Shown piece by piece: positions 1 through 64,000 of a stretch of 64,000 nucleotides of DNA; the stretch's first letter is position 1, and every line of letters starts with the position of its first letter. Under the pieces are notes generated by a model. That model was not told the origin of the DNA. It saw only the letters and a list, made by a program, of their open reading frames with translations, and searched no databases. The DNA is from Asparagopsis taxiformis (lineage: Eukaryota > Rhodophyta > Florideophyceae > Bonnemaisoniales > Bonnemaisoniaceae), in contig JALQPE010000619.1 in NCBI GenBank assembly GCA_030407315.1, positions 1-64,000 of the forward strand, given 5' to 3'. A program made the position numbers and the translations under genes.

Positions 1-500
1 GCAAAAGCTCATAGAGACATCTAAGGATTATGCGACGTACGCACCGAGGCGGAGTACAAAAGAAGAGAGGCCCTAGAGACATACAAGACTTCAGAGCTCG
101 AAAACGCATCGAGTATGGTTTACCACAGAGAAGTATCCCAGGGCTTTCGGACAGGCTAAAGGACGCTGCCAGGCCTGGGAACGCCGAGAAGCTCACAAAC
201 CACCGTCAGGTGCCGAAAGAAAACCCTTCCAATAAGGAATGGACTACCCATGTTTGAACAAGGAATGCACTGGCATACACCCTCTCAAGCATTGCAAATT
301 CACATCCAAAGAAAGAAACGATGAGCTATTTCGGCAACTGCGTAACAGCAGAAAGAAGCTCTCGGCACTCACTGGCTGTAACAAAACCCGACGGAAGGTG
401 GAAAGCAGTCATAGAGGAGAGCGTTTCAGACTACCGCTCTCGGCGATATCGGAGCAGATAGGAGTGCCATCCCGAAGCGAATATTGAGTGAGCTGAAGCG
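1..500 (+). pseudogene. gag/nucleocapsid remnant with a zinc knuckle
   Basis: Only short open stretches occur here, in two frames. At 251-295 the frame opening near 239 encodes a C-x4-C-x3-H-x4-C cluster (Cys-Leu-Asn-Lys-Glu-Cys...His...Cys) followed by basic residues, as expected of a nucleocapsid zinc knuckle. It lies just upstream of protease and RT remnants, the normal place for the end of gag. Start and end cannot be set, because the window begins inside the element and the frame is interrupted. Confidence 0.55.
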
Positions 501-599
501 AGAAGGAAGACAGTTAATACGACCGAAATCAAACCACCTCTACGCCTATCACTAGCCGTGAAGGTACCCGAAGAGGCGCCATTACATCGAAAGAGAAGT

Positions 600-2345
600 A
601 GCGCTTACAATCAGACTCAATCTGCCTTGCGCCCACTGCGGCTCCGTCAAGTGGAATTCTTGTGATTGAACATGATATGGATGAAGTACTTCTGGGGAGG
701 CCACTGCTGCGATGCTTAGGGTTCGACTTGGAATCCCATCTACAGAGTGTGCGCGAGAAGTACGACAATGTCGACATCAGTGAATTGGCAACTCCTGCAC
801 AAGAACGAGCATATAATGAGTCACGGATCAGCTGTTTCAATGATTACAAGGGGTTAAACTACGAAGATATCGAGGACGGCCCCATCCTCTTCCAGAATCA
901 TTCAGCGCCTATAATAATTCTGATACTACCACAGAAATCGATGCAGCCTTCGAGAAAACGCTCAAGGAAGCTGAAGATAATGGTTATCTCCCGAAGGCTT
1001 ACGGAATGCTTCTGAGTCCTTCAGGAATACCGCGATATTTCCGAGTGCGACTTGGAGCGGATGCACCCGCCAAAGTTGAACCAATGAGAATCAAAATGAA
1101 ATCGAATGCAAGGCCAATGAGGTGCACGCAACGACGATACGCACCTCGCACAGCGCGAGTTTCTTTGAAACAATCAAGAAATTGGAGGAGATCGGGGCTG
1201 TGTATAGGAACTCCTCCGCTCGATGGGCAAGCCCAGCATTGGCTGTTTCTAAACCCGGGCCGGACAAATTCCGTTTCACGGTTGACCTCCGCTGCCCAAA
1301 CAATTATACCGAACCCATAGCCTCAGCGATGCCCAACCTAGAACCTCTACTGCAAACTCTGGAAGGGTGCAAGGTCCTGGCGAACATAGATTTATGTCAC
1401 GCTTATTGGCAGATACCACTACATGCGGACTCCCAAGAGGCATGTCTATCCAAACTCCCCTTGGGGTATACACGCACGGAGGGTCCTACAGGGTAGTACA
1501 GACGCTGGTAATCATTTCAAGCTTGTACAGCCCAGTTTTTGAATGTCTTTCAGACCAGCTTCTTCAGTGGCTGGACGATTTTCCTGCTCCATGCCAAATG
1601 CGAAGAAGACCTGCTTACGTACATCAGACAATTCTTCCATCAATGCAGAAAATTCGGACTGAAAGTACACGCACAGAAACTGCACATGTTTCTGAGACAA
1701 GCAAACTTTTGCGGGCGTATCATCGATGGCGAGGGAGTGCAGTTCGACCCGCGCCGACTTGATACTCTAAGAAACATGAGTCGTCCAGAACAGGCTGGCG
1801 ACCTGCAACAATTCCTGTGCGCGGTCGGCTGGATGCGTACGAGCATCCCTGAATTCACCAAAGTCACCTGCCCTCTTCACGAACTACTTGAAAAATGTTA
1901 TTCGAAAGCCAAGAAGCGAACCAAGCGAGCGATTCAAAACATTTCACTGACTGGCATATGGGGGGAGCAACATGACCAATCCTTCGAAACGGTCAAACAC
2001 TATCTATCCCAGTCACTGAAACTAGCACACCCGAAAAATGAACACATCACCTGCCTCTTTTCTGATGCGTCTGAAAGCCACTGGTCATCAGTGCTGACAC
2101 AGGTCCCCCCGGGCCAATCTGATCTCCCAGTGGAACAGCAGAATCACGAACCGCTGTCCTTTTTGTCCGGAAGCTTTGCAGGAGCACTATTGAATTGGAG
2201 TATCGTGGAGAAAGAGGCATTCGCCATAGTCGAGTCAATGACACGTTTGGAATACTTAATCGCTGGAAAAGAAGTTTCGCTTTTCACTGACCACGCCAAT
2301 CTGGTGTACATTTCGATCCTATCGGTCGCAATCCAGGGATAGCGA
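600..2345 (+). pseudogene. Ty3/gypsy pol N-terminal half: protease, RT and RNase H, frameshifted
   Basis: A retropepsin C-terminal signature (Leu-Leu-Gly-Arg-Pro) lies near 690-705. RT then appears in pieces across frames: the stretch from 1122 carries the basic patch, the VDLR region and the N-I-D-L-C-H-A-Y-W motif. The sequence around 1440-1500 continues in another frame. The catalytic box, here W-L-D-D, lies near 1567-1578 in a third frame. From about 1575 the frame to 2342 carries the RT thumb and RNase H, including an S-D-A-S motif near 2060 and T-D-H-A-N near 2290. At least four frameshifts make this a pseudogene. RNase H continues after a further shift into the integrase ORF. Confidence 0.85.
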
Positions 2346-2365
2346 GGCATACTGCCAATAAGCTC

Positions 2366-4033
2366 ATGCGATGGGCTTTACGGCTTAGTGCTTATCGATA
2401 TGTCATTGAACACCTGTCGGGAGAACGCAACGTGTGGGCAGATCTGCTTACGCGCTGGGCTGCAGGACCAAAGAAAACAGCGCATTCATCCCGTCTATCA
2501 CGCCTCATGGTAGCACCTATCACACCCTCCGCAAGTGAGGAATTCGACCCCCCGGACAGGGAGGATTTAAGAGATGCTCAGCAGCGTTCAAAAATACCCG
2601 TACCGACTCGTTTTGCGCAAAAAGATGGATTGTTCGAGGACTCTAGTGGTGTCGTGTGGATCCCCGACGACTGCGATCGCAGCCTGAAACTTCGCATACT
2701 AATTGCTGCTCACACCGGGCTTGGAGGACACAGGGGAATCGCACCATCAACAGCCATATTGAAAAAGTATTTCTACTGGGATAACATGTCAGCCGATGTG
2801 GAGACATTCTGCAAATCTTGTATTCATTGCCTGTTGACAGTATCTGGAAACCGGATACCAAGGCCATTAGGTCATTCGTTGCATGCCGAGCGGCCTAATG
2901 AAGTACTGCATTTCGACTACTGCTACATCGGAAAGGGCGCTACGGGGAAGGTGTACATACTAATTCTGAAGGACGATTTCAGCTCATACACTTTATTATT
3001 CCCTTGCGAATATGCCGATGCTGCAACGACTGCTGAGGCACTCATTGAATGGTTCTCGACTTTCGGTACCGTTTCTCAATGGGTGTCGGACAGAGGATCC
3101 CACTTCCGCAACGAGTTGGTGAAGACACTAAAGGAGAAACTACATTGCTCCCATCACTTTACTCTTGCGTACTGCCCATGGACAAATGGGTCCGTCGAAG
3201 TGGTTTGTAGAGAGCTCATTCGCGCCATGCGAGCTCTGCTCTCCGAATATCAACTACCATGGAAGATGTGGCCATCGATTGTTCCTGCAGTCCAGTCTAT
3301 ACTGAACAATTCACCTCTTCGACGTTTGGATGGTGTTTGTCCGCTTACTGCATTCACGCAATTGCCCTGTTCGACTCCCCTAGCTGCTATAGCAGCAGAT
3401 AATCTTTATGAAGTGGTCTCCATCGACGAACAGCGAGCGCGGAAGGTAATGCACATCAAAAAATTGCAGGCCAGCCTCGAACAAATGCACCGATCAATAT
3501 CCAAGTCATCCAATGCATCGCGGCGAAAACGTGTTAAATCTCACAACGAGAAGACTCATGTGCGCGAATGTAATTTCTCGGTTGGTGATTTCGTGCTACG
3601 TGGAAAATTGGATCGTCATATTCCCAACAAGCTTTCATTGCGCTGGCACGGGCCCTTCCGAATTAGCAGGGTGTTATCTGATTTCCTGTTTGACATAGAG
3701 GATCTTCGAGACAAATCAACAGAAACGGTACATGGTTCTAGGCTTCGCTTCTTCAGAAACAGTCATTTCAAAGTCTCAGATGATTGTCTGAATCAGCTAT
3801 CTTTCCAGGATGGGGAGCTTTGCGTCGTTGAGAAATTTATCGACCTCCGAAGACAAAACGGGTTTTTCCAAGTGCTCACCGTCTGGAAAGGCTTCTCTGA
3901 CGAAGAGCCTGCTTGGGAGGACTACAATATAATGCAGGAGGATGTCCCCATTCTCCTATCAGAGTTTATCGACGAGCTGATCTCCTCTGGCACCCCGAGG
4001 CAGAAGCGAATCGCGACACTTCTCAAGAATTAA
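2366..4033 (+). CDS. Ty3/gypsy integrase with C-terminal chromodomain (RNase H tail fused)
   Basis: This 555-residue frame begins with the tail of RNase H (Asn-Val-Trp-Ala-Asp) and continues into integrase. An HHCC zinc-binding module spans residues about 116-155 (two His, then C-x2-C). The catalytic triad is Asp near residue 183, Asp242 and Glu278, a D,D(35)E spacing. A C-terminal chromodomain-like module covers residues about 486-540, with an aromatic/Trp pattern (VWKGF, then AWED). In characterised chromoviruses this module steers integration toward particular chromatin. The catalytic residues are intact, but the upstream RT is broken, so activity could only be in trans. The start is nominal, since the natural protein would be cleaved from a polyprotein. 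Confidence 0.88.
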   Translation: MRWALRLSAYRYVIEHLSGERNVWADLLTRWAAGPKKTAHSSRLSRLMVAPITPSASEEFDPPDREDLRDAQQRSKIPVPTRFAQKDGLFEDSSGVVWIPDDCDRSLKLRILIAAHTGLGGHRGIAPSTAILKKYFYWDNMSADVETFCKSCIHCLLTVSGNRIPRPLGHSLHAERPNEVLHFDYCYIGKGATGKVYILILKDDFSSYTLLFPCEYADAATTAEALIEWFSTFGTVSQWVSDRGSHFRNELVKTLKEKLHCSHHFTLAYCPWTNGSVEVVCRELIRAMRALLSEYQLPWKMWPSIVPAVQSILNNSPLRRLDGVCPLTAFTQLPCSTPLAAIAADNLYEVVSIDEQRARKVMHIKKLQASLEQMHRSISKSSNASRRKRVKSHNEKTHVRECNFSVGDFVLRGKLDRHIPNKLSLRWHGPFRISRVLSDFLFDIEDLRDKSTETVHGSRLRFFRNSHFKVSDDCLNQLSFQDGELCVVEKFIDLRRQNGFFQVLTVWKGFSDEEPAWEDYNIMQEDVPILLSEFIDELISSGTPRQKRIATLLKN

Positions 4034-4067
4034 TGAACAAACGTGCGCCGTGCTATCTCGTTCTGTT

Positions 4068-4077
4068 CATGGGGGGA
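4068..4077 (+). other. polypurine tract of the gypsy element
   Basis: A purine run (ATGGGGGGAG) abuts the inferred 5' edge of the LTR. This is the expected primer site for plus-strand synthesis. Confidence 0.65.
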
Positions 4078-4078
4078 G

Positions 4079-4518
4079 TGTTCTACATAGTGCCGCGATC
4101 GTAGTTTACTCACGTGGTCAGGCGCTGAGCACACTGATTCCGACACATACAGGATTTATCGATCAGCGTATTAGTATCGGTTATCATCTTGCGACTTAGC
4201 GATACGGATATGATCTCATGTATCTGTAGTATTACAGTATCGATTACAATTTGCCCCTTACGACGTAGGGTAGAATGGCACGTAACCGTCGATACGAGCT
4301 GCCCTGGTCAGCCCCGACACTGACTGGTGATTTGCACTAGGCAGATGCGCCTGGGATCGACCGAGTGACGACTCGGGAATTCACAATAAATACTCGACTC
4401 CCGGTTTGCACGAACAGATCGGGAGGGGTACCTTCGTACCGGCTGTGACCTCCTTTCTGTACCTGCTACGCGCTAGATCGCCGCCCTGAGCTCCCGACAG
4501 ACCCGCAAACCGAGAACA
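4079..4518 (+). repeat. 3' LTR of the gypsy element
   Basis: The LTR starts TGTTCT immediately after the polypurine tract and ends AGAACA, giving perfect short inverted ends over 440 bp. An AATAAA signal lies at 4385-4390. No second LTR is in the window, so the boundaries rest on the polypurine tract and the TG...CA ends only. Confidence 0.6.
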
Positions 4519-4755
4519 CTCTCCCCGTGCTTCGTGATGCAGGAGTGTGATCTTCCATATTTGTCACACTGTGGGGGTGTGCTTTTGCGTACCTACTAGC
4601 AAAGTTTTGGCCTTGCAATAAGGACCCGGTTTGTGCATTTTCATTTTACAAATTTGTCTTCAACAGAAACGCTAAGATACTTAGTGAATGACCATTAAGC
4701 TGCTATTACTAACAAATAGTCTTCTTCCGAATATTTATATATAAATATGTTCAGT

Positions 4756-4787
<32 letters not shown>

Positions 4788-5387
4788 TGATTGGTATCCT
4801 CTTTCATCAAAATGAAAGAATATCTTTTAAATCGATCGACAAATTAATAATTTGCACAGAGAGTATACTTCTACTGAAAACATGTTTCGACTCATCGTAA
4901 AATCTGTAGAAACTCTCATCTGTTGTTGGCGTGGTCCACCTTCAACATGCTTTCCCTTGAGAGAAATATTTTGCAATAACTGCTTCTACCGTTTTGGGGC
5001 ATGCGAGCTCATCAATAGCTCCTCTAAGTTCTTCGATCTTCACTTTTCCGGTTTCCATTGACATTAGAGCACCTTTCAGTTTCTCCATGACTACCTGGAA
5101 TACGTACCGGAAGAGTCCAGCTTAGATTGTATATTTGCCAATAACTTGGATGTCGGCTTACGCTAGAGTAGGTGAAGCAGCAAAATTGTACTGAGGATAG
5201 CAAAAATCGATCCGAATCGAAGAGGGTATTACGACGACATATACACACACTCTCTAGCTGGTTTGGTTTCTGCAATGATATTGTATTAGCCTACGGCAAT
5301 CGCTGGAACGATTTCCACTTTCATCATTCAAGTCATCAGTTCACGTTTACTTATGCAAGGAAACTTCGAAATCTACAAATTTCTAGC
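4519..5387. other. AT-rich intergenic DNA, no gene recognised
   Basis: This is AT-rich, low-complexity DNA with a TA microsatellite. The small ORFs here have no recognisable motifs. The right part is the 3' flank of the secreted-protein gene. Confidence 0.6.
4755..4787. repeat. (TA)n microsatellite
   Basis: About 14 consecutive TA dinucleotides. Confidence 0.9.
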
Positions 5388-5873
5388 TCAAACCGTCGGC
5401 AATTCTGTTGGACCTGGTATAACGGGTGCAAAGATGATTGGAGGCGGCGGGGGCGGTGGCATGGTGGGCATGGAACCAGTTGTTCCTCCGAGGGATGATG
5501 TTCCGACAGGAGGAGAAGCAGGACCAATGGGAATTGGGGTGATAATAAGAGGGCCACTGTTGTTGATATCAACAGGGATACACTCGTAACCTTTGATCTG
5601 GACTGAACCAATGCATTGGAGCACACCTCCAACTGGGAAGCAAACTTCCTGTTCCAGAATACAGTCATTTATCTCGCAGGAGCCCACGGGTGTTGGTCGG
5701 CAGTCTTCTTCGGCCATTTGCTGAGTAGGATGGCATATTTCCGGGCACGTCAGAAACTGGCGACTAGAGGTTTTTGTGAGGGAAGGGTTGAGAACCGTTG
5801 CATTGCCGAAATGGAATGACTGGAATACAAACACGAAAAATGCAATGATGAACATAGAGCGTGAGAACGTCAT
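5388..5873 (-). CDS. small secreted Cys-rich protein with Pro-rich tail, unknown function
   Basis: The 161-residue ORF begins with a basic N-region and a strongly hydrophobic stretch of about 16 residues. This is a clear signal peptide, with likely cleavage after Phe-Gly-Asn-Ala near residue 25. The mature part has eight Cys between residues about 40 and 105, suggesting four disulfides. A Pro-rich tail with a run of seven Pro follows near residue 140. The protein is presumably exported, perhaps to the cell wall or extracellular matrix. I recognise no family. It is the only clean non-mobile ORF in the window. The copia LTR begins 131 bp upstream of its start, so its promoter was probably split or replaced. 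A host gene is likely but expression is unverified. Confidence 0.6.
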   Translation of the reverse strand: MTFSRSMFIIAFFVFVFQSFHFGNATVLNPSLTKTSSRQFLTCPEICHPTQQMAEEDCRPTPVGSCEINDCILEQEVCFPVGGVLQCIGSVQIKGYECIPVDINNSGPLIITPIPIGPASPPVGTSSLGGTTGSMPTMPPPPPPPIIFAPVIPGPTELPTV

Positions 5874-5999
5874 TTTGGATGCTTTTTGTTCGCACTAGAA
5901 ATGAGCGGAAAATAGCTCAGACAGCTCACTGCGACCGCAAACATAGGGTGAGAGACCTGGTTGACGGGTACTTATACGATTTCTGAGGCTTCCAGAGGT

Positions 6000-6004
6000 G
6001 TCCA
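6000..6004. other. target-site duplication of the copia element (left)
   Basis: GTCCA here is repeated exactly at 11879-11883, flanking the two outer LTR edges. Confidence 0.9.
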
Positions 6005-6627
6005 TGTGGAATAAAATGGCTTTGTCGACATGGACACCCAATGAATAGAGGGAAATACTAGAGGCGATAACAGGAAGCCACAAAGGCCGGGTTTCTGGAG
6101 ATGCTTGGGTTTGCTCGTTGCTCCTCGCTTGCCCTCTCCTCCCCTTGCACGACATCTTGTCGCACTATTTATAGGCAGATGCCGCACGCTGTAGGTACTT
6201 CTAAAGTGCCAACAAACAACAGGTTCCACTCTAACCCTAACCTAGTCATCGTACTAGTGGAAGCTATCTATCAGAGTGAACCTGTAGCTGTGATGCTTCC
6301 ATCATGGAATACATCACTTTGCTCTATCCTCAAGCTGAAGATCCATGTCTTCGTCCAATGAGGATGCCTCTGTATCATAATTAATAATACAGTCTTACGT
6401 AATGCAGTGCTGCTATATAATAGCATATATCGATCATTCGATACACTTTCGCTGTGATGGCTCTATTTCCACTGTATGTGCTCGGCCAATCATTGGCCTC
6501 CATCACTTGCTGCTGCTGCATCAATCTGTTCGTCTGGATAGCAGTAAGCCAATATCCAGATTGCAGCACATCTGGATCGACCAGCTATTGCGCATGCAAT
6601 ACATCTAGATCGATCAGCTATTGCACA
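6005..6627 (-). repeat. copia 3' LTR
   Basis: Identical in length and almost in sequence to 11256-11878. On the minus strand it starts TGTGCAATAG and ends ATTCCACA. It is the downstream LTR of the minus-strand element and faces the secreted-protein gene. Confidence 0.95.
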
Positions 6628-6637
6628 CACCCCCCAT
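6628..6637 (-). other. polypurine tract of the copia element
   Basis: On the minus strand this reads ATGGGGGGTG and directly precedes the 3' LTR, as expected for the plus-strand primer. Confidence 0.75.
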
Positions 6638-6670
6638 TGGCATGAACAATACAATTTGAATGCCAACTGG

Positions 6671-8422
6671 CTACTTCCATTCATGACTGTCCAGTTCGTA
6701 TCCCTGGTCGAGAGCTATATGCAACGTGCCATCAACACATATGTCGTTGAGTAAGCGGTATAAAACAATGTTTCTTTTGGTCAAGGCATCAGCGACATTG
6801 TCAGATCCTCGGATCCATCGCAGTACATCAATGTCATTACCATCGAAGCTGTCTCTTATTCTCTGCACCGTTTGTCGTAAACGATAGTCGCGACCGTCGT
6901 GCAATGTTGTCAATGTGTCGAATAAACCACGAGAGTCAATGTTAATGTGTGACTTGATCGAACTGTCATCCAGCAAAGCGCGAACACCTTGTCGTAGGTA
7001 GTAGGCACGGTCATCAGCTGCTGCGCAAGCAATTATTTCAGCGCCAAAAGATGAGTATGTAACTCTGTGTTGCTTTGATGACGACCATTCAATAGGATGC
7101 AGTAAAAAACTATTTCGTTGCGGGATGGCAAGACCACAGAAAATACCTGTCTGACCATAGGATTGCTTTGAGGAGATATTAAACGATGCATCGGAGAAGG
7201 AACAAAGGAATGGGTGCACTTTGTCATTGGACGCTGGGGCGACAAATGAGATGACGGGTGACAGCTTGGAGATCTCCTTTTGCATCGAATTTGCTTCGAC
7301 TATGGCAGCCACGTTCAGTCTTCCTGACTTCTGTAACATATGACTTGTTACAAATGACGCACATGGAAGCGCACCTTTGCCCAAAAAATTGAGCAATCCT
7401 GCAAGACGTAGGTACTGTGTGTGCTCTTCAGGCGTGGCGGGGGAATTGCGGTTTTTCCTTCTGGATGGGGTAAGCGGGATTGGTGTAATGCGGCCACAGT
7501 ACTCATGCATAGATAGCTTAATGCTACCGGTAGATGCTTGCTCGATTTCTGTGCCATTATACTTGATGTTGTCATCGATGACAACGCAACCAATCTCAAA
7601 CTGTTGCTTTGCACTCTGGACGAAACTTGAGATGTCTGACACACTGCCAGCTACTAGGAAGTCATCAATGACTTTAGTCAGCATGACTGTAATATGGCTG
7701 TTCTTGTCACGCTTAGTAAATATCTGTGACAGGCCAGGGACTCTTTCAAATATCATCTGCTCAAGTAGCCATGATTCTGCCACCAGTTGCCACTGGCGGC
7801 CAGCCTCTACAATTCCGTATGGAAGCTTCAGAAGCTTCCATAATATACCCCTTTTTGGGTATGCATCCGACGCGGAATTCCATTCTCGAGGCGGCCTGAC
7901 GTATATCTCGCGCTTAATAGGCCCACTTTGTAAGTAAGCTTTCTTGACGTCAATTTTTCCTAGCCGGAAGCCTCGCAGTGCGGCTGTAGAAAGCAGCAGC
8001 CTAATTATAACAAACTGCGCAGCGGCAGAGTCTTTTCGGACTGCATCACGGTCCTTGTCCTCATTTCCATGCGCAACAATACGCGCCTTTAGCTTCAGTT
8101 TTGCTTGCTCATCGGACTTAATCTTGTACACCGTGTGTGATCTGATGACGTTGGCATTCAATGCCACTTCAGACTCAGGCATTTCACTATAGACTCCCTT
8201 CCAGTTTTCCAGCTCTGCATTAAAAGCATTCTGTACTGCCCACTCAGGTGCAAAGCTGAGTTTGCTGACAGTAACCTGTGCATTGCCAATGACAGATTTG
8301 ATCTTTTCAAGAACTTGCTGCTCATTGGTCTCCAGAAGCGTGCCCGGACGAGGAGGGGTTGTGGCGATGTATTGACCAACATCTCGCGATGCATCGCCTA
8401 TACTTCGACGATGTGTAAGCAT
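6671..8422 (-). CDS. Ty1/copia reverse transcriptase - RNase H
   Basis: The 583-residue frame carries the copia-type RT: the KARIVAHG region, the K-I-D-V-K-K-A-Y-L motif, the L-K-L-P-Y-G-I motif, and the catalytic V-I-D-D box near 7661-7675. RNase H follows, with S-D-A-S, S-S-K-Q, S-S-F-G-A-E and the terminal N-V-A-D-A-L-T-K motif. It overlaps the 3' end of the protease-integrase frame by 25 nt in the -1 frame. It may therefore be made by ribosomal frameshifting, unless the shift is a disabling mutation. ATG at 8422 sits inside the overlap. Catalytic residues appear intact. Confidence 0.92.
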   Translation of the reverse strand: MLTHRRSIGDASRDVGQYIATTPPRPGTLLETNEQQVLEKIKSVIGNAQVTVSKLSFAPEWAVQNAFNAELENWKGVYSEMPESEVALNANVIRSHTVYKIKSDEQAKLKLKARIVAHGNEDKDRDAVRKDSAAAQFVIIRLLLSTAALRGFRLGKIDVKKAYLQSGPIKREIYVRPPREWNSASDAYPKRGILWKLLKLPYGIVEAGRQWQLVAESWLLEQMIFERVPGLSQIFTKRDKNSHITVMLTKVIDDFLVAGSVSDISSFVQSAKQQFEIGCVVIDDNIKYNGTEIEQASTGSIKLSMHEYCGRITPIPLTPSRRKNRNSPATPEEHTQYLRLAGLLNFLGKGALPCASFVTSHMLQKSGRLNVAAIVEANSMQKEISKLSPVISFVAPASNDKVHPFLCSFSDASFNISSKQSYGQTGIFCGLAIPQRNSFLLHPIEWSSSKQHRVTYSSFGAEIIACAAADDRAYYLRQGVRALLDDSSIKSHINIDSRGLFDTLTTLHDGRDYRLRQTVQRIRDSFDGNDIDVLRWIRGSDNVADALTKRNIVLYRLLNDICVDGTLHIALDQGYELDSHEWK

Positions 8423-10014
8423 GGAAGTATATTTTTCTGGACAGGAGTAGGATGATCTGCAGACATTGCATTTGACTTGTCGAAGCTTGCAACGGAGTCC
8501 ACATCACCCCCCTCATCCTCCGATCTGTCCGTGTTCGTGACGTCAATATGCACCAATGACTTGTTTATATCCTGTGATGGTGCGATGCGAACGTCCTCAT
8601 ACGCAACGGCTATGTTTGGTCCACGGTCATTACGTCGGGCTAGCACAATATGTGGCTGTGCTTCAAAAACTGTCAGAGGTTCCCAGTCACCTTTCTGCAG
8701 GAGCGCGTATATCTTTGTACCCTTCGGTAATATATGGGGTGACAGGACTTTGGGTGATTTTGACGACAGTAGACGGTGTAGTGCACGTTGTGCGACTCTC
8801 TCCTCGTGAGCGCGTATTAATTCAGGTGACACCAACGCACCACGCAAGCCACAAATTCCAGGAGTATATCCTCTTGCTTGTTCAAATGAGCTGGCCAGCT
8901 TGGAACCACTGAACAAATTGCTTAGAAAGCTCGCTCTGGCAATCACAGATGACACTGTGAGTTCGTCACAGTCTTGCGCAATACGATCTAGTATGACACG
9001 TAGCACAGCGTTTTTTCTTTCAACAGAGCCAACCTTGTTGTGTCTACGGGCGGGGCGCGCTTCAAATAATATGTCATGAGCCTTTAGAAGGCGTTTGAAC
9101 GGCCCTTTGTTGAACTCTTGATCACCGCTAATGGTGCCAGGTGCACCATGACGGGATAGCCAGGTGCGATCAAGTGATACAGCAGCGTCATCCAGATCCC
9201 GTGACGGTAAAGCTTCTATCTCTGAATATCCAGTGCCGCGATCCCGCATGTGCAACAGCGTACGACGTATACCACGAATCGTTGGGAAAAAGAAATCGAC
9301 CTGCACTGATTGGTTAAACGTCGAGGCTATATGGCTCAATGACACTTTCCTTGACGTTTTCGGTCGGCCGGTACGGCAACATACATGACATGCGGAGTAC
9401 ACATTGTCAATGCATTTCTGTAAACGTCTGTCTAATATATTTGCCATCTTGCATATTCGCTTCATGTCATCACTTGTCGCATGTGAGTAGTTATGTAACC
9501 GCTGTGCAAACTTCATCGGACCATGCTTATTGAGATAGCTGATATGACTAGACATGTAAGAACGCATGTCAGATGACAACTCGAGCTCAAAATCCTGTGG
9601 TGGCGGTACAACTGACAGGCGTCGGCGATTCCCACCCTGGCTGCAGTATGTATGGTAGGTCAGACGCGTGCCATCTGGTTGGAATAAATGCAGACGATCA
9701 GACATGTTATCAGTCATCGAACATTTCAGCACATCATCCCCGATCAACAACGGCTCAGTACCGGCAACTAAGTGGAAATGCATGTACCCTGTAATTCCGC
9801 CTATGTCTCTAACAGGCAGACTCCATAAACAACATACTGGTTTTGCGTCGAGCATATTCGGCCCCCAACCATGCATGAATTGTTGTTCAGGAGGCTTCAG
9901 TATCAACCGAAGTCCAATAGCATTGCACAATGCAGCTGCACTTTCTGTGCCACCGATGCTGTTCGGTGCTCCGCTGTCTAAAAGTGGGTTAGGGTCAGAT
10001 CGGAGCTCATCTGA
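8398..10014 (-). CDS. Ty1/copia protease - integrase
   Basis: The open frame overlaps the end of gag in -1 and has no required ATG. Near its start lies the aspartyl protease signature L-L-D-S-G-A (about 9966-9990). Integrase follows, with an HHCC module (H-x4-H, then C-x2-C) around 9350-9500. The catalytic Asp is at 9295-9297, the second Asp at 9121-9123 (S-G-D-Q) and Glu at 9019-9021 (V-E-R-K-N). The frame ends at 8398, just after the overlap with the RT frame. It is presumably translated as a gag-pol readthrough product and cleaved. Confidence 0.88.
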   Translation of the reverse strand, partial: SDELRSDPNPLLDSGAPNSIGGTESAAALCNAIGLRLILKPPEQQFMHGWGPNMLDAKPVCCLWSLPVRDIGGITGYMHFHLVAGTEPLLIGDDVLKCSMTDNMSDRLHLFQPDGTRLTYHTYCSQGGNRRRLSVVPPPQDFELELSSDMRSYMSSHISYLNKHGPMKFAQRLHNYSHATSDDMKRICKMANILDRRLQKCIDNVYSACHVCCRTGRPKTSRKVSLSHIASTFNQSVQVDFFFPTIRGIRRTLLHMRDRGTGYSEIEALPSRDLDDAAVSLDRTWLSRHGAPGTISGDQEFNKGPFKRLLKAHDILFEARPARRHNKVGSVERKNAVLRVILDRIAQDCDELTVSSVIARASFLSNLFSGSKLASSFEQARGYTPGICGLRGALVSPELIRAHEERVAQRALHRLLSSKSPKVLSPHILPKGTKIYALLQKGDWEPLTVFEAQPHIVLARRNDRGPNIAVAYEDVRIAPSQDINKSLVHIDVTNTDRSEDEGGDVDSVASFDKSNAMSADHPTPVQKNILPCLHIVEV

Positions 10015-10016
10015 CC

Positions 10017-11237
10017 CTACTTCTGAAAATGTAGGCTGTCTTCATTTTCCACAGGCTTTTCAATGGCCTCATCAGCCTCTCCGTCTTTAGGAGAGACCTT
10101 GCTTATTTTACGACGCTTTGTCATGGGGCATTCTGCGTCACCCTTCCAATGTCCTTTACGCTTACAGCGATGACATCGACTGTTCATCTTTCTTTCTGTC
10201 AGTTTCGTCGACTGACGTCGCGGTTGCACAGTTAGTGTTCCAATAGAGGATTCTCTTTGATTTTGAATAGCCATCATTGTCGCCTTTTGAACGGCGGCAT
10301 GAAAATCATCTCCACTGGGCCTCTTCGAAGTGCTGTTGTGGTGTTTTTGCTGCGATGGATCGGAATCCAAGGACTGCAGTGCGTTAAATACATCATCAAC
10401 GTATATATCATGGCCAGAGTCCCCTTCACGAGTGACACATTGCAACAAATGCGTCATGTTTGTCGCAATGTCAATTAATCTAGACAGATCTGCTTCAGAC
10501 AACGTCCTACGTTGTTCACTCTGTCCATTATTGCCTGGAAATTCTATGCTGTCTGCTTTGCCGTATATGTCACTTGCGTCTTGTACGTAATTCTTGAGAT
10601 TCTCTGTATCATGCACAGATAGCTTCACTGCCTTAGCTATCTGTGAAGCTCTTTTCTGTTGCACTTGAGTGACAAGTAGTAACTTCACTGCGTTCTGAGT
10701 GTCATGTGGCAGACGAGAATTCTGCAACATTATCATTGCCATGAGCTGTGACTCTGTCTCAGTGACACTGATACCAGTAAGTGACATATACTGTGAAACA
10801 AGCCCCCGAAAACGAGTTGCAAATTCGGAAGGCTGTTCTGAGTTGGATCTTATACACATATGTACATTCTTGTAAGCATTCAGGGCTCGATCGATAATCT
10901 CCAGTGATGTATCAGCGCCAATTAGCGATACAATCTTCAGCACTGCTTCTTCCTGTTGGTGCGCCTCAACATCAAATGAAATTGACTTGTTGATTTTAGC
11001 ATGATCGATTACACTCTGATAACTTGCGTCCAAGGCATTGTACAGCTCGTAACACAGCGTTGCCTGGGTTGCAAGTGACTTTTTCTCACCAACAGATGCT
11101 CGCCTGGTGATATAGGCCATCCAAGAGTTGACATCTCTTCGCCATTTCTGACGATCTTGACCGGGACGAAGAGGGGGTGGATCCTGTAGTGAAGTGGGCT
11201 TTGCGTTCACTTCCTCAAGCGCTTTCTTCGGGGCCAT
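10017..11237 (-). CDS. Ty1/copia Gag
   Basis: The ATG at 11237 falls right after the primer-binding site, giving a 406-residue protein; a longer frame reaching into the LTR is not biologically required. The central region is helical and copia-Gag-like. A CCHC zinc knuckle (C-x2-C-x4-H-x6-C) lies near residues 365-380. It is followed by a basic stretch and an acidic C-terminus. The TAG stop lies where the protease frame opens in -1. The product forms virus-like particles that package element RNA (family knowledge). Confidence 0.88.
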   Translation of the reverse strand: MAPKKALEEVNAKPTSLQDPPPLRPGQDRQKWRRDVNSWMAYITRRASVGEKKSLATQATLCYELYNALDASYQSVIDHAKINKSISFDVEAHQQEEAVLKIVSLIGADTSLEIIDRALNAYKNVHMCIRSNSEQPSEFATRFRGLVSQYMSLTGISVTETESQLMAMIMLQNSRLPHDTQNAVKLLLVTQVQQKRASQIAKAVKLSVHDTENLKNYVQDASDIYGKADSIEFPGNNGQSEQRRTLSEADLSRLIDIATNMTHLLQCVTREGDSGHDIYVDDVFNALQSLDSDPSQQKHHNSTSKRPSGDDFHAAVQKATMMAIQNQRESSIGTLTVQPRRQSTKLTERKMNSRCHRCKRKGHWKGDAECPMTKRRKISKVSPKDGEADEAIEKPVENEDSLHFQK

Positions 11238-11238
11238 G

Positions 11239-11255
11239 CCTCCTGGGCCCATAAC
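11239..11255 (-). other. primer-binding site of the copia element
   Basis: On the minus strand GTTATGGGCCCAGGAGG abuts the 5' LTR. This resembles the half-tRNA initiator-Met primer site used by many copia elements (family knowledge). It places the gag ATG a few bases downstream. Confidence 0.8.
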
Positions 11256-11878
11256 TGTGGAATAAAATGGCTTTGTCGACATGGACACCCAAGGAATAGA
11301 GGGAAATACTAGAGGCGATAACAGGAAGCCACAAAGGCCGGGTTTCTGGAGATGCTTGGGTTTGCTCGTTGCTCCTCGCTTGCCCTCTCCTCCCCTTGCA
11401 CGACATCTTGTCGCACTATTTATAGGCAGATGCCGCACGCTGTAGGTACTTCTAAAGTGCCAACAAACAACAGGTTCCACTCTAACCCTAACCTAGTCAT
11501 CGTACTAGTGGAAGCTATCTATCAGAGTGAACCTGTAGCTGTGATGCTTCCATCATGGAATACATCACTTTGCTCTATCCTCAAGCTGAAGATCCATGTC
11601 TTCGTCCAATGAGGATGCCTCTGTATCATAATTAATAATACAGTCTTACGTAATGCAGTGCTGCTATATAATAGCATATATCGATCATTCGATACACTTT
11701 CGCTGTGATGGCTCTATTTCCACTGTATGTGCTCGGCCAATCATTGGCCTCCATCACTTGCTGCTGCTGCATCAATCTGTTCGTCTGGATAGCAGTAAGC
11801 CAATATCCAGATTGCAGCACATCTGGATCGACCAGCTATTGCGCATGCAATACATCTAGATCGATCAGCTATTGCACA
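11256..11878 (-). repeat. copia 5' LTR
   Basis: Same 623-bp length as the other LTR. On the minus strand this is the upstream, promoter-bearing LTR. Confidence 0.95.
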
Positions 11879-12728
11879 GTCCAGAATGGGGTGTTGTGAA
11901 CGTGAAGAAAAACGTATTTGTATAATGGCGGGAACGTGACAGAGAAATATGGTCGTGAGATGGATGGTGTGCAGTGTATAGTGGCTTCATATGTAATCCT
12001 CGATATAAGGGCTTTATCACGCGACTCTTAGTTGCGTTTTTGCATCTACTCCGAAGGGGCCATCGAATAGACTGTGGAACGAATGGTGTAACATCGGAAG
12101 AATAATGATAGATGAAAGAAAAGATGTTGAGAGGGCTAGATTATTGAATTGATGGGTGATTCACCGGAATCGAGGACAAAAAATATTCATAGTAAAGCGT
12201 GGATGGTGATCGCTGCTGGGTATTTCTGCTCCATTTCACTTAATCGAGCGATACGTAGAAACACAATGTCAGAAATCGGTCCAATTTTATGATATATTGA
12301 TGCACATTGTATACATTTCCGCGCTGTATATAATATATTTCTGGGATAGAGAAATTGTGAAAGTACCTTCAGGAGTACTTTTGGGGTTTTCTGAGCAGTT
12401 GTGCTGCATTGTGTTGTCAACCAGGAGGCCGACAGAATATACGTTCATACATCTACCTATGGAAGCAAATTCAGATATCTATGTTCGTCCCTGATCGTGA
12501 ACCCTCTACGCATGGGTCGCTCACGTCCCTGTAACAATAGTGTCCGCGTCATGTCGGGCTGTCAGTAATGCGTTGATATAAAATTTTATGTTATGATTAA
12601 GCCAACATCTGAACATGCAGGTCGGTGCTTGACATCGTTTCATTCGAGCCAGCATCCTGCTGCAGTAGGGAAGTGAGTTCATCAAATCAGAGATAGTGTT
12701 GTCTGGTGCTGGGAAGAAGCGGAGCGGT
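11879..12728. other. intergenic DNA, no gene recognised
   Basis: Begins with the GTCCA duplication, then AT-rich DNA with scattered stops in all frames. It may include an old LTR downstream of the copia fragment at 12729-13013, but I cannot define its ends. Confidence 0.5.
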
Positions 12729-13013
12729 TTATGCTAATTTGGCGAATGATCGTCGACATAGCGGTTTGGTGAACAAATCTGTTGGCATTTGGGCAATAGA
12801 AAGTGTCTCGGTGTTATCCACCATTGCTGTTATATAGTTCCACAGATGGTTGTACCGCAAGTCCTCAAATTTGCAGCGTTTTGGAAATGGAAACCTTGAT
12901 GCGACTTGGATACCAGATAGCGAATCAGTCATGAGGGCACGCTCTGCTACCCGTGAAATCATGACTCTAACAATTACAGTTGTGATAAACTGGCTTAGTA
13001 TGAGAGACATCAC
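12729..13013 (-). pseudogene. copia RNase H C-terminal fragment
   Basis: The 94-residue frame ends with the copia RNase H tail pattern: an L-R-Y-N-H motif in place of the usual H-I-D-I-R-Y, then P-T-D-L-F-T-K-P-L near the C-terminus. Nothing upstream matches RT, so it is a truncated relic of a different and older copia element from the one at 6005-11878. Confidence 0.7.
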
Positions 13014-13283
13014 TGTAAATAGAAGGTTCTATATCTACACGTGTGCTATGTCACACGTGTTAACTCGCCACCGTTTGTGAACTCACCACACGTGTGTGCC
13101 CATCGCTGTATGGGAGCTTATATTATTATATGCCTGTCGCCGCCGAGTGACTACACGACTGACATACGGGCTCTGTCAGTGTGCTTATATTCAAGCGGGC
13201 ACGATTGATGACTTTATTATCAGCAAGTCAGCATATGCAGATTACTGGAGCTTATACGCTCAGTACCTAGTGTCTATCGGACA

Positions 13284-13305
13284 AGTGGCCTCATATGAGG
13301 CCACT
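13284..13305. repeat. subterminal palindrome of the piggyBac element (left)
   Basis: A perfect 22-bp palindrome centred on CATATG. The cores recur at 16561-16574 and 16584-16595 near the right end, so it is probably a transposase-binding site. Confidence 0.7.
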
Positions 13306-13857
13306 TTTTACCACTGTAGTTTAAATTGAAAAAATAAACGAATAGCTCCAATTGTCGCAGCTGTGCGCGAATTAAGCTCAATGTTAGTAGATATAAATGT
13401 CGAGAAATCTTACTTCGTTAATTCGGGGTGATAAACCCGGAGTATTCGCCCGTAACTTCTCTGTCCTTCGATGACGTTATTTCAGGATAGTTTTTTGTAT
13501 CCGGAGTAATCGTACCAGCTCGGGTAACTGACTTCCTGTTATTTCAAGACAATTGTATTGCCCGGAGTAATCAGCGGCCAGTCCTTTACTTTCCACAAGA
13601 TGCCGGGGAATGGTCTCCCAGGGCAACCAGTGTTCCGCAGTCGCAATTGCAATTTCTCCAATGTAACACAGTTGGTTGTTTTATCATGCCTCTGATTCAC
13701 TCCTTGCCCAGCAGTCTAAATACTATTCTATATCTCTCATCTTCATCTATTCAATCAATTACCTTCCTGCTGATAATTTCGCAATATGAGATGTGACTGC
13801 TGATATCCTTATCATTAGCTTGAACTAGATTATTAGCGACTGTTCGTCAATTCAGTG

Positions 13858-16106
13858 AATGTAATGGTGTGTCACTTGCGACAAATTTTACCACTAGAAG
13901 ACTCGCCGGCGAGATTAATGATATGGCAGGGCAGAGTGAATGCTGAAAATTTAATCCTTCCATCAGCAAACTACGTCAACTCAATCTCGATCCTGAAATC
14001 AAAAAAAATGGTGAAACCAGTTGATTGTCGCCAAATTGTCGGAAACAGGGTTCTCATCCCTGCCAGACAACTGACATCTATCTCCAAATGTCGCAGGATG
14101 TATGGCGCCGGATGGAAGACAAAGATGATATCCGGAACTGTCATTCGAGTCATTAAGGAGAGAGGCAACAAGCGAATGATGACATCTATCGAGGCTGAGT
14201 GGGAGCTGGCCGATGGTAACAAGGTGACATCCCTGCGTCTCTGCAGTGTGAAGGCACCTGCAGGTGATGAAGAAGACCGTGTGACCGAAGGAGGAGATCA
14301 AGCTCAAGACACCGGGAGTGACGGGAATGAGGCCGAAAAATCAGATGCAGTCACGCCGCAAGAGCGTGACTTGAGTACGAGTGTTAATACTCAGCCATGT
14401 GACACTGGGTCAACCGATGAGCCGGTTGTCATATGCAATGACGTGGAATGGATTGTATGTGATGTATCTATGCAAATGAATGGTTGGCGCCCCAATCGGT
14501 CGTGGAGGGTGATTGGGCCATTGGATGAGATAATATCTGAGGGGCACGGTCCTTCAGATATGACACCATATGAATATTTCCAGTGGATGTTTCCGATGGG
14601 ATTTTGAGTACTATCGTGTCATACTCCAATTACGAGCTGGAAAAGCGGAATCTCAAATCGACCTCGCTGGGAGAGATTTTGAAGTATTTTGGAGTCATTG
14701 TACTCATGTCACGATTTGAGTTCAGTGGTAGGCGCTCTCTCTGGAGTAGTCAATCCGGGACTAAATACATCCCCACACCAATGCTCGGGCTCATCATGTG
14801 ACGCAAATGGTTTGAAGAGCTGAGGCAGTACGTGACATACTCCAAGGTTCGTGACGAAACTGACCGGTGGGGTGTCATATCTGAGTTTATCACCGCCATC
14901 AATGACCACAGAAGCTCTCAGGTATTCCCTTCAGATTCTATATGTGTGGATGAGAGTATGTCAAGGTGGTATGGTCTGGTAGGTGACTGGATCGACATCG
15001 GACTCCCACATTACGTCGCGATGGACCGTAAGCCTGAGAATGGATGTGAGCTGAAAACTGCATCATGTGGCAATAGTGGACTCATTCTCAGGATGGATGT
15101 TGTGATGTTAGCTGAGGAGACACGTTGAAAATCATTCGAGTCCGAAACGACGCATGGTGCTGCCGTCACATTAAGGCTCGTCGAACCATGGTTTTATACA
15201 CACCGCTTCGTGTGTGCTGATTAATACTGTTCCTCTGTTGAAACGGCAGAAATACTCTTCAAGCATGGGCTACGTTTCACTGGTGTCGTCAAGAATGCTA
15301 CAAAGGGATACCCGATCCAGCATTTGTCCCACTTGGAAGTCACTGGAAAGGGTGAACACGTGTCTATGGTTGCTAAAGACAGAGATGGTCCGGATCTCAT
15401 GACAGTGATGTAGATAGACCGTGATAGAAGGTACTTTATTAGTACAGCCGGTACTACTCAGCCTGGGACGCCAATATTCCGAGAGCGTTATCGAATCAGG
15501 AATGGCAGGACATGGAAGGAGGAAATTGACATTCAGATCCCACAAGTATGTGAAACATATTATGCGACGTGTTCGCAGGTGGACCGTCACAACCGATGTC
15601 GACAAGATGACCTTATGCTGGAGAAGAAATTTGAGGTCAAAGAATGGTCGGCACGTGTCAACACATCACTTCTGGCCATATGCGTCGTGGATGCATGGAA
15701 GCTGTACTGTGGAGCCATGCATAACAGGGGTAGGATGACACCTCATCAGTTCTATACCCAATTGGCTGAAGGATTGATTGATAACTCCATGGATGCAATT
15801 GGATTACGTAAGCGACAATCAGATGCACCTGATGTGGAAGAGATGGAGAGCGGTAGTGGCATTGGAACTCATTTGACGCCGACTACTCGCACTCGCAGGA
15901 CTTCCAATGGTAGGGATAGCAATGCCATCTATCAAGGTCGTTGCGATATTTGCAAGGGAACGAAGAAGTCGAAGTTCGTATGCTCCACTTGCAAACGACT
16001 ATACCGAAAGGATGTCTTTATCTGTCACCATCAGACAGGTCGTGATTGCTTAAAAAAGCATGTCGAGATGTGTCTCGATCTTTCCTACGAAGGTCCTTTT
16101 TACTAG
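13858..16106 (+). pseudogene. piggyBac transposase (DDE_Tnp_1_7 and C-terminal Cys-rich domain), broken
   Basis: The N-terminal portion (to 14607) is open and includes an acidic stretch. The catalytic core continues in another frame from about 14583. It carries the V-D-E-S-M-S-R-W-Y-G block near 14946, the D-W-I-D-I-G-L-P-H-Y block and the D-R-K-P-E-N-G block. It is interrupted by a stop at 14799-14801 and by several further stops or shifts between 15126 and 15580. The C-terminal portion (15579-16106) ends in a Cys/His-rich domain with repeated C-x2-C pairs, typical of piggyBac. At least one frameshift near 14600 and three in-frame stops make it a clear pseudogene. Confidence 0.88.
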
Positions 16107-16370
16107 GTTTGATCTCTCTATGGGTGCTTTAAACGCCCTGTAGTCTCGCATTGATATCCAAAATAGAAAACTGAGATACTCATTTAGCCCCCTCCGATTC
16201 TGACTGGCGTTCTCGACTTGCTCAGTAAACTTCTGCTTATGGCGGAATTCCCCTTTATGAAATGTCACCTTATACTGTCTCATGTTCAAGTGGGCGCGTA
16301 AGCATCCTAGAGCAGAAGTTGCAACTAAGAATCGGCGAGTTCTCCGAAGAGAATTTTCGAGCTGCCCAAG

Positions 16371-16445
16371 CAACTCAGCGAGGAGTCGAACCTCCGCCCT
16401 CTGGCTTTCCCGAGAGGTGCCAACCACTCAGCCATGTGAGGACAT
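16371..16445 (-). tRNA. degenerate class II tRNA-like sequence (pseudogene)
   Basis: On the minus strand there is a D-arm-like GGCTGAGTGGTTGGC (A-box-like), an anticodon-stem-like CCTCT/AGAGG pair and a T-arm GGAGGTTCGACTCCT (B-box-like). The acceptor arms do not pair well and the anticodon loop is too long. It is probably a Ser/Leu-type tRNA pseudogene or a tRNA-derived retroposon lodged in the right end of the piggyBac element. Confidence 0.35.
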
Positions 16446-16620
16446 GTGTCCGAAAGGCAAGCAATGCTTTATACAATGCAATGCTTGCGTTAGAAGTTTT
16501 ATAAAAGCGATATAAAGAGGGAATGCTAAATTCTAATAATTTCGAGTAGATTTTTTTTCTGCCTCATATGAGGCCAGGGTTGACCTCATATGAGGAAATT
16601 TTAATGTCCGATAGACACTA

Positions 16621-16853
16621 GAGTCGGCGCCGCCCAACACCAATAGAATCCAGAACGATGAAGCCGTTCACAGGCATCGGCTACCCCGGTATTATCAGCA
16701 TCATAGCATTGAATCACCCACTGATGGCTTAGCCGGCAGCTCACGAGGAGCGCGGCAGTAAGCTCATCTGACGGCTCACAAGGAGCGCAGCAGAGCGTGT
16801 AAAAATAGGCCTCTACATAGACAATAGCTATTTAAAAGGCACACACAGGGAGC
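16621..16853. other. short intergenic stretch, nothing recognised
   Basis: No ORF or repeat recognised between the piggyBac terminus and the next LTR-like sequence, apart from a near-direct repeat of the CTCACGAGGAGCGC type around 16740-16790. Confidence 0.4.
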
Positions 16854-17012
16854 TGTCAGGATGCTAAACCAACTTGGTGCTGGTTAGGACAGCTGTCATT
16901 GAATGACAGCTGTCCTAACCAGCACAGTGGCCGACGACGTCGACCACAAGATATAAACTAGAGATCACGGAAGAACAGAATAAAGAAGTCAGGAAAGAAT
17001 CATCCTCTAACA
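16854..17012 (+). repeat. probable short 5' LTR of a copia-like element
   Basis: Starts TGTCAGGAT and ends ATCCTCTAACA. A primer-site-like GGTTATAGGCC follows directly, one base off the GGTTATGGGCC type. It contains ATATAAA and a 22-bp-arm hairpin. No matching 3' LTR was found, so this rests on local signals. Confidence 0.4.
16878..16924. repeat. perfect long hairpin (22-bp arms)
   Basis: The left arm TGCTGGTTAGGACAGCTGTC(AT) is repeated in reverse complement after a 3-base loop. It lies inside the putative LTR. Confidence 0.85.
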
Positions 17013-17066
17013 GGTTATAGGCCTTTTCGCCGACCCACTGCACAACGATCACCTCGCCCATCCACG

Positions 17067-18365
17067 ATGGATCTCACACATTTACCGCAGCTCGATCTCG
17101 ATAACCACCACTTCTGGCTCCTCACCCTCCGAGCTGTGGCATCTAACCTCGAGCTAGACATCCGCCTCAACCCCTCCACAACGGCACCATCCGAATCGAA
17201 CGCATTCGCAAAATTCAAACGCGATCAGGAAAAACTGACTCTACTCACCCTCTCCAAACACATCCGCGTTCACCTATCCCCCACGCAGCTCGAGCTCCCC
17301 CCACACCTCGTCCAAAACATCCTCCACTCTGTCACCCAACTCACAGCTGCGGATCATCAACTGCTTGAAGCCCGTGCCCGCAATATAACACTTCAACATA
17401 ACTTGAAAATCGACGAATACCTTGCCCAGCACGCCAACATGCGTATCATGATGCGCAATGCTTCCTACCAACGCATCGATGAAGAGGAGACAGCCCTCCG
17501 ATTCATGATAGACGGAATTCGCTCAAACCACAATTACGCCATCACCCACGAGATACTTACACAAACCCCTCCATCCTCTATCGCAGAGCTCTCTACCCAT
17601 CTTCGCACAGCACAAGCCAATATAGAAGCCCGTACAGCACACCATGCCACAACATTCACATCACCGCACCCACTACACTTCCCTTCTCCCCACATCCCAC
17701 CCCGCTTTAGAAGCCCCAACCGCCCAGCTCAATGGTACACATTCCACAAATCGCCCCATCACAGTGACCACCAATGCCGTGCCCAACAGAAGAATTCCAT
17801 GCGCAAGGTGAATGCCAACTGCACCATTGCTCCGATCCACCCGCCACTCGCAACTCACCACCACGAGCACCCAATCCACAATTTCCCCACAGTCAGGGAA
17901 GCCGAGGGCACGTACTACATCCTCGACTCTGGTGCATTCCCTACGCACCTCCGCTCCCCCTCACCTTCCGTGCACCGAATAGCAAAACCCCTCTTCACCA
18001 CAACTGAAGCTAACCAACACCACCAAATCACTCATGTCGGCCCCACACAGATCCACTCCCCGATGCTCACGCTCAGGATCCCTGATGCAGTAGTCGCGCC
18101 AGATATCCCACAGAACCTCATATCTGTGCACAAGCTGGCCCAGCAATACGGCAACATCACGTTCACTGAAAAGCAAGGGTTCCTAACGCCTCGTGCAACG
18201 GGTAAGCCACTCCCTCTCGCTACTCTCCAAAATGGACTCTACGTCATGCCAAATAAACTCCCTCTCCCACCCCATTTCCATACTGCCAGCACGAACACAT
18301 CTGTCGCACCGCCTGGCGGTCCTCCCACTCTGAGCGTGTCACTCCCCTATTGGGTACCCACTTAA
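17067..18365 (+). CDS. copia-like Gag - protease fragment (pol deleted)
   Basis: The 432-residue ORF starts at an ATG about 50 bp after the primer-site-like sequence. Residues about 1-200 match the helical copia Gag (UBN2/gag-polypeptide type). A knuckle region near residue 225 has the H-K-S-x2-H-x4-C pattern, but the first Cys position is Tyr. An aspartyl protease signature I-L-D-S-G-A lies near residue 287, and a GAG-pre-integrase-like segment ending L-Q-N-G-L-Y sits near residues 372-393. The frame stops before integrase, and no RT follows, so this is an internally deleted copy that would need enzymes in trans. Confidence 0.75.
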   Translation: MDLTHLPQLDLDNHHFWLLTLRAVASNLELDIRLNPSTTAPSESNAFAKFKRDQEKLTLLTLSKHIRVHLSPTQLELPPHLVQNILHSVTQLTAADHQLLEARARNITLQHNLKIDEYLAQHANMRIMMRNASYQRIDEEETALRFMIDGIRSNHNYAITHEILTQTPPSSIAELSTHLRTAQANIEARTAHHATTFTSPHPLHFPSPHIPPRFRSPNRPAQWYTFHKSPHHSDHQCRAQQKNSMRKVNANCTIAPIHPPLATHHHEHPIHNFPTVREAEGTYYILDSGAFPTHLRSPSPSVHRIAKPLFTTTEANQHHQITHVGPTQIHSPMLTLRIPDAVVAPDIPQNLISVHKLAQQYGNITFTEKQGFLTPRATGKPLPLATLQNGLYVMPNKLPLPPHFHTASTNTSVAPPGGPPTLSVSLPYWVPT

Positions 18366-19012
18366 GGGATGTGCCAATCACAAGACACCAGCCAACTGGG
18401 CGTGTTTCCTGTAATTGGGACAAGCGCAAGGCTGCAAATACCCCACTCGGGCCTATCGGCCCCGGCCAAGACCCCACAAGGGGGCAAATTTTAACTTAGG
18501 CTGATCAGCCATACATTACAATGTAAGCCTATTGGCAATGACCTCGCGGGTAGGCGGGCGCCAGTAATTGGGTTCTGATTGGTCACTAACTGGATATTTA
18601 CTCCTAACCACTAACCCTAGCTTACAGTAGACTTAGTATAAAACTGCCACTGGAATAGCCAGTAGGCACGGTTTCTAGAGTAACGTAAACTCAAGTGGAA
18701 TTACGACCCATTGGAACAGTGTTTGCATACCTAGTGTTTAACCCTCTCAGGGACAACCTTAGGGTTAGCTAACAGCTCGACGGATTACGTCACTCGCTCC
18801 ATCTATACGCACCTAGCGTGAGCATTCCTATTCGCCTAACCCCTTCCGGGTAGCGACCCCTTCTCTCATACGAAACTACCCGCTGGGTATACTATAAGGT
18901 TCATCTGCTCTACCACTTTCCTCTACCGAGGCTCGGGACACCTGTCGGGTGGTTTGCCGCTCTAGCGGATTTTCTACCTGCTTCATTGGTCTCTCGACCT
19001 AGAACCTTGTAC
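18366..19012 (+). other. 3' end of the deleted copia relative, possible LTR
   Basis: A purine-rich AAGGGGGCAA lies at about 18478-18487, followed by roughly 525 bp with a TATAAAA motif near 18637. This fits a polypurine tract and LTR, but it does not match 16854-17012. Its right edge is cut by the terminus at 19013. Confidence 0.35.
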
Positions 19013-19062
19013 CGTCTGTGTTCTCGGAAATGGACGCAGACGTCCACAACCTCTAGTACACC
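19013..19062 (+). repeat. left terminal inverted repeat, copy 1
   Basis: Starts CGTCTGTGTTCTCGGAAATG; the reverse complement of 38179-38228 starts CGTCTGTGTTTTCGGAAGTG. It is followed to about 19230 by subterminal repeats of GGACGTCC and CTAGTATTACTAG type. Confidence 0.75.
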
Positions 19063-19319
19063 TAGTATTACTAGGCGGACGTCCATGTTCTCCAGTATTT
19101 TTGGATGTCCGCCTAGAACCGGACGTCCATGCGGTCTAGTACGTCTAGTATTACTAGGACGACATTCATTGTTTCTAGTACCACGGATGTCCCCCTTGGG
19201 ATGGACTTCCGCCATGTCTATGTCCACCTAGGACGGGCGCCGGTTCAGAAATTCAAAAATTTCGACCCCAGAAATTTCTGCCGCCGTGCTCGACATGGAT
19301 GTCCGCATCCATCACGGCG

Positions 19320-20640
19320 ACCACTCTATTTTTCCTTGTCGGTCGACTCCAATTTCGTCTTTAATTTTTTCATCCTCTCGCTCACACCCCCTTCCAGTTG
19401 GTGCTCACCTCCCCCGTACTGTACCTCAAACACCCCAATACCACTCTAGCACGCATTTTCAGCTACCTATCCCCGCTTCCACGGTGCACACCTCCATTCC
19501 ATACCTACTTTTCTGCTCTACCGTACAGATTTCGTATAACCAGTCCTCATACTATCTCAGAATAGGGAAAAACACCGCCTGTCTCCTCGACCATGCTCTC
19601 CCCCAACACCTTTGCAACGTATTGTTCTTCAATACCCTCTCTCCTCTACCTTCAACCCCTCTCCTTCGCCCTCTCCACAAACTTCCCCTGCAGCTTACTC
19701 TTCGAAAACCTCTCACTCCCCATCCCGTACCCGACCTGCTCCACCCCTCCCTCCCTCAGCTGCTCCATGCACCCACGCCATCCGCATCTTCGATACCGTA
19801 TACACCACCACCACCGGCCCACGCTCCCCCGCCGTCTCCCCAGAAACCTCCCCGCTCTGAAACACATATCAACCCCCCACTTCGCACCCTTCCTCCCACT
19901 CCCCTCCCTCCCCAAATACAATAACCCCCTTCTTCTCCATCACATCCCCACTCACCACAGCCAGAACAGACGCCACCCCTCCCCCTCTTTCTCCTCACTT
20001 TCCTAAAACCCCCTCCACTCGGCGCCTTCAACCGCACCCTCCTACGGTCCCACCTAAACACCTCCTCCGCCCTCACTACCCCAACACCCCGCAGCGTCTC
20101 CCCAATCCCCATAATATGCTTGTCGGCACTCCTCTCCGAATCACACTCCAATCTAAACCCGCACTCCGTACATTTCCACCTCCCCCTGTACCATCCCAAG
20201 ATTCCATCCCCCCACAGAACACATCCGCATACCACAGAAGAATTTTCTTCCTCTCATACCTCATCCTTAAAACCTCCATCAGCTCCATGTAAATTTCGAT
20301 GTAAATATTTTCTCCACTATGCAATCTCAAACATGTATGAACGTATGCCTTCCCGCTTTGTCAACCCTGAATATTTGTATTCATGTATTCATAAAATAGG
20401 GCCACCCACATCCCTATCCCGTTCTGCAAGCTTTACAAACCACTAGACGCATACTCCACAACTATACAACAAACACTACTCGCTATTTCAGACGACGCGG
20501 TACACAAGTAGCGTAGTCTCAAACTTCCATGACGCCTTCCCTGATGCGTACAAGTGCGAAACACGTCTAGACTACTACTACTACTGCGATATAGTATATC
20601 AGAAGTGAGTGCGGGAATTTTCGGCACAGGAGATGCTGGG
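19320..20640 (-). other. C-rich subterminal region; possible zinc-ribbon ORF remnant on the minus strand
   Basis: The plus strand is strongly pyrimidine-rich, so plus-strand ORFs here are Pro/Ser/Leu compositional artefacts. The minus frame ending at 19756 reads W-K-C-T-E-C-G-F, then C-D-S-E-R-S-A-D-K-H-I near 20120-20185. This superficially resembles the C-terminal zinc ribbon of TnpB/Fanzor proteins. The frame is interrupted in both element copies and no RuvC-like motif is visible. I treat it as an unassigned remnant. The same sequence recurs at 50880-52190. Confidence 0.3.
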
Positions 20641-20828
20641 CCACCAAATTGATTTTTCGGAAATTTTAGAATTTCTGGGCTGGCCAGCAATGCAATCGAG
20701 CTGGACATCCACCGGACGTCCATTTCAGGTTGGTCGTGAGAGAGTGGGGCGGGACCATGATGGAACAAGGACCAAGACCAGTCCCTGACATGTTGAGCCT
20801 GAAATCGACCCTTCGTGAGACGCAATTT

Positions 20829-20950
20829 TGGCTTACAGTTGGTGGTTATAGAAGCCAGTGATAGCCCCGATCGGGGCGGCGGCCGGTTCCGGCTTACAGT
20901 TGGTGCTTACAGACGCCAGTGATAGCCCCCGATCGGGGCCGGCGGTCGGT
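20829..20950. repeat. two-unit tandem repeat with CCCCGATCGGGG palindrome
   Basis: Two units of about 60 bp begin GGCTTACAGTTGGTG and each contains a GATCGGGG palindrome. It sits just left of a palindrome-pair repeat. The same tandem occurs at 52390-52510. Confidence 0.7.
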
Positions 20951-20969
20951 TCCTGGGGCCGTTGTGGCC

Positions 20970-21185
20970 AAATTAGACACCCTGATTTGAATTAAAATTT
21001 GGGCTATTCTCAAAAACATGCACATGTGAACATGTTTTTGAGATGGGGGTGTGCCGTACGGCACAAACGACCCGCCGAAATCGATGATGTTTTCCAATTT
21101 TTTTGTGCCCGAAATTTTAGAATTTCTGGGCTGGCCAGCAGTGCAATCGAGCTGGACATCCACCGGACGTCCATTTCAGGTTGAT
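20970..21185 (+). repeat. palindrome-pair repeat R, copy 1 element, downstream of gene A
   Basis: A 34-bp imperfect palindrome (21009-21042, arms CTCAAAAACATG/CATGTTTTTGAG) is followed 8 bp later by GTGCCGTACGGCAC (21051-21064). Then come CCGAAATTTTAGAATTTCTGG and a GGACGTCC-containing tail. A headless partial copy (tail only) lies at 20640-20740. Confidence 0.9.
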
Positions 21186-21456
21186 CGTGTATCATGCACG
21201 TCCACCCATTACCGGAAGCAAGTAGGCGATGAAGCACGTACAAACCCAATTGTTCTGCTATTTCTACCATAGACCATCGAGTCTAGAGATGTGAGGGAAT
21301 CGTCCTGGAAATCATGCTCCAACCCACGAGGGAATGGACAATCTAGTTTGAAAGCATGGAACGGAAGTACATTATAGTAGGTTCATAGATTGAAAGTGAT
21401 AAAGGAGATGATTATATTCTCGATAATTGTTTACCAAAGTAGTAGTTGTTAAGCTA
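21186..21456. other. gene A 3' flank, no gene
   Basis: AT-rich sequence nearly identical to 53246-53515. No ORF; it represents the 3' untranslated/downstream region of gene A. Confidence 0.5.
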
Positions 21457-24400
21457 TCTAGCCGTCGGAAAATTGTTCTTCCTCTTCGTCCCCACTATAT
21501 TCAGGATCTCCCGGCAGAATAGGCGTTACCGGCAACTGTGGAGTTGAATAGCTCAAGACTACTAGTTCATCGTGTGTGAGGGCTCTCCTCTTGCGAGTTC
21601 TGTCGTCTTCATCCGCATCATTCCGAGCTGCCCTGTCTTCGGCCTACGATCTTTCTTGACCGGGATGGGAACAACTGTCTTGTGGCGAACATTGACAGGT
21701 GCCGGTTGACTTTGCCTGGCAGACCGGCGCGGAGCATTGGGGATTACTTCTTCTTCGAATCCCAACCGCCTGATGAAACCAAACGAAACATTGTCGGGAA
21801 TCGGATACGACGCATTCCTGAAATACGTGTGATACCTCGTTGTCGTGTGTGACACAACTCTGTCGACATGCCCTGCCCCGGCATGTTGTACATGGCCGTG
21901 ACCGATGAAGACTGAACGTGGCGGAACGATTACCTTCTTCAGCTTCATCGTCTTGGCGTACATATCTAATTCCAGCGCTTTGGAAAAGACGTACTTGTGG
22001 GACCCTGGACACACCCAGATAGGGAATGGGTCATCTCCGTTGGCAATAACAAAGTAACCCGGAAGTTGATCTTTGCGGTCGCGAGGAGGAACAGGGAAAT
22101 CATTGTGTGGGACCTGCCGAGGACACCCCTTTCCCGTTATCAAAAACCGTCCCCCAGATGCCGGCATGACAAGTTTTTCTCCCGGTAAACCGCACTCCTC
22201 CAGCCCTATCAGCCGGACAAGGATTCCCAACCACACATCCAGCAGGGCTCGCCGCGTCACAAACTTGAACCGGTCGATATGCGTCTCATCGTTCTCGGCA
22301 TAGTCAACCAGGCAGTGGCGCGTAGACGTGAAGCGAGCCCTCCCCTCATTCCGGTTCTTCTCATCTGTTTCATCGTCCCCAGTATTGACAATGGGACTCC
22401 ACAGCTGCCGGTTCCCAGGGTCCTTGTGCACCTCCTCCCCCTCCCATGTTCCCAAAAAGTACCGAAACAATTCCTGGTTAGGAATTTCTTCCATGAGACC
22501 CAAGTCAAATGGGAACTTGTCCGACGCATCGAGGTAGCTTACATCCGCGAAATTGTGCATCACCGTATACCCTCGCTCGTTGATTTCCGTTCGGCAATTG
22601 TGGAAGTACGCCATACCAGTGCCGGCCTCATACGAATCCTTCCAGCTTGTAGACATTCGCGCAACCTGGGCGAAGTCCAGCCTCGAGGGTAGAAACGTCG
22701 ATGTAGGCTCACACATCGCCTTGGCAGCCATCTTCCACGCTGCGAAAAACATCGGATAGATGGTGTCGATCTCGAAAACAAGATGACGAGCCCGATGTTG
22801 TTCCGGAATATGCAGCCCCTCAAACACAGGGTCCATCGCCACTTGCTTCAAATACCTCACCTCTCTGCCCTCCTCATCGATTTCCACACTCTCCAATAAC
22901 AACCTGAGCTCAATCGGGGGCAGACAGCCAACCCTCACCGATGCGATGACGTCCGCGGGACGCTGCGCCAGATGATGCCCTTCGGCTCGGTCTTTGACTT
23001 CGAAATCGTCAGGAAGAGATGGCATACGGTCGTCGAACAGGAGGTCGTGTTCAGAAGGAGAGTCACGAACGATGTAACCGTCTTCATCGACTTCGACTCC
23101 TTCCGGAACAGTGAATGTAATTGTCACTTCGCGGACCCCCTTGCTTTTGACTTGGCCCTCGTCTGCACTGTTGTTTTCTTCCTCGTCCGAAACGTTATGG
23201 ACAGATTCTTGGTTGGAGGGAGTCGCACCAGCACGTTGGTTATCTTGGGGGACAATCTCAACGGCAGAATCGGGGGAACGGGCGGAGTCTTCGTCAACCT
23301 CATCACCGGAAGCAGTGGCTTGTTGTTGATCGGTGGGTTTATCAACAACGGCCTGCTCTTCTTCCCCGGCGGATTGTTGTACCACAACCGGCTCTTCTTC
23401 CTCGAGGCGTGTGCTCCCCGTCGAGCGAAGTCGCTGTGAACGGCGGCGGATGCCATGCGAAGCAGGCTCATGTTCGACATTCCGCTGCTTCTTGTGAGTG
23501 AGTCTCACATTGGCAGCAGAAGGGCGGCGTTTGCGTCGAGCCTTAGTCTTCTTCTTCAATGTCGGATTGAAAAACTCTTTCAAGTTCGTTTCCAAATCCT
23601 GTAAACGCGTGGTTCTCCGTCGCATTCGAACCTCACTGCTCCGGTCGTCCCCTCTATACATTGCAATGGCATTGGTGAGATGCCATTGCAACTCCTTCGG
23701 CTGCTTAACCGACCCAATTGCCATCTCTGTGCTCAGAAATGACTTGCGCATAATACTCTTTGGGCGCCCAAACGCAGCGTACAGAGAATTTGCTATTGCA
23801 GTCACGCGACGGACGTATGTATAGAAGTCGTTCACGTCAAAGCGTCCATCCGGACGTCCACCATGAGCAGGGTTCAAGTACTCCGAAAGACCACGCAAGA
23901 CGAAGACAAAGTTTTCTTCCAGCAACTCGCGCACTATCTTGTGGTCCAGGTGCGTTATCCCAATCTCGTTGCGGCGCTCGGAATTGTTCAGCTCACGCAA
24001 CACTTCGTCGAGAACAGGATGCTTCAGCGTTGCTATAGCCAAACGCGTCCACCGCCGGGCCGTGTTCGTTGAATTCATCATCCCCATGAACTGCGCCTCG
24101 AACAATGTTCGGATGACATCAGACTCACGCAAGTCGCCAGCGTTTTCCACGTTATTTGCAACAGCAATCGTACGGATGAACTGCTGGATGGACGACAAGA
24201 TTCGAACCAGGGAGCGCTCCGTCAGTTGCGTCCCAGTCGTATGGTTCGACTCTGCACTCTTGTGGATGATCTCATGAGGCTGAAGATCACTGTCGTCCTT
24301 GCGGCGAAGGTAGTACACATCCAGAGGCTGAGTAACCCAGCGCAAGCGGTTTGCGTCCTGTGGCAGCTTGGTTCTGTGCATACGGGTGAGGCGCGTGAAG

Positions 24401-25400
24401 TCATCCGCAATGCTATGCATAGCATTGAGACGATGCAGTCCGTCGATCACGGTCACGTTCGCATTGGCATGGAATTTGCCATTCTGGAACAGACGCGTGT
24501 CGGCGGGCAGATGCGTGTTCTGCTCACATACCCCACAGCCAACATATGATACGCGAGGTCCTCCACATGGTCATCTTTCACATCCCGCAGGGTCCACGTG
24601 GTCCTTTTCACATCCCGAGGGTACGGCCGGTGCTGCCTCACCAACACAGTCGCTCCTTCTCCGACGTAATCCGACGTCACAAACTTGGGCACCGTAATTT
24701 GCGTCCCCTGCTGCTCACGAATGCTTTCCGCCACCTCCGGTTCGTCGTCCACCTCGGTTACGTCCTGCGTAGTAGCTTCGGTGACGTTGGAGCGAGCAGG
24801 GTGCTTCGTGCCTCCACTGGAGGGTCTTGCAGAGCGAGCAGGGCGCTTCGTGCCTCCCGAAACCGGAATGGAGCGTGCTGGATGCTTCGTACCCCCCGAA
24901 CCAGTGATTTCGCCTGCTGGACCGGTACTGGGCATCCGTCCCGAGCTGGCCTGGTTCGTCGCTGCGTTGAAGTTTGACGCTGCAGCAGGGGTACGAATGT
25001 CGCTAGGGCCATCCTCCGCAGCGGGGCGCATCATCCGAGTATCCCAAGGGTAAAACGCCGCGGCGTATGCTCCACCCATCGTCTCCGGCGGTCCCTCGGC
25101 GCCATCAAACATGTACGGGAACGGGAGGTCCTTGAACTTGTCCTTAGTCGCAATGTTGCGCACGACGATATAGTCCGCCTCGTCGGTTTCCGGCAGCTTG
25201 TGGTTGTGCAGCGTGCGCGGAAGGCCAACATCGCCACCAGCAGTGCTCACCGAAGCCGTCCCAATATGCACAGCCGCACCGTCCACGTCCGCAAACAAAT
25301 TGACATCGACGCCGCGCTTGAGTCCGCGCGACTCCGCTGACGCGCTCACTTGATCGCCGCAAACCGTTGAAAACAAACTGCTGAAATGCGTATCCGCCAT
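21457..25400 (-). pseudogene. gene A, copy 1: ParB-like / 2OG-Fe(II) dioxygenase, broken
   Basis: The same gene as the intact 53516-57472 copy, starting at ATG 25400 in the context AACCATGG. It is open from 25400 to about 24453 and then from 24456 to 21562 in another frame. The break comes from a roughly 34-bp deletion and local rearrangement around 24520-24640, which removes the segment just before the ParB-like motif. A second change near 21560-21600 replaces the native C-terminus and stops the frame about 35 codons early. The dioxygenase residues (His-x-Asp, distal His, Arg) remain encoded in the 3' frame, so a truncated dioxygenase could still be made. Confidence 0.88.
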
Positions 25401-25735
25401 GGTTGTTGAGTTGGAAAGGAAAAGAGATGGTTGACGTTGACGTATTCGAGTGATGTGGATGGTATGTTTCACGTTGAAGAATGGTCGTGAACGCCAATCG
25501 CTGGAAATAATAACACAATACAACCGAAATTTTGTTAGGTACACACCTATCGTGACCGCTGGAATGCAAGACAGGCAATCGAGATGTGAGTGTCCGTTCG
25601 GAACGGGCCCGAGTCGGGCTCTCGAAACCTGACGAGGTGGCGTGAAGCAGGCAGTGTCCTTGATGTGTAATGTGTTAAAATTACAGCTGTCAAGCTAGGC
25701 GGCTTTTGGGGCGGCTGCGAGCACCCCTTTATCCG

Positions 25736-25946
25736 GGGAACACCCTGATTTGAGTTAAAATTTGGGCTATTCTCAAAACATGCACATGTGAACATGTTTT
25801 TGAGATGGGGGTGTGCCGTACGGCACAATCGACCGCCCAAATCGTTGTTTTTTGCAATATTTTTGTGCCCGAAATTTTAGAATTTCTGGGCTGGCCAGCA
25901 GTGCATCTGAGCTGGACATCCACCGGACGTCCATTTCAGGTTGGTC
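25736..25946 (+). repeat. palindrome-pair repeat R, upstream of gene A (copy 1)
   Basis: First palindrome at 25772-25804 (one A lost from the left arm), second at 25813-25826, again 8 bp apart. Confidence 0.9.
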
Positions 25947-26239
25947 GTGTGCTGCCTACATCCACGCATTGCAGCAACTAAGCAGGCGGGTTCACTACTA
26001 ATACAAAGTCCACGGAATATGAGTAACGTGATGGGTGAGTAGTGTTTGTGTTGAGGGAGTAAGGCGGGACCATGATGAAACACGGAAGAAGATTCTCTCT
26101 AGCATAACTTAGGCTTGAAGCCTGGAATCGACCCTTCGTAAGACGCCATTTTGCCTTACAGTTAGTGCTTACAGAAGCCAGTGATGACCCCACTCGGGGC
26201 GGCGGCTCCGGTTCCTGGGGCCGTTGTGGCCAAATTAGA

Positions 26240-26410
26240 CACCCTGATTTGAATTAAAATTTGGGCTATTCTCAAAAACATGCACATGTGAACATGTTTT
26301 TGAGATGGGGGTGTGCCGTACGGCACAATCGACCCGCCCAAATCGATGTTTTTTACAATATTTTTGCTGCCCGAAATTCTACAATTTCTGGGCTGGCCAG
26401 TAATGCAATA
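26240..26410 (+). repeat. palindrome-pair repeat R, mid inter-gene region (copy 1)
   Basis: Palindromes at 26271-26304 and 26313-26326. The distal tail diverges after the CTGGGCTGGCCAG block. Confidence 0.9.
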
Positions 26411-26941
26411 GCTATCTGCTCTAAACCGATTCTAACAAGCAGAAAGAATCCTCTCCTTCATGACGATGCTCTCGAATTGAGTGCAATGCAACGGACTCCC
26501 TCCAGGAGAACGACAAAGCATCGTCTTTTGCAAGGCATTTCCGTACGAAAAATAATCGAAAAACATATTTGACTTTAACCTAACAGCTATCGCGAGCACC
26601 GTACTCAGCTATATTTCCTCTGTAATTTCCTTCCTCCAACCAATCAATAGCCGCTTGGTCACAGGCTTAAAAGCCTTCCACTATCTGTCCTATCCATCGA
26701 AGACCCTCGGAGGGTTCGATCCAGGCCTTGATCACCCATGATGGGTGTGCAACCCGAGAAAATGAAAATGGAACATATTGCGACAGGGACGAGATATCAT
26801 TCAATGAAAGAGAAGTTCTCTTTCGTTTACTTTTTTCTAACAAGATTCTAAACGTCTACAAACCCTATGTCGTCCGTCCGTTTTCATCCCGGAGAGATGT
26901 GGATGTGAGGTAAGACGCAGTGGTGATGTTGTGTTGATTCC

Positions 26942-27240
26942 CACAGACGGAGGTGGAGGAGGTGGCTACGGAGGAAGCCTGGAGAACTTCTCCGGTACTG
27001 ACATCTCACATGTTGAGAACATGTGAGATGTCAGTACCCATGGATGAGAAGAAACACATGTTGAGGTCCGGTTCGGATATTCTTTCCATTAACGGAGGTG
27101 GAGGAGGCTACGGTGGAAGCCTGGAGAGCATGTGAGATGTCAGTACCCATGGATGAGAAGAAAACATGTTGAGGTGCGGTTCGGATATTCTTTCCATTAA
27201 CGGAGGTGGAGGAGGCTATGGTGGAAGCCTGGAGAAGAAT
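26942..27240 (+). repeat. GGAGGTGGAGGAGGCTA minisatellite
   Basis: Three irregular units of the type GGAGGTGGAGGAGGCTAYGG followed by GGAAGCCTGGAGA, interspersed with CATGTTGAG-rich spacers. One frame would read Gly-rich. Copy number and spacing differ from the equivalent at 58978-59220. Confidence 0.75.
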
Positions 27241-27530
27241 AGAATATTCCTATACCCATGGATCACAAGAAGACGTTGTTGGGCTCCTTTTCGAAGCCCA
27301 TTCGTCTCTTGAATAAATTTAGCACCCGAATCATATACGATTGCCGAGTTGACACCCCGTATGTCTCGTTGGTAGAAATAGCAGGGGTTCCACCACTCAG
27401 CTGGCGGGAAGTAGTTACTGATTATATGAGATATGGCTTAGCTCCCGCCAAAACCGATAGCTCTGGGCTCAGGTTCTCCAAATGTGGTTATACGAATGTG
27501 TTCTGACAATGCTAGAAGACGAATATCTGC

Positions 27531-27720
27531 ATCCTGATTTGAATTAAAATTTGGGCTATTCTCAAAAACATGCACATGTGAACATGTTTTTGAGATGGGG
27601 ATGTGCCGTACGGCACAATCGACCGCCGAAATCGATGTTTTTTGCAATATTTTTTGTGCCCGAAATTGTAGAATTTCTGGTCTGGCCAGCAATGCATCTG
27701 AGCTGGACATCCCCATGTCC
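27531..27720 (+). repeat. palindrome-pair repeat R, upstream of gene B (copy 1)
   Basis: Palindromes at 27561-27594 and 27603-27616, about 450 bp before the gene B start. Confidence 0.9.
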
Positions 27721-28062
27721 AGTGGCCGTCCGGATGTCGCTCACCTGGTAAGCGTGATGCACCTGTGACAACCTATGTGACTGCAGTCACAGCCGCCATG
27801 GCGGCCGTGCAGTACAACACTCAAAGACAGGGAATCACAATCTTTTTAAAATTTTTCTCTACCACGTATCCGTCACAACTTATTACCTACACCGGTTACG
27901 GGTTTCAAGACCTTTCCAGTGCTGTGTACCCGTATACTCTGTTCCGTTCGATATCAACCAGTGTTCCTCACGAAAGAGTGCAAACGTCACGAGATACGTC
28001 GTCAAATTTGACTGTCTCGCCGAGCGGTCGCCATCCTGTACCGAATTTCCACTCATTCCATT

Positions 28063-31000
28063 ATGACGAATAAGCGCAGGCGCAACAGCAATCCGATCGT
28101 TGACGACGCAACCGTGCCAATTCTGCGCGAACCCGCTAGCCCTTGGGAGGATTCTAGTGACATGGGTACACGTCGAAACGTAGGTCGCGCCGCCCGCGAA
28201 ACTACTCTCGCTGGCAAAGACTTCCTCCGCCTCTTGCTGGATTTATTCGCCCACTCAAGTTTCGCAGACTTGACGGACAAGCCGGGAGGTTTCACATACG
28301 CGGACCTTGGCGCTTGGGTTGCGCAGGGCACGGAAGAACAATTTGTGGCGCTGCAAGGTCGACTCAGCATGGCCTTCAGCGGTCGTTCGAAGAATGCTGG
28401 AGTCGAGGCGGATGTTGCCGAAATCGTCATGGCAGAGATGAACGTTGAGCGAGCCAAGCAGATTGTTCGTCTGGCATTACCGATTGCCGAGTTTTCAAGA
28501 CAGGATGAGCGTATCGGGCAATGGGTTGAGCACTGCATCCTTTCTGGGATCGTGCCGCAGACCTTCCTTATTGGATGTAACATGCTTCCTTCGCCACTAC
28601 AGGCGCCGCAGCGCGGGGAACCAAGCGCCTTCGTTCTTGCTCCACCGGAAACGTTCGAGGTATTGATGTATTTCCAAGCGTTGTCTATCATCCGAAATCA
28701 CAACAAGAACCTGCCGCGTCGCCGAATAGGCGACGCGGCCGAAGAGGGGAACGAAGCCGCACGCGTCCCAGCCCATCGGAAAAGCACTAATCGAGCTTGT
28801 TACGTGGTTCAAGTTTTATACCATGCTTGGACCGATGTGGCCTTCGCCGCAAAGTTTTCCAGCTTCGAAGAGTTGATGGCGCCGTACATCATTTTCGACA
28901 GCAGTGAGCATTGGTTTGACGTGCTCGATGAAGGTCTATTCGCACCGATGGAGCAGAAGCTAGATCTCTACCACGACAAAGCTCCCCTATCTCATCCTGA
29001 TGGATATGGTGGAAAAGTAGAGACAAGAACCAGTGCGCAGCACAGTGCATTTAGGGACCTTGTGAGGAAGTTCTTCGACCGGTTGCAGTTTCTTATCGTC
29101 AACCCGGACCTGTACACCTGGCCGGAGTCCGACCGCTGGGGGGCGCTGGAAATATACTTGTCAAGCGGAAATCCGGACAAGCTGCCAGCGTACTTTGACA
29201 CCCTCGACGAAGACGTTATGGCTGTCCTCCGCCCGGCACCACAAGCCGCGGACGCAGAAAAGGTCCCCAAGCCGGTTGATGACACTCCCACTCGTCGCAA
29301 CACAGGAGGGAGAGGTTTGGTTCCGTCGACAAGACACACAAACCAGGCTTCAACTTGGACCTGGGAGGACCAGTCTTACTGCCCAAGGGCCGTCTCCCCC
29401 GTCACCGTCACCCCATGCGACAGAAGAGCAGGAAAGTGAAGGGCAGGCTCTCGCAAAGGACTTTCTTTCGAAAATGAGTCAGTATTGCCGGGTGTACGAC
29501 GTCCCTTTCGAAGATTTGGTCAGTGCCGACGAGAGCCGAGAACACGTGCCCATCACGGGCAACGTTCAGCTCATTCTGACTGATCCGCCCTACAATGTTC
29601 GTCGTAAGAGGAACGATTCCAACTCTTCGTACGACAGGCTAACTGCAGAAGATATGCAGGCTAGCATCGAAGTGTTTGACGAGCTGTTGCGCCCCGGTGG
29701 CCACGGCATCGTGTTCTGCTCCGTTTTGCAGTTCTACGAATGGTTCCATTACTTGGAAACGTACAAAGGACCGCAGTCAGAAGGCCCAACCGATGATGCT
29801 GCCAGTGATGACGGGTCGGATGAAGAAGAGGTTACGTCCATGAATTCGGACTCCGAAGCATCGCAGCACAGTGGCGAAGAAAGTGCGGATGAGGAGGAGG
29901 AGGAGGACGTCGTTCGGAATTCAGTTTTCTTCGTTGACGAGGTACCTCTGTTGTTTGTCCGACTACCTGGGCACCTCTATCAAATGCCGGGGCGGAAGAG
30001 GTACCAACGCATGAACATGGCAGAGGTCGCTATCCACTTCTGGAAGCGAGGTGTTCCGTTCAAGACCGGAAGCGAGATGGTGGCCTATAGGAACCACGGA
30101 TACATGGACGGCACGTACCCGGCGTGATGCAACGTCACCATCAATATTCCCGCCATCGATTCGAATGAGATGGTGTGGCGAACAAGGAGCACAACCGGTG
30201 CTACGGTCAGAGTTCGTGCAGAGCAGAAGAGCGTCGCTCTCATGATGGAGTTGATCAGCCAGCATTCACAGCCTGGTGATATTGTTGTCGATCCATTCTC
30301 TGGCACTTTCGCAACGGGAAAAGCAGCTATGAGCTTGCCTGAGCACCGTGTTTTCGTCGGCAGTGACATGGACAAATTGTGTGTGGCACGATCGCTTCCA
30401 AAGCTGTGTGCAGTCATGTCACGTGTAATTCTTTCAAACAACACTGACATGAGGGTCACGACAGAAGCGAAACAGAGTGCTGAGAAGTTCTTGGCGTCCC
30501 CTCTGTCACGATGCGTACGCAGAGGGAACGCAGGATCATCGAACCCCCACCTGGCCTTCCCCTGTACCAGAGGTTCCCGAAATATATTCGGCAGTACCTC
30601 TGGCAGCTGTGCCCAGAGTCGATTGCGTCGCACGAGCACATGGAAAAACCGGTACATTATTGGCCACCTTCCCTGCGCCGCTGGTTGCAAACTGAAAACC
30701 CTCGCGTGATGCGGGCACACGATTGTGTTGCGAAAAAATTGAGCGTTCGACCATCGCTGATTAAGCATCCAAATGCAGGAAGAGGGCTCTTCGCTGAACA
30801 GACATTTAATGTTGGCGACGAAGTATGTGCATACTACGGAACTGTTGTGTACTCTGATATGAGCAAGGAGTCGATGAGGTTCGCGTACGGAGAGGGTCAC
30901 ATGGCGATAACGAAGGAAACATTCTTGATGTATGCCATCAAGCTGTATGCAACAGCGGAGGACGACGAAAACATCGAGCATCCAATTTGGATTGTTCCGG

Positions 31001-31250
31001 CTCCGTTCTGTTCGGCGCAGTTCATCAACGACCCGCGGTATTTGCGAGGTGAGGACACTCCGGCGGAAGACACCAGGCGGATGGCCAACGTCGAGTTTGT
31101 CGAGAACTACAGCAGCGGTTCGACGGGGAAGAAGCTCAAGGCGAAGGACCTAGAAAATCCGAAGATCATCGTAGTACGTGCAATCCGCGATATCCGTCGG
31201 GGCAGGAGCTCTACGTTCATTATGGGACAGCGTTTAGAGCATGGAATTAG
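28063..31250 (+). pseudogene. gene B, copy 1: DNA methyltransferase - SET fusion, broken
   Basis: Nearly identical to the intact 60048-63251 copy but carries four disabling lesions. They are an extra A near 29340, a TGG-to-TGA nonsense change at 30125-30127, loss of one C near 30495-30503, and loss of one C near 31197-31201. It also lacks part of the acidic repeat (about 29890-29910). The DPPY box, DPFSGT box and SET core are all still recognisable in separate frames. The lesions are single-base, so decay is recent. Confidence 0.92.
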
Positions 31251-31480
31251 GGTCACGAAAGATGTTTTCATTTCGACTACAAATAAAGCTACGTTCCAGA
31301 GTTGAAGTATATCATATAATGCAGCATGTCCAGCCACCATTAGTCCAGCGTGAAACCTATTGAGCAGTACTCGCCTGTCAAAAACCAATCGTTCACACTC
31401 CAGGTGCACTTCGTCCGAGCAGTGAACCTGACTGCTTGGATGCTGTTATGCGTGCAGAGGCAAAATACACGACCAAGTTG
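31251..31480 (+). terminator. gene B 3' flank with AATAAA (copy 1)
   Basis: AATAAA lies at 31282-31287, about 32 bp after the gene B stop, so this is a candidate polyadenylation signal. Nothing else is recognised to 31480. Confidence 0.5.
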
Positions 31481-31680
31481 AAATGGACGCCCGGTGGATG
31501 TCCAGCTCAGTCGCATTGCTGTGCAGCCCAGAAATTATACAATTCAGGGCAGAAAAAATATTGCAAAAAACATCGATTTCAGCGGGTCGATTGTGCCGTA
31601 CGGCACACCCCCATCTCAAAAACATGTTCACATGTGCATGTTTTTGAGAATAGCCCAAATTTTAATTCAAATCAGGACGT
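31480..31680 (-). repeat. palindrome-pair repeat R, inverted, between genes B and C (copy 1)
   Basis: Same unit in reverse orientation: GTGCCGTACGGCAC at 31593-31606, then the 34-bp palindrome at 31615-31648, 8 bp apart. Confidence 0.9.
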
Positions 31681-31903
31681 CTTCCGGACATAGGGGTGCT
31701 CGCGGCCTAGCTCGACAGCTGTAATTGTACCTCATTAAATACTGTTCATGACTGCCAACCGTATACAATCTGGACTGTTGGCGTATTCTCCGGTACTTGA
31801 CCTGAACGTTCATCGCAGACCGTTGTGGGTACCGACACTATACAGCAATCTTTTTTGTATCTCGTGCAATCCGATTGTACCATCGCTTCGGGAAAGCTTC
31901 ATT

Positions 31904-34185
31904 ATGCCGCCGCGTATTGCGAAGAAAGCTCCAAAGCCTCCGGCCTCCAGAAAACCCGGTCAGCAGCTGCTGTATCGAGTGCCCGACAATCCCGTGCGAA
32001 GAAGCGGTCTGGGCCTACCGGCAGCATTGAACCGCGGTCCGGTAGTCGCAAGACGGACCGGCGCAGAACTGGGGATCCGCAGCGAGAAAGTGAGGAAGGA
32101 GGAACGGCGCGGAGAGAGATGGGGCTTGACCGAGGCAAGCGTGCTCGCAGGGACAGTGAACATCATGATGATGACATGATAGTGGCTCAAAACATGTTGG
32201 AATTGCGGCAGAGTGCTATGGCAAAGGTAGTTCCTCCCGGGTTGGCAGATGCGGAGGTGCTGCAGACGGAGTCCCAGCCGGGGGTTCCGACACACTGGAG
32301 GCTGTGACCCCCACTGCGCCAACTATGCCGAGTACATCAGCCCCAGCAGGTAATGCAGTCAGGGACCCGAGGATAGCGGCAAGGGATGTTGTTTCTGAGC
32401 AACGTTCACAGGATGCCAACTATCATCGGCGGTCAGGTGGTACTGAGGGGAGAGAGCAGCCGGAGTGCGGGCCTCGTCACAACAGACTGTCATTGGTGCC
32501 AAATATGCGCGTAACGCCCCCGCGACGTCAGGCTATTGCCGATGGAGGACATCATATTCCCGATAGCGTGCGAGATGGGGGGACGGTGAGGGCAGAGAGG
32601 TTGCATCCGCCGGAATCCATCAATTTAATGGCGAGTCGCATCAATGCGCAGAAGAAGAAGATCGCGGAGCTGGAAAAAAGTGTTTAGCCAGGACATAGCA
32701 AACAAGGCGCTCACCACGGAGATAGTTGCGTTGGAGGCTAAGGTGAAGACTCTGCAGGCGGAAAATGCCAGCCTTACTGCAATTGCGAGAACAGGTAGAA
32801 TCAGTGATCACGGTGGCGGTAAGTCGAAAATACAGAAAGCCATTCCTGTGAAATACCTTGGAGTTCTTAGGGCGGTTGAGGAAAACCTGACAAAGTGGTG
32901 CAAGAACGAGACTATGGAGCTGGACCCTATAGCGGAACAAACGCAGAGACGTTGGACTGGACGTACCATCGAGGTAGAGCCGGTAGAAGGGGCACTTTGG
33001 AGCGAAAACGGTGTAGGATATATTGCTACCCCTCCGGGCTATATCATCAAGAATCTGCAGTGGTATACACCTTCGTACAGAGACGAGAGTGATCTGCTGA
33101 ATGACTTGGTGCGACACGTACTGCGTCAAAGTCCGTGGTGTGATGTGTTTTCCGATGAGGAGCAGCGTGTGTGCTGTCAAGAGGCTGTGGCGGGGAGCAA
33201 GGAATTGAAAGTGAAGGTGACGCAGAAACTGTCCGACGTGATGAGTGCACGGAAGCGTAATGCGAGGGACAGATTGTTCGGTTCGCTGGGGTACACGAAA
33301 TTAATGTCTAGATGCACGATGCTGACGACGCGAGCTGAGATGGACGAGCGAGAGGAACAAAAGCGCGAAGCGTCTGAGAAGCTTTTGAAACGGGAAAGTA
33401 ACGGTGATTTGGATATGGGGAGGTGGCGAACGGCACCGTTCTCAGAGCTGCGATACAGCAAAGGCTTGGTTCCTGACAGCTTCGAAATGGAAGTGAATGG
33501 TGATGCATGGTTTAACAACCGAGTAGCTGTGAATGTGCTGGACATCTTCAGGGGTTATTCGATACGACCAGAACAAGTAATGGACATAGAGACGAGCATA
33601 CTAACGCTGGCGCGCCTGGATGCTTGGCTAGTGACTACTGTGGAGTGTTTGGATGAACCGAAGGGGAAAGGAGGTGCACGGCAGAAGGAGTTTACAAGGC
33701 GGTACAGTCAATATGTGGGGGTAGCTTTTCAGCAATTAGTTGGTATGGTGGTGTACTGCATGTCTTGTCTCCAAGGCTCGCAAGCAAGGGAAGAAACGGA
33801 CGTTGTCGAGAGCGAACAGCGGACTAGTGCACAGTCACGGCATGTGTTTGCAAGCCGTACTGTGACGAGAGAGGCTGTTGAAGTGTGGCAAAGCGGAGAG
33901 GGGTCTGGAATTGTTCATGTCGTTGATGATGTAAACCGCTGCTCATCACTTGTTCTAGTGTCCGAGGATTGGATTCAATCGCATATTACGTCAAACCTCG
34001 GTGCTGTAATGGATTGTGTGATTGCGCAAGGACTAATTGGCGCAGAACTTTTCGTCGTTGACCCATATGCTGGACACCTGACTGCAAACCTGAATGTCGA
34101 AATCAATGCCCCACAGTATGGGGGCATGGAGCGGCGCCATGCAGCCACTGCTGATAACGGTTTTGGCGTAATGGAGGATGGTTGA
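31904..34185 (+). pseudogene. gene C, copy 1: coiled-coil protein of unknown function, frameshifted
   Basis: The ATG at 31904 begins a basic, Lys/Arg/Pro/Ser-rich N-terminus. One base is missing near 31942 compared with copy 2 (63911 onward). The frame changes again near 32280 in a G run and near 32680 in an A run. A coiled coil (Leu/Ile heptads with Lys/Glu) spans about 32640-32790, and the last 513 codons to 34185 are open. The C-terminal half has no motif I recognise. Its 3' end faces gene D convergently with a 77-bp gap. The protein would be about 750 residues if intact. It is possibly a structural or DNA-binding accessory, but I assign no function. Confidence 0.65.
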
Positions 34186-34262
34186 AATTAGTGCAGTAAA
34201 TGTGACGTTGACTAGAAGGTTTATCATGTAGTACATTATCAATAGAGTGCTGCGATTTAGAT

Positions 34263-36300
34263 TTATTCTTCTTCATTATCATCTGTGAACTGGTAATCAG
34301 TGTTGGTGTAGAAGCGGTTGAGATAGAAACGGTGGTCCGACCAGTGCATTTGTTTCGTAAATGGCTTGACTGGAAAGTTACTTCGTACGATGTGCACGGT
34401 GCCAGATATAGTAGATGCAGGAATGAGGTCAAACCAAGGACCACCTGCACTGTGGGATGCAGTGTCATTGCTGTCAACGGATCCGTTGTCCGGGTCCCAT
34501 GTGGACCACTTTAAACAAATGCACCCAAGTGATTTTTCCACAGCGGTTTTTGGGGCAAAGCAGGTCATATACTGAACGAAAGCGAGTTCTACAGGTTGAA
34601 ACAGGTTTGGAGACTGCAGGCGTACCAGTGCCAGGACGCGCCCTACCCATATGGTTCTGTAGTCATCGGCAGTTCCGGAGATGACGACAAAGGAGTACTG
34701 CGATCTCTTTGCGGGGCCGAATGATGAAGTTGCAAAGACGCGCTGCTGCTTGTGCCTCGACACGTTTGTGGGGCGAAGCATGCCACTGTGCGGGTCAAAG
34801 TCGTCGGCATCTGGGACGTACCCTCCCATGACGTAGGCGGACTTTACCACGGTGACGGAAATGTCCATGTCATGTATTGGAGGGCCTTCTGCCGTTGCGC
34901 GCAGTCTAGCGAGGGTGAGGAACGCTTGTGCAGCTGTGTCACCGAGTTGCTGGAATAGCGTTATGGTGCCAGACGGGAACGAGGAGTTGTGCAGAGGCAA
35001 AAGAGTGGCAGGATCGCTCCTGAGCGCTCTCTTGGCGTGCAGAGCGTGTATCATCGAGGGAGCGGGGCTGGTGTGGCGCGGTGGATTCAAGTTGAGTGGC
35101 GGGGATGTAGCATCGGTGGCAGGGATGTGTGGTGGTAGTGCTGTTGCGAGTGCATGACAGCTCTTTGGCCTCTGGAAATTCGCAGCAATAATTGGCTAGG
35201 ATGGGAAAGCATTGGCGGGCAGTTGCAGTGGAGTCTGTGCAGGGGAACCCGGAAGAGAACGCGGTGGATAGGGACGAAAACACTTTTTCGAGTGCTTTAT
35301 GAAGAATATCAATTTTGCGAGCGCGACTAGCAGAACTAGAGGTTGTCGGCATTTCATCACCGAACAAGGCGTTGGACGAAGGGTTCACAATGTACGGAAG
35401 ATACCCGACGATGGTGAGGCCGGTACGGATGCAGTGGCGACGGAGGGGGGCGGAGAAGTTGAGCAGTGTGACGTGTATGGGGTATGCGACGATTGCGGAG
35501 CTCTTGAGGCTTGTGCTGCTCTTGTCGGAGTACACTTGGAGGAGGCCGGCAAAGGAGGAAGGTGTGGGATCAGTTTCCTCTGCCCATACGACCTGTGGAT
35601 CTTCCGAGAGCTGCACGCGCTGTCTAGTAACCTGGTGCAGCGTTTTTGCGAATTCTGTGTGTAGGGGATGAGAAAATATTGCGGTGCCGTCTGGGGCGGT
35701 CTGTGGGGAGGGGTGGAACAGAGTATTTTGGTCGTTAGCCAGTGCTAACTGCCTGCGGAGCATGTCGACTGGGTCGCGGAGGTACAGCTGTGCCGAGTAC
35801 TTACCAGTTTTGTCTGGAATGATGTGGCTCTTGTAACCTTCGGTGCGGAAATGTGTTTCGACCATGGAAGCGGTAACGTGGCGACATTCTTCTACGGTGC
35901 GAACGGCGCTGTTGAACTTTTCTAGGGAGAATGCGGGGTCTTGTAGGATGGTGATGACTTCGCTCACGCGGCCAGCGCCGGCCTTGTACTCGAGGGTTGT
36001 GAGACTGGCGGCGAGGGATTGCACGAGGAGGTCTGCGCGGGAGGGGGTTGAGGTTGGTGGCAGTGGAGCGTCACAGGGTGAGTCGCTGGAGGAAGCACGA
36101 CCAGATTCTGGGTCTGGGGAGCTGGGTTGCGGGGAATCATGGTCGCCGTTTCGAGCAGGCCCATGGGTGACGGCAGGGACACGAGCGTTGTTGAAATGTT
36201 GGGGAGAGGGGTTGAAACGGTAGCGACACGTTCGCTCATGCAGCGCGAGCGCATAGGCATCTACGCAGTAGTAGAAGCACCCTTCATACTTGCATTCCAT
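34263..36300 (-). pseudogene. gene D: Plavaka-like transposase remnant
   Basis: The N-terminus (from 36300) has a zinc finger, C-x4-C-x12-H-x4-C, typical of Plavaka transposases. Then come V-Y-S-D-K-S-S-T (first acidic catalytic position), A-Y-P-I-H-V-T-L-L-N, a paired-Arg segment and V-G-Y-L-P. A C-E-F-P-E-A-K block and C-H-R-C pair follow, where the family usually has an Asp-Pro-Glu block and C-x2-C. The frame shifts near 35100. The remaining frame (35090-34263) carries the family-like tail ending F-Y-L-N-R-F. Total coding is under 680 residues against roughly 900-1100 expected, and the region with the final catalytic Glu appears deleted. The assignment is from memory of family patterns. 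Confidence 0.6.
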
Positions 36301-37970
36301 GTCGAGTTTTGACGGAAAGGGGAGGATTGCGAGCTGAACAGGGGAGACTGTGCCGTCCAGATGCGACCAATTTTATTTTTGTGGTGCTTCCGAGACTTGG
36401 AATGTAACGTGTTCGTTCGTAGTTTTGTGGGTAGTAGTTTTGTGCACACTCCAGCTGACATCCCAACGGTGGAATTTAACCGAGAGTTCAATCATTTCCA
36501 ACTGTTACATCACATTGCGTGCTGGCAACGTGTGCATGGAAGGACGAACGACCACCCTGGGAGATGAATTTTCAATTAATTCATTTGTAATAATAAACTT
36601 TTTTATTTCCGAACTTCGTGGAATCTGAATGTGCTTTACAGCGGATATGCCACGGATCATGTAAGGAAAGCAAATGGATTCTCATATATATGATTATATG
36701 TTTATATTCGTTGTTCTCGATCCGGATCTCATTGTTCGGGGATTCAGAGACCATGGCTTGGGCCATACTCAATCTCACTGCCGGCGATGATTTCGAGTAT
36801 GCACAGCAAGACTTAAGCGGACGCTGAAAGCTGTCCGGTCGACGCCGCAGGCTCCACTCCCCCTCATCACCGACTGAGATTCTTTGACCGCCTTTGCTTT
36901 GTACGTGTGCGAATCTTGATCAAGATTCGCGCACGTACCTTCGTTCCATCCTCTACCCTCGAGGGTATGCATTGAGGTAAGCGTGGGTTTTGAGTTTGAC
37001 TATTTCCGTTGATGCGATATTTTTCATTGGAAGCCTGTTGACTCATGGTGTGTATTGAGCGGAGGATGGAAGAGAGGTACGTGAAGTTTTGAAAGTGTGC
37101 TGCGAGGGAAGGTTGGTTTTGAGTCTGACTGTTGTAGTTGATTCCGATGTTGTGTAGATGGTGCAGGAATGTTGATGACAGAAGGTAAGTTTCACAGAGC
37201 ACCAAGACTTGTTTTGCGAAGATATGGACTGCTGACTTTGCTTATTCATTGCAAGGTTTTTGGATCATGGTTTGTATTTTGTGTAGGATGGATGATTCAC
37301 TCATCCTCTCGGAGAGGTAAGTAAGGGAGTTTCTAGGATATCTGTCGTGGTAAGCGTTGCTTTTGAATCTGACTGTTGGGGTTGATGTTTTGTATGTGAT
37401 GCAGGAGTGGTGAAACAGGAACGGCAGGACTCCAGGAGAGTGAAGAAGGGATCTAGGAAGATGGGGAATGAAGCTGTGAGGTGTTTCTGGTATGTGTATA
37501 TTTTGGGGCATACGATAGAAGTGAGAGTGGGTTTCAAGTGGTGTAAGATTTTGCTGACCATGTTCGTGTTTGATGTCTTGATGATTTAATGGGCTGGGGT
37601 GGTGTCCAGGAAAGCGGGATGGAATTGGGAAGGAGCGGATTTTTTGTAATCAAGGTCGTGAGGGTTCTTGAAGTATGTGCGGATGGTAGTGCATGGCGTT
37701 CGGATGGTAGGGAGAACGCGATAGTGAGGGAGATGGGTGATCGACGATATGCTGACAGGTATTTCGTATTCTGGCTGGATACGTATTTCCTATTCTAACC
37801 GGGTATTTATTTCCTATTCTGACCAGATATGTATTTCCTATTCTAGAGAGACGTATTGTATACGAGCAGTTTCGTAAATGAGAGAATAAAATACGGTCCG
37901 ATATGGGCCCTGAATTTACCATCCGCTGTAATTTCTTCCCTCCCGGTTTTCGCTGATATATTGTATACTG
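36301..37970. other. non-coding region between gene D and the right TIR
   Basis: No gene recognised. Degenerate units with GGTAAG...TTTTGA(G/A)T(C/T)TGACT recur near 36975, 37110 and 37350. Four short tandem units of the type GTATTTCCTATTCT lie at 37755-37846. Confidence 0.5.
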
Positions 37971-38100
37971 GATGTCGGGTCCTAGTATTCCGCCAAACGT
38001 ACTAGAGAAAGTGGATGTCGGGTCCTAGTATTCCGCCATATGTACTAGAGAAAGTGGATGTCGGGTCCTAGTATTCCGCCATATGTACTAGAGAAAGTGG
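37971..38100. repeat. three tandem 42-43-bp subterminal repeats
   Basis: Units start at 37971, 38014 and 38056, each beginning GGATGTCGGGTCCTAGTATT and ending CTAGAGAAAGT. They lead into GGACGTCC motifs, so they are subterminal repeats of the right end. Confidence 0.85.
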
Positions 38101-38178
38101 ACGTCCGCATCCAAAAAATTTTTATTTTTTTGGACGCGGACGTTCATTTGTTCTAGTAAATCTCGGGGCCGACTAGGA

Positions 38179-38228
38179 CCCGTACTAGAGAGACTGGACG
38201 TCCGCGTCCACTTCCGAAAACACAGACG
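38179..38228 (-). repeat. right terminal inverted repeat, copy 1
   Basis: The reverse complement starts CGTCTGTGTTTTCGGAAGTG, matching the left ends at 19013 and 50570. Confidence 0.75.
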
Positions 38229-39112
38229 GAAGAAAGAAGGACGATTTGAGGAGCTCCAGTTTCACAGTCTTTCTGGAGTTGTTGAAGAACTTTGTGAGTG
38301 CACGCAGCGCGGAAGTAGCGATTAGAACTGGTGCAGTGTCGGCGGGAGCGAGACCGGAATTTCTGAAAGTGGGGGACGAGAGTGAGGGAGCTGGAATGGA
38401 TTCCATGTCGGAGTCGGTAGATAGTCTTTTCCGCTTTGAAGGGGACACGAAGAGGTTGTCTTCGTCGGTAGGCATCGCGAGAGCAAATGCTTCGCGAAGA
38501 GCTTGAGTTGGGAGGCGCACCCAGGCGGGCTTGTTCAGAGGCACAACAGTCGCGTTTCGAAGTGGATAGCTGCGGAGTTCTGTCGACATTTTAAGATCAT
38601 CTTCTTCTCCAGGGTCTGCTAGTCCTGCCTTGCGCATGGTTGAATCCTTCCACCTAACGATATGGTCATTGGCCATCGACAAGAAAGCAGAGCCGACGAT
38701 GGACCGCTGAAGGTAGACGTGTTTCTTCCCGACAGGGCTGGTGATGAGGGACCGCTTGGACTGTGTGGTGTCTGAAGGGGCGGAAGAGAATTGGGAGAAG
38801 GACAACGCGGCGAGGAGCAGAGCTGGACATGAATTGGAAGGTTGAGAAGGGTTTGCAGAGGAGTTTTCGAACGGAGTGCCAGTCCTCGCCAATTCCTTTA
38901 TGGTGCAGTGAGCTACAAAGCGGGAGACGGTGGCTTTGTTGGTGAAAATGCTGTTCACGACCTGGCAAGCAATGTGCATGTCGGGACCGCGGTCCCGGCA
39001 TGAAACGCCACGCGTGTTGGTACCCTCTAGAATGGAAGCGAGATAGCGCAAAGCGGCCAATTCATCATGGATAGGAGCGAGAAACCGTTGAAGAAGTGCG
39101 GAGTACGTCTCT
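38229..39112 (-). pseudogene. unknown ORF truncated at both ends by transposon termini
   Basis: An uninterrupted frame runs from about 39110 down to 38229 (roughly 290 codons). It is cut upstream by the CACTA terminus at 39113, and its last residues (to 38185) come from the large element's TIR. No start codon is needed, since the N-terminus is missing. It has a basic S-P-S-K-R-K-R patch (possible nuclear signal), Ser/Pro-rich stretches and helical segments. I recognise no family. It is likely an internal piece of a larger gene, host or mobile, caught between two insertions. Confidence 0.5.
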
Positions 39113-39137
39113 CACTACGGTGTTGGGAATGAAAAAA

Positions 39138-39490
39138 GACAGTAAATTTACTGTCTGAGACAGTAAAAATTACTGTCTGGCCAAGACAGTGCGCGGAGAC
39201 AGTGAAATTTACTGTCTGGAAATTTCAGAATACTGCTGCAGCAATAAACTGGCACAAAATCTGGACAGTACCAAAAACAGTAAAATTTACTGTCCAGAAC
39301 AGTAAATTTTACTGTCCGGAAGTGTTGCCGCCAGACAGTATGTGCAGACAGTAAATTTTACTGTCTGAGGCAGTGCATTGTATTGTATTACTGCACTGTC
39401 TGGGGAAATCTGTAGACAGTAGTGTAGATAGCAAATTGTATTGTCTGCGGGTAGTACCGTGCATTGGTTGACAACACTGTCTGGTGGAGT
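39138..39490. repeat. subterminal GACAGTA/TACTGTC motif cluster (left)
   Basis: Over a dozen copies of TACTGTC(T/C)G in both orientations, often as short palindromes such as GACAGTAAATTTACTGTC. A smaller cluster lies at 48258-48295. These are likely transposase-binding sites of the CACTA element. Confidence 0.85.
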
Positions 39491-39499
39491 GGACTTGAG

Positions 39500-41525
39500 A
39501 GGAAGTATGGAGCATGATGTTAGTGTGAAGGTAAATATTGGAATGGTATGTGGTTTACGACTAAAGTGATTTTGATGGAGCTTTTCAGATATTTGTAGGT
39601 AGCAAAGTTAGCACGAGGGAAGATAAGTTCTATAGGAGAGCGTATCGACCGCATTCGGATGGGAATCATGGTTTATATCACACATAAGGAAAATAGAACC
39701 ATCTTTGTAACATATGGAATGAATCACTTTTGATGCACGTTGGCAGTGACAGTTCGAGTTTGAGATTTAGTTAAGTTGATGTAGTAGTTCTGTTAATAGT
39801 AAAGTTTTCAATGAGAATAAAGAAAATGAATGCCATGAACAAGTACTACACTGTGCTGCTTTCGCCGCTCAGCCCCACAGAGATGCGGCACGAACATCCT
39901 ATCAAACCACCCTTTCATTCCTTTGCAATCTTCCACAATCTCATGCCGCCATCATAGACCTCCACTCTGACTCTTGTCAGGCACTGGACCATCTGCTAGT
40001 AGTACGTCTCCACGCTACAATCACCTACGCCGAACATGCACCCGATCAACTCTTGTCCCTGCACCACAAAACATCACCTTTTTCCCGAGCTTCTCATTCT
40101 CGTCATTGCACACCCGAAGAGCTGCTAGTCCTTTACAAACTCTGTGACATTACCCCAATTACTCACCAACTAGCTATCCTCACACACCGGTTGACACGAG
40201 GACATCCAATACAATTCCGGCAATCAAGAGCTCGTTGTTGGCGTCGGTGCAGCTTGGATAGGCCACGACGCTGTAAAATTGGAGCGCTAGCAGCACGTAG
40301 ATGCTGAAGAAGAACTCGACTGCGCTTGTTAGGGTGAGGAGCCCGCTTGAGATCAAGAAATAGACAATTGCTTAACAGTCCATTCCCACTGATTTCAGTC
40401 ATGACATGTTTCAAAGAAACACCCATTCATCCACCTCTCTTGAAGAAACTTTCCATAACGTCTTCCACACGTTCAAAAACTCCGCGGAGTTTTTGCGCGC
40501 ACCGTGCCATGTTTACGCGTTTCCCGCCACGTGTACCATCATCCCATGGGCCCAATAACCGATGCACACAAAATCACAGTAGCCAGAGCTCCCACCAGAA
40601 CTGACGAACTGTGCTCCCTCAACACCACCGGAATGTGTACCATATCTCCGGTGCGCAGCGCCTTTCGCCTTTTTCAACAATATCAATCTGCTGGAAACCT
40701 ACGTCACACGAATCTGCCCACTCGCGAAAAATTGACTTTTCCATCACGCAATACCTTGTAAAACATCTCAAAGATGCCGCACATCAACGAAATCTCTTTC
40801 ATTCACCCGCGTTATCATTGTTCACTGATATTGTATAAACAGTATGGTACGCGCTGTTTGCCGCACCACAACCCCCGTAGATACATCTCATTCAAACAAC
40901 ATAGCGCCCAACTCTCCCTGCTCCACCATACACACTTTCTCAACATTTTCTGAGCACCCCTCCGTACCACCCCATAAAACATATCATGCAGTTCTTCGTC
41001 GGCTCCTTTCAAACAGCGAAGTTCGCTGCCTTTCGTCCTTGTTTCCTTTTCTCTACGCACTCTTCGCCTACAACCGCCGCCGCCGAGGATGGTAATATGT
41101 GGCCAATAAACAACTCAGCACAATGCACCAGACAAACAATAGAGTACACAAAGAAATTGAAATAGTCTACGCTGATCTCATGTCGATATGTATCCGCATC
41201 GTTGGCGTCATTCATTGTTTACAGTTGTTGATTGCGAATGACAGCAAAAAAACCAAAAAACGCGCCCCTAGACGACTATCGATACCGTCAACACAGCACA
41301 GGTACATACGGCTGCATGTGCACACATCACGCCGCCGCTCATCCTATCGGTCGTCATGACGATTTGATGCATCAACGTGAGCAAATACGGCGCACCAAAA
41401 TGTCCACCAATACTCTACAACCATCGCATGTTGCACCGGCAGCATCAGCCGCCAACAAACAGAAACAATATACGCGCTCTATGACAAACGAGCCGCGTGC
41501 TACTCCTGTTTCGCATCTTTCGTAG
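39500..41525. other. no recognisable gene
   Basis: Several short ORFs on both strands lack family motifs. The C-rich composition from 39850 to 41100 suggests decayed coding DNA. I cannot assign it. Confidence 0.4.
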
Positions 41526-42457
41526 CGTCATCCCAAACTGGAAATCGAATGGCGCGCGAATACGCGACGCCCCTTGCAAGCACTGCGACACCTACACCAG
41601 CCTCGACGCGGGCGGCGGGATGCAGCGACAGGTTGCGCACGAAGAGATACGTGGAGGCACCCGCAGCCGCTGTTGATGCCTAAATCTCCGAATGAATATG
41701 CAGAATATGCACATCACGTTTATAAAGCGCGTTGTGAACGGCGCCGACAAATGTCGCGGTCGCCATACCGCATAGCACGCAGATGAGCGGGTTGAAGCGT
41801 GCGCGGAGTCCGTCCTAGGACCGCGCAGCTGTACGCCGATGACGCAGAAAGCGCCGACTCCCAGCGCGTCGGTGGCGACAAACGGCGCCGCGTCGGCGTC
41901 GTATTGTCGGCATCGTATTGGCGCGGCCAGACCGTGAATGGCGCCAATGATACCAGGATTGATTGGGTGAGATATTCCGGTTCAGAGGTCCGGAACGGAC
42001 GTTTGCAGATGATTAGACCGTCGCGAATCGTGCCGCCGCCCAGCGCGGTCATCGTTCCCAACACCACCGCACCCAGCATGTCCAGACCGGTCGCGGCCAG
42101 GATACCGCCGGAGTGCGCGAAGAATACTGTGCCGAGATAGTCGAGCAGGCGCAGCGTGCCTAGCGAGGTGGTGGTGGGGAAGCGCGGGAGACTGTCGTTG
42201 ATGAACGGTGAAGGCGGGGGCGTCGTGGCGCTTGGGGTGGAGGACGCGTTTCGGGCGGGCGTGAACGTTTGGCGCAGGGACAATCTGGAGAGGAGGGGCG
42301 CGAGAGACGGAGACGCTATATCATGTTTGGAAACTACGGTCGGTGAGATTGGAATCTCGATGCGCTGGTGCGGATCCGGGTGGTTGGGTGCTGCGAGTTG
42401 TGGGCCGCTTGTTGGATGAGTCCTATGGGGCCTGATTTCTGTTGTGTAGCGCTGCAC
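41526..42457 (-). pseudogene. TRIC/UPF0126-like membrane protein, decayed
   Basis: A long N-terminal extension (possible organelle-targeting sequence, Ser/Thr/Pro/Arg-rich) is followed by the family's first repeat. It has L-D-Y-L-G-T-V-F-F-A-H-S-G-G near 42130 and the Gly-rich T-A-L-G-G-G-T-I-R-D. After a frameshift there is D-A-L-G-V-G-A-F in the second half. A further shift gives N-P-L-I-C-V-L-C-G-M-A-T-A-T-F, then H-S-E-I followed by an in-frame stop near 41682. The family has two such repeats and about seven membrane helices (family knowledge). At least two frameshifts and one stop make it a pseudogene, probably carried as cargo between the CACTA ends. Confidence 0.7.
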
Positions 42458-42813
42458 TAAATCGTCTTTGGTGTGGCAGCAAAGCGCTGATTTACGGTCT
42501 GTACGAAGAGCAATTGAAATTTATATCAACTCGCCGCATTCATGCAAAGAGTTGCATCTCGCAATCTTCTTCACGCCCCGTTCCTGCCCTGCATTCAACT
42601 AAACCACCTTGACTCTCAACACGTCACTCCAACATAAAACATTGCCACACAATCCACCAATCCCCCCATTCGCTTGGTGAATAACACAACATCTAACTCT
42701 TTCAAAAACATAACATACCCGCTAATCGCACTCTAAACTTGTAGTATACATATTCAGACGCTCCAGCGTCGTCGATCGACACAGACCACTCGAAACAAAT
42801 TTCGCCGCTCGAG

Positions 42814-43002
42814 TTGAATAAATGCCTAGCCGGCCTTGGAATGGACCTCTCCATGGATGAGGTCTCCGCCATGAACGATCTTGCCGTGCTTTCTGGCCGC
42901 CCCGGTGACGATATTGGCCCCGATGATTTCCGTGGCCTTTACAAACGTGTTTCAGACTTCAGGAAGACTAGTACTTTTATAGATATTAATGAAGAGCAGT
43001 GA
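42814..43002 (+). pseudogene. EF-hand-like fragment
   Basis: The 62-codon frame contains an entering-helix pattern L-N-K-C-L-A-G-L-G-M-D-L-S-M-D-E-V and a later D-D-I-G-P-D-D-F segment. This resembles a centrin/calmodulin-type EF-hand pair with degenerate loops. No full calcium-binding loop is intact. It is too short for a complete gene and lies among other gene fragments. Confidence 0.35.
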
Positions 43003-43043
43003 ATTTTTATGTATCTTACTGCGCTCTGTTCATTGCCCTGTCG

Positions 43044-43075
43044 CCTCAATATTGAGGTGTTTTGTACAAAACACC
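43044..43075. repeat. two overlapping perfect palindromes
   Basis: CCTCAATATTGAGG (43044-43057) overlaps GGTGTTTTGTACAAAACACC (43056-43075). Function unknown. Confidence 0.8.
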
Positions 43076-43337
43076 GGACGCTAACTGCGCCGGATTAGTA
43101 GTAGGTATCATCTCTGCTCATCGTTTCATGAATTTACTCGATAAATCTTGCCGAGGCTTTCGCCGCGCAAATGACCTTAGCAAAACCCTCTTCTTCTACT
43201 ATATCTTCCACACCCTCCCTTTCTTCATCCCCACTACTTCTATTCCTTCCATTTTTCTGCCTTTCTTCACTCCCATTTTCCATATCCATATGTCGCCTCT
43301 TCCGGCCTTTTGGTGACTCCTGGTCTTGTTCAACAAT

Positions 43338-44188
43338 TTATTCCTGTTCATCCATACTGTCTCTCATATCTTTATCTACTACGTTGTCGCCATGCAAACA
43401 CGATTCAGTCTCAATTGCCCCATCGGTGTCACTCTTCCCCATCAACACTAACACATCTTCGTGCGGCACTAGAACCGCATCGTTATTGCATGGATCATCA
43501 CCTCCGTGATGACCACCATTCTCGTGTTCTAATTCCTCATCGCTGCCTCCCCATTCTACATATACTTCTTCATCATTAGATCTTCTAGTTGCCCCAGTTT
43601 CATCACCAAGAATTTCATTACCTTGTACGGTTCCTTCTTCTTGACAATCGACATCATCATCAACAATTGCAACATCTTCTTCATTCACACTGTTTGCCTC
43701 CGGAACACGATCAGCATCAACACCATGTACATCTCCTGTTACCTTTCTTCTCTCAGGCAACACCTCCGCTTGAGCGAAACCGATTTCAACTACTCTCTCA
43801 TTAATATCTGCGTTTCCATCAACACTTGCAACGGCATTTTCTTTCATATATGCATGCTCCTCAACGCGCTCAGCATTCGATTCAACCCCATCAACGATCG
43901 TTGACAGCACTCGAGTGCTGCGTCTACAGCCCCATCAACATCAGGTTCTACATGGTCTTCTACGGGCGCCTGATCGATATCTCCCATATTCGCAACGTCT
44001 TCCGACGGTTCTACATCATTACCATTCCGGTTGGCGACTACATGCCCATCTCCATTTCTTACTACTGTGTCGTCAAGATGAGAACGCGATTCCCCCTCCG
44101 TGAACGACGAGCGAAGGTACTTCATGCTGTTCGTCAGTTTCAGCGTTTCGCTGATGCTCTTGAATCTAGTCATGGCTCCCTGGTCCAC
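43338..44188 (-). pseudogene. acidic low-complexity protein remnant
   Basis: Two overlapping open frames (44188-43844 and 43910-43338) both encode Asp/Glu/Val/Asn-rich sequence. They appear to be one acidic protein with a frameshift near 43900. No domain is recognisable, and the plus-strand ORFs opposite are shadows. It lies between the ArgJ fragment and the EF-hand-like fragment. Confidence 0.4.
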
Positions 44189-44300
44189 CGCTCAGTTCCT
44201 GTTGTTCCTCAGCTTCCTGATCGGCATGCTCATATTGCACAGTGGCTTCATCGAGTTGCGCAGCCTCTATGAGGACGTCCTCAACTGTACAGTTGCCCCT

Positions 44301-44627
44301 TCACCGTCCCGTGCGATACTTTTCGCCAAATAAATCAGTCTTCGTTAGCAAACCCTCCACTGCCTTAGCTTGTAGAGACAATTCTTCGTTTACATGCAAT
44401 CCAGCGGCACCACTGGCCAGAGCACATATGAAGTCATTCGTTGACGTATCTCCATCAACTGTGATTGAATTGAAAGACGTTTCTACGGCTCTATTCAGCA
44501 TACGTTGCCACAACGTCAGTTCAACATCAGCATCACAGGTGACAACGGCGAGCATCATTGCCATGTTGAGATGAATCATTCCGAATCCCTTACACATACC
44601 ACCGACAGTAATCTTTTTGCCATTCAC
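44301..44627 (-). pseudogene. argJ: ArgJ (glutamate N-acetyltransferase) fragment
   Basis: The 108-codon frame matches the central ArgJ segment: [10 protein letters not shown], then N-M-A-x-M-L-A, then [15 protein letters not shown]. ArgJ is an Ntn-type enzyme of arginine biosynthesis that self-cleaves before a Thr in the A-T-M-L motif (family knowledge). Here the Thr position is Met, so the fragment could not mature. Both N-terminal and C-terminal parts are absent nearby. It is a captured or decayed fragment, not a working gene. Confidence 0.75.
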
Positions 44628-44876
44628 GACATGCTCCTATGCCACTTCTTTCAAATTCCTCTGCGGGGAATGATCTGCAGTAGTTGCAGGACTTCGGGTG
44701 ACGGTAACAGACAATAAACTTGTGCGGCAGGACGGGTTTTCTGGACAAGCTGTCGGAACTGTAATTACTCTGTTTTCTTACAGCAAAGTCATCGTTAAGG
44801 CGGGTTTGGTTTCTCAGGACAACCTGTCGGAACTGCTGTTCAGTTTTCTTACAGCAAAGACAGTTTAGCCAGATTG

Positions 44877-44964
44877 CTTACAGCAAAGTCATCTTAACGA
44901 TGACTTTGCTGTAAGGAAACAAAACATTACAGCAAAGTCATCGTAACGATGACTTTGCTGTAAG
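44877..44964. repeat. paired hairpins of the TTACAGCAAAGTCATCG family
   Basis: Two adjacent palindromes (44877-44915 and 44927-44964) with arms CTTACAGCAAAGTCATC and complement. The same hairpin recurs through 46.6-49.6 kb. A single half-site is at about 44785. Confidence 0.9.
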
Positions 44965-45064
44965 AAACCATGGTAAACCAACTTCTCTGTAAGCATCTGA
45001 GGGGGACTGATGTTTCTCACTCGGGAAGAAGAAGGAGACGATTTCGGACCCCGCGAAAAAGGCT

Positions 45065-45770
45065 GCAAAGTGGTCTGGAAGGGTTGGGGTGGTTCTAGGG
45101 AGTACTAAAACGTGTTTTAATTGTACTAGGAGCTTCTGACTTGCGTGGAAGGGCTGGTAGAATTCATCAATTTTTGGCCATCAGATTCTCACAACTGAAG
45201 ATGTGATGGCCAAAATTGAACTTTGTCCGAATGATGTGGAAGTGGTCTGTAAGGGTTGGAGTGGCTCTAGGGAGTACGGAAAAGTGTTCTATGCGTTCGT
45301 AAAGCTGCTGGATTATGCGTTAGGGCTGACAGAATGCATCGATTTCTGACCATCAGACTCTCACAACTGGAGATATGATGGCCAAAATTGAACTTTGTGG
45401 GAACGATGTGGAATTGGTCTGGAAGGGATGGAGCGGCTCTGGGGAGTGCGGAAAAGTGTTCTATGCGTTCGCAATGCTTCCGGCTTGCGCGTTAGGGCTG
45501 ACAGAATGCATCGATTTTTGGCAACCAGATTCCCACAACTGGAGATGTGATGCCAAAATTGAACTTTTTCGGAACGATGTGGAAGTGATCTAGAAGGGAT
45601 GGAGTGGCTCTAGGGAGCACTGAGACATGGTCTAATTGTACTCAAAGCTTCTGGCTTGCGTGGTAGGGATGCCAGAATGTATCAATTTTTGGTCACCAGA
45701 TTCTCACAACTGGAGATGTGATGGCCAAAATTGAAATTTGTCGGAACGATGTGCAAGTGGTCTGGATGCC
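45065..45770. repeat. tandem array, period about 172 bp
   Basis: The landmark GATGTGGAA... recurs at 45233, 45405, 45576 and 45748 (steps 172, 171, 172). Each unit holds GGCTCTRGGGAGTAC and ATGGCCAAAATTGAAC. A further unit lies at 48322-48500, directly abutting the CACTA right end. Confidence 0.9.
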
Positions 45771-46612
45771 TTCAAGTAGCCTGGAAGCGTACTCTGGGAA
45801 AGCTTTCGGACCTTGAAGAGGCTCAACTGCACAATTCTGATATTGAAATGAAACATTCGTATAGTCCATTTTTTCTTGGACTGCTGGAGTCGATTGCCGT
45901 AGCCTATAGAGGAGCAATGTAGTTATGTACTGGAGCTAGAATCATTCCTCAACAACCCATCTCTCAAGTCTCTACTCCTCCTTTATCATCCCAATCTCCC
46001 TTCCTGTGACACACCGTGCCTCTGGTGTCACTTCACACGCCCCTCTTGTGAATTAAATACCTGTCTTCCACTGCCATAGTCTACTCATACCACTGCCTTC
46101 ATTTCACTCCATGCCTACCCTCTTATCCTAGCCTAACCTGCTTCATAATCATCGATGTAAAGTGAATATCTAGATTCCAACCTACTTGAAAGTAGGGTGT
46201 ATTATAACGGTAAACGGACAGTTTTGTATAGTCAATGTGCTACACAGTACCAGGAGTAGATTTTGCGCATCGATAATCTATGCTTGATATTGGAGAGAAC
46301 AGCCTCTTGTAGCCTCGGAAAATGTGCAGGCAGTACCTTTCCAGAGGTCCTAGAGGTGTTCACACCAACTCTAGTCCATTTCAACGAGTTTGAATTTCGA
46401 CCGCCAGAATCTCTGTCATGAAAAAATCGTGGTTGAAATTTTGCGTGCTCCTCCCGCAATACTGAACTTTTTAGTTACCTCAGACCGGGTGAACAAGACA
46501 CAGATTGCTCTTGAAAGCCGCCCGAAGCCGTCGAAACCATCCTTCCACAATGTTCCCGACTTCACAATTCCTATCTCACCCTTCCCAAGGTGAGGGAGGG
46601 ACAAAGCTCCCA
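45771..46612. repeat. unit A of a triplicated intergenic segment
   Basis: Non-coding segment related to 47077-47760 and 48019-49148. Shared landmarks are a TCTGGTGTCACT block, CTACCACTGCCATAGTCTAC and a terminal CTCACCCTTCCCAAGGTGAG block. Each unit is separated from the next by a hairpin block. Confidence 0.7.
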
Positions 46613-47076
46613 GCCGCTTACAGCTTAGGCAATTCACTAGGGATGCTTACAGCAAAGTCATCGTTACGATGACTTTGCTGTAAGAAAAGAAAACATTACA
46701 GTGGGCGAAGGATTTTACCGGGTAAAAAATCGTGGCTACTGTAATGAAACGTTTACTTACAGCAAAGTCATCGTTACGATGACTTTGCTGTAAGAAAAGG
46801 AAACATTACAGTGGGCGAAGGATTTTACCGGGTAAAAAATCGTGGCTACTGTAATGAAACGTTTACTTACAGCAAAGTCATCGTTACGATGACTTTGCTG
46901 TAAGAAAAGGAAACATTACAGTGGGCGAAGAATTTTTACCGGGTAAAAAATCACCAAGAATTTTTTTACCGGGTAAAAAATCGTGCCGGCTGTAATGTTT
47001 CCTTTCTTACAGCAAAGTCATCGTAACGATGACTTTGCTGTAAGCATCCCTGGTAAACTGCCTCAGCTGTAAGCGG
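46613..47076. repeat. foldback hairpin block 1
   Basis: Outer inverted ends CCGCTTACAGCT...AGCTGTAAGCGG enclose four GCAAAGTCATCG hairpins. These are separated by units with TTTTACCGGGTAAAAAATCG, itself a palindrome, in a repeating pattern of about 107 bp. MITE-like or foldback element. Confidence 0.85.
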
Positions 47077-47760
47077 TCTGGCCTCACCCTCTCTCTCATG
47101 TCTCTTGTCCTCCTTCATCCCAGCCTATCCCAACCTTCCTTCCTGTGTCGACTCTGGTGTCACTCCAGCCGACCCTTCGGTGAGTGCAATCCTTGTCTAC
47201 CACCGCCATTATCTACTCATACTACCCCCTTCATGTTGCTGCATACCTACCCTCCCATCCTTCCTGATTTTCCTACAATCCTAGGCTAGCCTACTTACCA
47301 ACTATGTTGGTATTGAAGGCAGCTAGATTCCTAGTAACTCAAATCTATAGTCTGCTAAAAAGGGCGATTTGGTGTGGTCACTGTGCCACACGGCACCAGG
47401 AATAGAATCTGGCCACGGATACTCTATGCTTGATCTCAGAGAGAACAGCTGCGCCAATGCTCCGAAAACGTGCTGTCAGTACCTCTCCAGACGTCGTGGA
47501 GGTGCTCATGCCAGCTCTAGTTCATTTTAGGGAGGTTGAGTTTCGACAATCAGAATTTCACTCTTGAGGAAATTGTGTTTGAAATTTTGTGCACTCCTCC
47601 CGCCGTACCAGGCAGGGCACCCAGCCCAGACTGGGTTAGCACGACGCAGAGTGCTAACCAACACCGCTAACAGCCGTCCAAACCATCCCTCTGCCATGTT
47701 TTACGGCTTCACAATTCCTTGCTCACCCTTCCCAAGGTGAGGGAGGGACCAAGCTCCCAG
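47077..47760. repeat. unit A' of the triplicated segment
   Basis: Second diverged copy of the 45771-46612 segment; no gene. Confidence 0.65.
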
Positions 47761-48018
47761 CCGCTTACAGCTGAGGCAGTTTACCAGGGATTCTTACAGC
47801 ATAGTCATCGTTACGATGACTTTGCTGTAAGAAAACAATTCATTACAGTAGCCATGATTTGTTTACCCGGTAAAAAAATTCTTGGCCACTGTAATGAATT
47901 TTTTTCTTACAGTGGCAAAAAAATCATGGATACTGTAATGAATTGTTTTCTTACAGCAAAGTCATCGTAACGATGACTTTGCTGTAAACATCCCTGGTAA
48001 ACTGCTCCGTCTGTAAGC
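47761..48018. repeat. foldback hairpin block 2
   Basis: Shorter version of block 1: ends CCGCTTACAGCTGAGGCAG and matching reverse, two GCAAAGTCATCG hairpins and ACCCGGTAAAAAAATTC spacers. Confidence 0.85.
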
Positions 48019-49148
48019 TGTTGGTCTCAACCCTCGATCTCATGTCTGTTGTCCTCCTTCATCATCTCCACCTCCCTTCCTGCTAAGCATCACTTCTCTA
48101 GTGTCACTCTACCAGTCCATTTCGTGCATGAAATACTTTTCTACCACTGCCATAGTCTACACATACTATTGCCTCTATACTTCTGCATGCCTACGCTTCC
48201 ATCTTTCTCTCCCGTGCTAGGCTTAGAGAATATCCTACTTCCTGGAGATCATTGTACAGTGAGGCAGTAAAAATCACTGTCTCACCGTACTGTCTGAGGC
48301 CCCCTTTTCAACACCGTAGTGTATAAGGGCTGGAGTGGCTCTGGGGAGTACAGAAAGGTGTTTTATCTGTCCGTAAAGCTTCTGGCTTGCGCATTAGGGC
48401 TGGCAGAATGCATCGATTTTTGGTCATCAGATTCTCACAACTGCAGATGTGATGAATTTCGGCCATGGCCAAAATTCAACTTTGTCGGAACGACGTAGAT
48501 TTGGACTGGATGCCTCCAAATGCATGCACTTGAAAGTGCACTTAGTCCAAAAAATTGTCCAGAGTACGCTCCCAGGCGATGGCCTGGAAGTGTACTCTGG
48601 ACAAGTTTTTGGACCTGGAAGAGGTTGAATTGCACAATGCTTGTGTTGAAATGAAACATTTATATGGCCCATTCTTCACTTGGACAGCTGAAATCCTATA
48701 TACTCGAGAGTAAAGTATATAAAAACTGGAAACAGACGGTTTTGTATAGTCAATGTGCCACACGGCACCAAGAGTAGATTTTGCCCTCCGATAATCTATG
48801 GTTGATTTCAGAGAGGATAACCGCGTGCAGTCACAGGACATGTGTTACCAGATCCTTCCCAGAGGTCCTGGAGGTGTTCACACCAACTCCAGCCCACTTT
48901 AACGAGTTTGAATTTCGAAAGTCAGAATCTCTGTCGTGAGAAAATTGAACCATTTCCGACCACGTGGTAGAAATTTCGTACACTCCTCCAACCATACTAG
49001 ACACAACACCCAGCTCAAACCGGGTGTAAACAACACAATGTGTTACCTAATGCCGCCTACAGCCGTCCATACCATTCCTATACCCTGTTTCCTGACTTCA
49101 TAATTCCTTCCTCACCCTTCCCTAGGTCGGAAAAGGACGGAAGTCCCT
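48019..49148. repeat. unit A'' of the triplicated segment, interrupted by the CACTA right end
   Basis: Third copy. It is broken at 48258-48321 by the CACTA-like terminus and by a 172-bp-type unit to about 48500. No gene. Confidence 0.6.
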
Positions 49149-49615
49149 GCCGCTTACAGCGGAAGCAATTTACCAGGGATGCTTACAGCAAAGTCATCGT
49201 TACGATGACTTTGCTGTAAGAAAATAAATCATTACAGCAGCCATGATTTTTTACCCGGTAAAAAAATTCTTGGCCACTGTAATTGAAACGCTTTCTTACA
49301 GCAAAGTCATCGTAACGATGACTTTGCTGTAAGAAAAAAATCATTACAGCAGCCACGATTTTTCACCCGGTAAAAATTCTTGCTGATTTTTTACCCGGTA
49401 AAATTTTTTGGCCACTGCAATGGAAACGTTTCCTTACAGCAAAGTCATCGTTACGATGACTTTCCTGTAAGAAAATAAATCATTACAGCTGCCATGATTT
49501 TTTTACCCGGTAAAAAAATTCTTGGCCACTGTAATTGAAATGCTTTCTTACAGCAAAGTCATCGTAACGATGACTTTGCTGTAAGAATCCCCGGTAAACG
49601 GCTTCCGCTGTAAGG
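49149..49615. repeat. foldback hairpin block 3 with extended inverted flanks
   Basis: Four GCAAAGTCATCG hairpins plus spacers. The inverted homology extends beyond the block into the CTCACCCTTCCCTAGG / CCTAGGGAAGGGTGAG flanks (about 49110 and 49650), making a large foldback. Confidence 0.85.
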
Positions 49616-50569
49616 GGCTGAGAGTTCCGTCCCCCTCCCACCTAGGGAAGGGTGAGCAAAGAATTGGGAAGTCAGGAACATGGCTCAGCAAAACGTTTGT
49701 ACGGCTGTGAGTGGCTTCCAGGAGCATTCTGTGTCATGTGTTATCTCAGCAACGTCTCTTATAGTCGAACCTCACGGGTTGTCAAGGTCTAAAACTAGTC
49801 CCCCCCTACGGTCTAGCTAGTGAAATCATGTAAAGTTGTAGACTAATACAAAAAAGTAGCAATCAATAGGCTTAGTAGCACTAAACTATGACATGAAGGT
49901 CAGATGATAGATGAAAATAGAAAGATGGGCTAAGCGAATAATGTTGAGATGAGAAAGACAGAACTTCATAGCAGGGAACAATAGCATAGGTTTTAATACT
50001 TCTCGTATGCTTCTATTGCTCCTGTCATACTTTTAATATTCGACGGTGTGGATGTGGTCCGTGAGGACGTCCTTCTCCGTCTTCAAGTAGATGTGGCCGC
50101 GCGTGGGCAGACCATAGACTAAATTCTGCTCCCACAGGAAGATCTCCTCACCTGAAGCCGACCCCGTAATGGTAAAGGTCACCGCGATCAACTAAGACGG
50201 AATAGGGTGGCACATAAAGTGGTTAACGGGAACCTCCACATGTCGGCGTCCGTATGGACCAGGCATACATGACTATAAGGTGCAGCTACTATAAAGAACC
50301 CATCGGCTCCGCTCGACATCATGAAACATAGGATGGGGATTGGTAGGTCCGACGCTCAAAAACTTGGGCATACTCAGAAGTCCGTGTGCCCGTCCTGGTC
50401 CGCAGCCCCCATCTGTTTTTAGAAGCAGCCGTAATCCTGTCCTTCGGGAAAAAGACAGGATTTCCTACCCTCCATTCCCCAACTTAAGAAATCCGCACCA
50501 AACACCAAGGCAAGCTCTGCCCACACCAACTTGTTCCTGTACATATCCAAATTCCCCCGCCTCCAGCTT
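49616..50569. other. intergenic DNA; one weak minus-strand open stretch
   Basis: No recognised gene. A 53-codon open stretch on the minus strand (50033-50191) looks protein-like in composition but has no family match. The region near 50400-50569 is C-rich and abuts the second copy of the large element. Confidence 0.4.
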
Positions 50570-50620
50570 CGTCTGTGTTCTCGGAAATGGACGCGGACGT
50601 CCACAACCTCTAGTACACCT
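50570..50620 (+). repeat. left terminal inverted repeat, copy 2
   Basis: CGTCTGTGTTCTCGGAAATG, with one noticed difference from copy 1 in the first 40 bp (GGACGCGG versus GGACGCAG). Confidence 0.8.
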
Positions 50621-50879
50621 AGTATTACTAGGCGGACGTCCATGTTCTCCAGTATTTTTGGATGTCCGCCTAGAACCGGACGTCCATGCGGTCTAGTACG
50701 TCTAGTATTACTAGGGCGACATTCATTGTTTCTAGTACCACGGATGTCCCCCTCGGGATGGACTTCCGCCATGTCTATGTCCACCTAGGACGGGCGCCGG
50801 TTCAGAAATTCAAAAATTTCGACCCCAGAAATTTCTGCCGCCGTGCTCGACATGGATGTCCGCATCCATCACGGCGACC

Positions 50880-52190
50880 ACTCTATTTTTCCTTGTCGGT
50901 CGACTCCAATTTCGTCTTTAATTTTTTCATCCTCTCGCTCACACCCCCTTCCTGTTGGTGCTCACCTCCCCCGTACTGTACCTCAAACACCCCCAATACC
51001 ACTCTAGCACGCATTTTCAGCTATACCTATCCCCGCTTCCACGGTGCACACCTCCATTCCATACCTACTTTTCTGCTCTACCGTACAGATTTCGTATAAC
51101 CAGTCCTCATACTACCTCAGAATAGGGCAAAACACCCCCTATCTCCTCGACCATGCTCTCCCCCATCACCTTTGAAACGTATTGTTCTTCAGTACCCTCT
51201 CTCCTCTACCCTCAACCCCTCTCCTTCGCCCTCTACACAAACTTCCCCTGCAGCTTACTCTTCCAAAACCTCTCACTCCCCATCCCGTACCCGACCTGCT
51301 CCACCCCTCCCTCCCTCAGCTGCTCCATGCCCCCACGCCATCCGCATCTTCGATACCGTATACACCACCACCACCGGCCCACGCTCCCGCACTGCGGGGT
51401 GGCTCCCCCGCCGTATCCCCAGAAACCTCCCCGCTCTGAAACACATATCAACCCCCCACTTCGCACCCTTCCTCCCACTCCCCTCCCTCCCCAAATACAA
51501 TAAACCCCTTCTTCTCCATCACATCCCCACTCACCACAGCCAGAACAGACGCCACCCCCTCCCCTTCTTTCTCCTCACTTTCCTAAAAACCCCTCCTCTC
51601 GGCGCCTTCAACCGCACCCTCCTACGGTCCCACCTAAACACCTCCTCCGCCCTCACTACCCCAACACCCCGCAGCGTCTCCCCAATCCCCATAATATGCT
51701 TGTCGGCACTCCTCTCCGAATCACAATCCATTCTAAACCCGCACTCCGTACATTTCCACCTCCCCCTGTACCATCCCAAGATTCCATCCCCCCACAGAAC
51801 ACATCCTCATACCACAGAAGAATTTTCTTCCTCTCATACCTCATCCTTAAAACCTCCATCAGCTCCATGTAAATTTCGATGAAAATATTTTCTCTACTAT
51901 GCAATCTCAAACATGTATGAGCCTATGCCTTTCCGCTTTGTCAACCCTGAATATTGGTACTCATGTATTCATAAAATAGGGCCACCCACATCCCTATCCC
52001 GTTCTGCAAGCTTTACAAACCACTAGACGCATACTCCACAACTATACAACAAACACTACTCGCTATTTCAGACGACGCGGTACACAAGTAGCGTAGTGTC
52101 AACCTTCCGTGACGCCTTCCCTGATGCGTACAAGTGGGAAACAAGTCTAGACGTATATCAGAAGTGAGTGCGGGAATTTTCGGCACAGGA
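50880..52190 (-). other. C-rich subterminal region, copy 2
   Basis: Collinear with 19320-20640. The minus-strand zinc-ribbon-like frame (W-K-C-T-E-C-G-F) is present but also interrupted. It differs by two codons in the core and by an insertion of about 20 bp near 51388. Confidence 0.3.
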
Positions 52191-52194
52191 GATG

Positions 52195-52292
52195 CTGGGC
52201 CACCAAATTGATTTTTCGGAAATTTTAGAATTTCTGGGCTGGCCAGCAATGCAATCGAGCTGGACATCCACCGGACGTCCATTTCAGGTTGG
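52195..52292 (+). repeat. headless palindrome-pair repeat (tail only), copy 2
   Basis: Carries the AATTTTAGAATTTCTGGGC and GGACGTCC tail but neither palindrome. Confidence 0.8.
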
Positions 52293-52530
52293 TCGCGAGA
52301 GGGTGGGGCGGGACCATGATGAAACAAGGACCAAGACCTTTCCCTGACGTGTTGAGCCTGAAATCGACCCTTCGTGAGACGCGATTTTGGCTTACAGTTG
52401 GTGCTATAGAAGCCAGTGATAGCCCCGATCGGGGCGGCAGCCGGTTCCGGCTTACAGTTGGTGCTTACAGACGCCAGTGATAGCCCCCGATCGGGGCCGG
52501 CGGTCGGTTCCTGGGGCCGTTGTGGCCAAA

Positions 52531-52742
52531 TTAGACACCCTGATTTGAATTAAAATTTGGGCTATTCTCAAAAACATGCACATGTGAACATGTTTTTGAG
52601 ATGGGGGTGTGCCGTACGGCACAATCGACCGCCCAAATCGTTGATTTTTGCAAGATTTTTTGTGCCCGAAATTTTAGAATTTCTGGGCTGGCCAGCAGTG
52701 CATCTGAGCTGGACATCCACCGGACGTCCATTTCAGGTTGGT
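52531..52742 (+). repeat. palindrome-pair repeat R, extra unit in copy 2
   Basis: Palindromes at 52567-52600 and 52609-52622. This unit has no equivalent in copy 1 and accounts for the roughly 500-bp length difference. Confidence 0.9.
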
Positions 52743-53029
52743 CGTGTGCTGCCTACATCCACGCATTGCAGAAACTAAGCCAGCGGGTTCACTACTAATA
52801 CAAAGTACACGGAATATGAGTAACGTGATAGGTGAGTAGTGTTTGTGTTGAGGGAGTAAGGCGGGACCATGATGAAACAGGGAAAAAGATGTCACCCAAG
52901 CATAACTTAGGCTTCAAGCCTGGAATCGAACCTTCGTAAGACGCGATTTTGGCTTACAGTTAGTGCTTACAGAAGCCAGTGATGGCCCCGCTCGGGGCGG
53001 CGGCCGGTTCCTGGGGCCGTTGTGGCCAA

Positions 53030-53244
53030 ATTAGACACCCTGATTTGAATTAAAATTTGGGCTATTCTCAAAAACATGCACATGTGAACATGTTTTTGAG
53101 ATGGGGGTGTGCCGTACGGCACAATCGACCGCCCAAATCGATGTTTTTTGCAATATTTTTTTCTGCCCTGAATTGTAGAGTTTCTGGGCTGGCCAGCAAT
53201 GCATCTGAGCTGGACATCCACCGGACGTCCATTTCAGGTTGATC
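53030..53244 (+). repeat. palindrome-pair repeat R, downstream of gene A (copy 2)
   Basis: Palindromes at 53067-53100 and 53109-53122. Confidence 0.9.
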
Positions 53245-53515
53245 GTGTATCGTGCACGTCCACCCATTACCGGAAGCAAGTAGGCGATGAAGCACGTACA
53301 AACCCAATTGTTCTGCTATTTCTACCATAGACCATCGAGTCTAGAGATGTGAGGGAATCGTCCTGGAAATCATGCTCCAACCCACGAGGGAATGGACAAT
53401 CTAGTTTGAAAGCATGGAACGGAAGTACATTATACTAGGTTCATAGATTGGAAGTGATAAAGGAGATGATTATATTCTCGATAATTGTTTACCAAAGTAG
53501 TAGTTGTTAAGCTAT

Positions 53516-56500
53516 CTAGCCGTCGGAAAATTGTTCTTCCTCTTCGTCCTCACTATATTCAGGATCTCCCGGCAGAATAGGCGTTATCGGCAACTGTGGA
53601 GTTGAATAGCTCAAGATGAATTTTTGACCCGGTGTGAGGGTTCTCTTCTTGGGAGCTTCTGTCGTCTTCATCCGCATGATTCCGAGTTGCCCTGTCTTCG
53701 GCCTACGATCTTTCTTGACCGGGATGGGAACAACTGTCTTGTGGCGAACATTGACAGGTGCCGGTTGACTTTGCCTGGCAGACCGGCGCGGAGCATTGGC
53801 GATTACTTCTTCTTCGAATCCCAACCGCCTGATGAAACCAAACGAAACATTGTCGGGAATCGGATACGACGCATTCCTGAAATACGTGTGATACCTCGTT
53901 GTCGTGTGTGACACAACTCTGTCGACATGCCCTGCCCCGGCATGTTGTACATGGCCGTGACCGATGAAGACTGAACGTGGCGGAACGATTACCTTCTTCA
54001 GCTTCATCGTCTTGGCGTACATATCTAATTCCAGCGCTTTGGAAAAGACGTACTTGTGGGACCCTGGACACACCCAGATAGGGAATGGGTCATCTCCGTT
54101 GGCAATAACAAAGTAACCCGGAAGTTGATCTTTGCGGTCGCGAGGAGGAACAGGGAAATCATTGTGTGGGACCTGCCGAGGACACCCCTTTCCCGTTATC
54201 AAAAACCGTCCCCCAGATGCCGGCATGACAAGTTTTTCTCCCGGTAAACCGCACTCCTCCAGCCCTATCAGCCGGACAAGGATTCCCAACCACACATCCA
54301 GCAGGGCTCGCCGCGTCACAAACTTGAACCGGTCGATATGCGTCTCATCGTTCTCGGCATAGTCAACCAGGCAGTGGCGCGTAGACGTGAAGCGAGCCCT
54401 CCCCTCATTCCGGTTCTTCTCATCTGTTTCATCGTCCCCAGTATTGACAATGGGACTCCACAGCTGCCGGTTCCCAGGGTCCTTGTGCACCTCCTCCCCC
54501 TCCCACGTTCCCAAAAAGTACCGAAACAATTCCTGGTTAGGAATTTCTTCCATGAGACCCAAGTCAAATGGGAACTTGTCCGACGCATCGAGGTAGCTTA
54601 CATCCGCGAAATTGTGCATCACCGTATACCCTCGCTCGTTGATTTCCGTTCGGCAATTGTGGAAGTACGCCATACCAGTGCCGGCCTCATACGAATCCTT
54701 CCAGCTTGTAGACATTCGCGCAACCTGGGCGAAGTCCAGCCTCGAGGGTAGAAACGTCGATGTAGGCTCACACATCGCCTTGGCAGCCATCTTCCACGCT
54801 GCGAAAAACATCGGATAGATGGTGTCGATCTCGAAAACAAGATGACGAGCCCGATGTTGTTCCGGAATATGCAGCCCCTCAAACACAGGGTCCATCGCCA
54901 CTTGTTTCAAATACCTCACCTCTCTGCCCTCCTCATCGATTTCCACACTCTCCAATAACAACCTGAGCTCAATCGGGGGCAGACAGCCAACCCTCACCGA
55001 TGCGATGACGTCCGCGGGACGCTGCGCCAGATGATGCCCTTCAGCTCGGTCTTTGACTTCGAAATCGTCGGGAAGAGATGGCATCCGGTCGTCGAACAGG
55101 AGGTCGTGTTCAGAAGGAGAGTCACGAACGATGTAACCGTCTTCATCGACTTCCACTCCTTCCGGAACAGTGAATGTAATTGTCACTTCGCGGACCCCCT
55201 TGCTTTCGACTTGGCCCACGTCTGCACCCTGTTTGTCTTCCTCGTCCGAAGCGGTATGGACAGATTCTTGGTTGGAGGGAGTCGCACCAGCACGTTGGTT
55301 ATCTTGGGGGACAATCTCAACGGCAGAATCGGGGGAACGGGCGGAGTCTTCGTCAACCTCATCACCGGAAGCAGTGGCTTGTTGTTGATCGGTGGGTTTA
55401 TCAACAACGGCCTGCTCTTCTTCCCCGGCGGATTGTTGTACCACAACCGGCTCTTCTTCCTCGAGGCGTGTGCTCCCCGTCGAGCGAAGTCGCTGTGAAC
55501 GGCGGCGGATGCCATGCGAAGCAGGCTCATGTTCGACATTCCGCTGCTTCTTGTGAGTGAGTCTCACATTGGCAGCAGAAGGGCGGCGTTTGCGTCGAGC
55601 CTTAGTCTTCTTCTTCAATGTCGGATTGAAAAACTCTTTCAAGTTCGTTTCCAAATCCTGTAAACGCGTGGTTCTCCGTCGCATTCGAACCTCACTGCTC
55701 CGGTCGTCCCCTCTATACATTGCAATGGCATTGGTGAGATGCCATTGCAACTCCTTCGGCTGCTTAACCGACCCAATTGCCATCTCTGTGCTCAGAAATG
55801 ACTTGCGCATAATACTCTTTGGGCGCCCATACGCAGCGTACAGAGAATTTGCTATTGCAGTCACGCGACGGACGTATGTATAGAAGTCGTTCACGTCAAA
55901 GCGTCCATCCGGACGTCCACCATGAGCAGGGTTCAAGTACTCCGAAAGACCACGCAAGACGAAGACAAAGTTTTCTTCCAGCAACTCGCGCACTATCTTG
56001 TGGTCCAGGTGCGTTATCCCAATCTCGTTGCGGCGCTCGGAATTGTTCAGCTCACGCAACACTTCGTCGAGAACAGGATGCTTCAGCGTTGCTATAGCCA
56101 AACGCGTCCACCGCCGGGCCGTGTTCGTTGAATTCATCATCCCCATGAACTGCGCCTCGAACAATGTTCGGATGACATCAGACTCACGCAAGTCGCCAGC
56201 GTTTTCCACGTTATTTGCAACAGCAATCGTACGGATGAACTGCTGGATGGACGACAAGATTCGAACCAGGGAGCGCTCCGTCAGTTGCGTCCCAGTCGTA
56301 TGGTTCGACTCTGCACTCTTGTGGATGATCTCATGAGGCTGAAGATCACTGTCGTCCTTGCGGCGAAGGTAGTACACATCCAGAGGCTGAGTAACCCAGC
56401 GCAAGCGGTTTGCGTCCTGTGGCAGCTTGGTTCTGTGCATACGGGTGAGGCGCGTGAAGTCATCGGCAATGCTATGCATAGCATTGAGACGATGCAGTCC

Positions 56501-57472
56501 GTCGATCACGGTCACGTTCGCATTGGCATGGAATTTGCCATTCTGGAACAGACGCGTGTCGGCGGGCAGATGCGTGTTCTGCGACCTCAGCACCGTCACA
56601 GTGATACGCGAAGAGCTCACATACCCCACAGCCAACATATTGTTGCGCAGGTCCTCCACGTGGTCTTCTTTCACATCCCGAAGGGTCACGGCCGGTTCCA
56701 CTAGCTGCCTCACCAGCACAGTCGCTCCTTCTCCGACGTAATCCGACGTCACAAACTTGGGCACCGTAATTTGCGTCCCCTGCTGCTCACGAATGCTTTC
56801 CGCCACCTCCGGTTCGTCGTCCACTTCGGTTACGTCCTGCGTAGTAGCTTCGGTGACGTTGGAGCGAGCAGGGTGCTTCGTGCCTCCACTGGAGGGTCTT
56901 GCAGAGCGAGCAGGGCGCTTCGTGCCTCCCGAAACCGGGACGGAGCGTGCTGGATGCTTCGTACCCCCCGAACCAGTGATTTCGCCTGCCGGACCGGTAC
57001 TGGGCATCCGTCCCGAGCTGGCCTGGTTCGTCGCTGCGTTGAAGTTTGACGCTGCAGCAGGGGTACGAATGTCGCTAGGGCCATCCTCCGCAGCGGGGCG
57101 CATCATCCGAGTATCCCAAGGGTAAAACGCCGCGGCGTATGCTCCACCCATCGTCTCCGGCGGTCCCTCGGCGCCATCAAACATGTACGGGAACGGGAGG
57201 TCCTTGAACTTGTCCTTAGTCGCAATGTTGCGCACGACGATATAGTCGGCCTCGTCGGTTTCCGGCAGCTTGTGGTTGTGCAGCGTGCGCGGAAGGCCAA
57301 CATCGCCACCAGCAGTGCTCACCGAAGCCGTCCCAATATGCACAGCCGCACCGTCCACGTCCGCAAACAAATTGACATCGACGCCGCGCTTGAGTCCGCG
57401 CGACTCCGCTGACGCGCTCACTTGATCGCCGCAAACCGTTGAAAACAAACTGCTGAAATGCGTATCCGCCAT
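53516..57472 (-). CDS. gene A: ParB-like domain - 2OG-Fe(II) dioxygenase fusion protein
   Basis: I start it at ATG 57472 (context AACCATGG), giving 1318 residues; the frame extends 40 codons upstream only through a GTG. Residues about 160-220 hold three Gly-Gly-Thr-Lys-(H/R)-Pro-Ala-Arg-Ser repeats. A ParB/Srx-like module lies at about 235-345, with the signature V-I-D-G-L-H-R-L-N-A-M (Asp324, Arg328). A helical region, a basic patch with K-K-K-T-K-A-R-R-K-R-R, and an acidic/Gln-rich linker follow. The C-terminal double-stranded-helix oxygenase has His1103-x-Asp1105 and a distal His in G-H-G-H-V-Q-H (His1177), with Arg1193 as candidate 2-oxoglutarate ligand. The overall look is PhyH-like rather than clearly TET/JBP-like. 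It is likely nuclear; the substrate is unknown, and DNA or chromatin is inferred from the ParB-like domain and neighbour B. Confidence 0.8.
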   Translation of the reverse strand: MADTHFSSLFSTVCGDQVSASAESRGLKRGVDVNLFADVDGAAVHIGTASVSTAGGDVGLPRTLHNHKLPETDEADYIVVRNIATKDKFKDLPFPYMFDGAEGPPETMGGAYAAAFYPWDTRMMRPAAEDGPSDIRTPAAASNFNAATNQASSGRMPSTGPAGEITGSGGTKHPARSVPVSGGTKRPARSARPSSGGTKHPARSNVTEATTQDVTEVDDEPEVAESIREQQGTQITVPKFVTSDYVGEGATVLVRQLVEPAVTLRDVKEDHVEDLRNNMLAVGYVSSSRITVTVLRSQNTHLPADTRLFQNGKFHANANVTVIDGLHRLNAMHSIADDFTRLTRMHRTKLPQDANRLRWVTQPLDVYYLRRKDDSDLQPHEIIHKSAESNHTTGTQLTERSLVRILSSIQQFIRTIAVANNVENAGDLRESDVIRTLFEAQFMGMMNSTNTARRWTRLAIATLKHPVLDEVLRELNNSERRNEIGITHLDHKIVRELLEENFVFVLRGLSEYLNPAHGGRPDGRFDVNDFYTYVRRVTAIANSLYAAYGRPKSIMRKSFLSTEMAIGSVKQPKELQWHLTNAIAMYRGDDRSSEVRMRRRTTRLQDLETNLKEFFNPTLKKKTKARRKRRPSAANVRLTHKKQRNVEHEPASHGIRRRSQRLRSTGSTRLEEEEPVVVQQSAGEEEQAVVDKPTDQQQATASGDEVDEDSARSPDSAVEIVPQDNQRAGATPSNQESVHTASDEEDKQGADVGQVESKGVREVTITFTVPEGVEVDEDGYIVRDSPSEHDLLFDDRMPSLPDDFEVKDRAEGHHLAQRPADVIASVRVGCLPPIELRLLLESVEIDEEGREVRYLKQVAMDPVFEGLHIPEQHRARHLVFEIDTIYPMFFAAWKMAAKAMCEPTSTFLPSRLDFAQVARMSTSWKDSYEAGTGMAYFHNCRTEINERGYTVMHNFADVSYLDASDKFPFDLGLMEEIPNQELFRYFLGTWEGEEVHKDPGNRQLWSPIVNTGDDETDEKNRNEGRARFTSTRHCLVDYAENDETHIDRFKFVTRRALLDVWLGILVRLIGLEECGLPGEKLVMPASGGRFLITGKGCPRQVPHNDFPVPPRDRKDQLPGYFVIANGDDPFPIWVCPGSHKYVFSKALELDMYAKTMKLKKVIVPPRSVFIGHGHVQHAGAGHVDRVVSHTTTRYHTYFRNASYPIPDNVSFGFIRRLGFEEEVIANAPRRSARQSQPAPVNVRHKTVVPIPVKKDRRPKTGQLGIMRMKTTEAPKKRTLTPGQKFILSYSTPQLPITPILPGDPEYSEDEEEEQFSDG

Positions 57473-57819
57473 GGTTGTTGAGTTGGAAAGTAAAAGAGAT
57501 GGTTGACGTTGACGTATTCGAGTGATGTGGATGGTAGGTTTCACGTTGCTTGAAGAATGGTCGTGAACGCCAATCGCTGGAAATAATAACACAATACAAC
57601 CGAAATTTTGTTAGGTACACACCTATCGTGACCGCTGGAATGCAAGACAGGCAATCGAGATGTGAGTGTCCGTTCGGAACGGGCCCGAGTCGGGCTCTCG
57701 AAACCTGACGAGGTGGCGTGAAGCAGGCAGTGTCCTTGATGTGTAATGTGTTAAAATTACAGCTGTCAAGCTAGGCGGCTTTTGGGGCGGCTGCGAGCAC
57801 CCCTTTATCCGGGGAACAC

Positions 57820-58022
57820 CCTGATTTGAGTTAAAATTTGGGCTATTCTCAAAAACATGCACATGTGAACATGTTTTTGAGATGGGGGTGTGCCGTACGG
57901 CACAATCGACCCGCCCAAATCGTTGATTTTTGCAAGATTTTTTGTGCCCGAAATTTTAGAATTTCTGGGCTGGCCAGCAGTGCAATCGAGCTGGACATCC
58001 ACCGGACGTCCATTTCAGGTTG
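57820..58022 (+). repeat. palindrome-pair repeat R, upstream of gene A (copy 2)
   Basis: Palindromes at 57848-57881 and 57890-57903. The left arm is full here, whereas copy 1 lost one A. Confidence 0.9.
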
Positions 58023-58312
58023 ATCGTGTGCTGCCTACATCCACGCATTGCAGTAACTAAGCAGGCGGGATCACTACTAATATAAAGTGCACGGAATATG
58101 AGTAACGTGATGGGTGAGTAGTGTTTGTGTTGAGGGAGTAAGGCGGGACCATTATGAAACACGGAAGAAGATGCGTACCTAGCATAACTTAGGCTTGAAG
58201 CCTGGAATCGACCCATCTTTCGGCGCCATTTAGCCTTACAGTTAGTGCTTACAGAAGCCAGTGATGACCCCGCTCGGGGCGGCGGCTCCGGTCCTGGGGC
58301 CGTTGTGGCCAA

Positions 58313-58500
58313 ATTAGACACCCTGATTTGAATTAAAATTTGGGCTATTCTCAAAAACATGCACATGTGAACATGTTTTTGAGATGGGGGTGTGCCGTAC
58401 GGCACTTTCGACCGCCTAAATCGATAAAATTTTGCAATTTTTTTCCTGCCCGAAATTCTACAAGTTCTGGGCTGGCCAGTAATGCATTAGCTATCTCCTC
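58313..58500 (+). repeat. palindrome-pair repeat R, mid inter-gene region (copy 2)
   Basis: Palindromes at 58350-58383 and 58392-58405; the tail diverges as in copy 1. Confidence 0.9.
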
Positions 58501-58977
58501 TAAACCGATTCTAACAAGCAGAAAGAATCCTCTCCTTCATGACGATGCTCTCCATCGTCTTTTCGAAGCCATTTCCGTACGAAAAATAATCGAAAAACAT
58601 ATTTGACTTTAACCTAACAGCTATCGCGAGCACCGTACTCAGCTATATTTCCTCTGTAATTTCCTTCCTCCAACCAATCAATAGCCGCTTGGTCACAGGC
58701 TTAAAAGCCTTCCACTATCTGTCCTATCCATCGAAGACCCTCGGAGGGTTCGATCCAGGCCTTGATCACCCATGATGGGTGTGCAACCCGAGAAAATGAA
58801 AATGGAACATATTGCGACAGGGACGAGATATCATTCCATGAAAGAGAACTTCTCTTTCGTTTACTTTTTTCTAACAAGATTCTAAACGTCTACAAACCCT
58901 ATGTCGTCCGTCCGTTTTCATCCCGGAGAGATGTGGATGTGAGGTAAGACGCAGTGGTGATGTTGTGTTGATTCCCA

Positions 58978-59220
58978 CAGACGGAGGTGGAGGAGGTGGC
59001 TACGGAGGAAGCCTGGAGAACTTGTCCGGTACTGACATCTCACATGTTGCCATTAACGGAGGTGGTGGAGGAGGCTATGGTGCAAGCCTGGAGAACATGT
59101 GACTCACATCTCGCAGATGTCAGTACCCATGGATGAGAAGAAAAGCATGTTGAGGTGCGGTTCGGATATTCGATCCATTAACGGAGGTGGTGGAGGAGGC
59201 TATGGTGGAAGCCTGGAGAA
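58978..59220 (+). repeat. GGAGGTGGAGG minisatellite, copy 2
   Basis: Irregular units with GGAGGTGGTGGAGGAGGCTA followed by an AAGCCTGGAGAA block. The arrangement differs from 26942-27240, so it mutates faster than its surroundings. Confidence 0.75.
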
Positions 59221-59511
59221 GAATAGAGTAGTCCTATACCCATGGATCACAAGAAGACGTTGTTGGGCTCCTTTTCGAAGCCCATTCGTCTCTTGAATAA
59301 ATTTAGCACCCAAATCATATACGATTGCCGAGTTGACACCCCGTATGTCTCGTTGGTAGAAATAGCAGGGGTTCCACCACTCAGCTGGCGGGAAGTAGTT
59401 ACTGATTATATGAGATATGGCTTAGCTCCCGCCAAAACCGATAGCTCTGGGCTCAGGTTCTCCAAATGTGGTTATACGAATGTGTTCTGACAATGCTAGA
59501 AGACGAATATC

Positions 59512-59705
59512 TGCATCCTGATTTGAATTAAAATTTGGGCTATTCTCAAAAACATGCACATGTGAACATGTTTTTGAGATGGGGGTGTGCCGTACGGCAC
59601 AATCGACCGCCCAAATCGATGTTTTTTTGCAATATTTTTGCTGCCCGAAATTGTAGAATTTCTGGTCTGGCCAGCAATGCATCTGAGCTGGACATCCCCA
59701 TGTCC
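59512..59705 (+). repeat. palindrome-pair repeat R, upstream of gene B (copy 2)
   Basis: Palindromes at 59545-59578 and 59587-59600. Confidence 0.9.
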
Positions 59706-60047
59706 AGTGGCCGTCCGGATGTCGCTCACCTGGTAAGCGTGATGCACCTGTGACAACCTATGTGACTGCAGTCACAGCCGCCATGGCGGCCGTGCAGTAC
59801 AACACTCAAAGACAGGGAATCACAATCTTTTTAAAATTTTTCTCTACCACGTATCCGTCACAACTTATTACCTACACCGGTTACGGGTTTCAAGACCTTT
59901 CCAGTGCTGTGTACCCGTATACTCTGTTCCGTTCGATATCAACCAGTGTTCCTCACGAAAGAGTGCAAACGTCACGAGATACGTCGTCAAATTTGACTGT
60001 CTCGCCGAGCGGTCGCCATCCTGTACCGAATTTCCACTCATTCCATT

Positions 60048-63000
60048 ATGACGAATAAGCGCAGGCGCAACAGCAATCCGATCGTTGACGACGCAACCGT
60101 GCCAATTCTGCGCGAACCCGCTAGCCCTTGGGAGGATTCTAGTGACATGGGTACACGTCGAAACGTAGGTCGCGCCGCCCGCGAAACTACTCTCGCTGGC
60201 AAAGACTTCCTCCGCCTCTTGCTGGATTTGTTCGCCCACTCAAGTTTCGCAGACTTGACGGACAAGCCGGGAGGTTTCACATACGCGGACCTTGGCGCTT
60301 GGGTTGCGCAGGGCACGGAAGAACAATTTCTGGCGCTGCAAGGTCGACTCAGCATGGCCTTCAGCGGTCGTTCGAAGAATGCTGGAGTCGAGGCGGATGT
60401 TGCCGAAATCGTCATGGCAGAGATGAACGTTGAGCGAGCCAAGCAGATTGTTCGTCTGGCATTACCGATTGCCGAGTTTTCAAGACAGGATGAGCGTATC
60501 GGGCAATGGGTTGAGCACTGCATCCTTTCTGGGATCGTGCCGCAGACCTTCCTTATTGGATGTAACATGCTTCCTTCGCCACTACAGGCGCCGCAGCGCG
60601 GGGAACCAAGCGCCTTCGTTCTTGCTCCACCGGAAACGTTCGAGGTATTGATGTATTTCCAAGCGTTGTCTATCATCCGAAATCACAACAAGAACCTGCC
60701 GCGTCGCCGAATAGGCGACGCGGCCGAAGAGGGGAACGAAGCCGCACGCGTCCCAGCCCATCGGAAAAGCACTAATCGAGCTTGTTACGTGGTTCAAGTT
60801 TTATACCATGCTTGGACCGATGTGGCCTTCGCCGCAAAGTTTTCCAGCTTCGAAGAGTTGATGGCGCCGTACATCATTTTCGACAGCAGTGAGCATTGGT
60901 TTGACGTGCTCGATGAAGGTCTATTCGCACCGATGGAGCAGAAGCTAGATCTCTACCACGACAAAGCTCCCCTATCTCATCCTGATGGATATGGTGGAAA
61001 AGTAGAGACAAGAACCAGTGCGCAGCACAGTGCATTTAGGGACCTTGTGAGGAAGTTCTTCGACCGGTTGCAGTTTCTTATCGTCAACCCGGACCTGTAC
61101 ACCTGGCCGGAGTCCGACCGCTGGGGGGCGCTGGAAATATACTTGTCAAGCGGAAATCCGGACAAGCTGCCAGCGTACTTTGACACCCTCGACGAAGACG
61201 TTATGGCTGTCCTCCGCCCGGCACCACAAGCCGCGGACGCAGAAAAGGTCCCCAAGCCGGTTGATGACACTCCCACTCGTCGCAACACAGGAGGGAGAGG
61301 TTTGGTTCCGTCGACAAGACACACAACCAGGCTTCAACTTGGACCTGGGAGGACCAGTCTTACTGCCCAAGGGCCGTCTCCCCCGTCACCGTCACCCCAT
61401 GCGACAGAAGAGCAGGAAAGTGAAGGGCAGGCTCTCGCAAAGGACTTTCTTTCGAAAATGAGTCAGTATTGCCGGGTGTACGACGTCCCTTTCGAAGATT
61501 TGGTCAGTGCCGACGAGAGCCGAGAACACGTGCCCATCACGGGCAACGTTCAGCTCATTCTGACTGATCCGCCCTACAATGTTCGTCGTAAGAGGAACGA
61601 TTCCAACTCTTCGTACGACAGGCTAACTGCAGAAGATATGCAGGCTAGCATCGAAGTGTTTGACGAGCTGTTGCGCCCCGGTGGCCACGGCATCGTGTTC
61701 TGCTCCGTTTTGCAGTTCTACGAATGGTTCCATTACTTGGAAACGTACAAAGGACCGCAGTCAGAAGGCCCAACCGATGCTGCTGCCAGTGATGACGGGT
61801 CGGATGAAGAAGAGGTTACGTCCATGAATTCGGACTCCGAAGCATCGCAGCACAGTGGCGAAGAAAGTGCGGATGAGGAGGAGGAGGAGGACGAGGAGGA
61901 GGAGGACGTCGTTCGGAATTCAGTTTTCTTCGTTGACGAGGTACCTCTGTTGTTTGTCCGACTACCTGGGCACCTCTATCAAATGCCGGGGCGGAAGAGG
62001 TACCAACGCATGAACATGGCAGAGGTCGCTATCCACTTCTGGAAGCGAGGTGTTCCGTTCAAGACTGGAAGCGAGATGGTGGCCTATAGGAACCACGGAT
62101 ACATGGACGGCACGTACCCGGCGTGGTGCAACGTCACCATCAATATGCCCGCCATCGATTCGAATGAGATGGTGTGGCGAACAAGGAGCACAACCGGTGC
62201 TACGGTCAGAGTTCGTGCAGAGCAGAAGAGCGTCGCTCTCATGATGGAGTTGATCAGCCAGCATTCACAGCCTGGTGATATTGTTGTCGATCCATTCTCT
62301 GGCACTTTCGCAACGGGAAAAGCAGCTATGAGCTTGCCTGAGCACCGTGTTTTCGTCGGCAGTGACATGGACAAATTGTGTGTGGCACGATCGCTTCCAA
62401 AGCTGTGTGCAGTCATGTCACGTGTAATTCTTTCAAACAACACTGACATGAGGGTCACGACAGAAGCGAAACAGAGTGCTGAGAAGTTCTTGGCGTCCCC
62501 CTCTGTCACGATGCGTACGCAGAGGGAACGCAGGATCATCGAACCCCCACCTGGCCTTCCCCTGTACCAGAGGTTCCCGAAATATATTCGGCAGTACCTC
62601 TGGCAGCTGTGCCCAGAGTCGATTGCGTCGCACGAGCACATGGAAAAACCGGTACATTATTGGCCACCTTCCCTGCGCCGCTGGTTGCAAACTGAAAACC
62701 CTCGCGTGATGCGGGCACACGATTGTGTTGCGAAAAAATTGAGCGTTCGACCATCGCTGATTAAGCATCCAAATGCAGGAAGAGGGCTCTTCGCTGAACA
62801 GACATTTAATGTTGGCGACGAAGTATGTGCATACTACGGAACTGTTGTGTACTCTGATATGAGCAAGGAGTCGATGAGGTTCGCGTACGGAGAGGGTCAC
62901 ATGGCGATAACGAAGGAAACATTCTTGATGTATGCCATCAAGCTGTATGCAACAGCGGAGGACGACGAAAACATCGAGCATCCAATTTGGATTGTTCCGG

Positions 63001-63251
63001 CTCCGTTCTGTTCGGCGCAGTTCATCAACGACCCGCGGTATTTGCGAGGTGAGGACACTCCGGCGGAAGACACCAGGCGGATGGCCAACGTCGAGTTTGT
63101 CGAGAACTACAGCAGCGGTTCGACGGGGAAGAAGCTCAAGGCGAAGGACCTAGAAAATCCGAAGATCATTGTAGTACGTGCAATCCGCGATATCCGTCCG
63201 GGGCAGGAGCTCTACGTTCATTATGGGACAGCGTTTAGAGCATGGAATTAG
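60048..63251 (+). CDS. gene B: DNA amino-methyltransferase (beta-class) - SET domain fusion
   Basis: ATG 60048 opens 1067 residues. Residues 1-430 have no family I recognise. The methyltransferase has motif IV T-D-P-P-Y (Asp507-Tyr510), an acidic insert (about 586-625), then motif I V-D-P-F-S-G-T (Asp748-Thr753). Motif IV before motif I is the beta-class order of N6-adenine/N4-cytosine DNA methyltransferases. The SET domain occupies about 900-1065: A-G-R-G-L-F-A (910-916), F-I-N-D-P-R (992-997, where most SET proteins have N-H-x), N-V-E-F, and the terminal P-G-Q-E-L-Y-V-H-Y-G (1051-1060). It should therefore combine DNA and protein-lysine methylation, presumably in the nucleus. SET activity is uncertain because of the N-D substitution. 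It is divergent from gene A. Confidence 0.88.
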   Translation: MTNKRRRNSNPIVDDATVPILREPASPWEDSSDMGTRRNVGRAARETTLAGKDFLRLLLDLFAHSSFADLTDKPGGFTYADLGAWVAQGTEEQFLALQGRLSMAFSGRSKNAGVEADVAEIVMAEMNVERAKQIVRLALPIAEFSRQDERIGQWVEHCILSGIVPQTFLIGCNMLPSPLQAPQRGEPSAFVLAPPETFEVLMYFQALSIIRNHNKNLPRRRIGDAAEEGNEAARVPAHRKSTNRACYVVQVLYHAWTDVAFAAKFSSFEELMAPYIIFDSSEHWFDVLDEGLFAPMEQKLDLYHDKAPLSHPDGYGGKVETRTSAQHSAFRDLVRKFFDRLQFLIVNPDLYTWPESDRWGALEIYLSSGNPDKLPAYFDTLDEDVMAVLRPAPQAADAEKVPKPVDDTPTRRNTGGRGLVPSTRHTTRLQLGPGRTSLTAQGPSPPSPSPHATEEQESEGQALAKDFLSKMSQYCRVYDVPFEDLVSADESREHVPITGNVQLILTDPPYNVRRKRNDSNSSYDRLTAEDMQASIEVFDELLRPGGHGIVFCSVLQFYEWFHYLETYKGPQSEGPTDAAASDDGSDEEEVTSMNSDSEASQHSGEESADEEEEEDEEEEDVVRNSVFFVDEVPLLFVRLPGHLYQMPGRKRYQRMNMAEVAIHFWKRGVPFKTGSEMVAYRNHGYMDGTYPAWCNVTINMPAIDSNEMVWRTRSTTGATVRVRAEQKSVALMMELISQHSQPGDIVVDPFSGTFATGKAAMSLPEHRVFVGSDMDKLCVARSLPKLCAVMSRVILSNNTDMRVTTEAKQSAEKFLASPSVTMRTQRERRIIEPPPGLPLYQRFPKYIRQYLWQLCPESIASHEHMEKPVHYWPPSLRRWLQTENPRVMRAHDCVAKKLSVRPSLIKHPNAGRGLFAEQTFNVGDEVCAYYGTVVYSDMSKESMRFAYGEGHMAITKETFLMYAIKLYATAEDDENIEHPIWIVPAPFCSAQFINDPRYLRGEDTPAEDTRRMANVEFVENYSSGSTGKKLKAKDLENPKIIVVRAIRDIRPGQELYVHYGTAFRAWN

Positions 63252-63482
63252 GGTCACGAAAGATGTTTTCATTTCGACTACAAATAAAGCTACGTTCCAG
63301 AGTTGAAGTATATCATATAATGCAGCATGTCCAGCCACCATTAGTCCAGGGTGAAACCTATTGAGCAGTACTCGCCTGTCAAAAACCAATCGTTCACACT
63401 CTAGGTGCACTTCGTCCGAGCAGTGAACCTGACTGCTTGGATGCTGTTATGCGTGCAGATGCAAAATACACGACCAAGTTGA
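63252..63482 (+). terminator. gene B 3' flank with AATAAA (copy 2)
   Basis: AATAAA at 63283-63288, 32 bp after the stop: candidate polyadenylation signal, conserved in copy 1. Confidence 0.5.
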
Positions 63483-63683
63483 AATGGACGCCCGGTGGAT
63501 GTCCAGCTCAGTTGCATTGCTGTCCGGCCCAGAAATTCTACAATTCAGGGCAGAAAAAAATATTGCAAAAAACATCGATTTGGGCGGTCGAAAGTGCCGT
63601 ACGGCACACCCCCATCTCAAAAACATGTTCACATGTGCATGTTTTTGAGAATAGCCCAAATTTTAATTCAAATCAGGACGTCT
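63483..63683 (-). repeat. palindrome-pair repeat R, inverted, between genes B and C (copy 2)
   Basis: GTGCCGTACGGCAC at 63594-63607 and the 34-bp palindrome at 63616-63649, again 8 bp apart. Confidence 0.9.
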
Positions 63684-63910
63684 TCCGGACATAGGGGTGC
63701 TCGCGGCCTAGCTCTACAGCTGTAATTGTACCTCATTAAATACTGTTGATGACTGCCTACCGTATACAATCTGGGCTGTTGGCGTATTCTCCGGTACTTG
63801 ACCTGACCTGAACGTTCATCGCAGACCGTTGTGGTTACCGACACTATACAGCAATCTTTTTTGTATCTCGTGCAACTCAATCGTTCCATCGCTTCCGGGA
63901 AAGCTTCATT

Positions 63911-64000
63911 ATGCCGCCGCGTATTGCGAAGAAAGCTCCAAAGCCTCCGGGCCTCCAGAAAACCCGGTCAGCAGCTGCTGTATCGAGTGCCCGACAATCC
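63911..64000 (+). CDS. gene C, copy 2: coiled-coil protein, 5' end only
   Basis: ATG 63911 begins the same Lys/Pro/Ser-rich N-terminus as copy 1. It has one more G near 63948, which keeps the frame aligned with the long downstream frame seen in copy 1. All 30 visible codons are open. The rest lies beyond the window, so I cannot tell whether this copy is intact. Confidence 0.5.
   Translation, partial: MPPRIAKKAPKPPGLQKTRSAAAVSSARQS

What the first reader, a model, noticed from the sequence alone, without database searches (positions are those of the whole stretch)
53516..63251. A transposon-borne epigenetic module: divergent ParB-like/dioxygenase and DNA-MTase/SET genes
Two long genes (1318 and 1067 codons), divergently arranged inside a TIR-bounded repeat, pair a beta-class DNA methyltransferase fused to a SET domain with a 2OG-Fe(II) dioxygenase fused to a ParB-like domain. 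Seen: the motifs and arrangement. Known: these families methylate DNA or protein lysines, oxidise substrates including modified bases, and bind or cut DNA. Inferred: a self-contained writer plus eraser/modifier system that marks the element's own DNA or chromatin, to evade silencing or guide transposition. I know of no described element with this exact pair.
Basis: partly seen in the sequence, partly recalled or inferred. Interest (0 to 1): 0.92.

Follow-up and report, generated by a model that had tools for sequence, protein, structure and literature searches.

The report
Giant Plavaka transposon with epigenetic enzymes
A roughly 19,000-base jumping gene in a eukaryotic genome carries a DNA-methylating/histone-methylating fusion enzyme and a second protein that looks like an oxygen-using eraser, so it may influence how the cell marks and silences it.

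Summary
Both long ORFs exist. One is firmly identified: a beta-class amino-DNA-methyltransferase (DPPY) fused to a SET domain (Pfam 3e-15, 1e-6). The other shows motifs of a 2OG-Fe(II) dioxygenase and, more weakly, of ParB, but no profile, PDB or structure test supported either.

The 'TIR-bounded module' is wrong in detail. The 'TIRs' are two members of an internal repeat family. True outer TIRs lie at 19012 and 38229 (copy 1, 19.2 kb); copy 2 starts at 50570 and runs off the window. Copy 1 also encodes a Plavaka transposase (1.5e-22).

New: an 85-bp double-palindromic core, 81/85 positions invariant in 11 copies (adjacent 64 bp about 13% diverged), brackets both cargo genes at about 340-450 bp.

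Transposons with TET/JBP dioxygenases (some Plavaka), SET domains or adenine methyltransferases are known separately; my ten paper searches showed none joining a dioxygenase-like gene to a DNA-MTase-SET fusion. Most likely role: anti-silencing self-marking, inferred only. Host unidentified; the whole-genome tool did not complete.

The parts
50570..64000 (.). Copy 2 of the element, left TIR to window end (right part lies outside the window; 64000 corresponds to 31992 in copy 1)
   Evidence: BLAST identity 95-98% to 19013-31992; left edge sharp against unlike flanks
19012..38229 (.). Copy 1, complete between outer TIRs, 19.2 kb; its cargo ORFs are interrupted relative to copy 2
   Evidence: outer inverted ends by pattern and BLAST; broken ORFs
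50570..50616 (+). Left terminal inverted repeat, copy 2 ((C)GTCTGTGTTCTCGGAAATGGACGC...)
   Evidence: 0 matches in 100 shuffles
19012..19059 (+). Left TIR, copy 1
   Evidence: 85% to 38182-38229 reversed, E 4e-9
38182..38229 (-). Right TIR, copy 1, with palindromic GGACGTCC-type repeats in and beside it
53516..57472 (-). Cargo gene 1, 1318 aa from ATG (numbering below is that of the 1358-aa ORF from GTG): putative 2OG-Fe(II) dioxygenase in the C-terminal part (H1143xD1145, H1217, R1233), possible ParB-like region about aa 300-450
   Evidence: ORF; motif positions; no profile support
60048..63251 (+). Cargo gene 2, 1067 aa: N-terminus of unknown nature (1-440, no Pfam match), beta-class amino-DNA-methyltransferase (501-776), SET domain (911-1060)
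   Evidence: Pfam; PDB relatives; 99% identical protein P0001 from ENA
52539..52623 (+). 85-bp core repeat A' (extra copy, no counterpart in copy 1)
53039..53123 (+).
57820..57904 (+). 85-bp core repeat B, about 350 bp upstream of cargo gene 1
58322..58406 (+). 85-bp core repeat C
59517..59601 (+). 85-bp core repeat D, about 450 bp upstream of cargo gene 2
63593..63677 (-).
34263..36300 (-). Plavaka transposase, copy 1, in two overlapping ORFs (34939-36300 and 34263-35090); N-terminus zinc-finger-like (CX4C...HX3C, by eye)
   Evidence: PF18759 E 1.5e-22 for 34939-36300, above gathering score; no match for 34263-35090; frames
32644..34185 (+). Fourth ORF of the element (copy 1), 513 aa, no known family
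21562..25544 (-). Copy 1 version of cargo gene 1, split into two ORFs, with a local rearrangement
28063..31305 (+). Copy 1 version of cargo gene 2, split by three single-base indels and one in-frame stop

Best explanation
This is a giant (about 19 kb) Plavaka-type cut-and-paste DNA transposon of an unidentified eukaryote that has captured a two-gene epigenetic cargo. Shown: outer TIRs, a Plavaka transposase ORF (copy 1), and a DNA-MTase-SET fusion gene inside the element in both copies. Inferred: the fusion protein methylates adenine N6 (DPPY) and a lysine on histones at the element's own chromatin; the divergent partner is a 2OG-Fe(II) dioxygenase that oxidises a repressive methyl mark on DNA or protein. 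Together they keep the element's genes in a permissive state despite host silencing. The 85-bp palindromic cores that bracket both genes are likely docking, boundary or control sites for an element-encoded DNA-binding protein (the transposase, or the N-terminal half of cargo protein 1).
For: Outer TIRs and Plavaka transposase PF18759 1.5e-22 in copy 1; cargo at the same place in both window copies. MTase and SET domains above Pfam cut-offs with DPPY and DPFSG present. Intact ORFs in copy 2; P0001 is identical at 1052 of 1067 positions. 85-bp core 81/85 invariant over 11 copies, adjacent 64 bp about 13% diverged; its signature motifs absent from the rest of the window. Precedent: TET-bearing Plavaka (PMC12730594); 6mA overlaps H3K4me3 in most species profiled (PMC12695648, passages).
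Against: No statistical support for the dioxygenase or ParB assignments. The usual SET 'NHS' reads 'FINDP', so SET activity is uncertain. Right end of copy 2 unseen; no target duplication seen for copy 1. Copy 1's transposase is in two frames and its cargo is broken. pN/pS of cargo gene 1 between copies is 0.52 (p 0.011) but 0.61 (p 0.10) once a rearranged stretch is left out. The low divergence of cargo gene 2 (0.22%) includes synonymous sites (3 of 717), so it suggests gene conversion more than selection. In PMC12695648 most Naegleria genes with H3K4me3 lack 6mA, Trichomonas departs from the rule, and inhibiting H3K4me3 did not change 6mA in Acanthamoeba. A comparable pair can silence: in bdelloid rotifers a bacterial-type MTase partners with SETDB1 against transposons (PMC8885841).
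Confidence: 0.55

Rival explanations
1. Self-restraint: the MTase-SET writes repressive, not permissive, marks on the element, limiting its own copy number, and the partner tunes this.
For: In bdelloids a bacterial N4C MTase cooperates with SETDB1 H3K9 methylation to silence transposons (PMC8885841, abstract and passages). The SET part's PDB matches are weak and mixed: KMT5A/SETD8 (best 0.0035), KMT2A/2B, EHMT2, so the lysine target is open.
Against: DPPY is given for N6A enzymes in a passage of that paper (that the rotifer enzyme itself has SPPY is recalled); 6mA mostly marks permissive chromatin in the eukaryotes surveyed in PMC12695648.
Confidence: 0.15
2. Passenger cargo: genes captured by chance, with no role in transposition, now decaying.
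For: Copy 1 cargo is broken; weak selection signal.
Against: Copy 2 and P0001 keep a 1065-1067-aa multidomain ORF intact with catalytic motifs. Three of the breaks in copy 1's cargo gene 2 are single-base indels, which could be assembly errors (not testable here).
Confidence: 0.17
3. One reading: an independent transposon bounded by the 251-bp inverted arms, nested in the Plavaka element.
For: Arms are 90% complementary over 251 bp and enclose both genes.
Against: The same repeat occurs 6 times in copy 2 (as far as seen) and 5 times in copy 1, all but one per copy in direct orientation; one copy lies outside the arms; no transposase match in the ORFs scanned between them; the two copies stay colinear through both arms, apart from a roughly 500-bp duplication at the left arm in copy 2.
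Confidence: 0.08
4. Base-modification pair of restriction-modification or hypermodification type: the ParB-like half is a nuclease or clamp, the MTase protects or primes the element's DNA.
For: ParB-like motif VIDGLHRLNA (by eye; position); palindromic sites bracketing the genes.
Against: ParB profile test failed; no Pfam ParBc match.
Confidence: 0.05

Closest known systems
TET+ Plavaka transposons of Agaricomycetes (Kojima 2025, PMC12730594; abstract, passages and sections 3.2 and 4.2 seen)
   Same: Plavaka transposase plus a cargo dioxygenase gene, thought to counter silencing
   Different: TET+ families there are PlavakaB with termini CATCA..TGATG and 2 or 3 bp TSDs; here (C)GTCTGTG..CACAGAC(G) and no TSD seen. 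The paper says transposons with TET/JBP genes encode no additional protein for further modification; here a DNA-MTase-SET is present. TET/JBP membership of our protein is not established
HarbingerS and MuDR transposons of Phytophthora with SET domains (named in PMC12730594; original reports not seen)
   Same: DNA transposon carrying a SET methyltransferase
   Different: Other transposase superfamilies; whether SET is fused to a DNA methyltransferase there was not checked
DIRS retrotransposons with Dam-like adenine methyltransferase; Symbiodinium and Klebsormidium retrotransposons with DNMTs (PMC5890265, passages seen)
   Same: Mobile element encoding its own DNA methyltransferase, possible self-methylation
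   Different: Retrotransposons; no SET or dioxygenase mentioned in the passages seen
Plavaka giant repeats of Amoebidium (PMC11244446, passages seen)
   Different: The passages name tyrosine recombinases as cargo; MTase-SET or dioxygenase are not mentioned there
Bdelloid N4CMT (PMC8885841, abstract and passages seen)
   Same: Bacterial-type amino-MTase fused to a chromatin domain in a eukaryote
   Different: Host gene, fused to a chromodomain, silences transposons

Membership tests
Plavaka DNA transposon (CMCT clade) | Plavaka transposase domain | tested here: met
   PF18759 1.5e-22, 80.7 bits against cut-off 26.3
Plavaka DNA transposon (CMCT clade) | Terminal inverted repeats enclosing the transposase | tested here: met
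   19012-19059 / 38182-38229
Plavaka DNA transposon (CMCT clade) | Termini TGT..ACA (A) or CATCA..TGATG (B) and 2-3 bp TSD, as reported in PMC12730594 | tested here: inconclusive
   The edge shared by the three visible ends is (C)GTCTGTG..CACAGAC(G), with TGT..ACA three or four bases inside it. One search's script looked only for target duplications of 4 bp or more (none); 2-3 bp ones I compared by eye in its printed flanks at these edges and saw none. One complete copy cannot settle it
Beta-class amino-DNA-methyltransferase | N6_N4_Mtase domain, motif IV DPPY before motif I | tested here: met
SET lysine methyltransferase | SET domain above curated cut-off | tested here: met
   29.6 bits against 22.4
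SET lysine methyltransferase | Catalytic NHxC..N motif (recalled) | tested here: inconclusive
   FINDP...ANVEF in its place, read in the sequence; YG of the last motif kept
2OG-Fe(II) dioxygenase / TET-JBP | Profile match or double-stranded beta-helix fold | tested here: inconclusive
   no match; model unusable; HxD..H..R pattern only
ParB/Srx superfamily | ParB profile match | tested here: not met
   no ParBc among Pfam matches up to E 10; rank 28 of 304 with a narrow 7-sequence phage profile
   arms are 2 of 6 internal repeats in copy 2

The most novel reading that the evidence does not exclude
A eukaryotic transposon that carries a complete, sequence-addressed DNA-and-histone marking circuit: a writer that puts a methyl group on DNA and on a histone with one polypeptide, a dioxygenase that erases or further oxidises a mark, and dedicated 85-bp palindromic address sites bracketing each gene, nucleated much as bacterial ParB is on parS. 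As far as my searches show, it would be the first mobile element with writer, eraser and address in one unit.
Probability: 0.12. Interest if true: 0.92.

Novelty: new variant of a known kind. Interest (0 to 1): 0.62.

Why it matters
Mobile elements are known to pick up single epigenetic enzymes. A DNA transposon with a DNA-methyltransferase fused to a SET domain, next to a probable dioxygenase, would link DNA and histone marks in one protein and would let one test directly whether transposons write their own permissive chromatin. The near-invariant 85-bp sites give a concrete address to test.

Tried and rejected
ParB by profile: 7 phage ParBs (P1, N15, PY54 and four others) gave no support, with the caveat that this profile is narrow. 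Structure: one AlphaFold job each on aa 860-1290 and 254-620, both without homologues and of no use, so no fold search was run. Homologues: 1 hit for the MTase-SET ORF (P0001), none for the whole cargo gene 1 ORF, 1 near-identical fragment (P0002) for its C-terminal part; each search scored only about 8,000 candidates sharing most words, and how many genomes stand behind these clusters is not known. Viral and bacterial collections, scanned by exact peptide patterns: no relative of cargo protein 1 and none of whole cargo protein 2; for the MTase part two viral contigs and one phage record match over a short stretch around motif I, none in bacterial genomes. The 28-base core pattern had no exact match in viral or bacterial contigs. 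No Rfam family at gathering score, no tRNA. The host could not be named.

Searches behind 'combination not in print': (open-licence PMC papers only; most hits seen as listings). The statement that transposons with TET/JBP genes encode no additional modification protein is from section 4.2 of PMC12730594. The earlier work that first linked TET/JBP genes to fungal transposases was not seen.

Mended on re-check: catalytic residue numbers, the zinc-finger spacing, the reach of the TSD test (status of the terminus row changed to inconclusive), and the host guess (dropped).
Full report
Observation. Both ORFs are real: 53516-57592 (-) and 60048-63251 (+). The second carries N6_N4_Mtase (aa 501-776, 3e-15) and SET (911-1060, 9.8e-7), both above curated cut-offs. 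DPPY (507) precedes DPFSG (748), the beta-class order (recalled), and the best solved relatives are adenine-specific enzymes, one named DpnA (9e-10 for the MTase piece) and CcrM (1e-4). DPPY is given for bacterial N6A enzymes in a passage of PMC8885841. The SET part has GRGLF and a terminal ELYVHYG but FINDP where NHS is usual (recalled), so activity is open; its PDB matches are weak, best KMT5A at 0.0035.

Cargo protein 1 is less certain. By eye, aa 1130-1240 of the 1358-aa ORF read like a double-stranded beta-helix dioxygenase (VPHND with H1143 and D1145, PGSH, VQHAGAGH with H1217, then R1233; positions and the sequence), and aa 300-450 like a ParB N-domain (VIDGLHRLNA). No Pfam, PHROG, NCBIfam or PDB search supported either, for the whole ORF or pieces; the best matches of the pieces are to unrelated families at 0.034 or worse. 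tblastn against plasmids and phages gave nothing significant. A profile from 7 phage ParBs ranked the ParB piece 28th of 304 targets, behind its own shuffles, and without P1 the piece was not reported. AlphaFold without homologues failed. I put 'dioxygenase' at about 75% and 'ParB-like' at about 40%, as judgement from motifs.

Element. Self-comparison shows copy 1 (from 19013) and copy 2 (from 50570) colinear at 95-98% BLAST identity up to the window end. The left edge is sharp against unlike flanks. The terminal sequence GTCTGTGTTCTCGGAAATGGACG occurs three times in the window: 19014+, 50571+ and, with 2 mismatches, 38205-; none in 100 shuffles. BLAST gives a 48-bp inverted pair 19012-19059 / 38182-38229. 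Copy 1 is thus 19.2 kb. Between cargo gene 2 and the right TIR lie ORF 32644-34185 (no family) and a Plavaka transposase ORF, PF18759 1.5e-22. The transposase is spread over two frames in copy 1. The script found no target duplication of 4 bp or more for copy 1; I saw none of 2-3 bp by eye at the edges used. The ends are not those of the two Plavaka classes in PMC12730594 at the edge itself, though TGT..ACA of class A lies three or four bases inside. Copy 1 may be rearranged, or the family may be a further Plavaka lineage.

Repeats. The eleven copies share an 85-bp core holding an imperfect palindrome (CTCAAAAACATG..CATGTTTTTGAG) and the palindrome TGTGCCGTACGGCACA, 14 bases of which are in all eleven. 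Within the core 81 of 85 columns are invariant and mean pairwise difference is 1.2%; in the next 64 bp it is 12.7%. Using one copy per position: copy 2, 1.2% against 13.3%; copy 1, 1.4% against 13.0%. The cores lie about 390 bp past the stop of gene 1, 350 bp before its start, 450 bp before the start of gene 2 and 340 bp past its stop (from and the ORF ends); in copy 1 none lies between 31.7 kb and the right TIR. Constraint or local homogenisation could both explain this; the sharp edge of conservation favours constraint. They are not simple promoters, since they stand at both ends of each gene and in mixed orientation to it.

Evolution. Between copies, cargo gene 2 differs at 7 of 3187 aligned sites (3 synonymous, 4 not, one of these a stop), cargo gene 1 at 65 of 4038, and non-coding parts at 2.3-2.9%. 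Synonymous sites of gene 2 are nearly unchanged too (3 of 717), so gene conversion is likely. For gene 1 pN/pS is 0.52 (one-sided binomial p 0.011), falling to 0.61 (p 0.10) when a rearranged stretch is excluded. CpG is not depleted: observed/expected is 0.96-1.10 in the seven 4-kb bins wholly inside the two copies, and 28 of 84 transitions between copies touch a CpG (not compared with an expectation). So there is no plain sign of RIP-like or 5mC-driven decay.

Other copies. P0001 (ENA) is 99% identical over the full MTase-SET protein and stands for 13 member sequences; P0002 (source 'lgn') is a near-identical 367-aa end of cargo protein 1 with 32 members. Whether members are separate genomic copies or repeated assemblies is not known. 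The whole-genome search did not complete (14 tries), so co-occurrence beyond the two window copies is untested.

Known context. Plavaka families with TET/JBP genes were found in Agaricus bisporus and Gymnopus confluens; proteins of the PE type, to which these belong, are so divergent that HHpred gave only E 1.4 to CMD1 (PMC12730594). That our protein also evades profiles fits, but does not prove, such a kinship. SET domains in HarbingerS and MuDR, and adenine methyltransferases in DIRS elements, are in print. 6mA overlaps H3K4me3 in most species profiled in PMC12695648, but Naegleria and Trichomonas depart from this and H3K4me3 inhibitors did not lower 6mA in Acanthamoeba. On this I base the reading that the fusion writes permissive marks; the opposite, silencing reading has its own precedent in rotifers.

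Verdict. A giant Plavaka-type transposon with a confirmed DNA-MTase-SET gene and a probable dioxygenase gene, plus striking bracket repeats: a new variant of a known kind.

Noticed in passing
6005-11878: Young Copia-type element: 623-bp direct repeats 99.8% identical (6005-6627 / 11256-11878) around an RVT_2 ORF.
   Followed up: partly
1539-4033: Gypsy-type pol with RNase H, integrase and a chromodomain match below its cut-off.
   Followed up: partly
19060-20600, 50620-52200, 36300-37900: Both ends of the element have strong GC skew of opposite sign (-0.52 and -0.48 on the left, +0.29 on the right); the ORFs scanned on the left gave no Pfam match.
   Followed up: partly
52535-53204 and 57816-58487: A 670-bp direct repeat (92%) flanks cargo gene 1 like a pair of LTRs; each unit holds two cores 500 bp apart.
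   Followed up: partly
44848-49739: Dense block of tandem and inverted repeats with long palindromes (e.g. TTACAGCAAAGTCATCG/CGATGACTTTGCTGTAA), of unknown nature.
   Followed up: no
41720-42457: ORF with a glycine-transporter domain (PF03458, 4.6e-16), perhaps an exon of a host gene.
   Followed up: no
32644-34185: Fourth element ORF, 513 aa, coiled-coil-like N-terminus by eye, no family found.
   Followed up: partly
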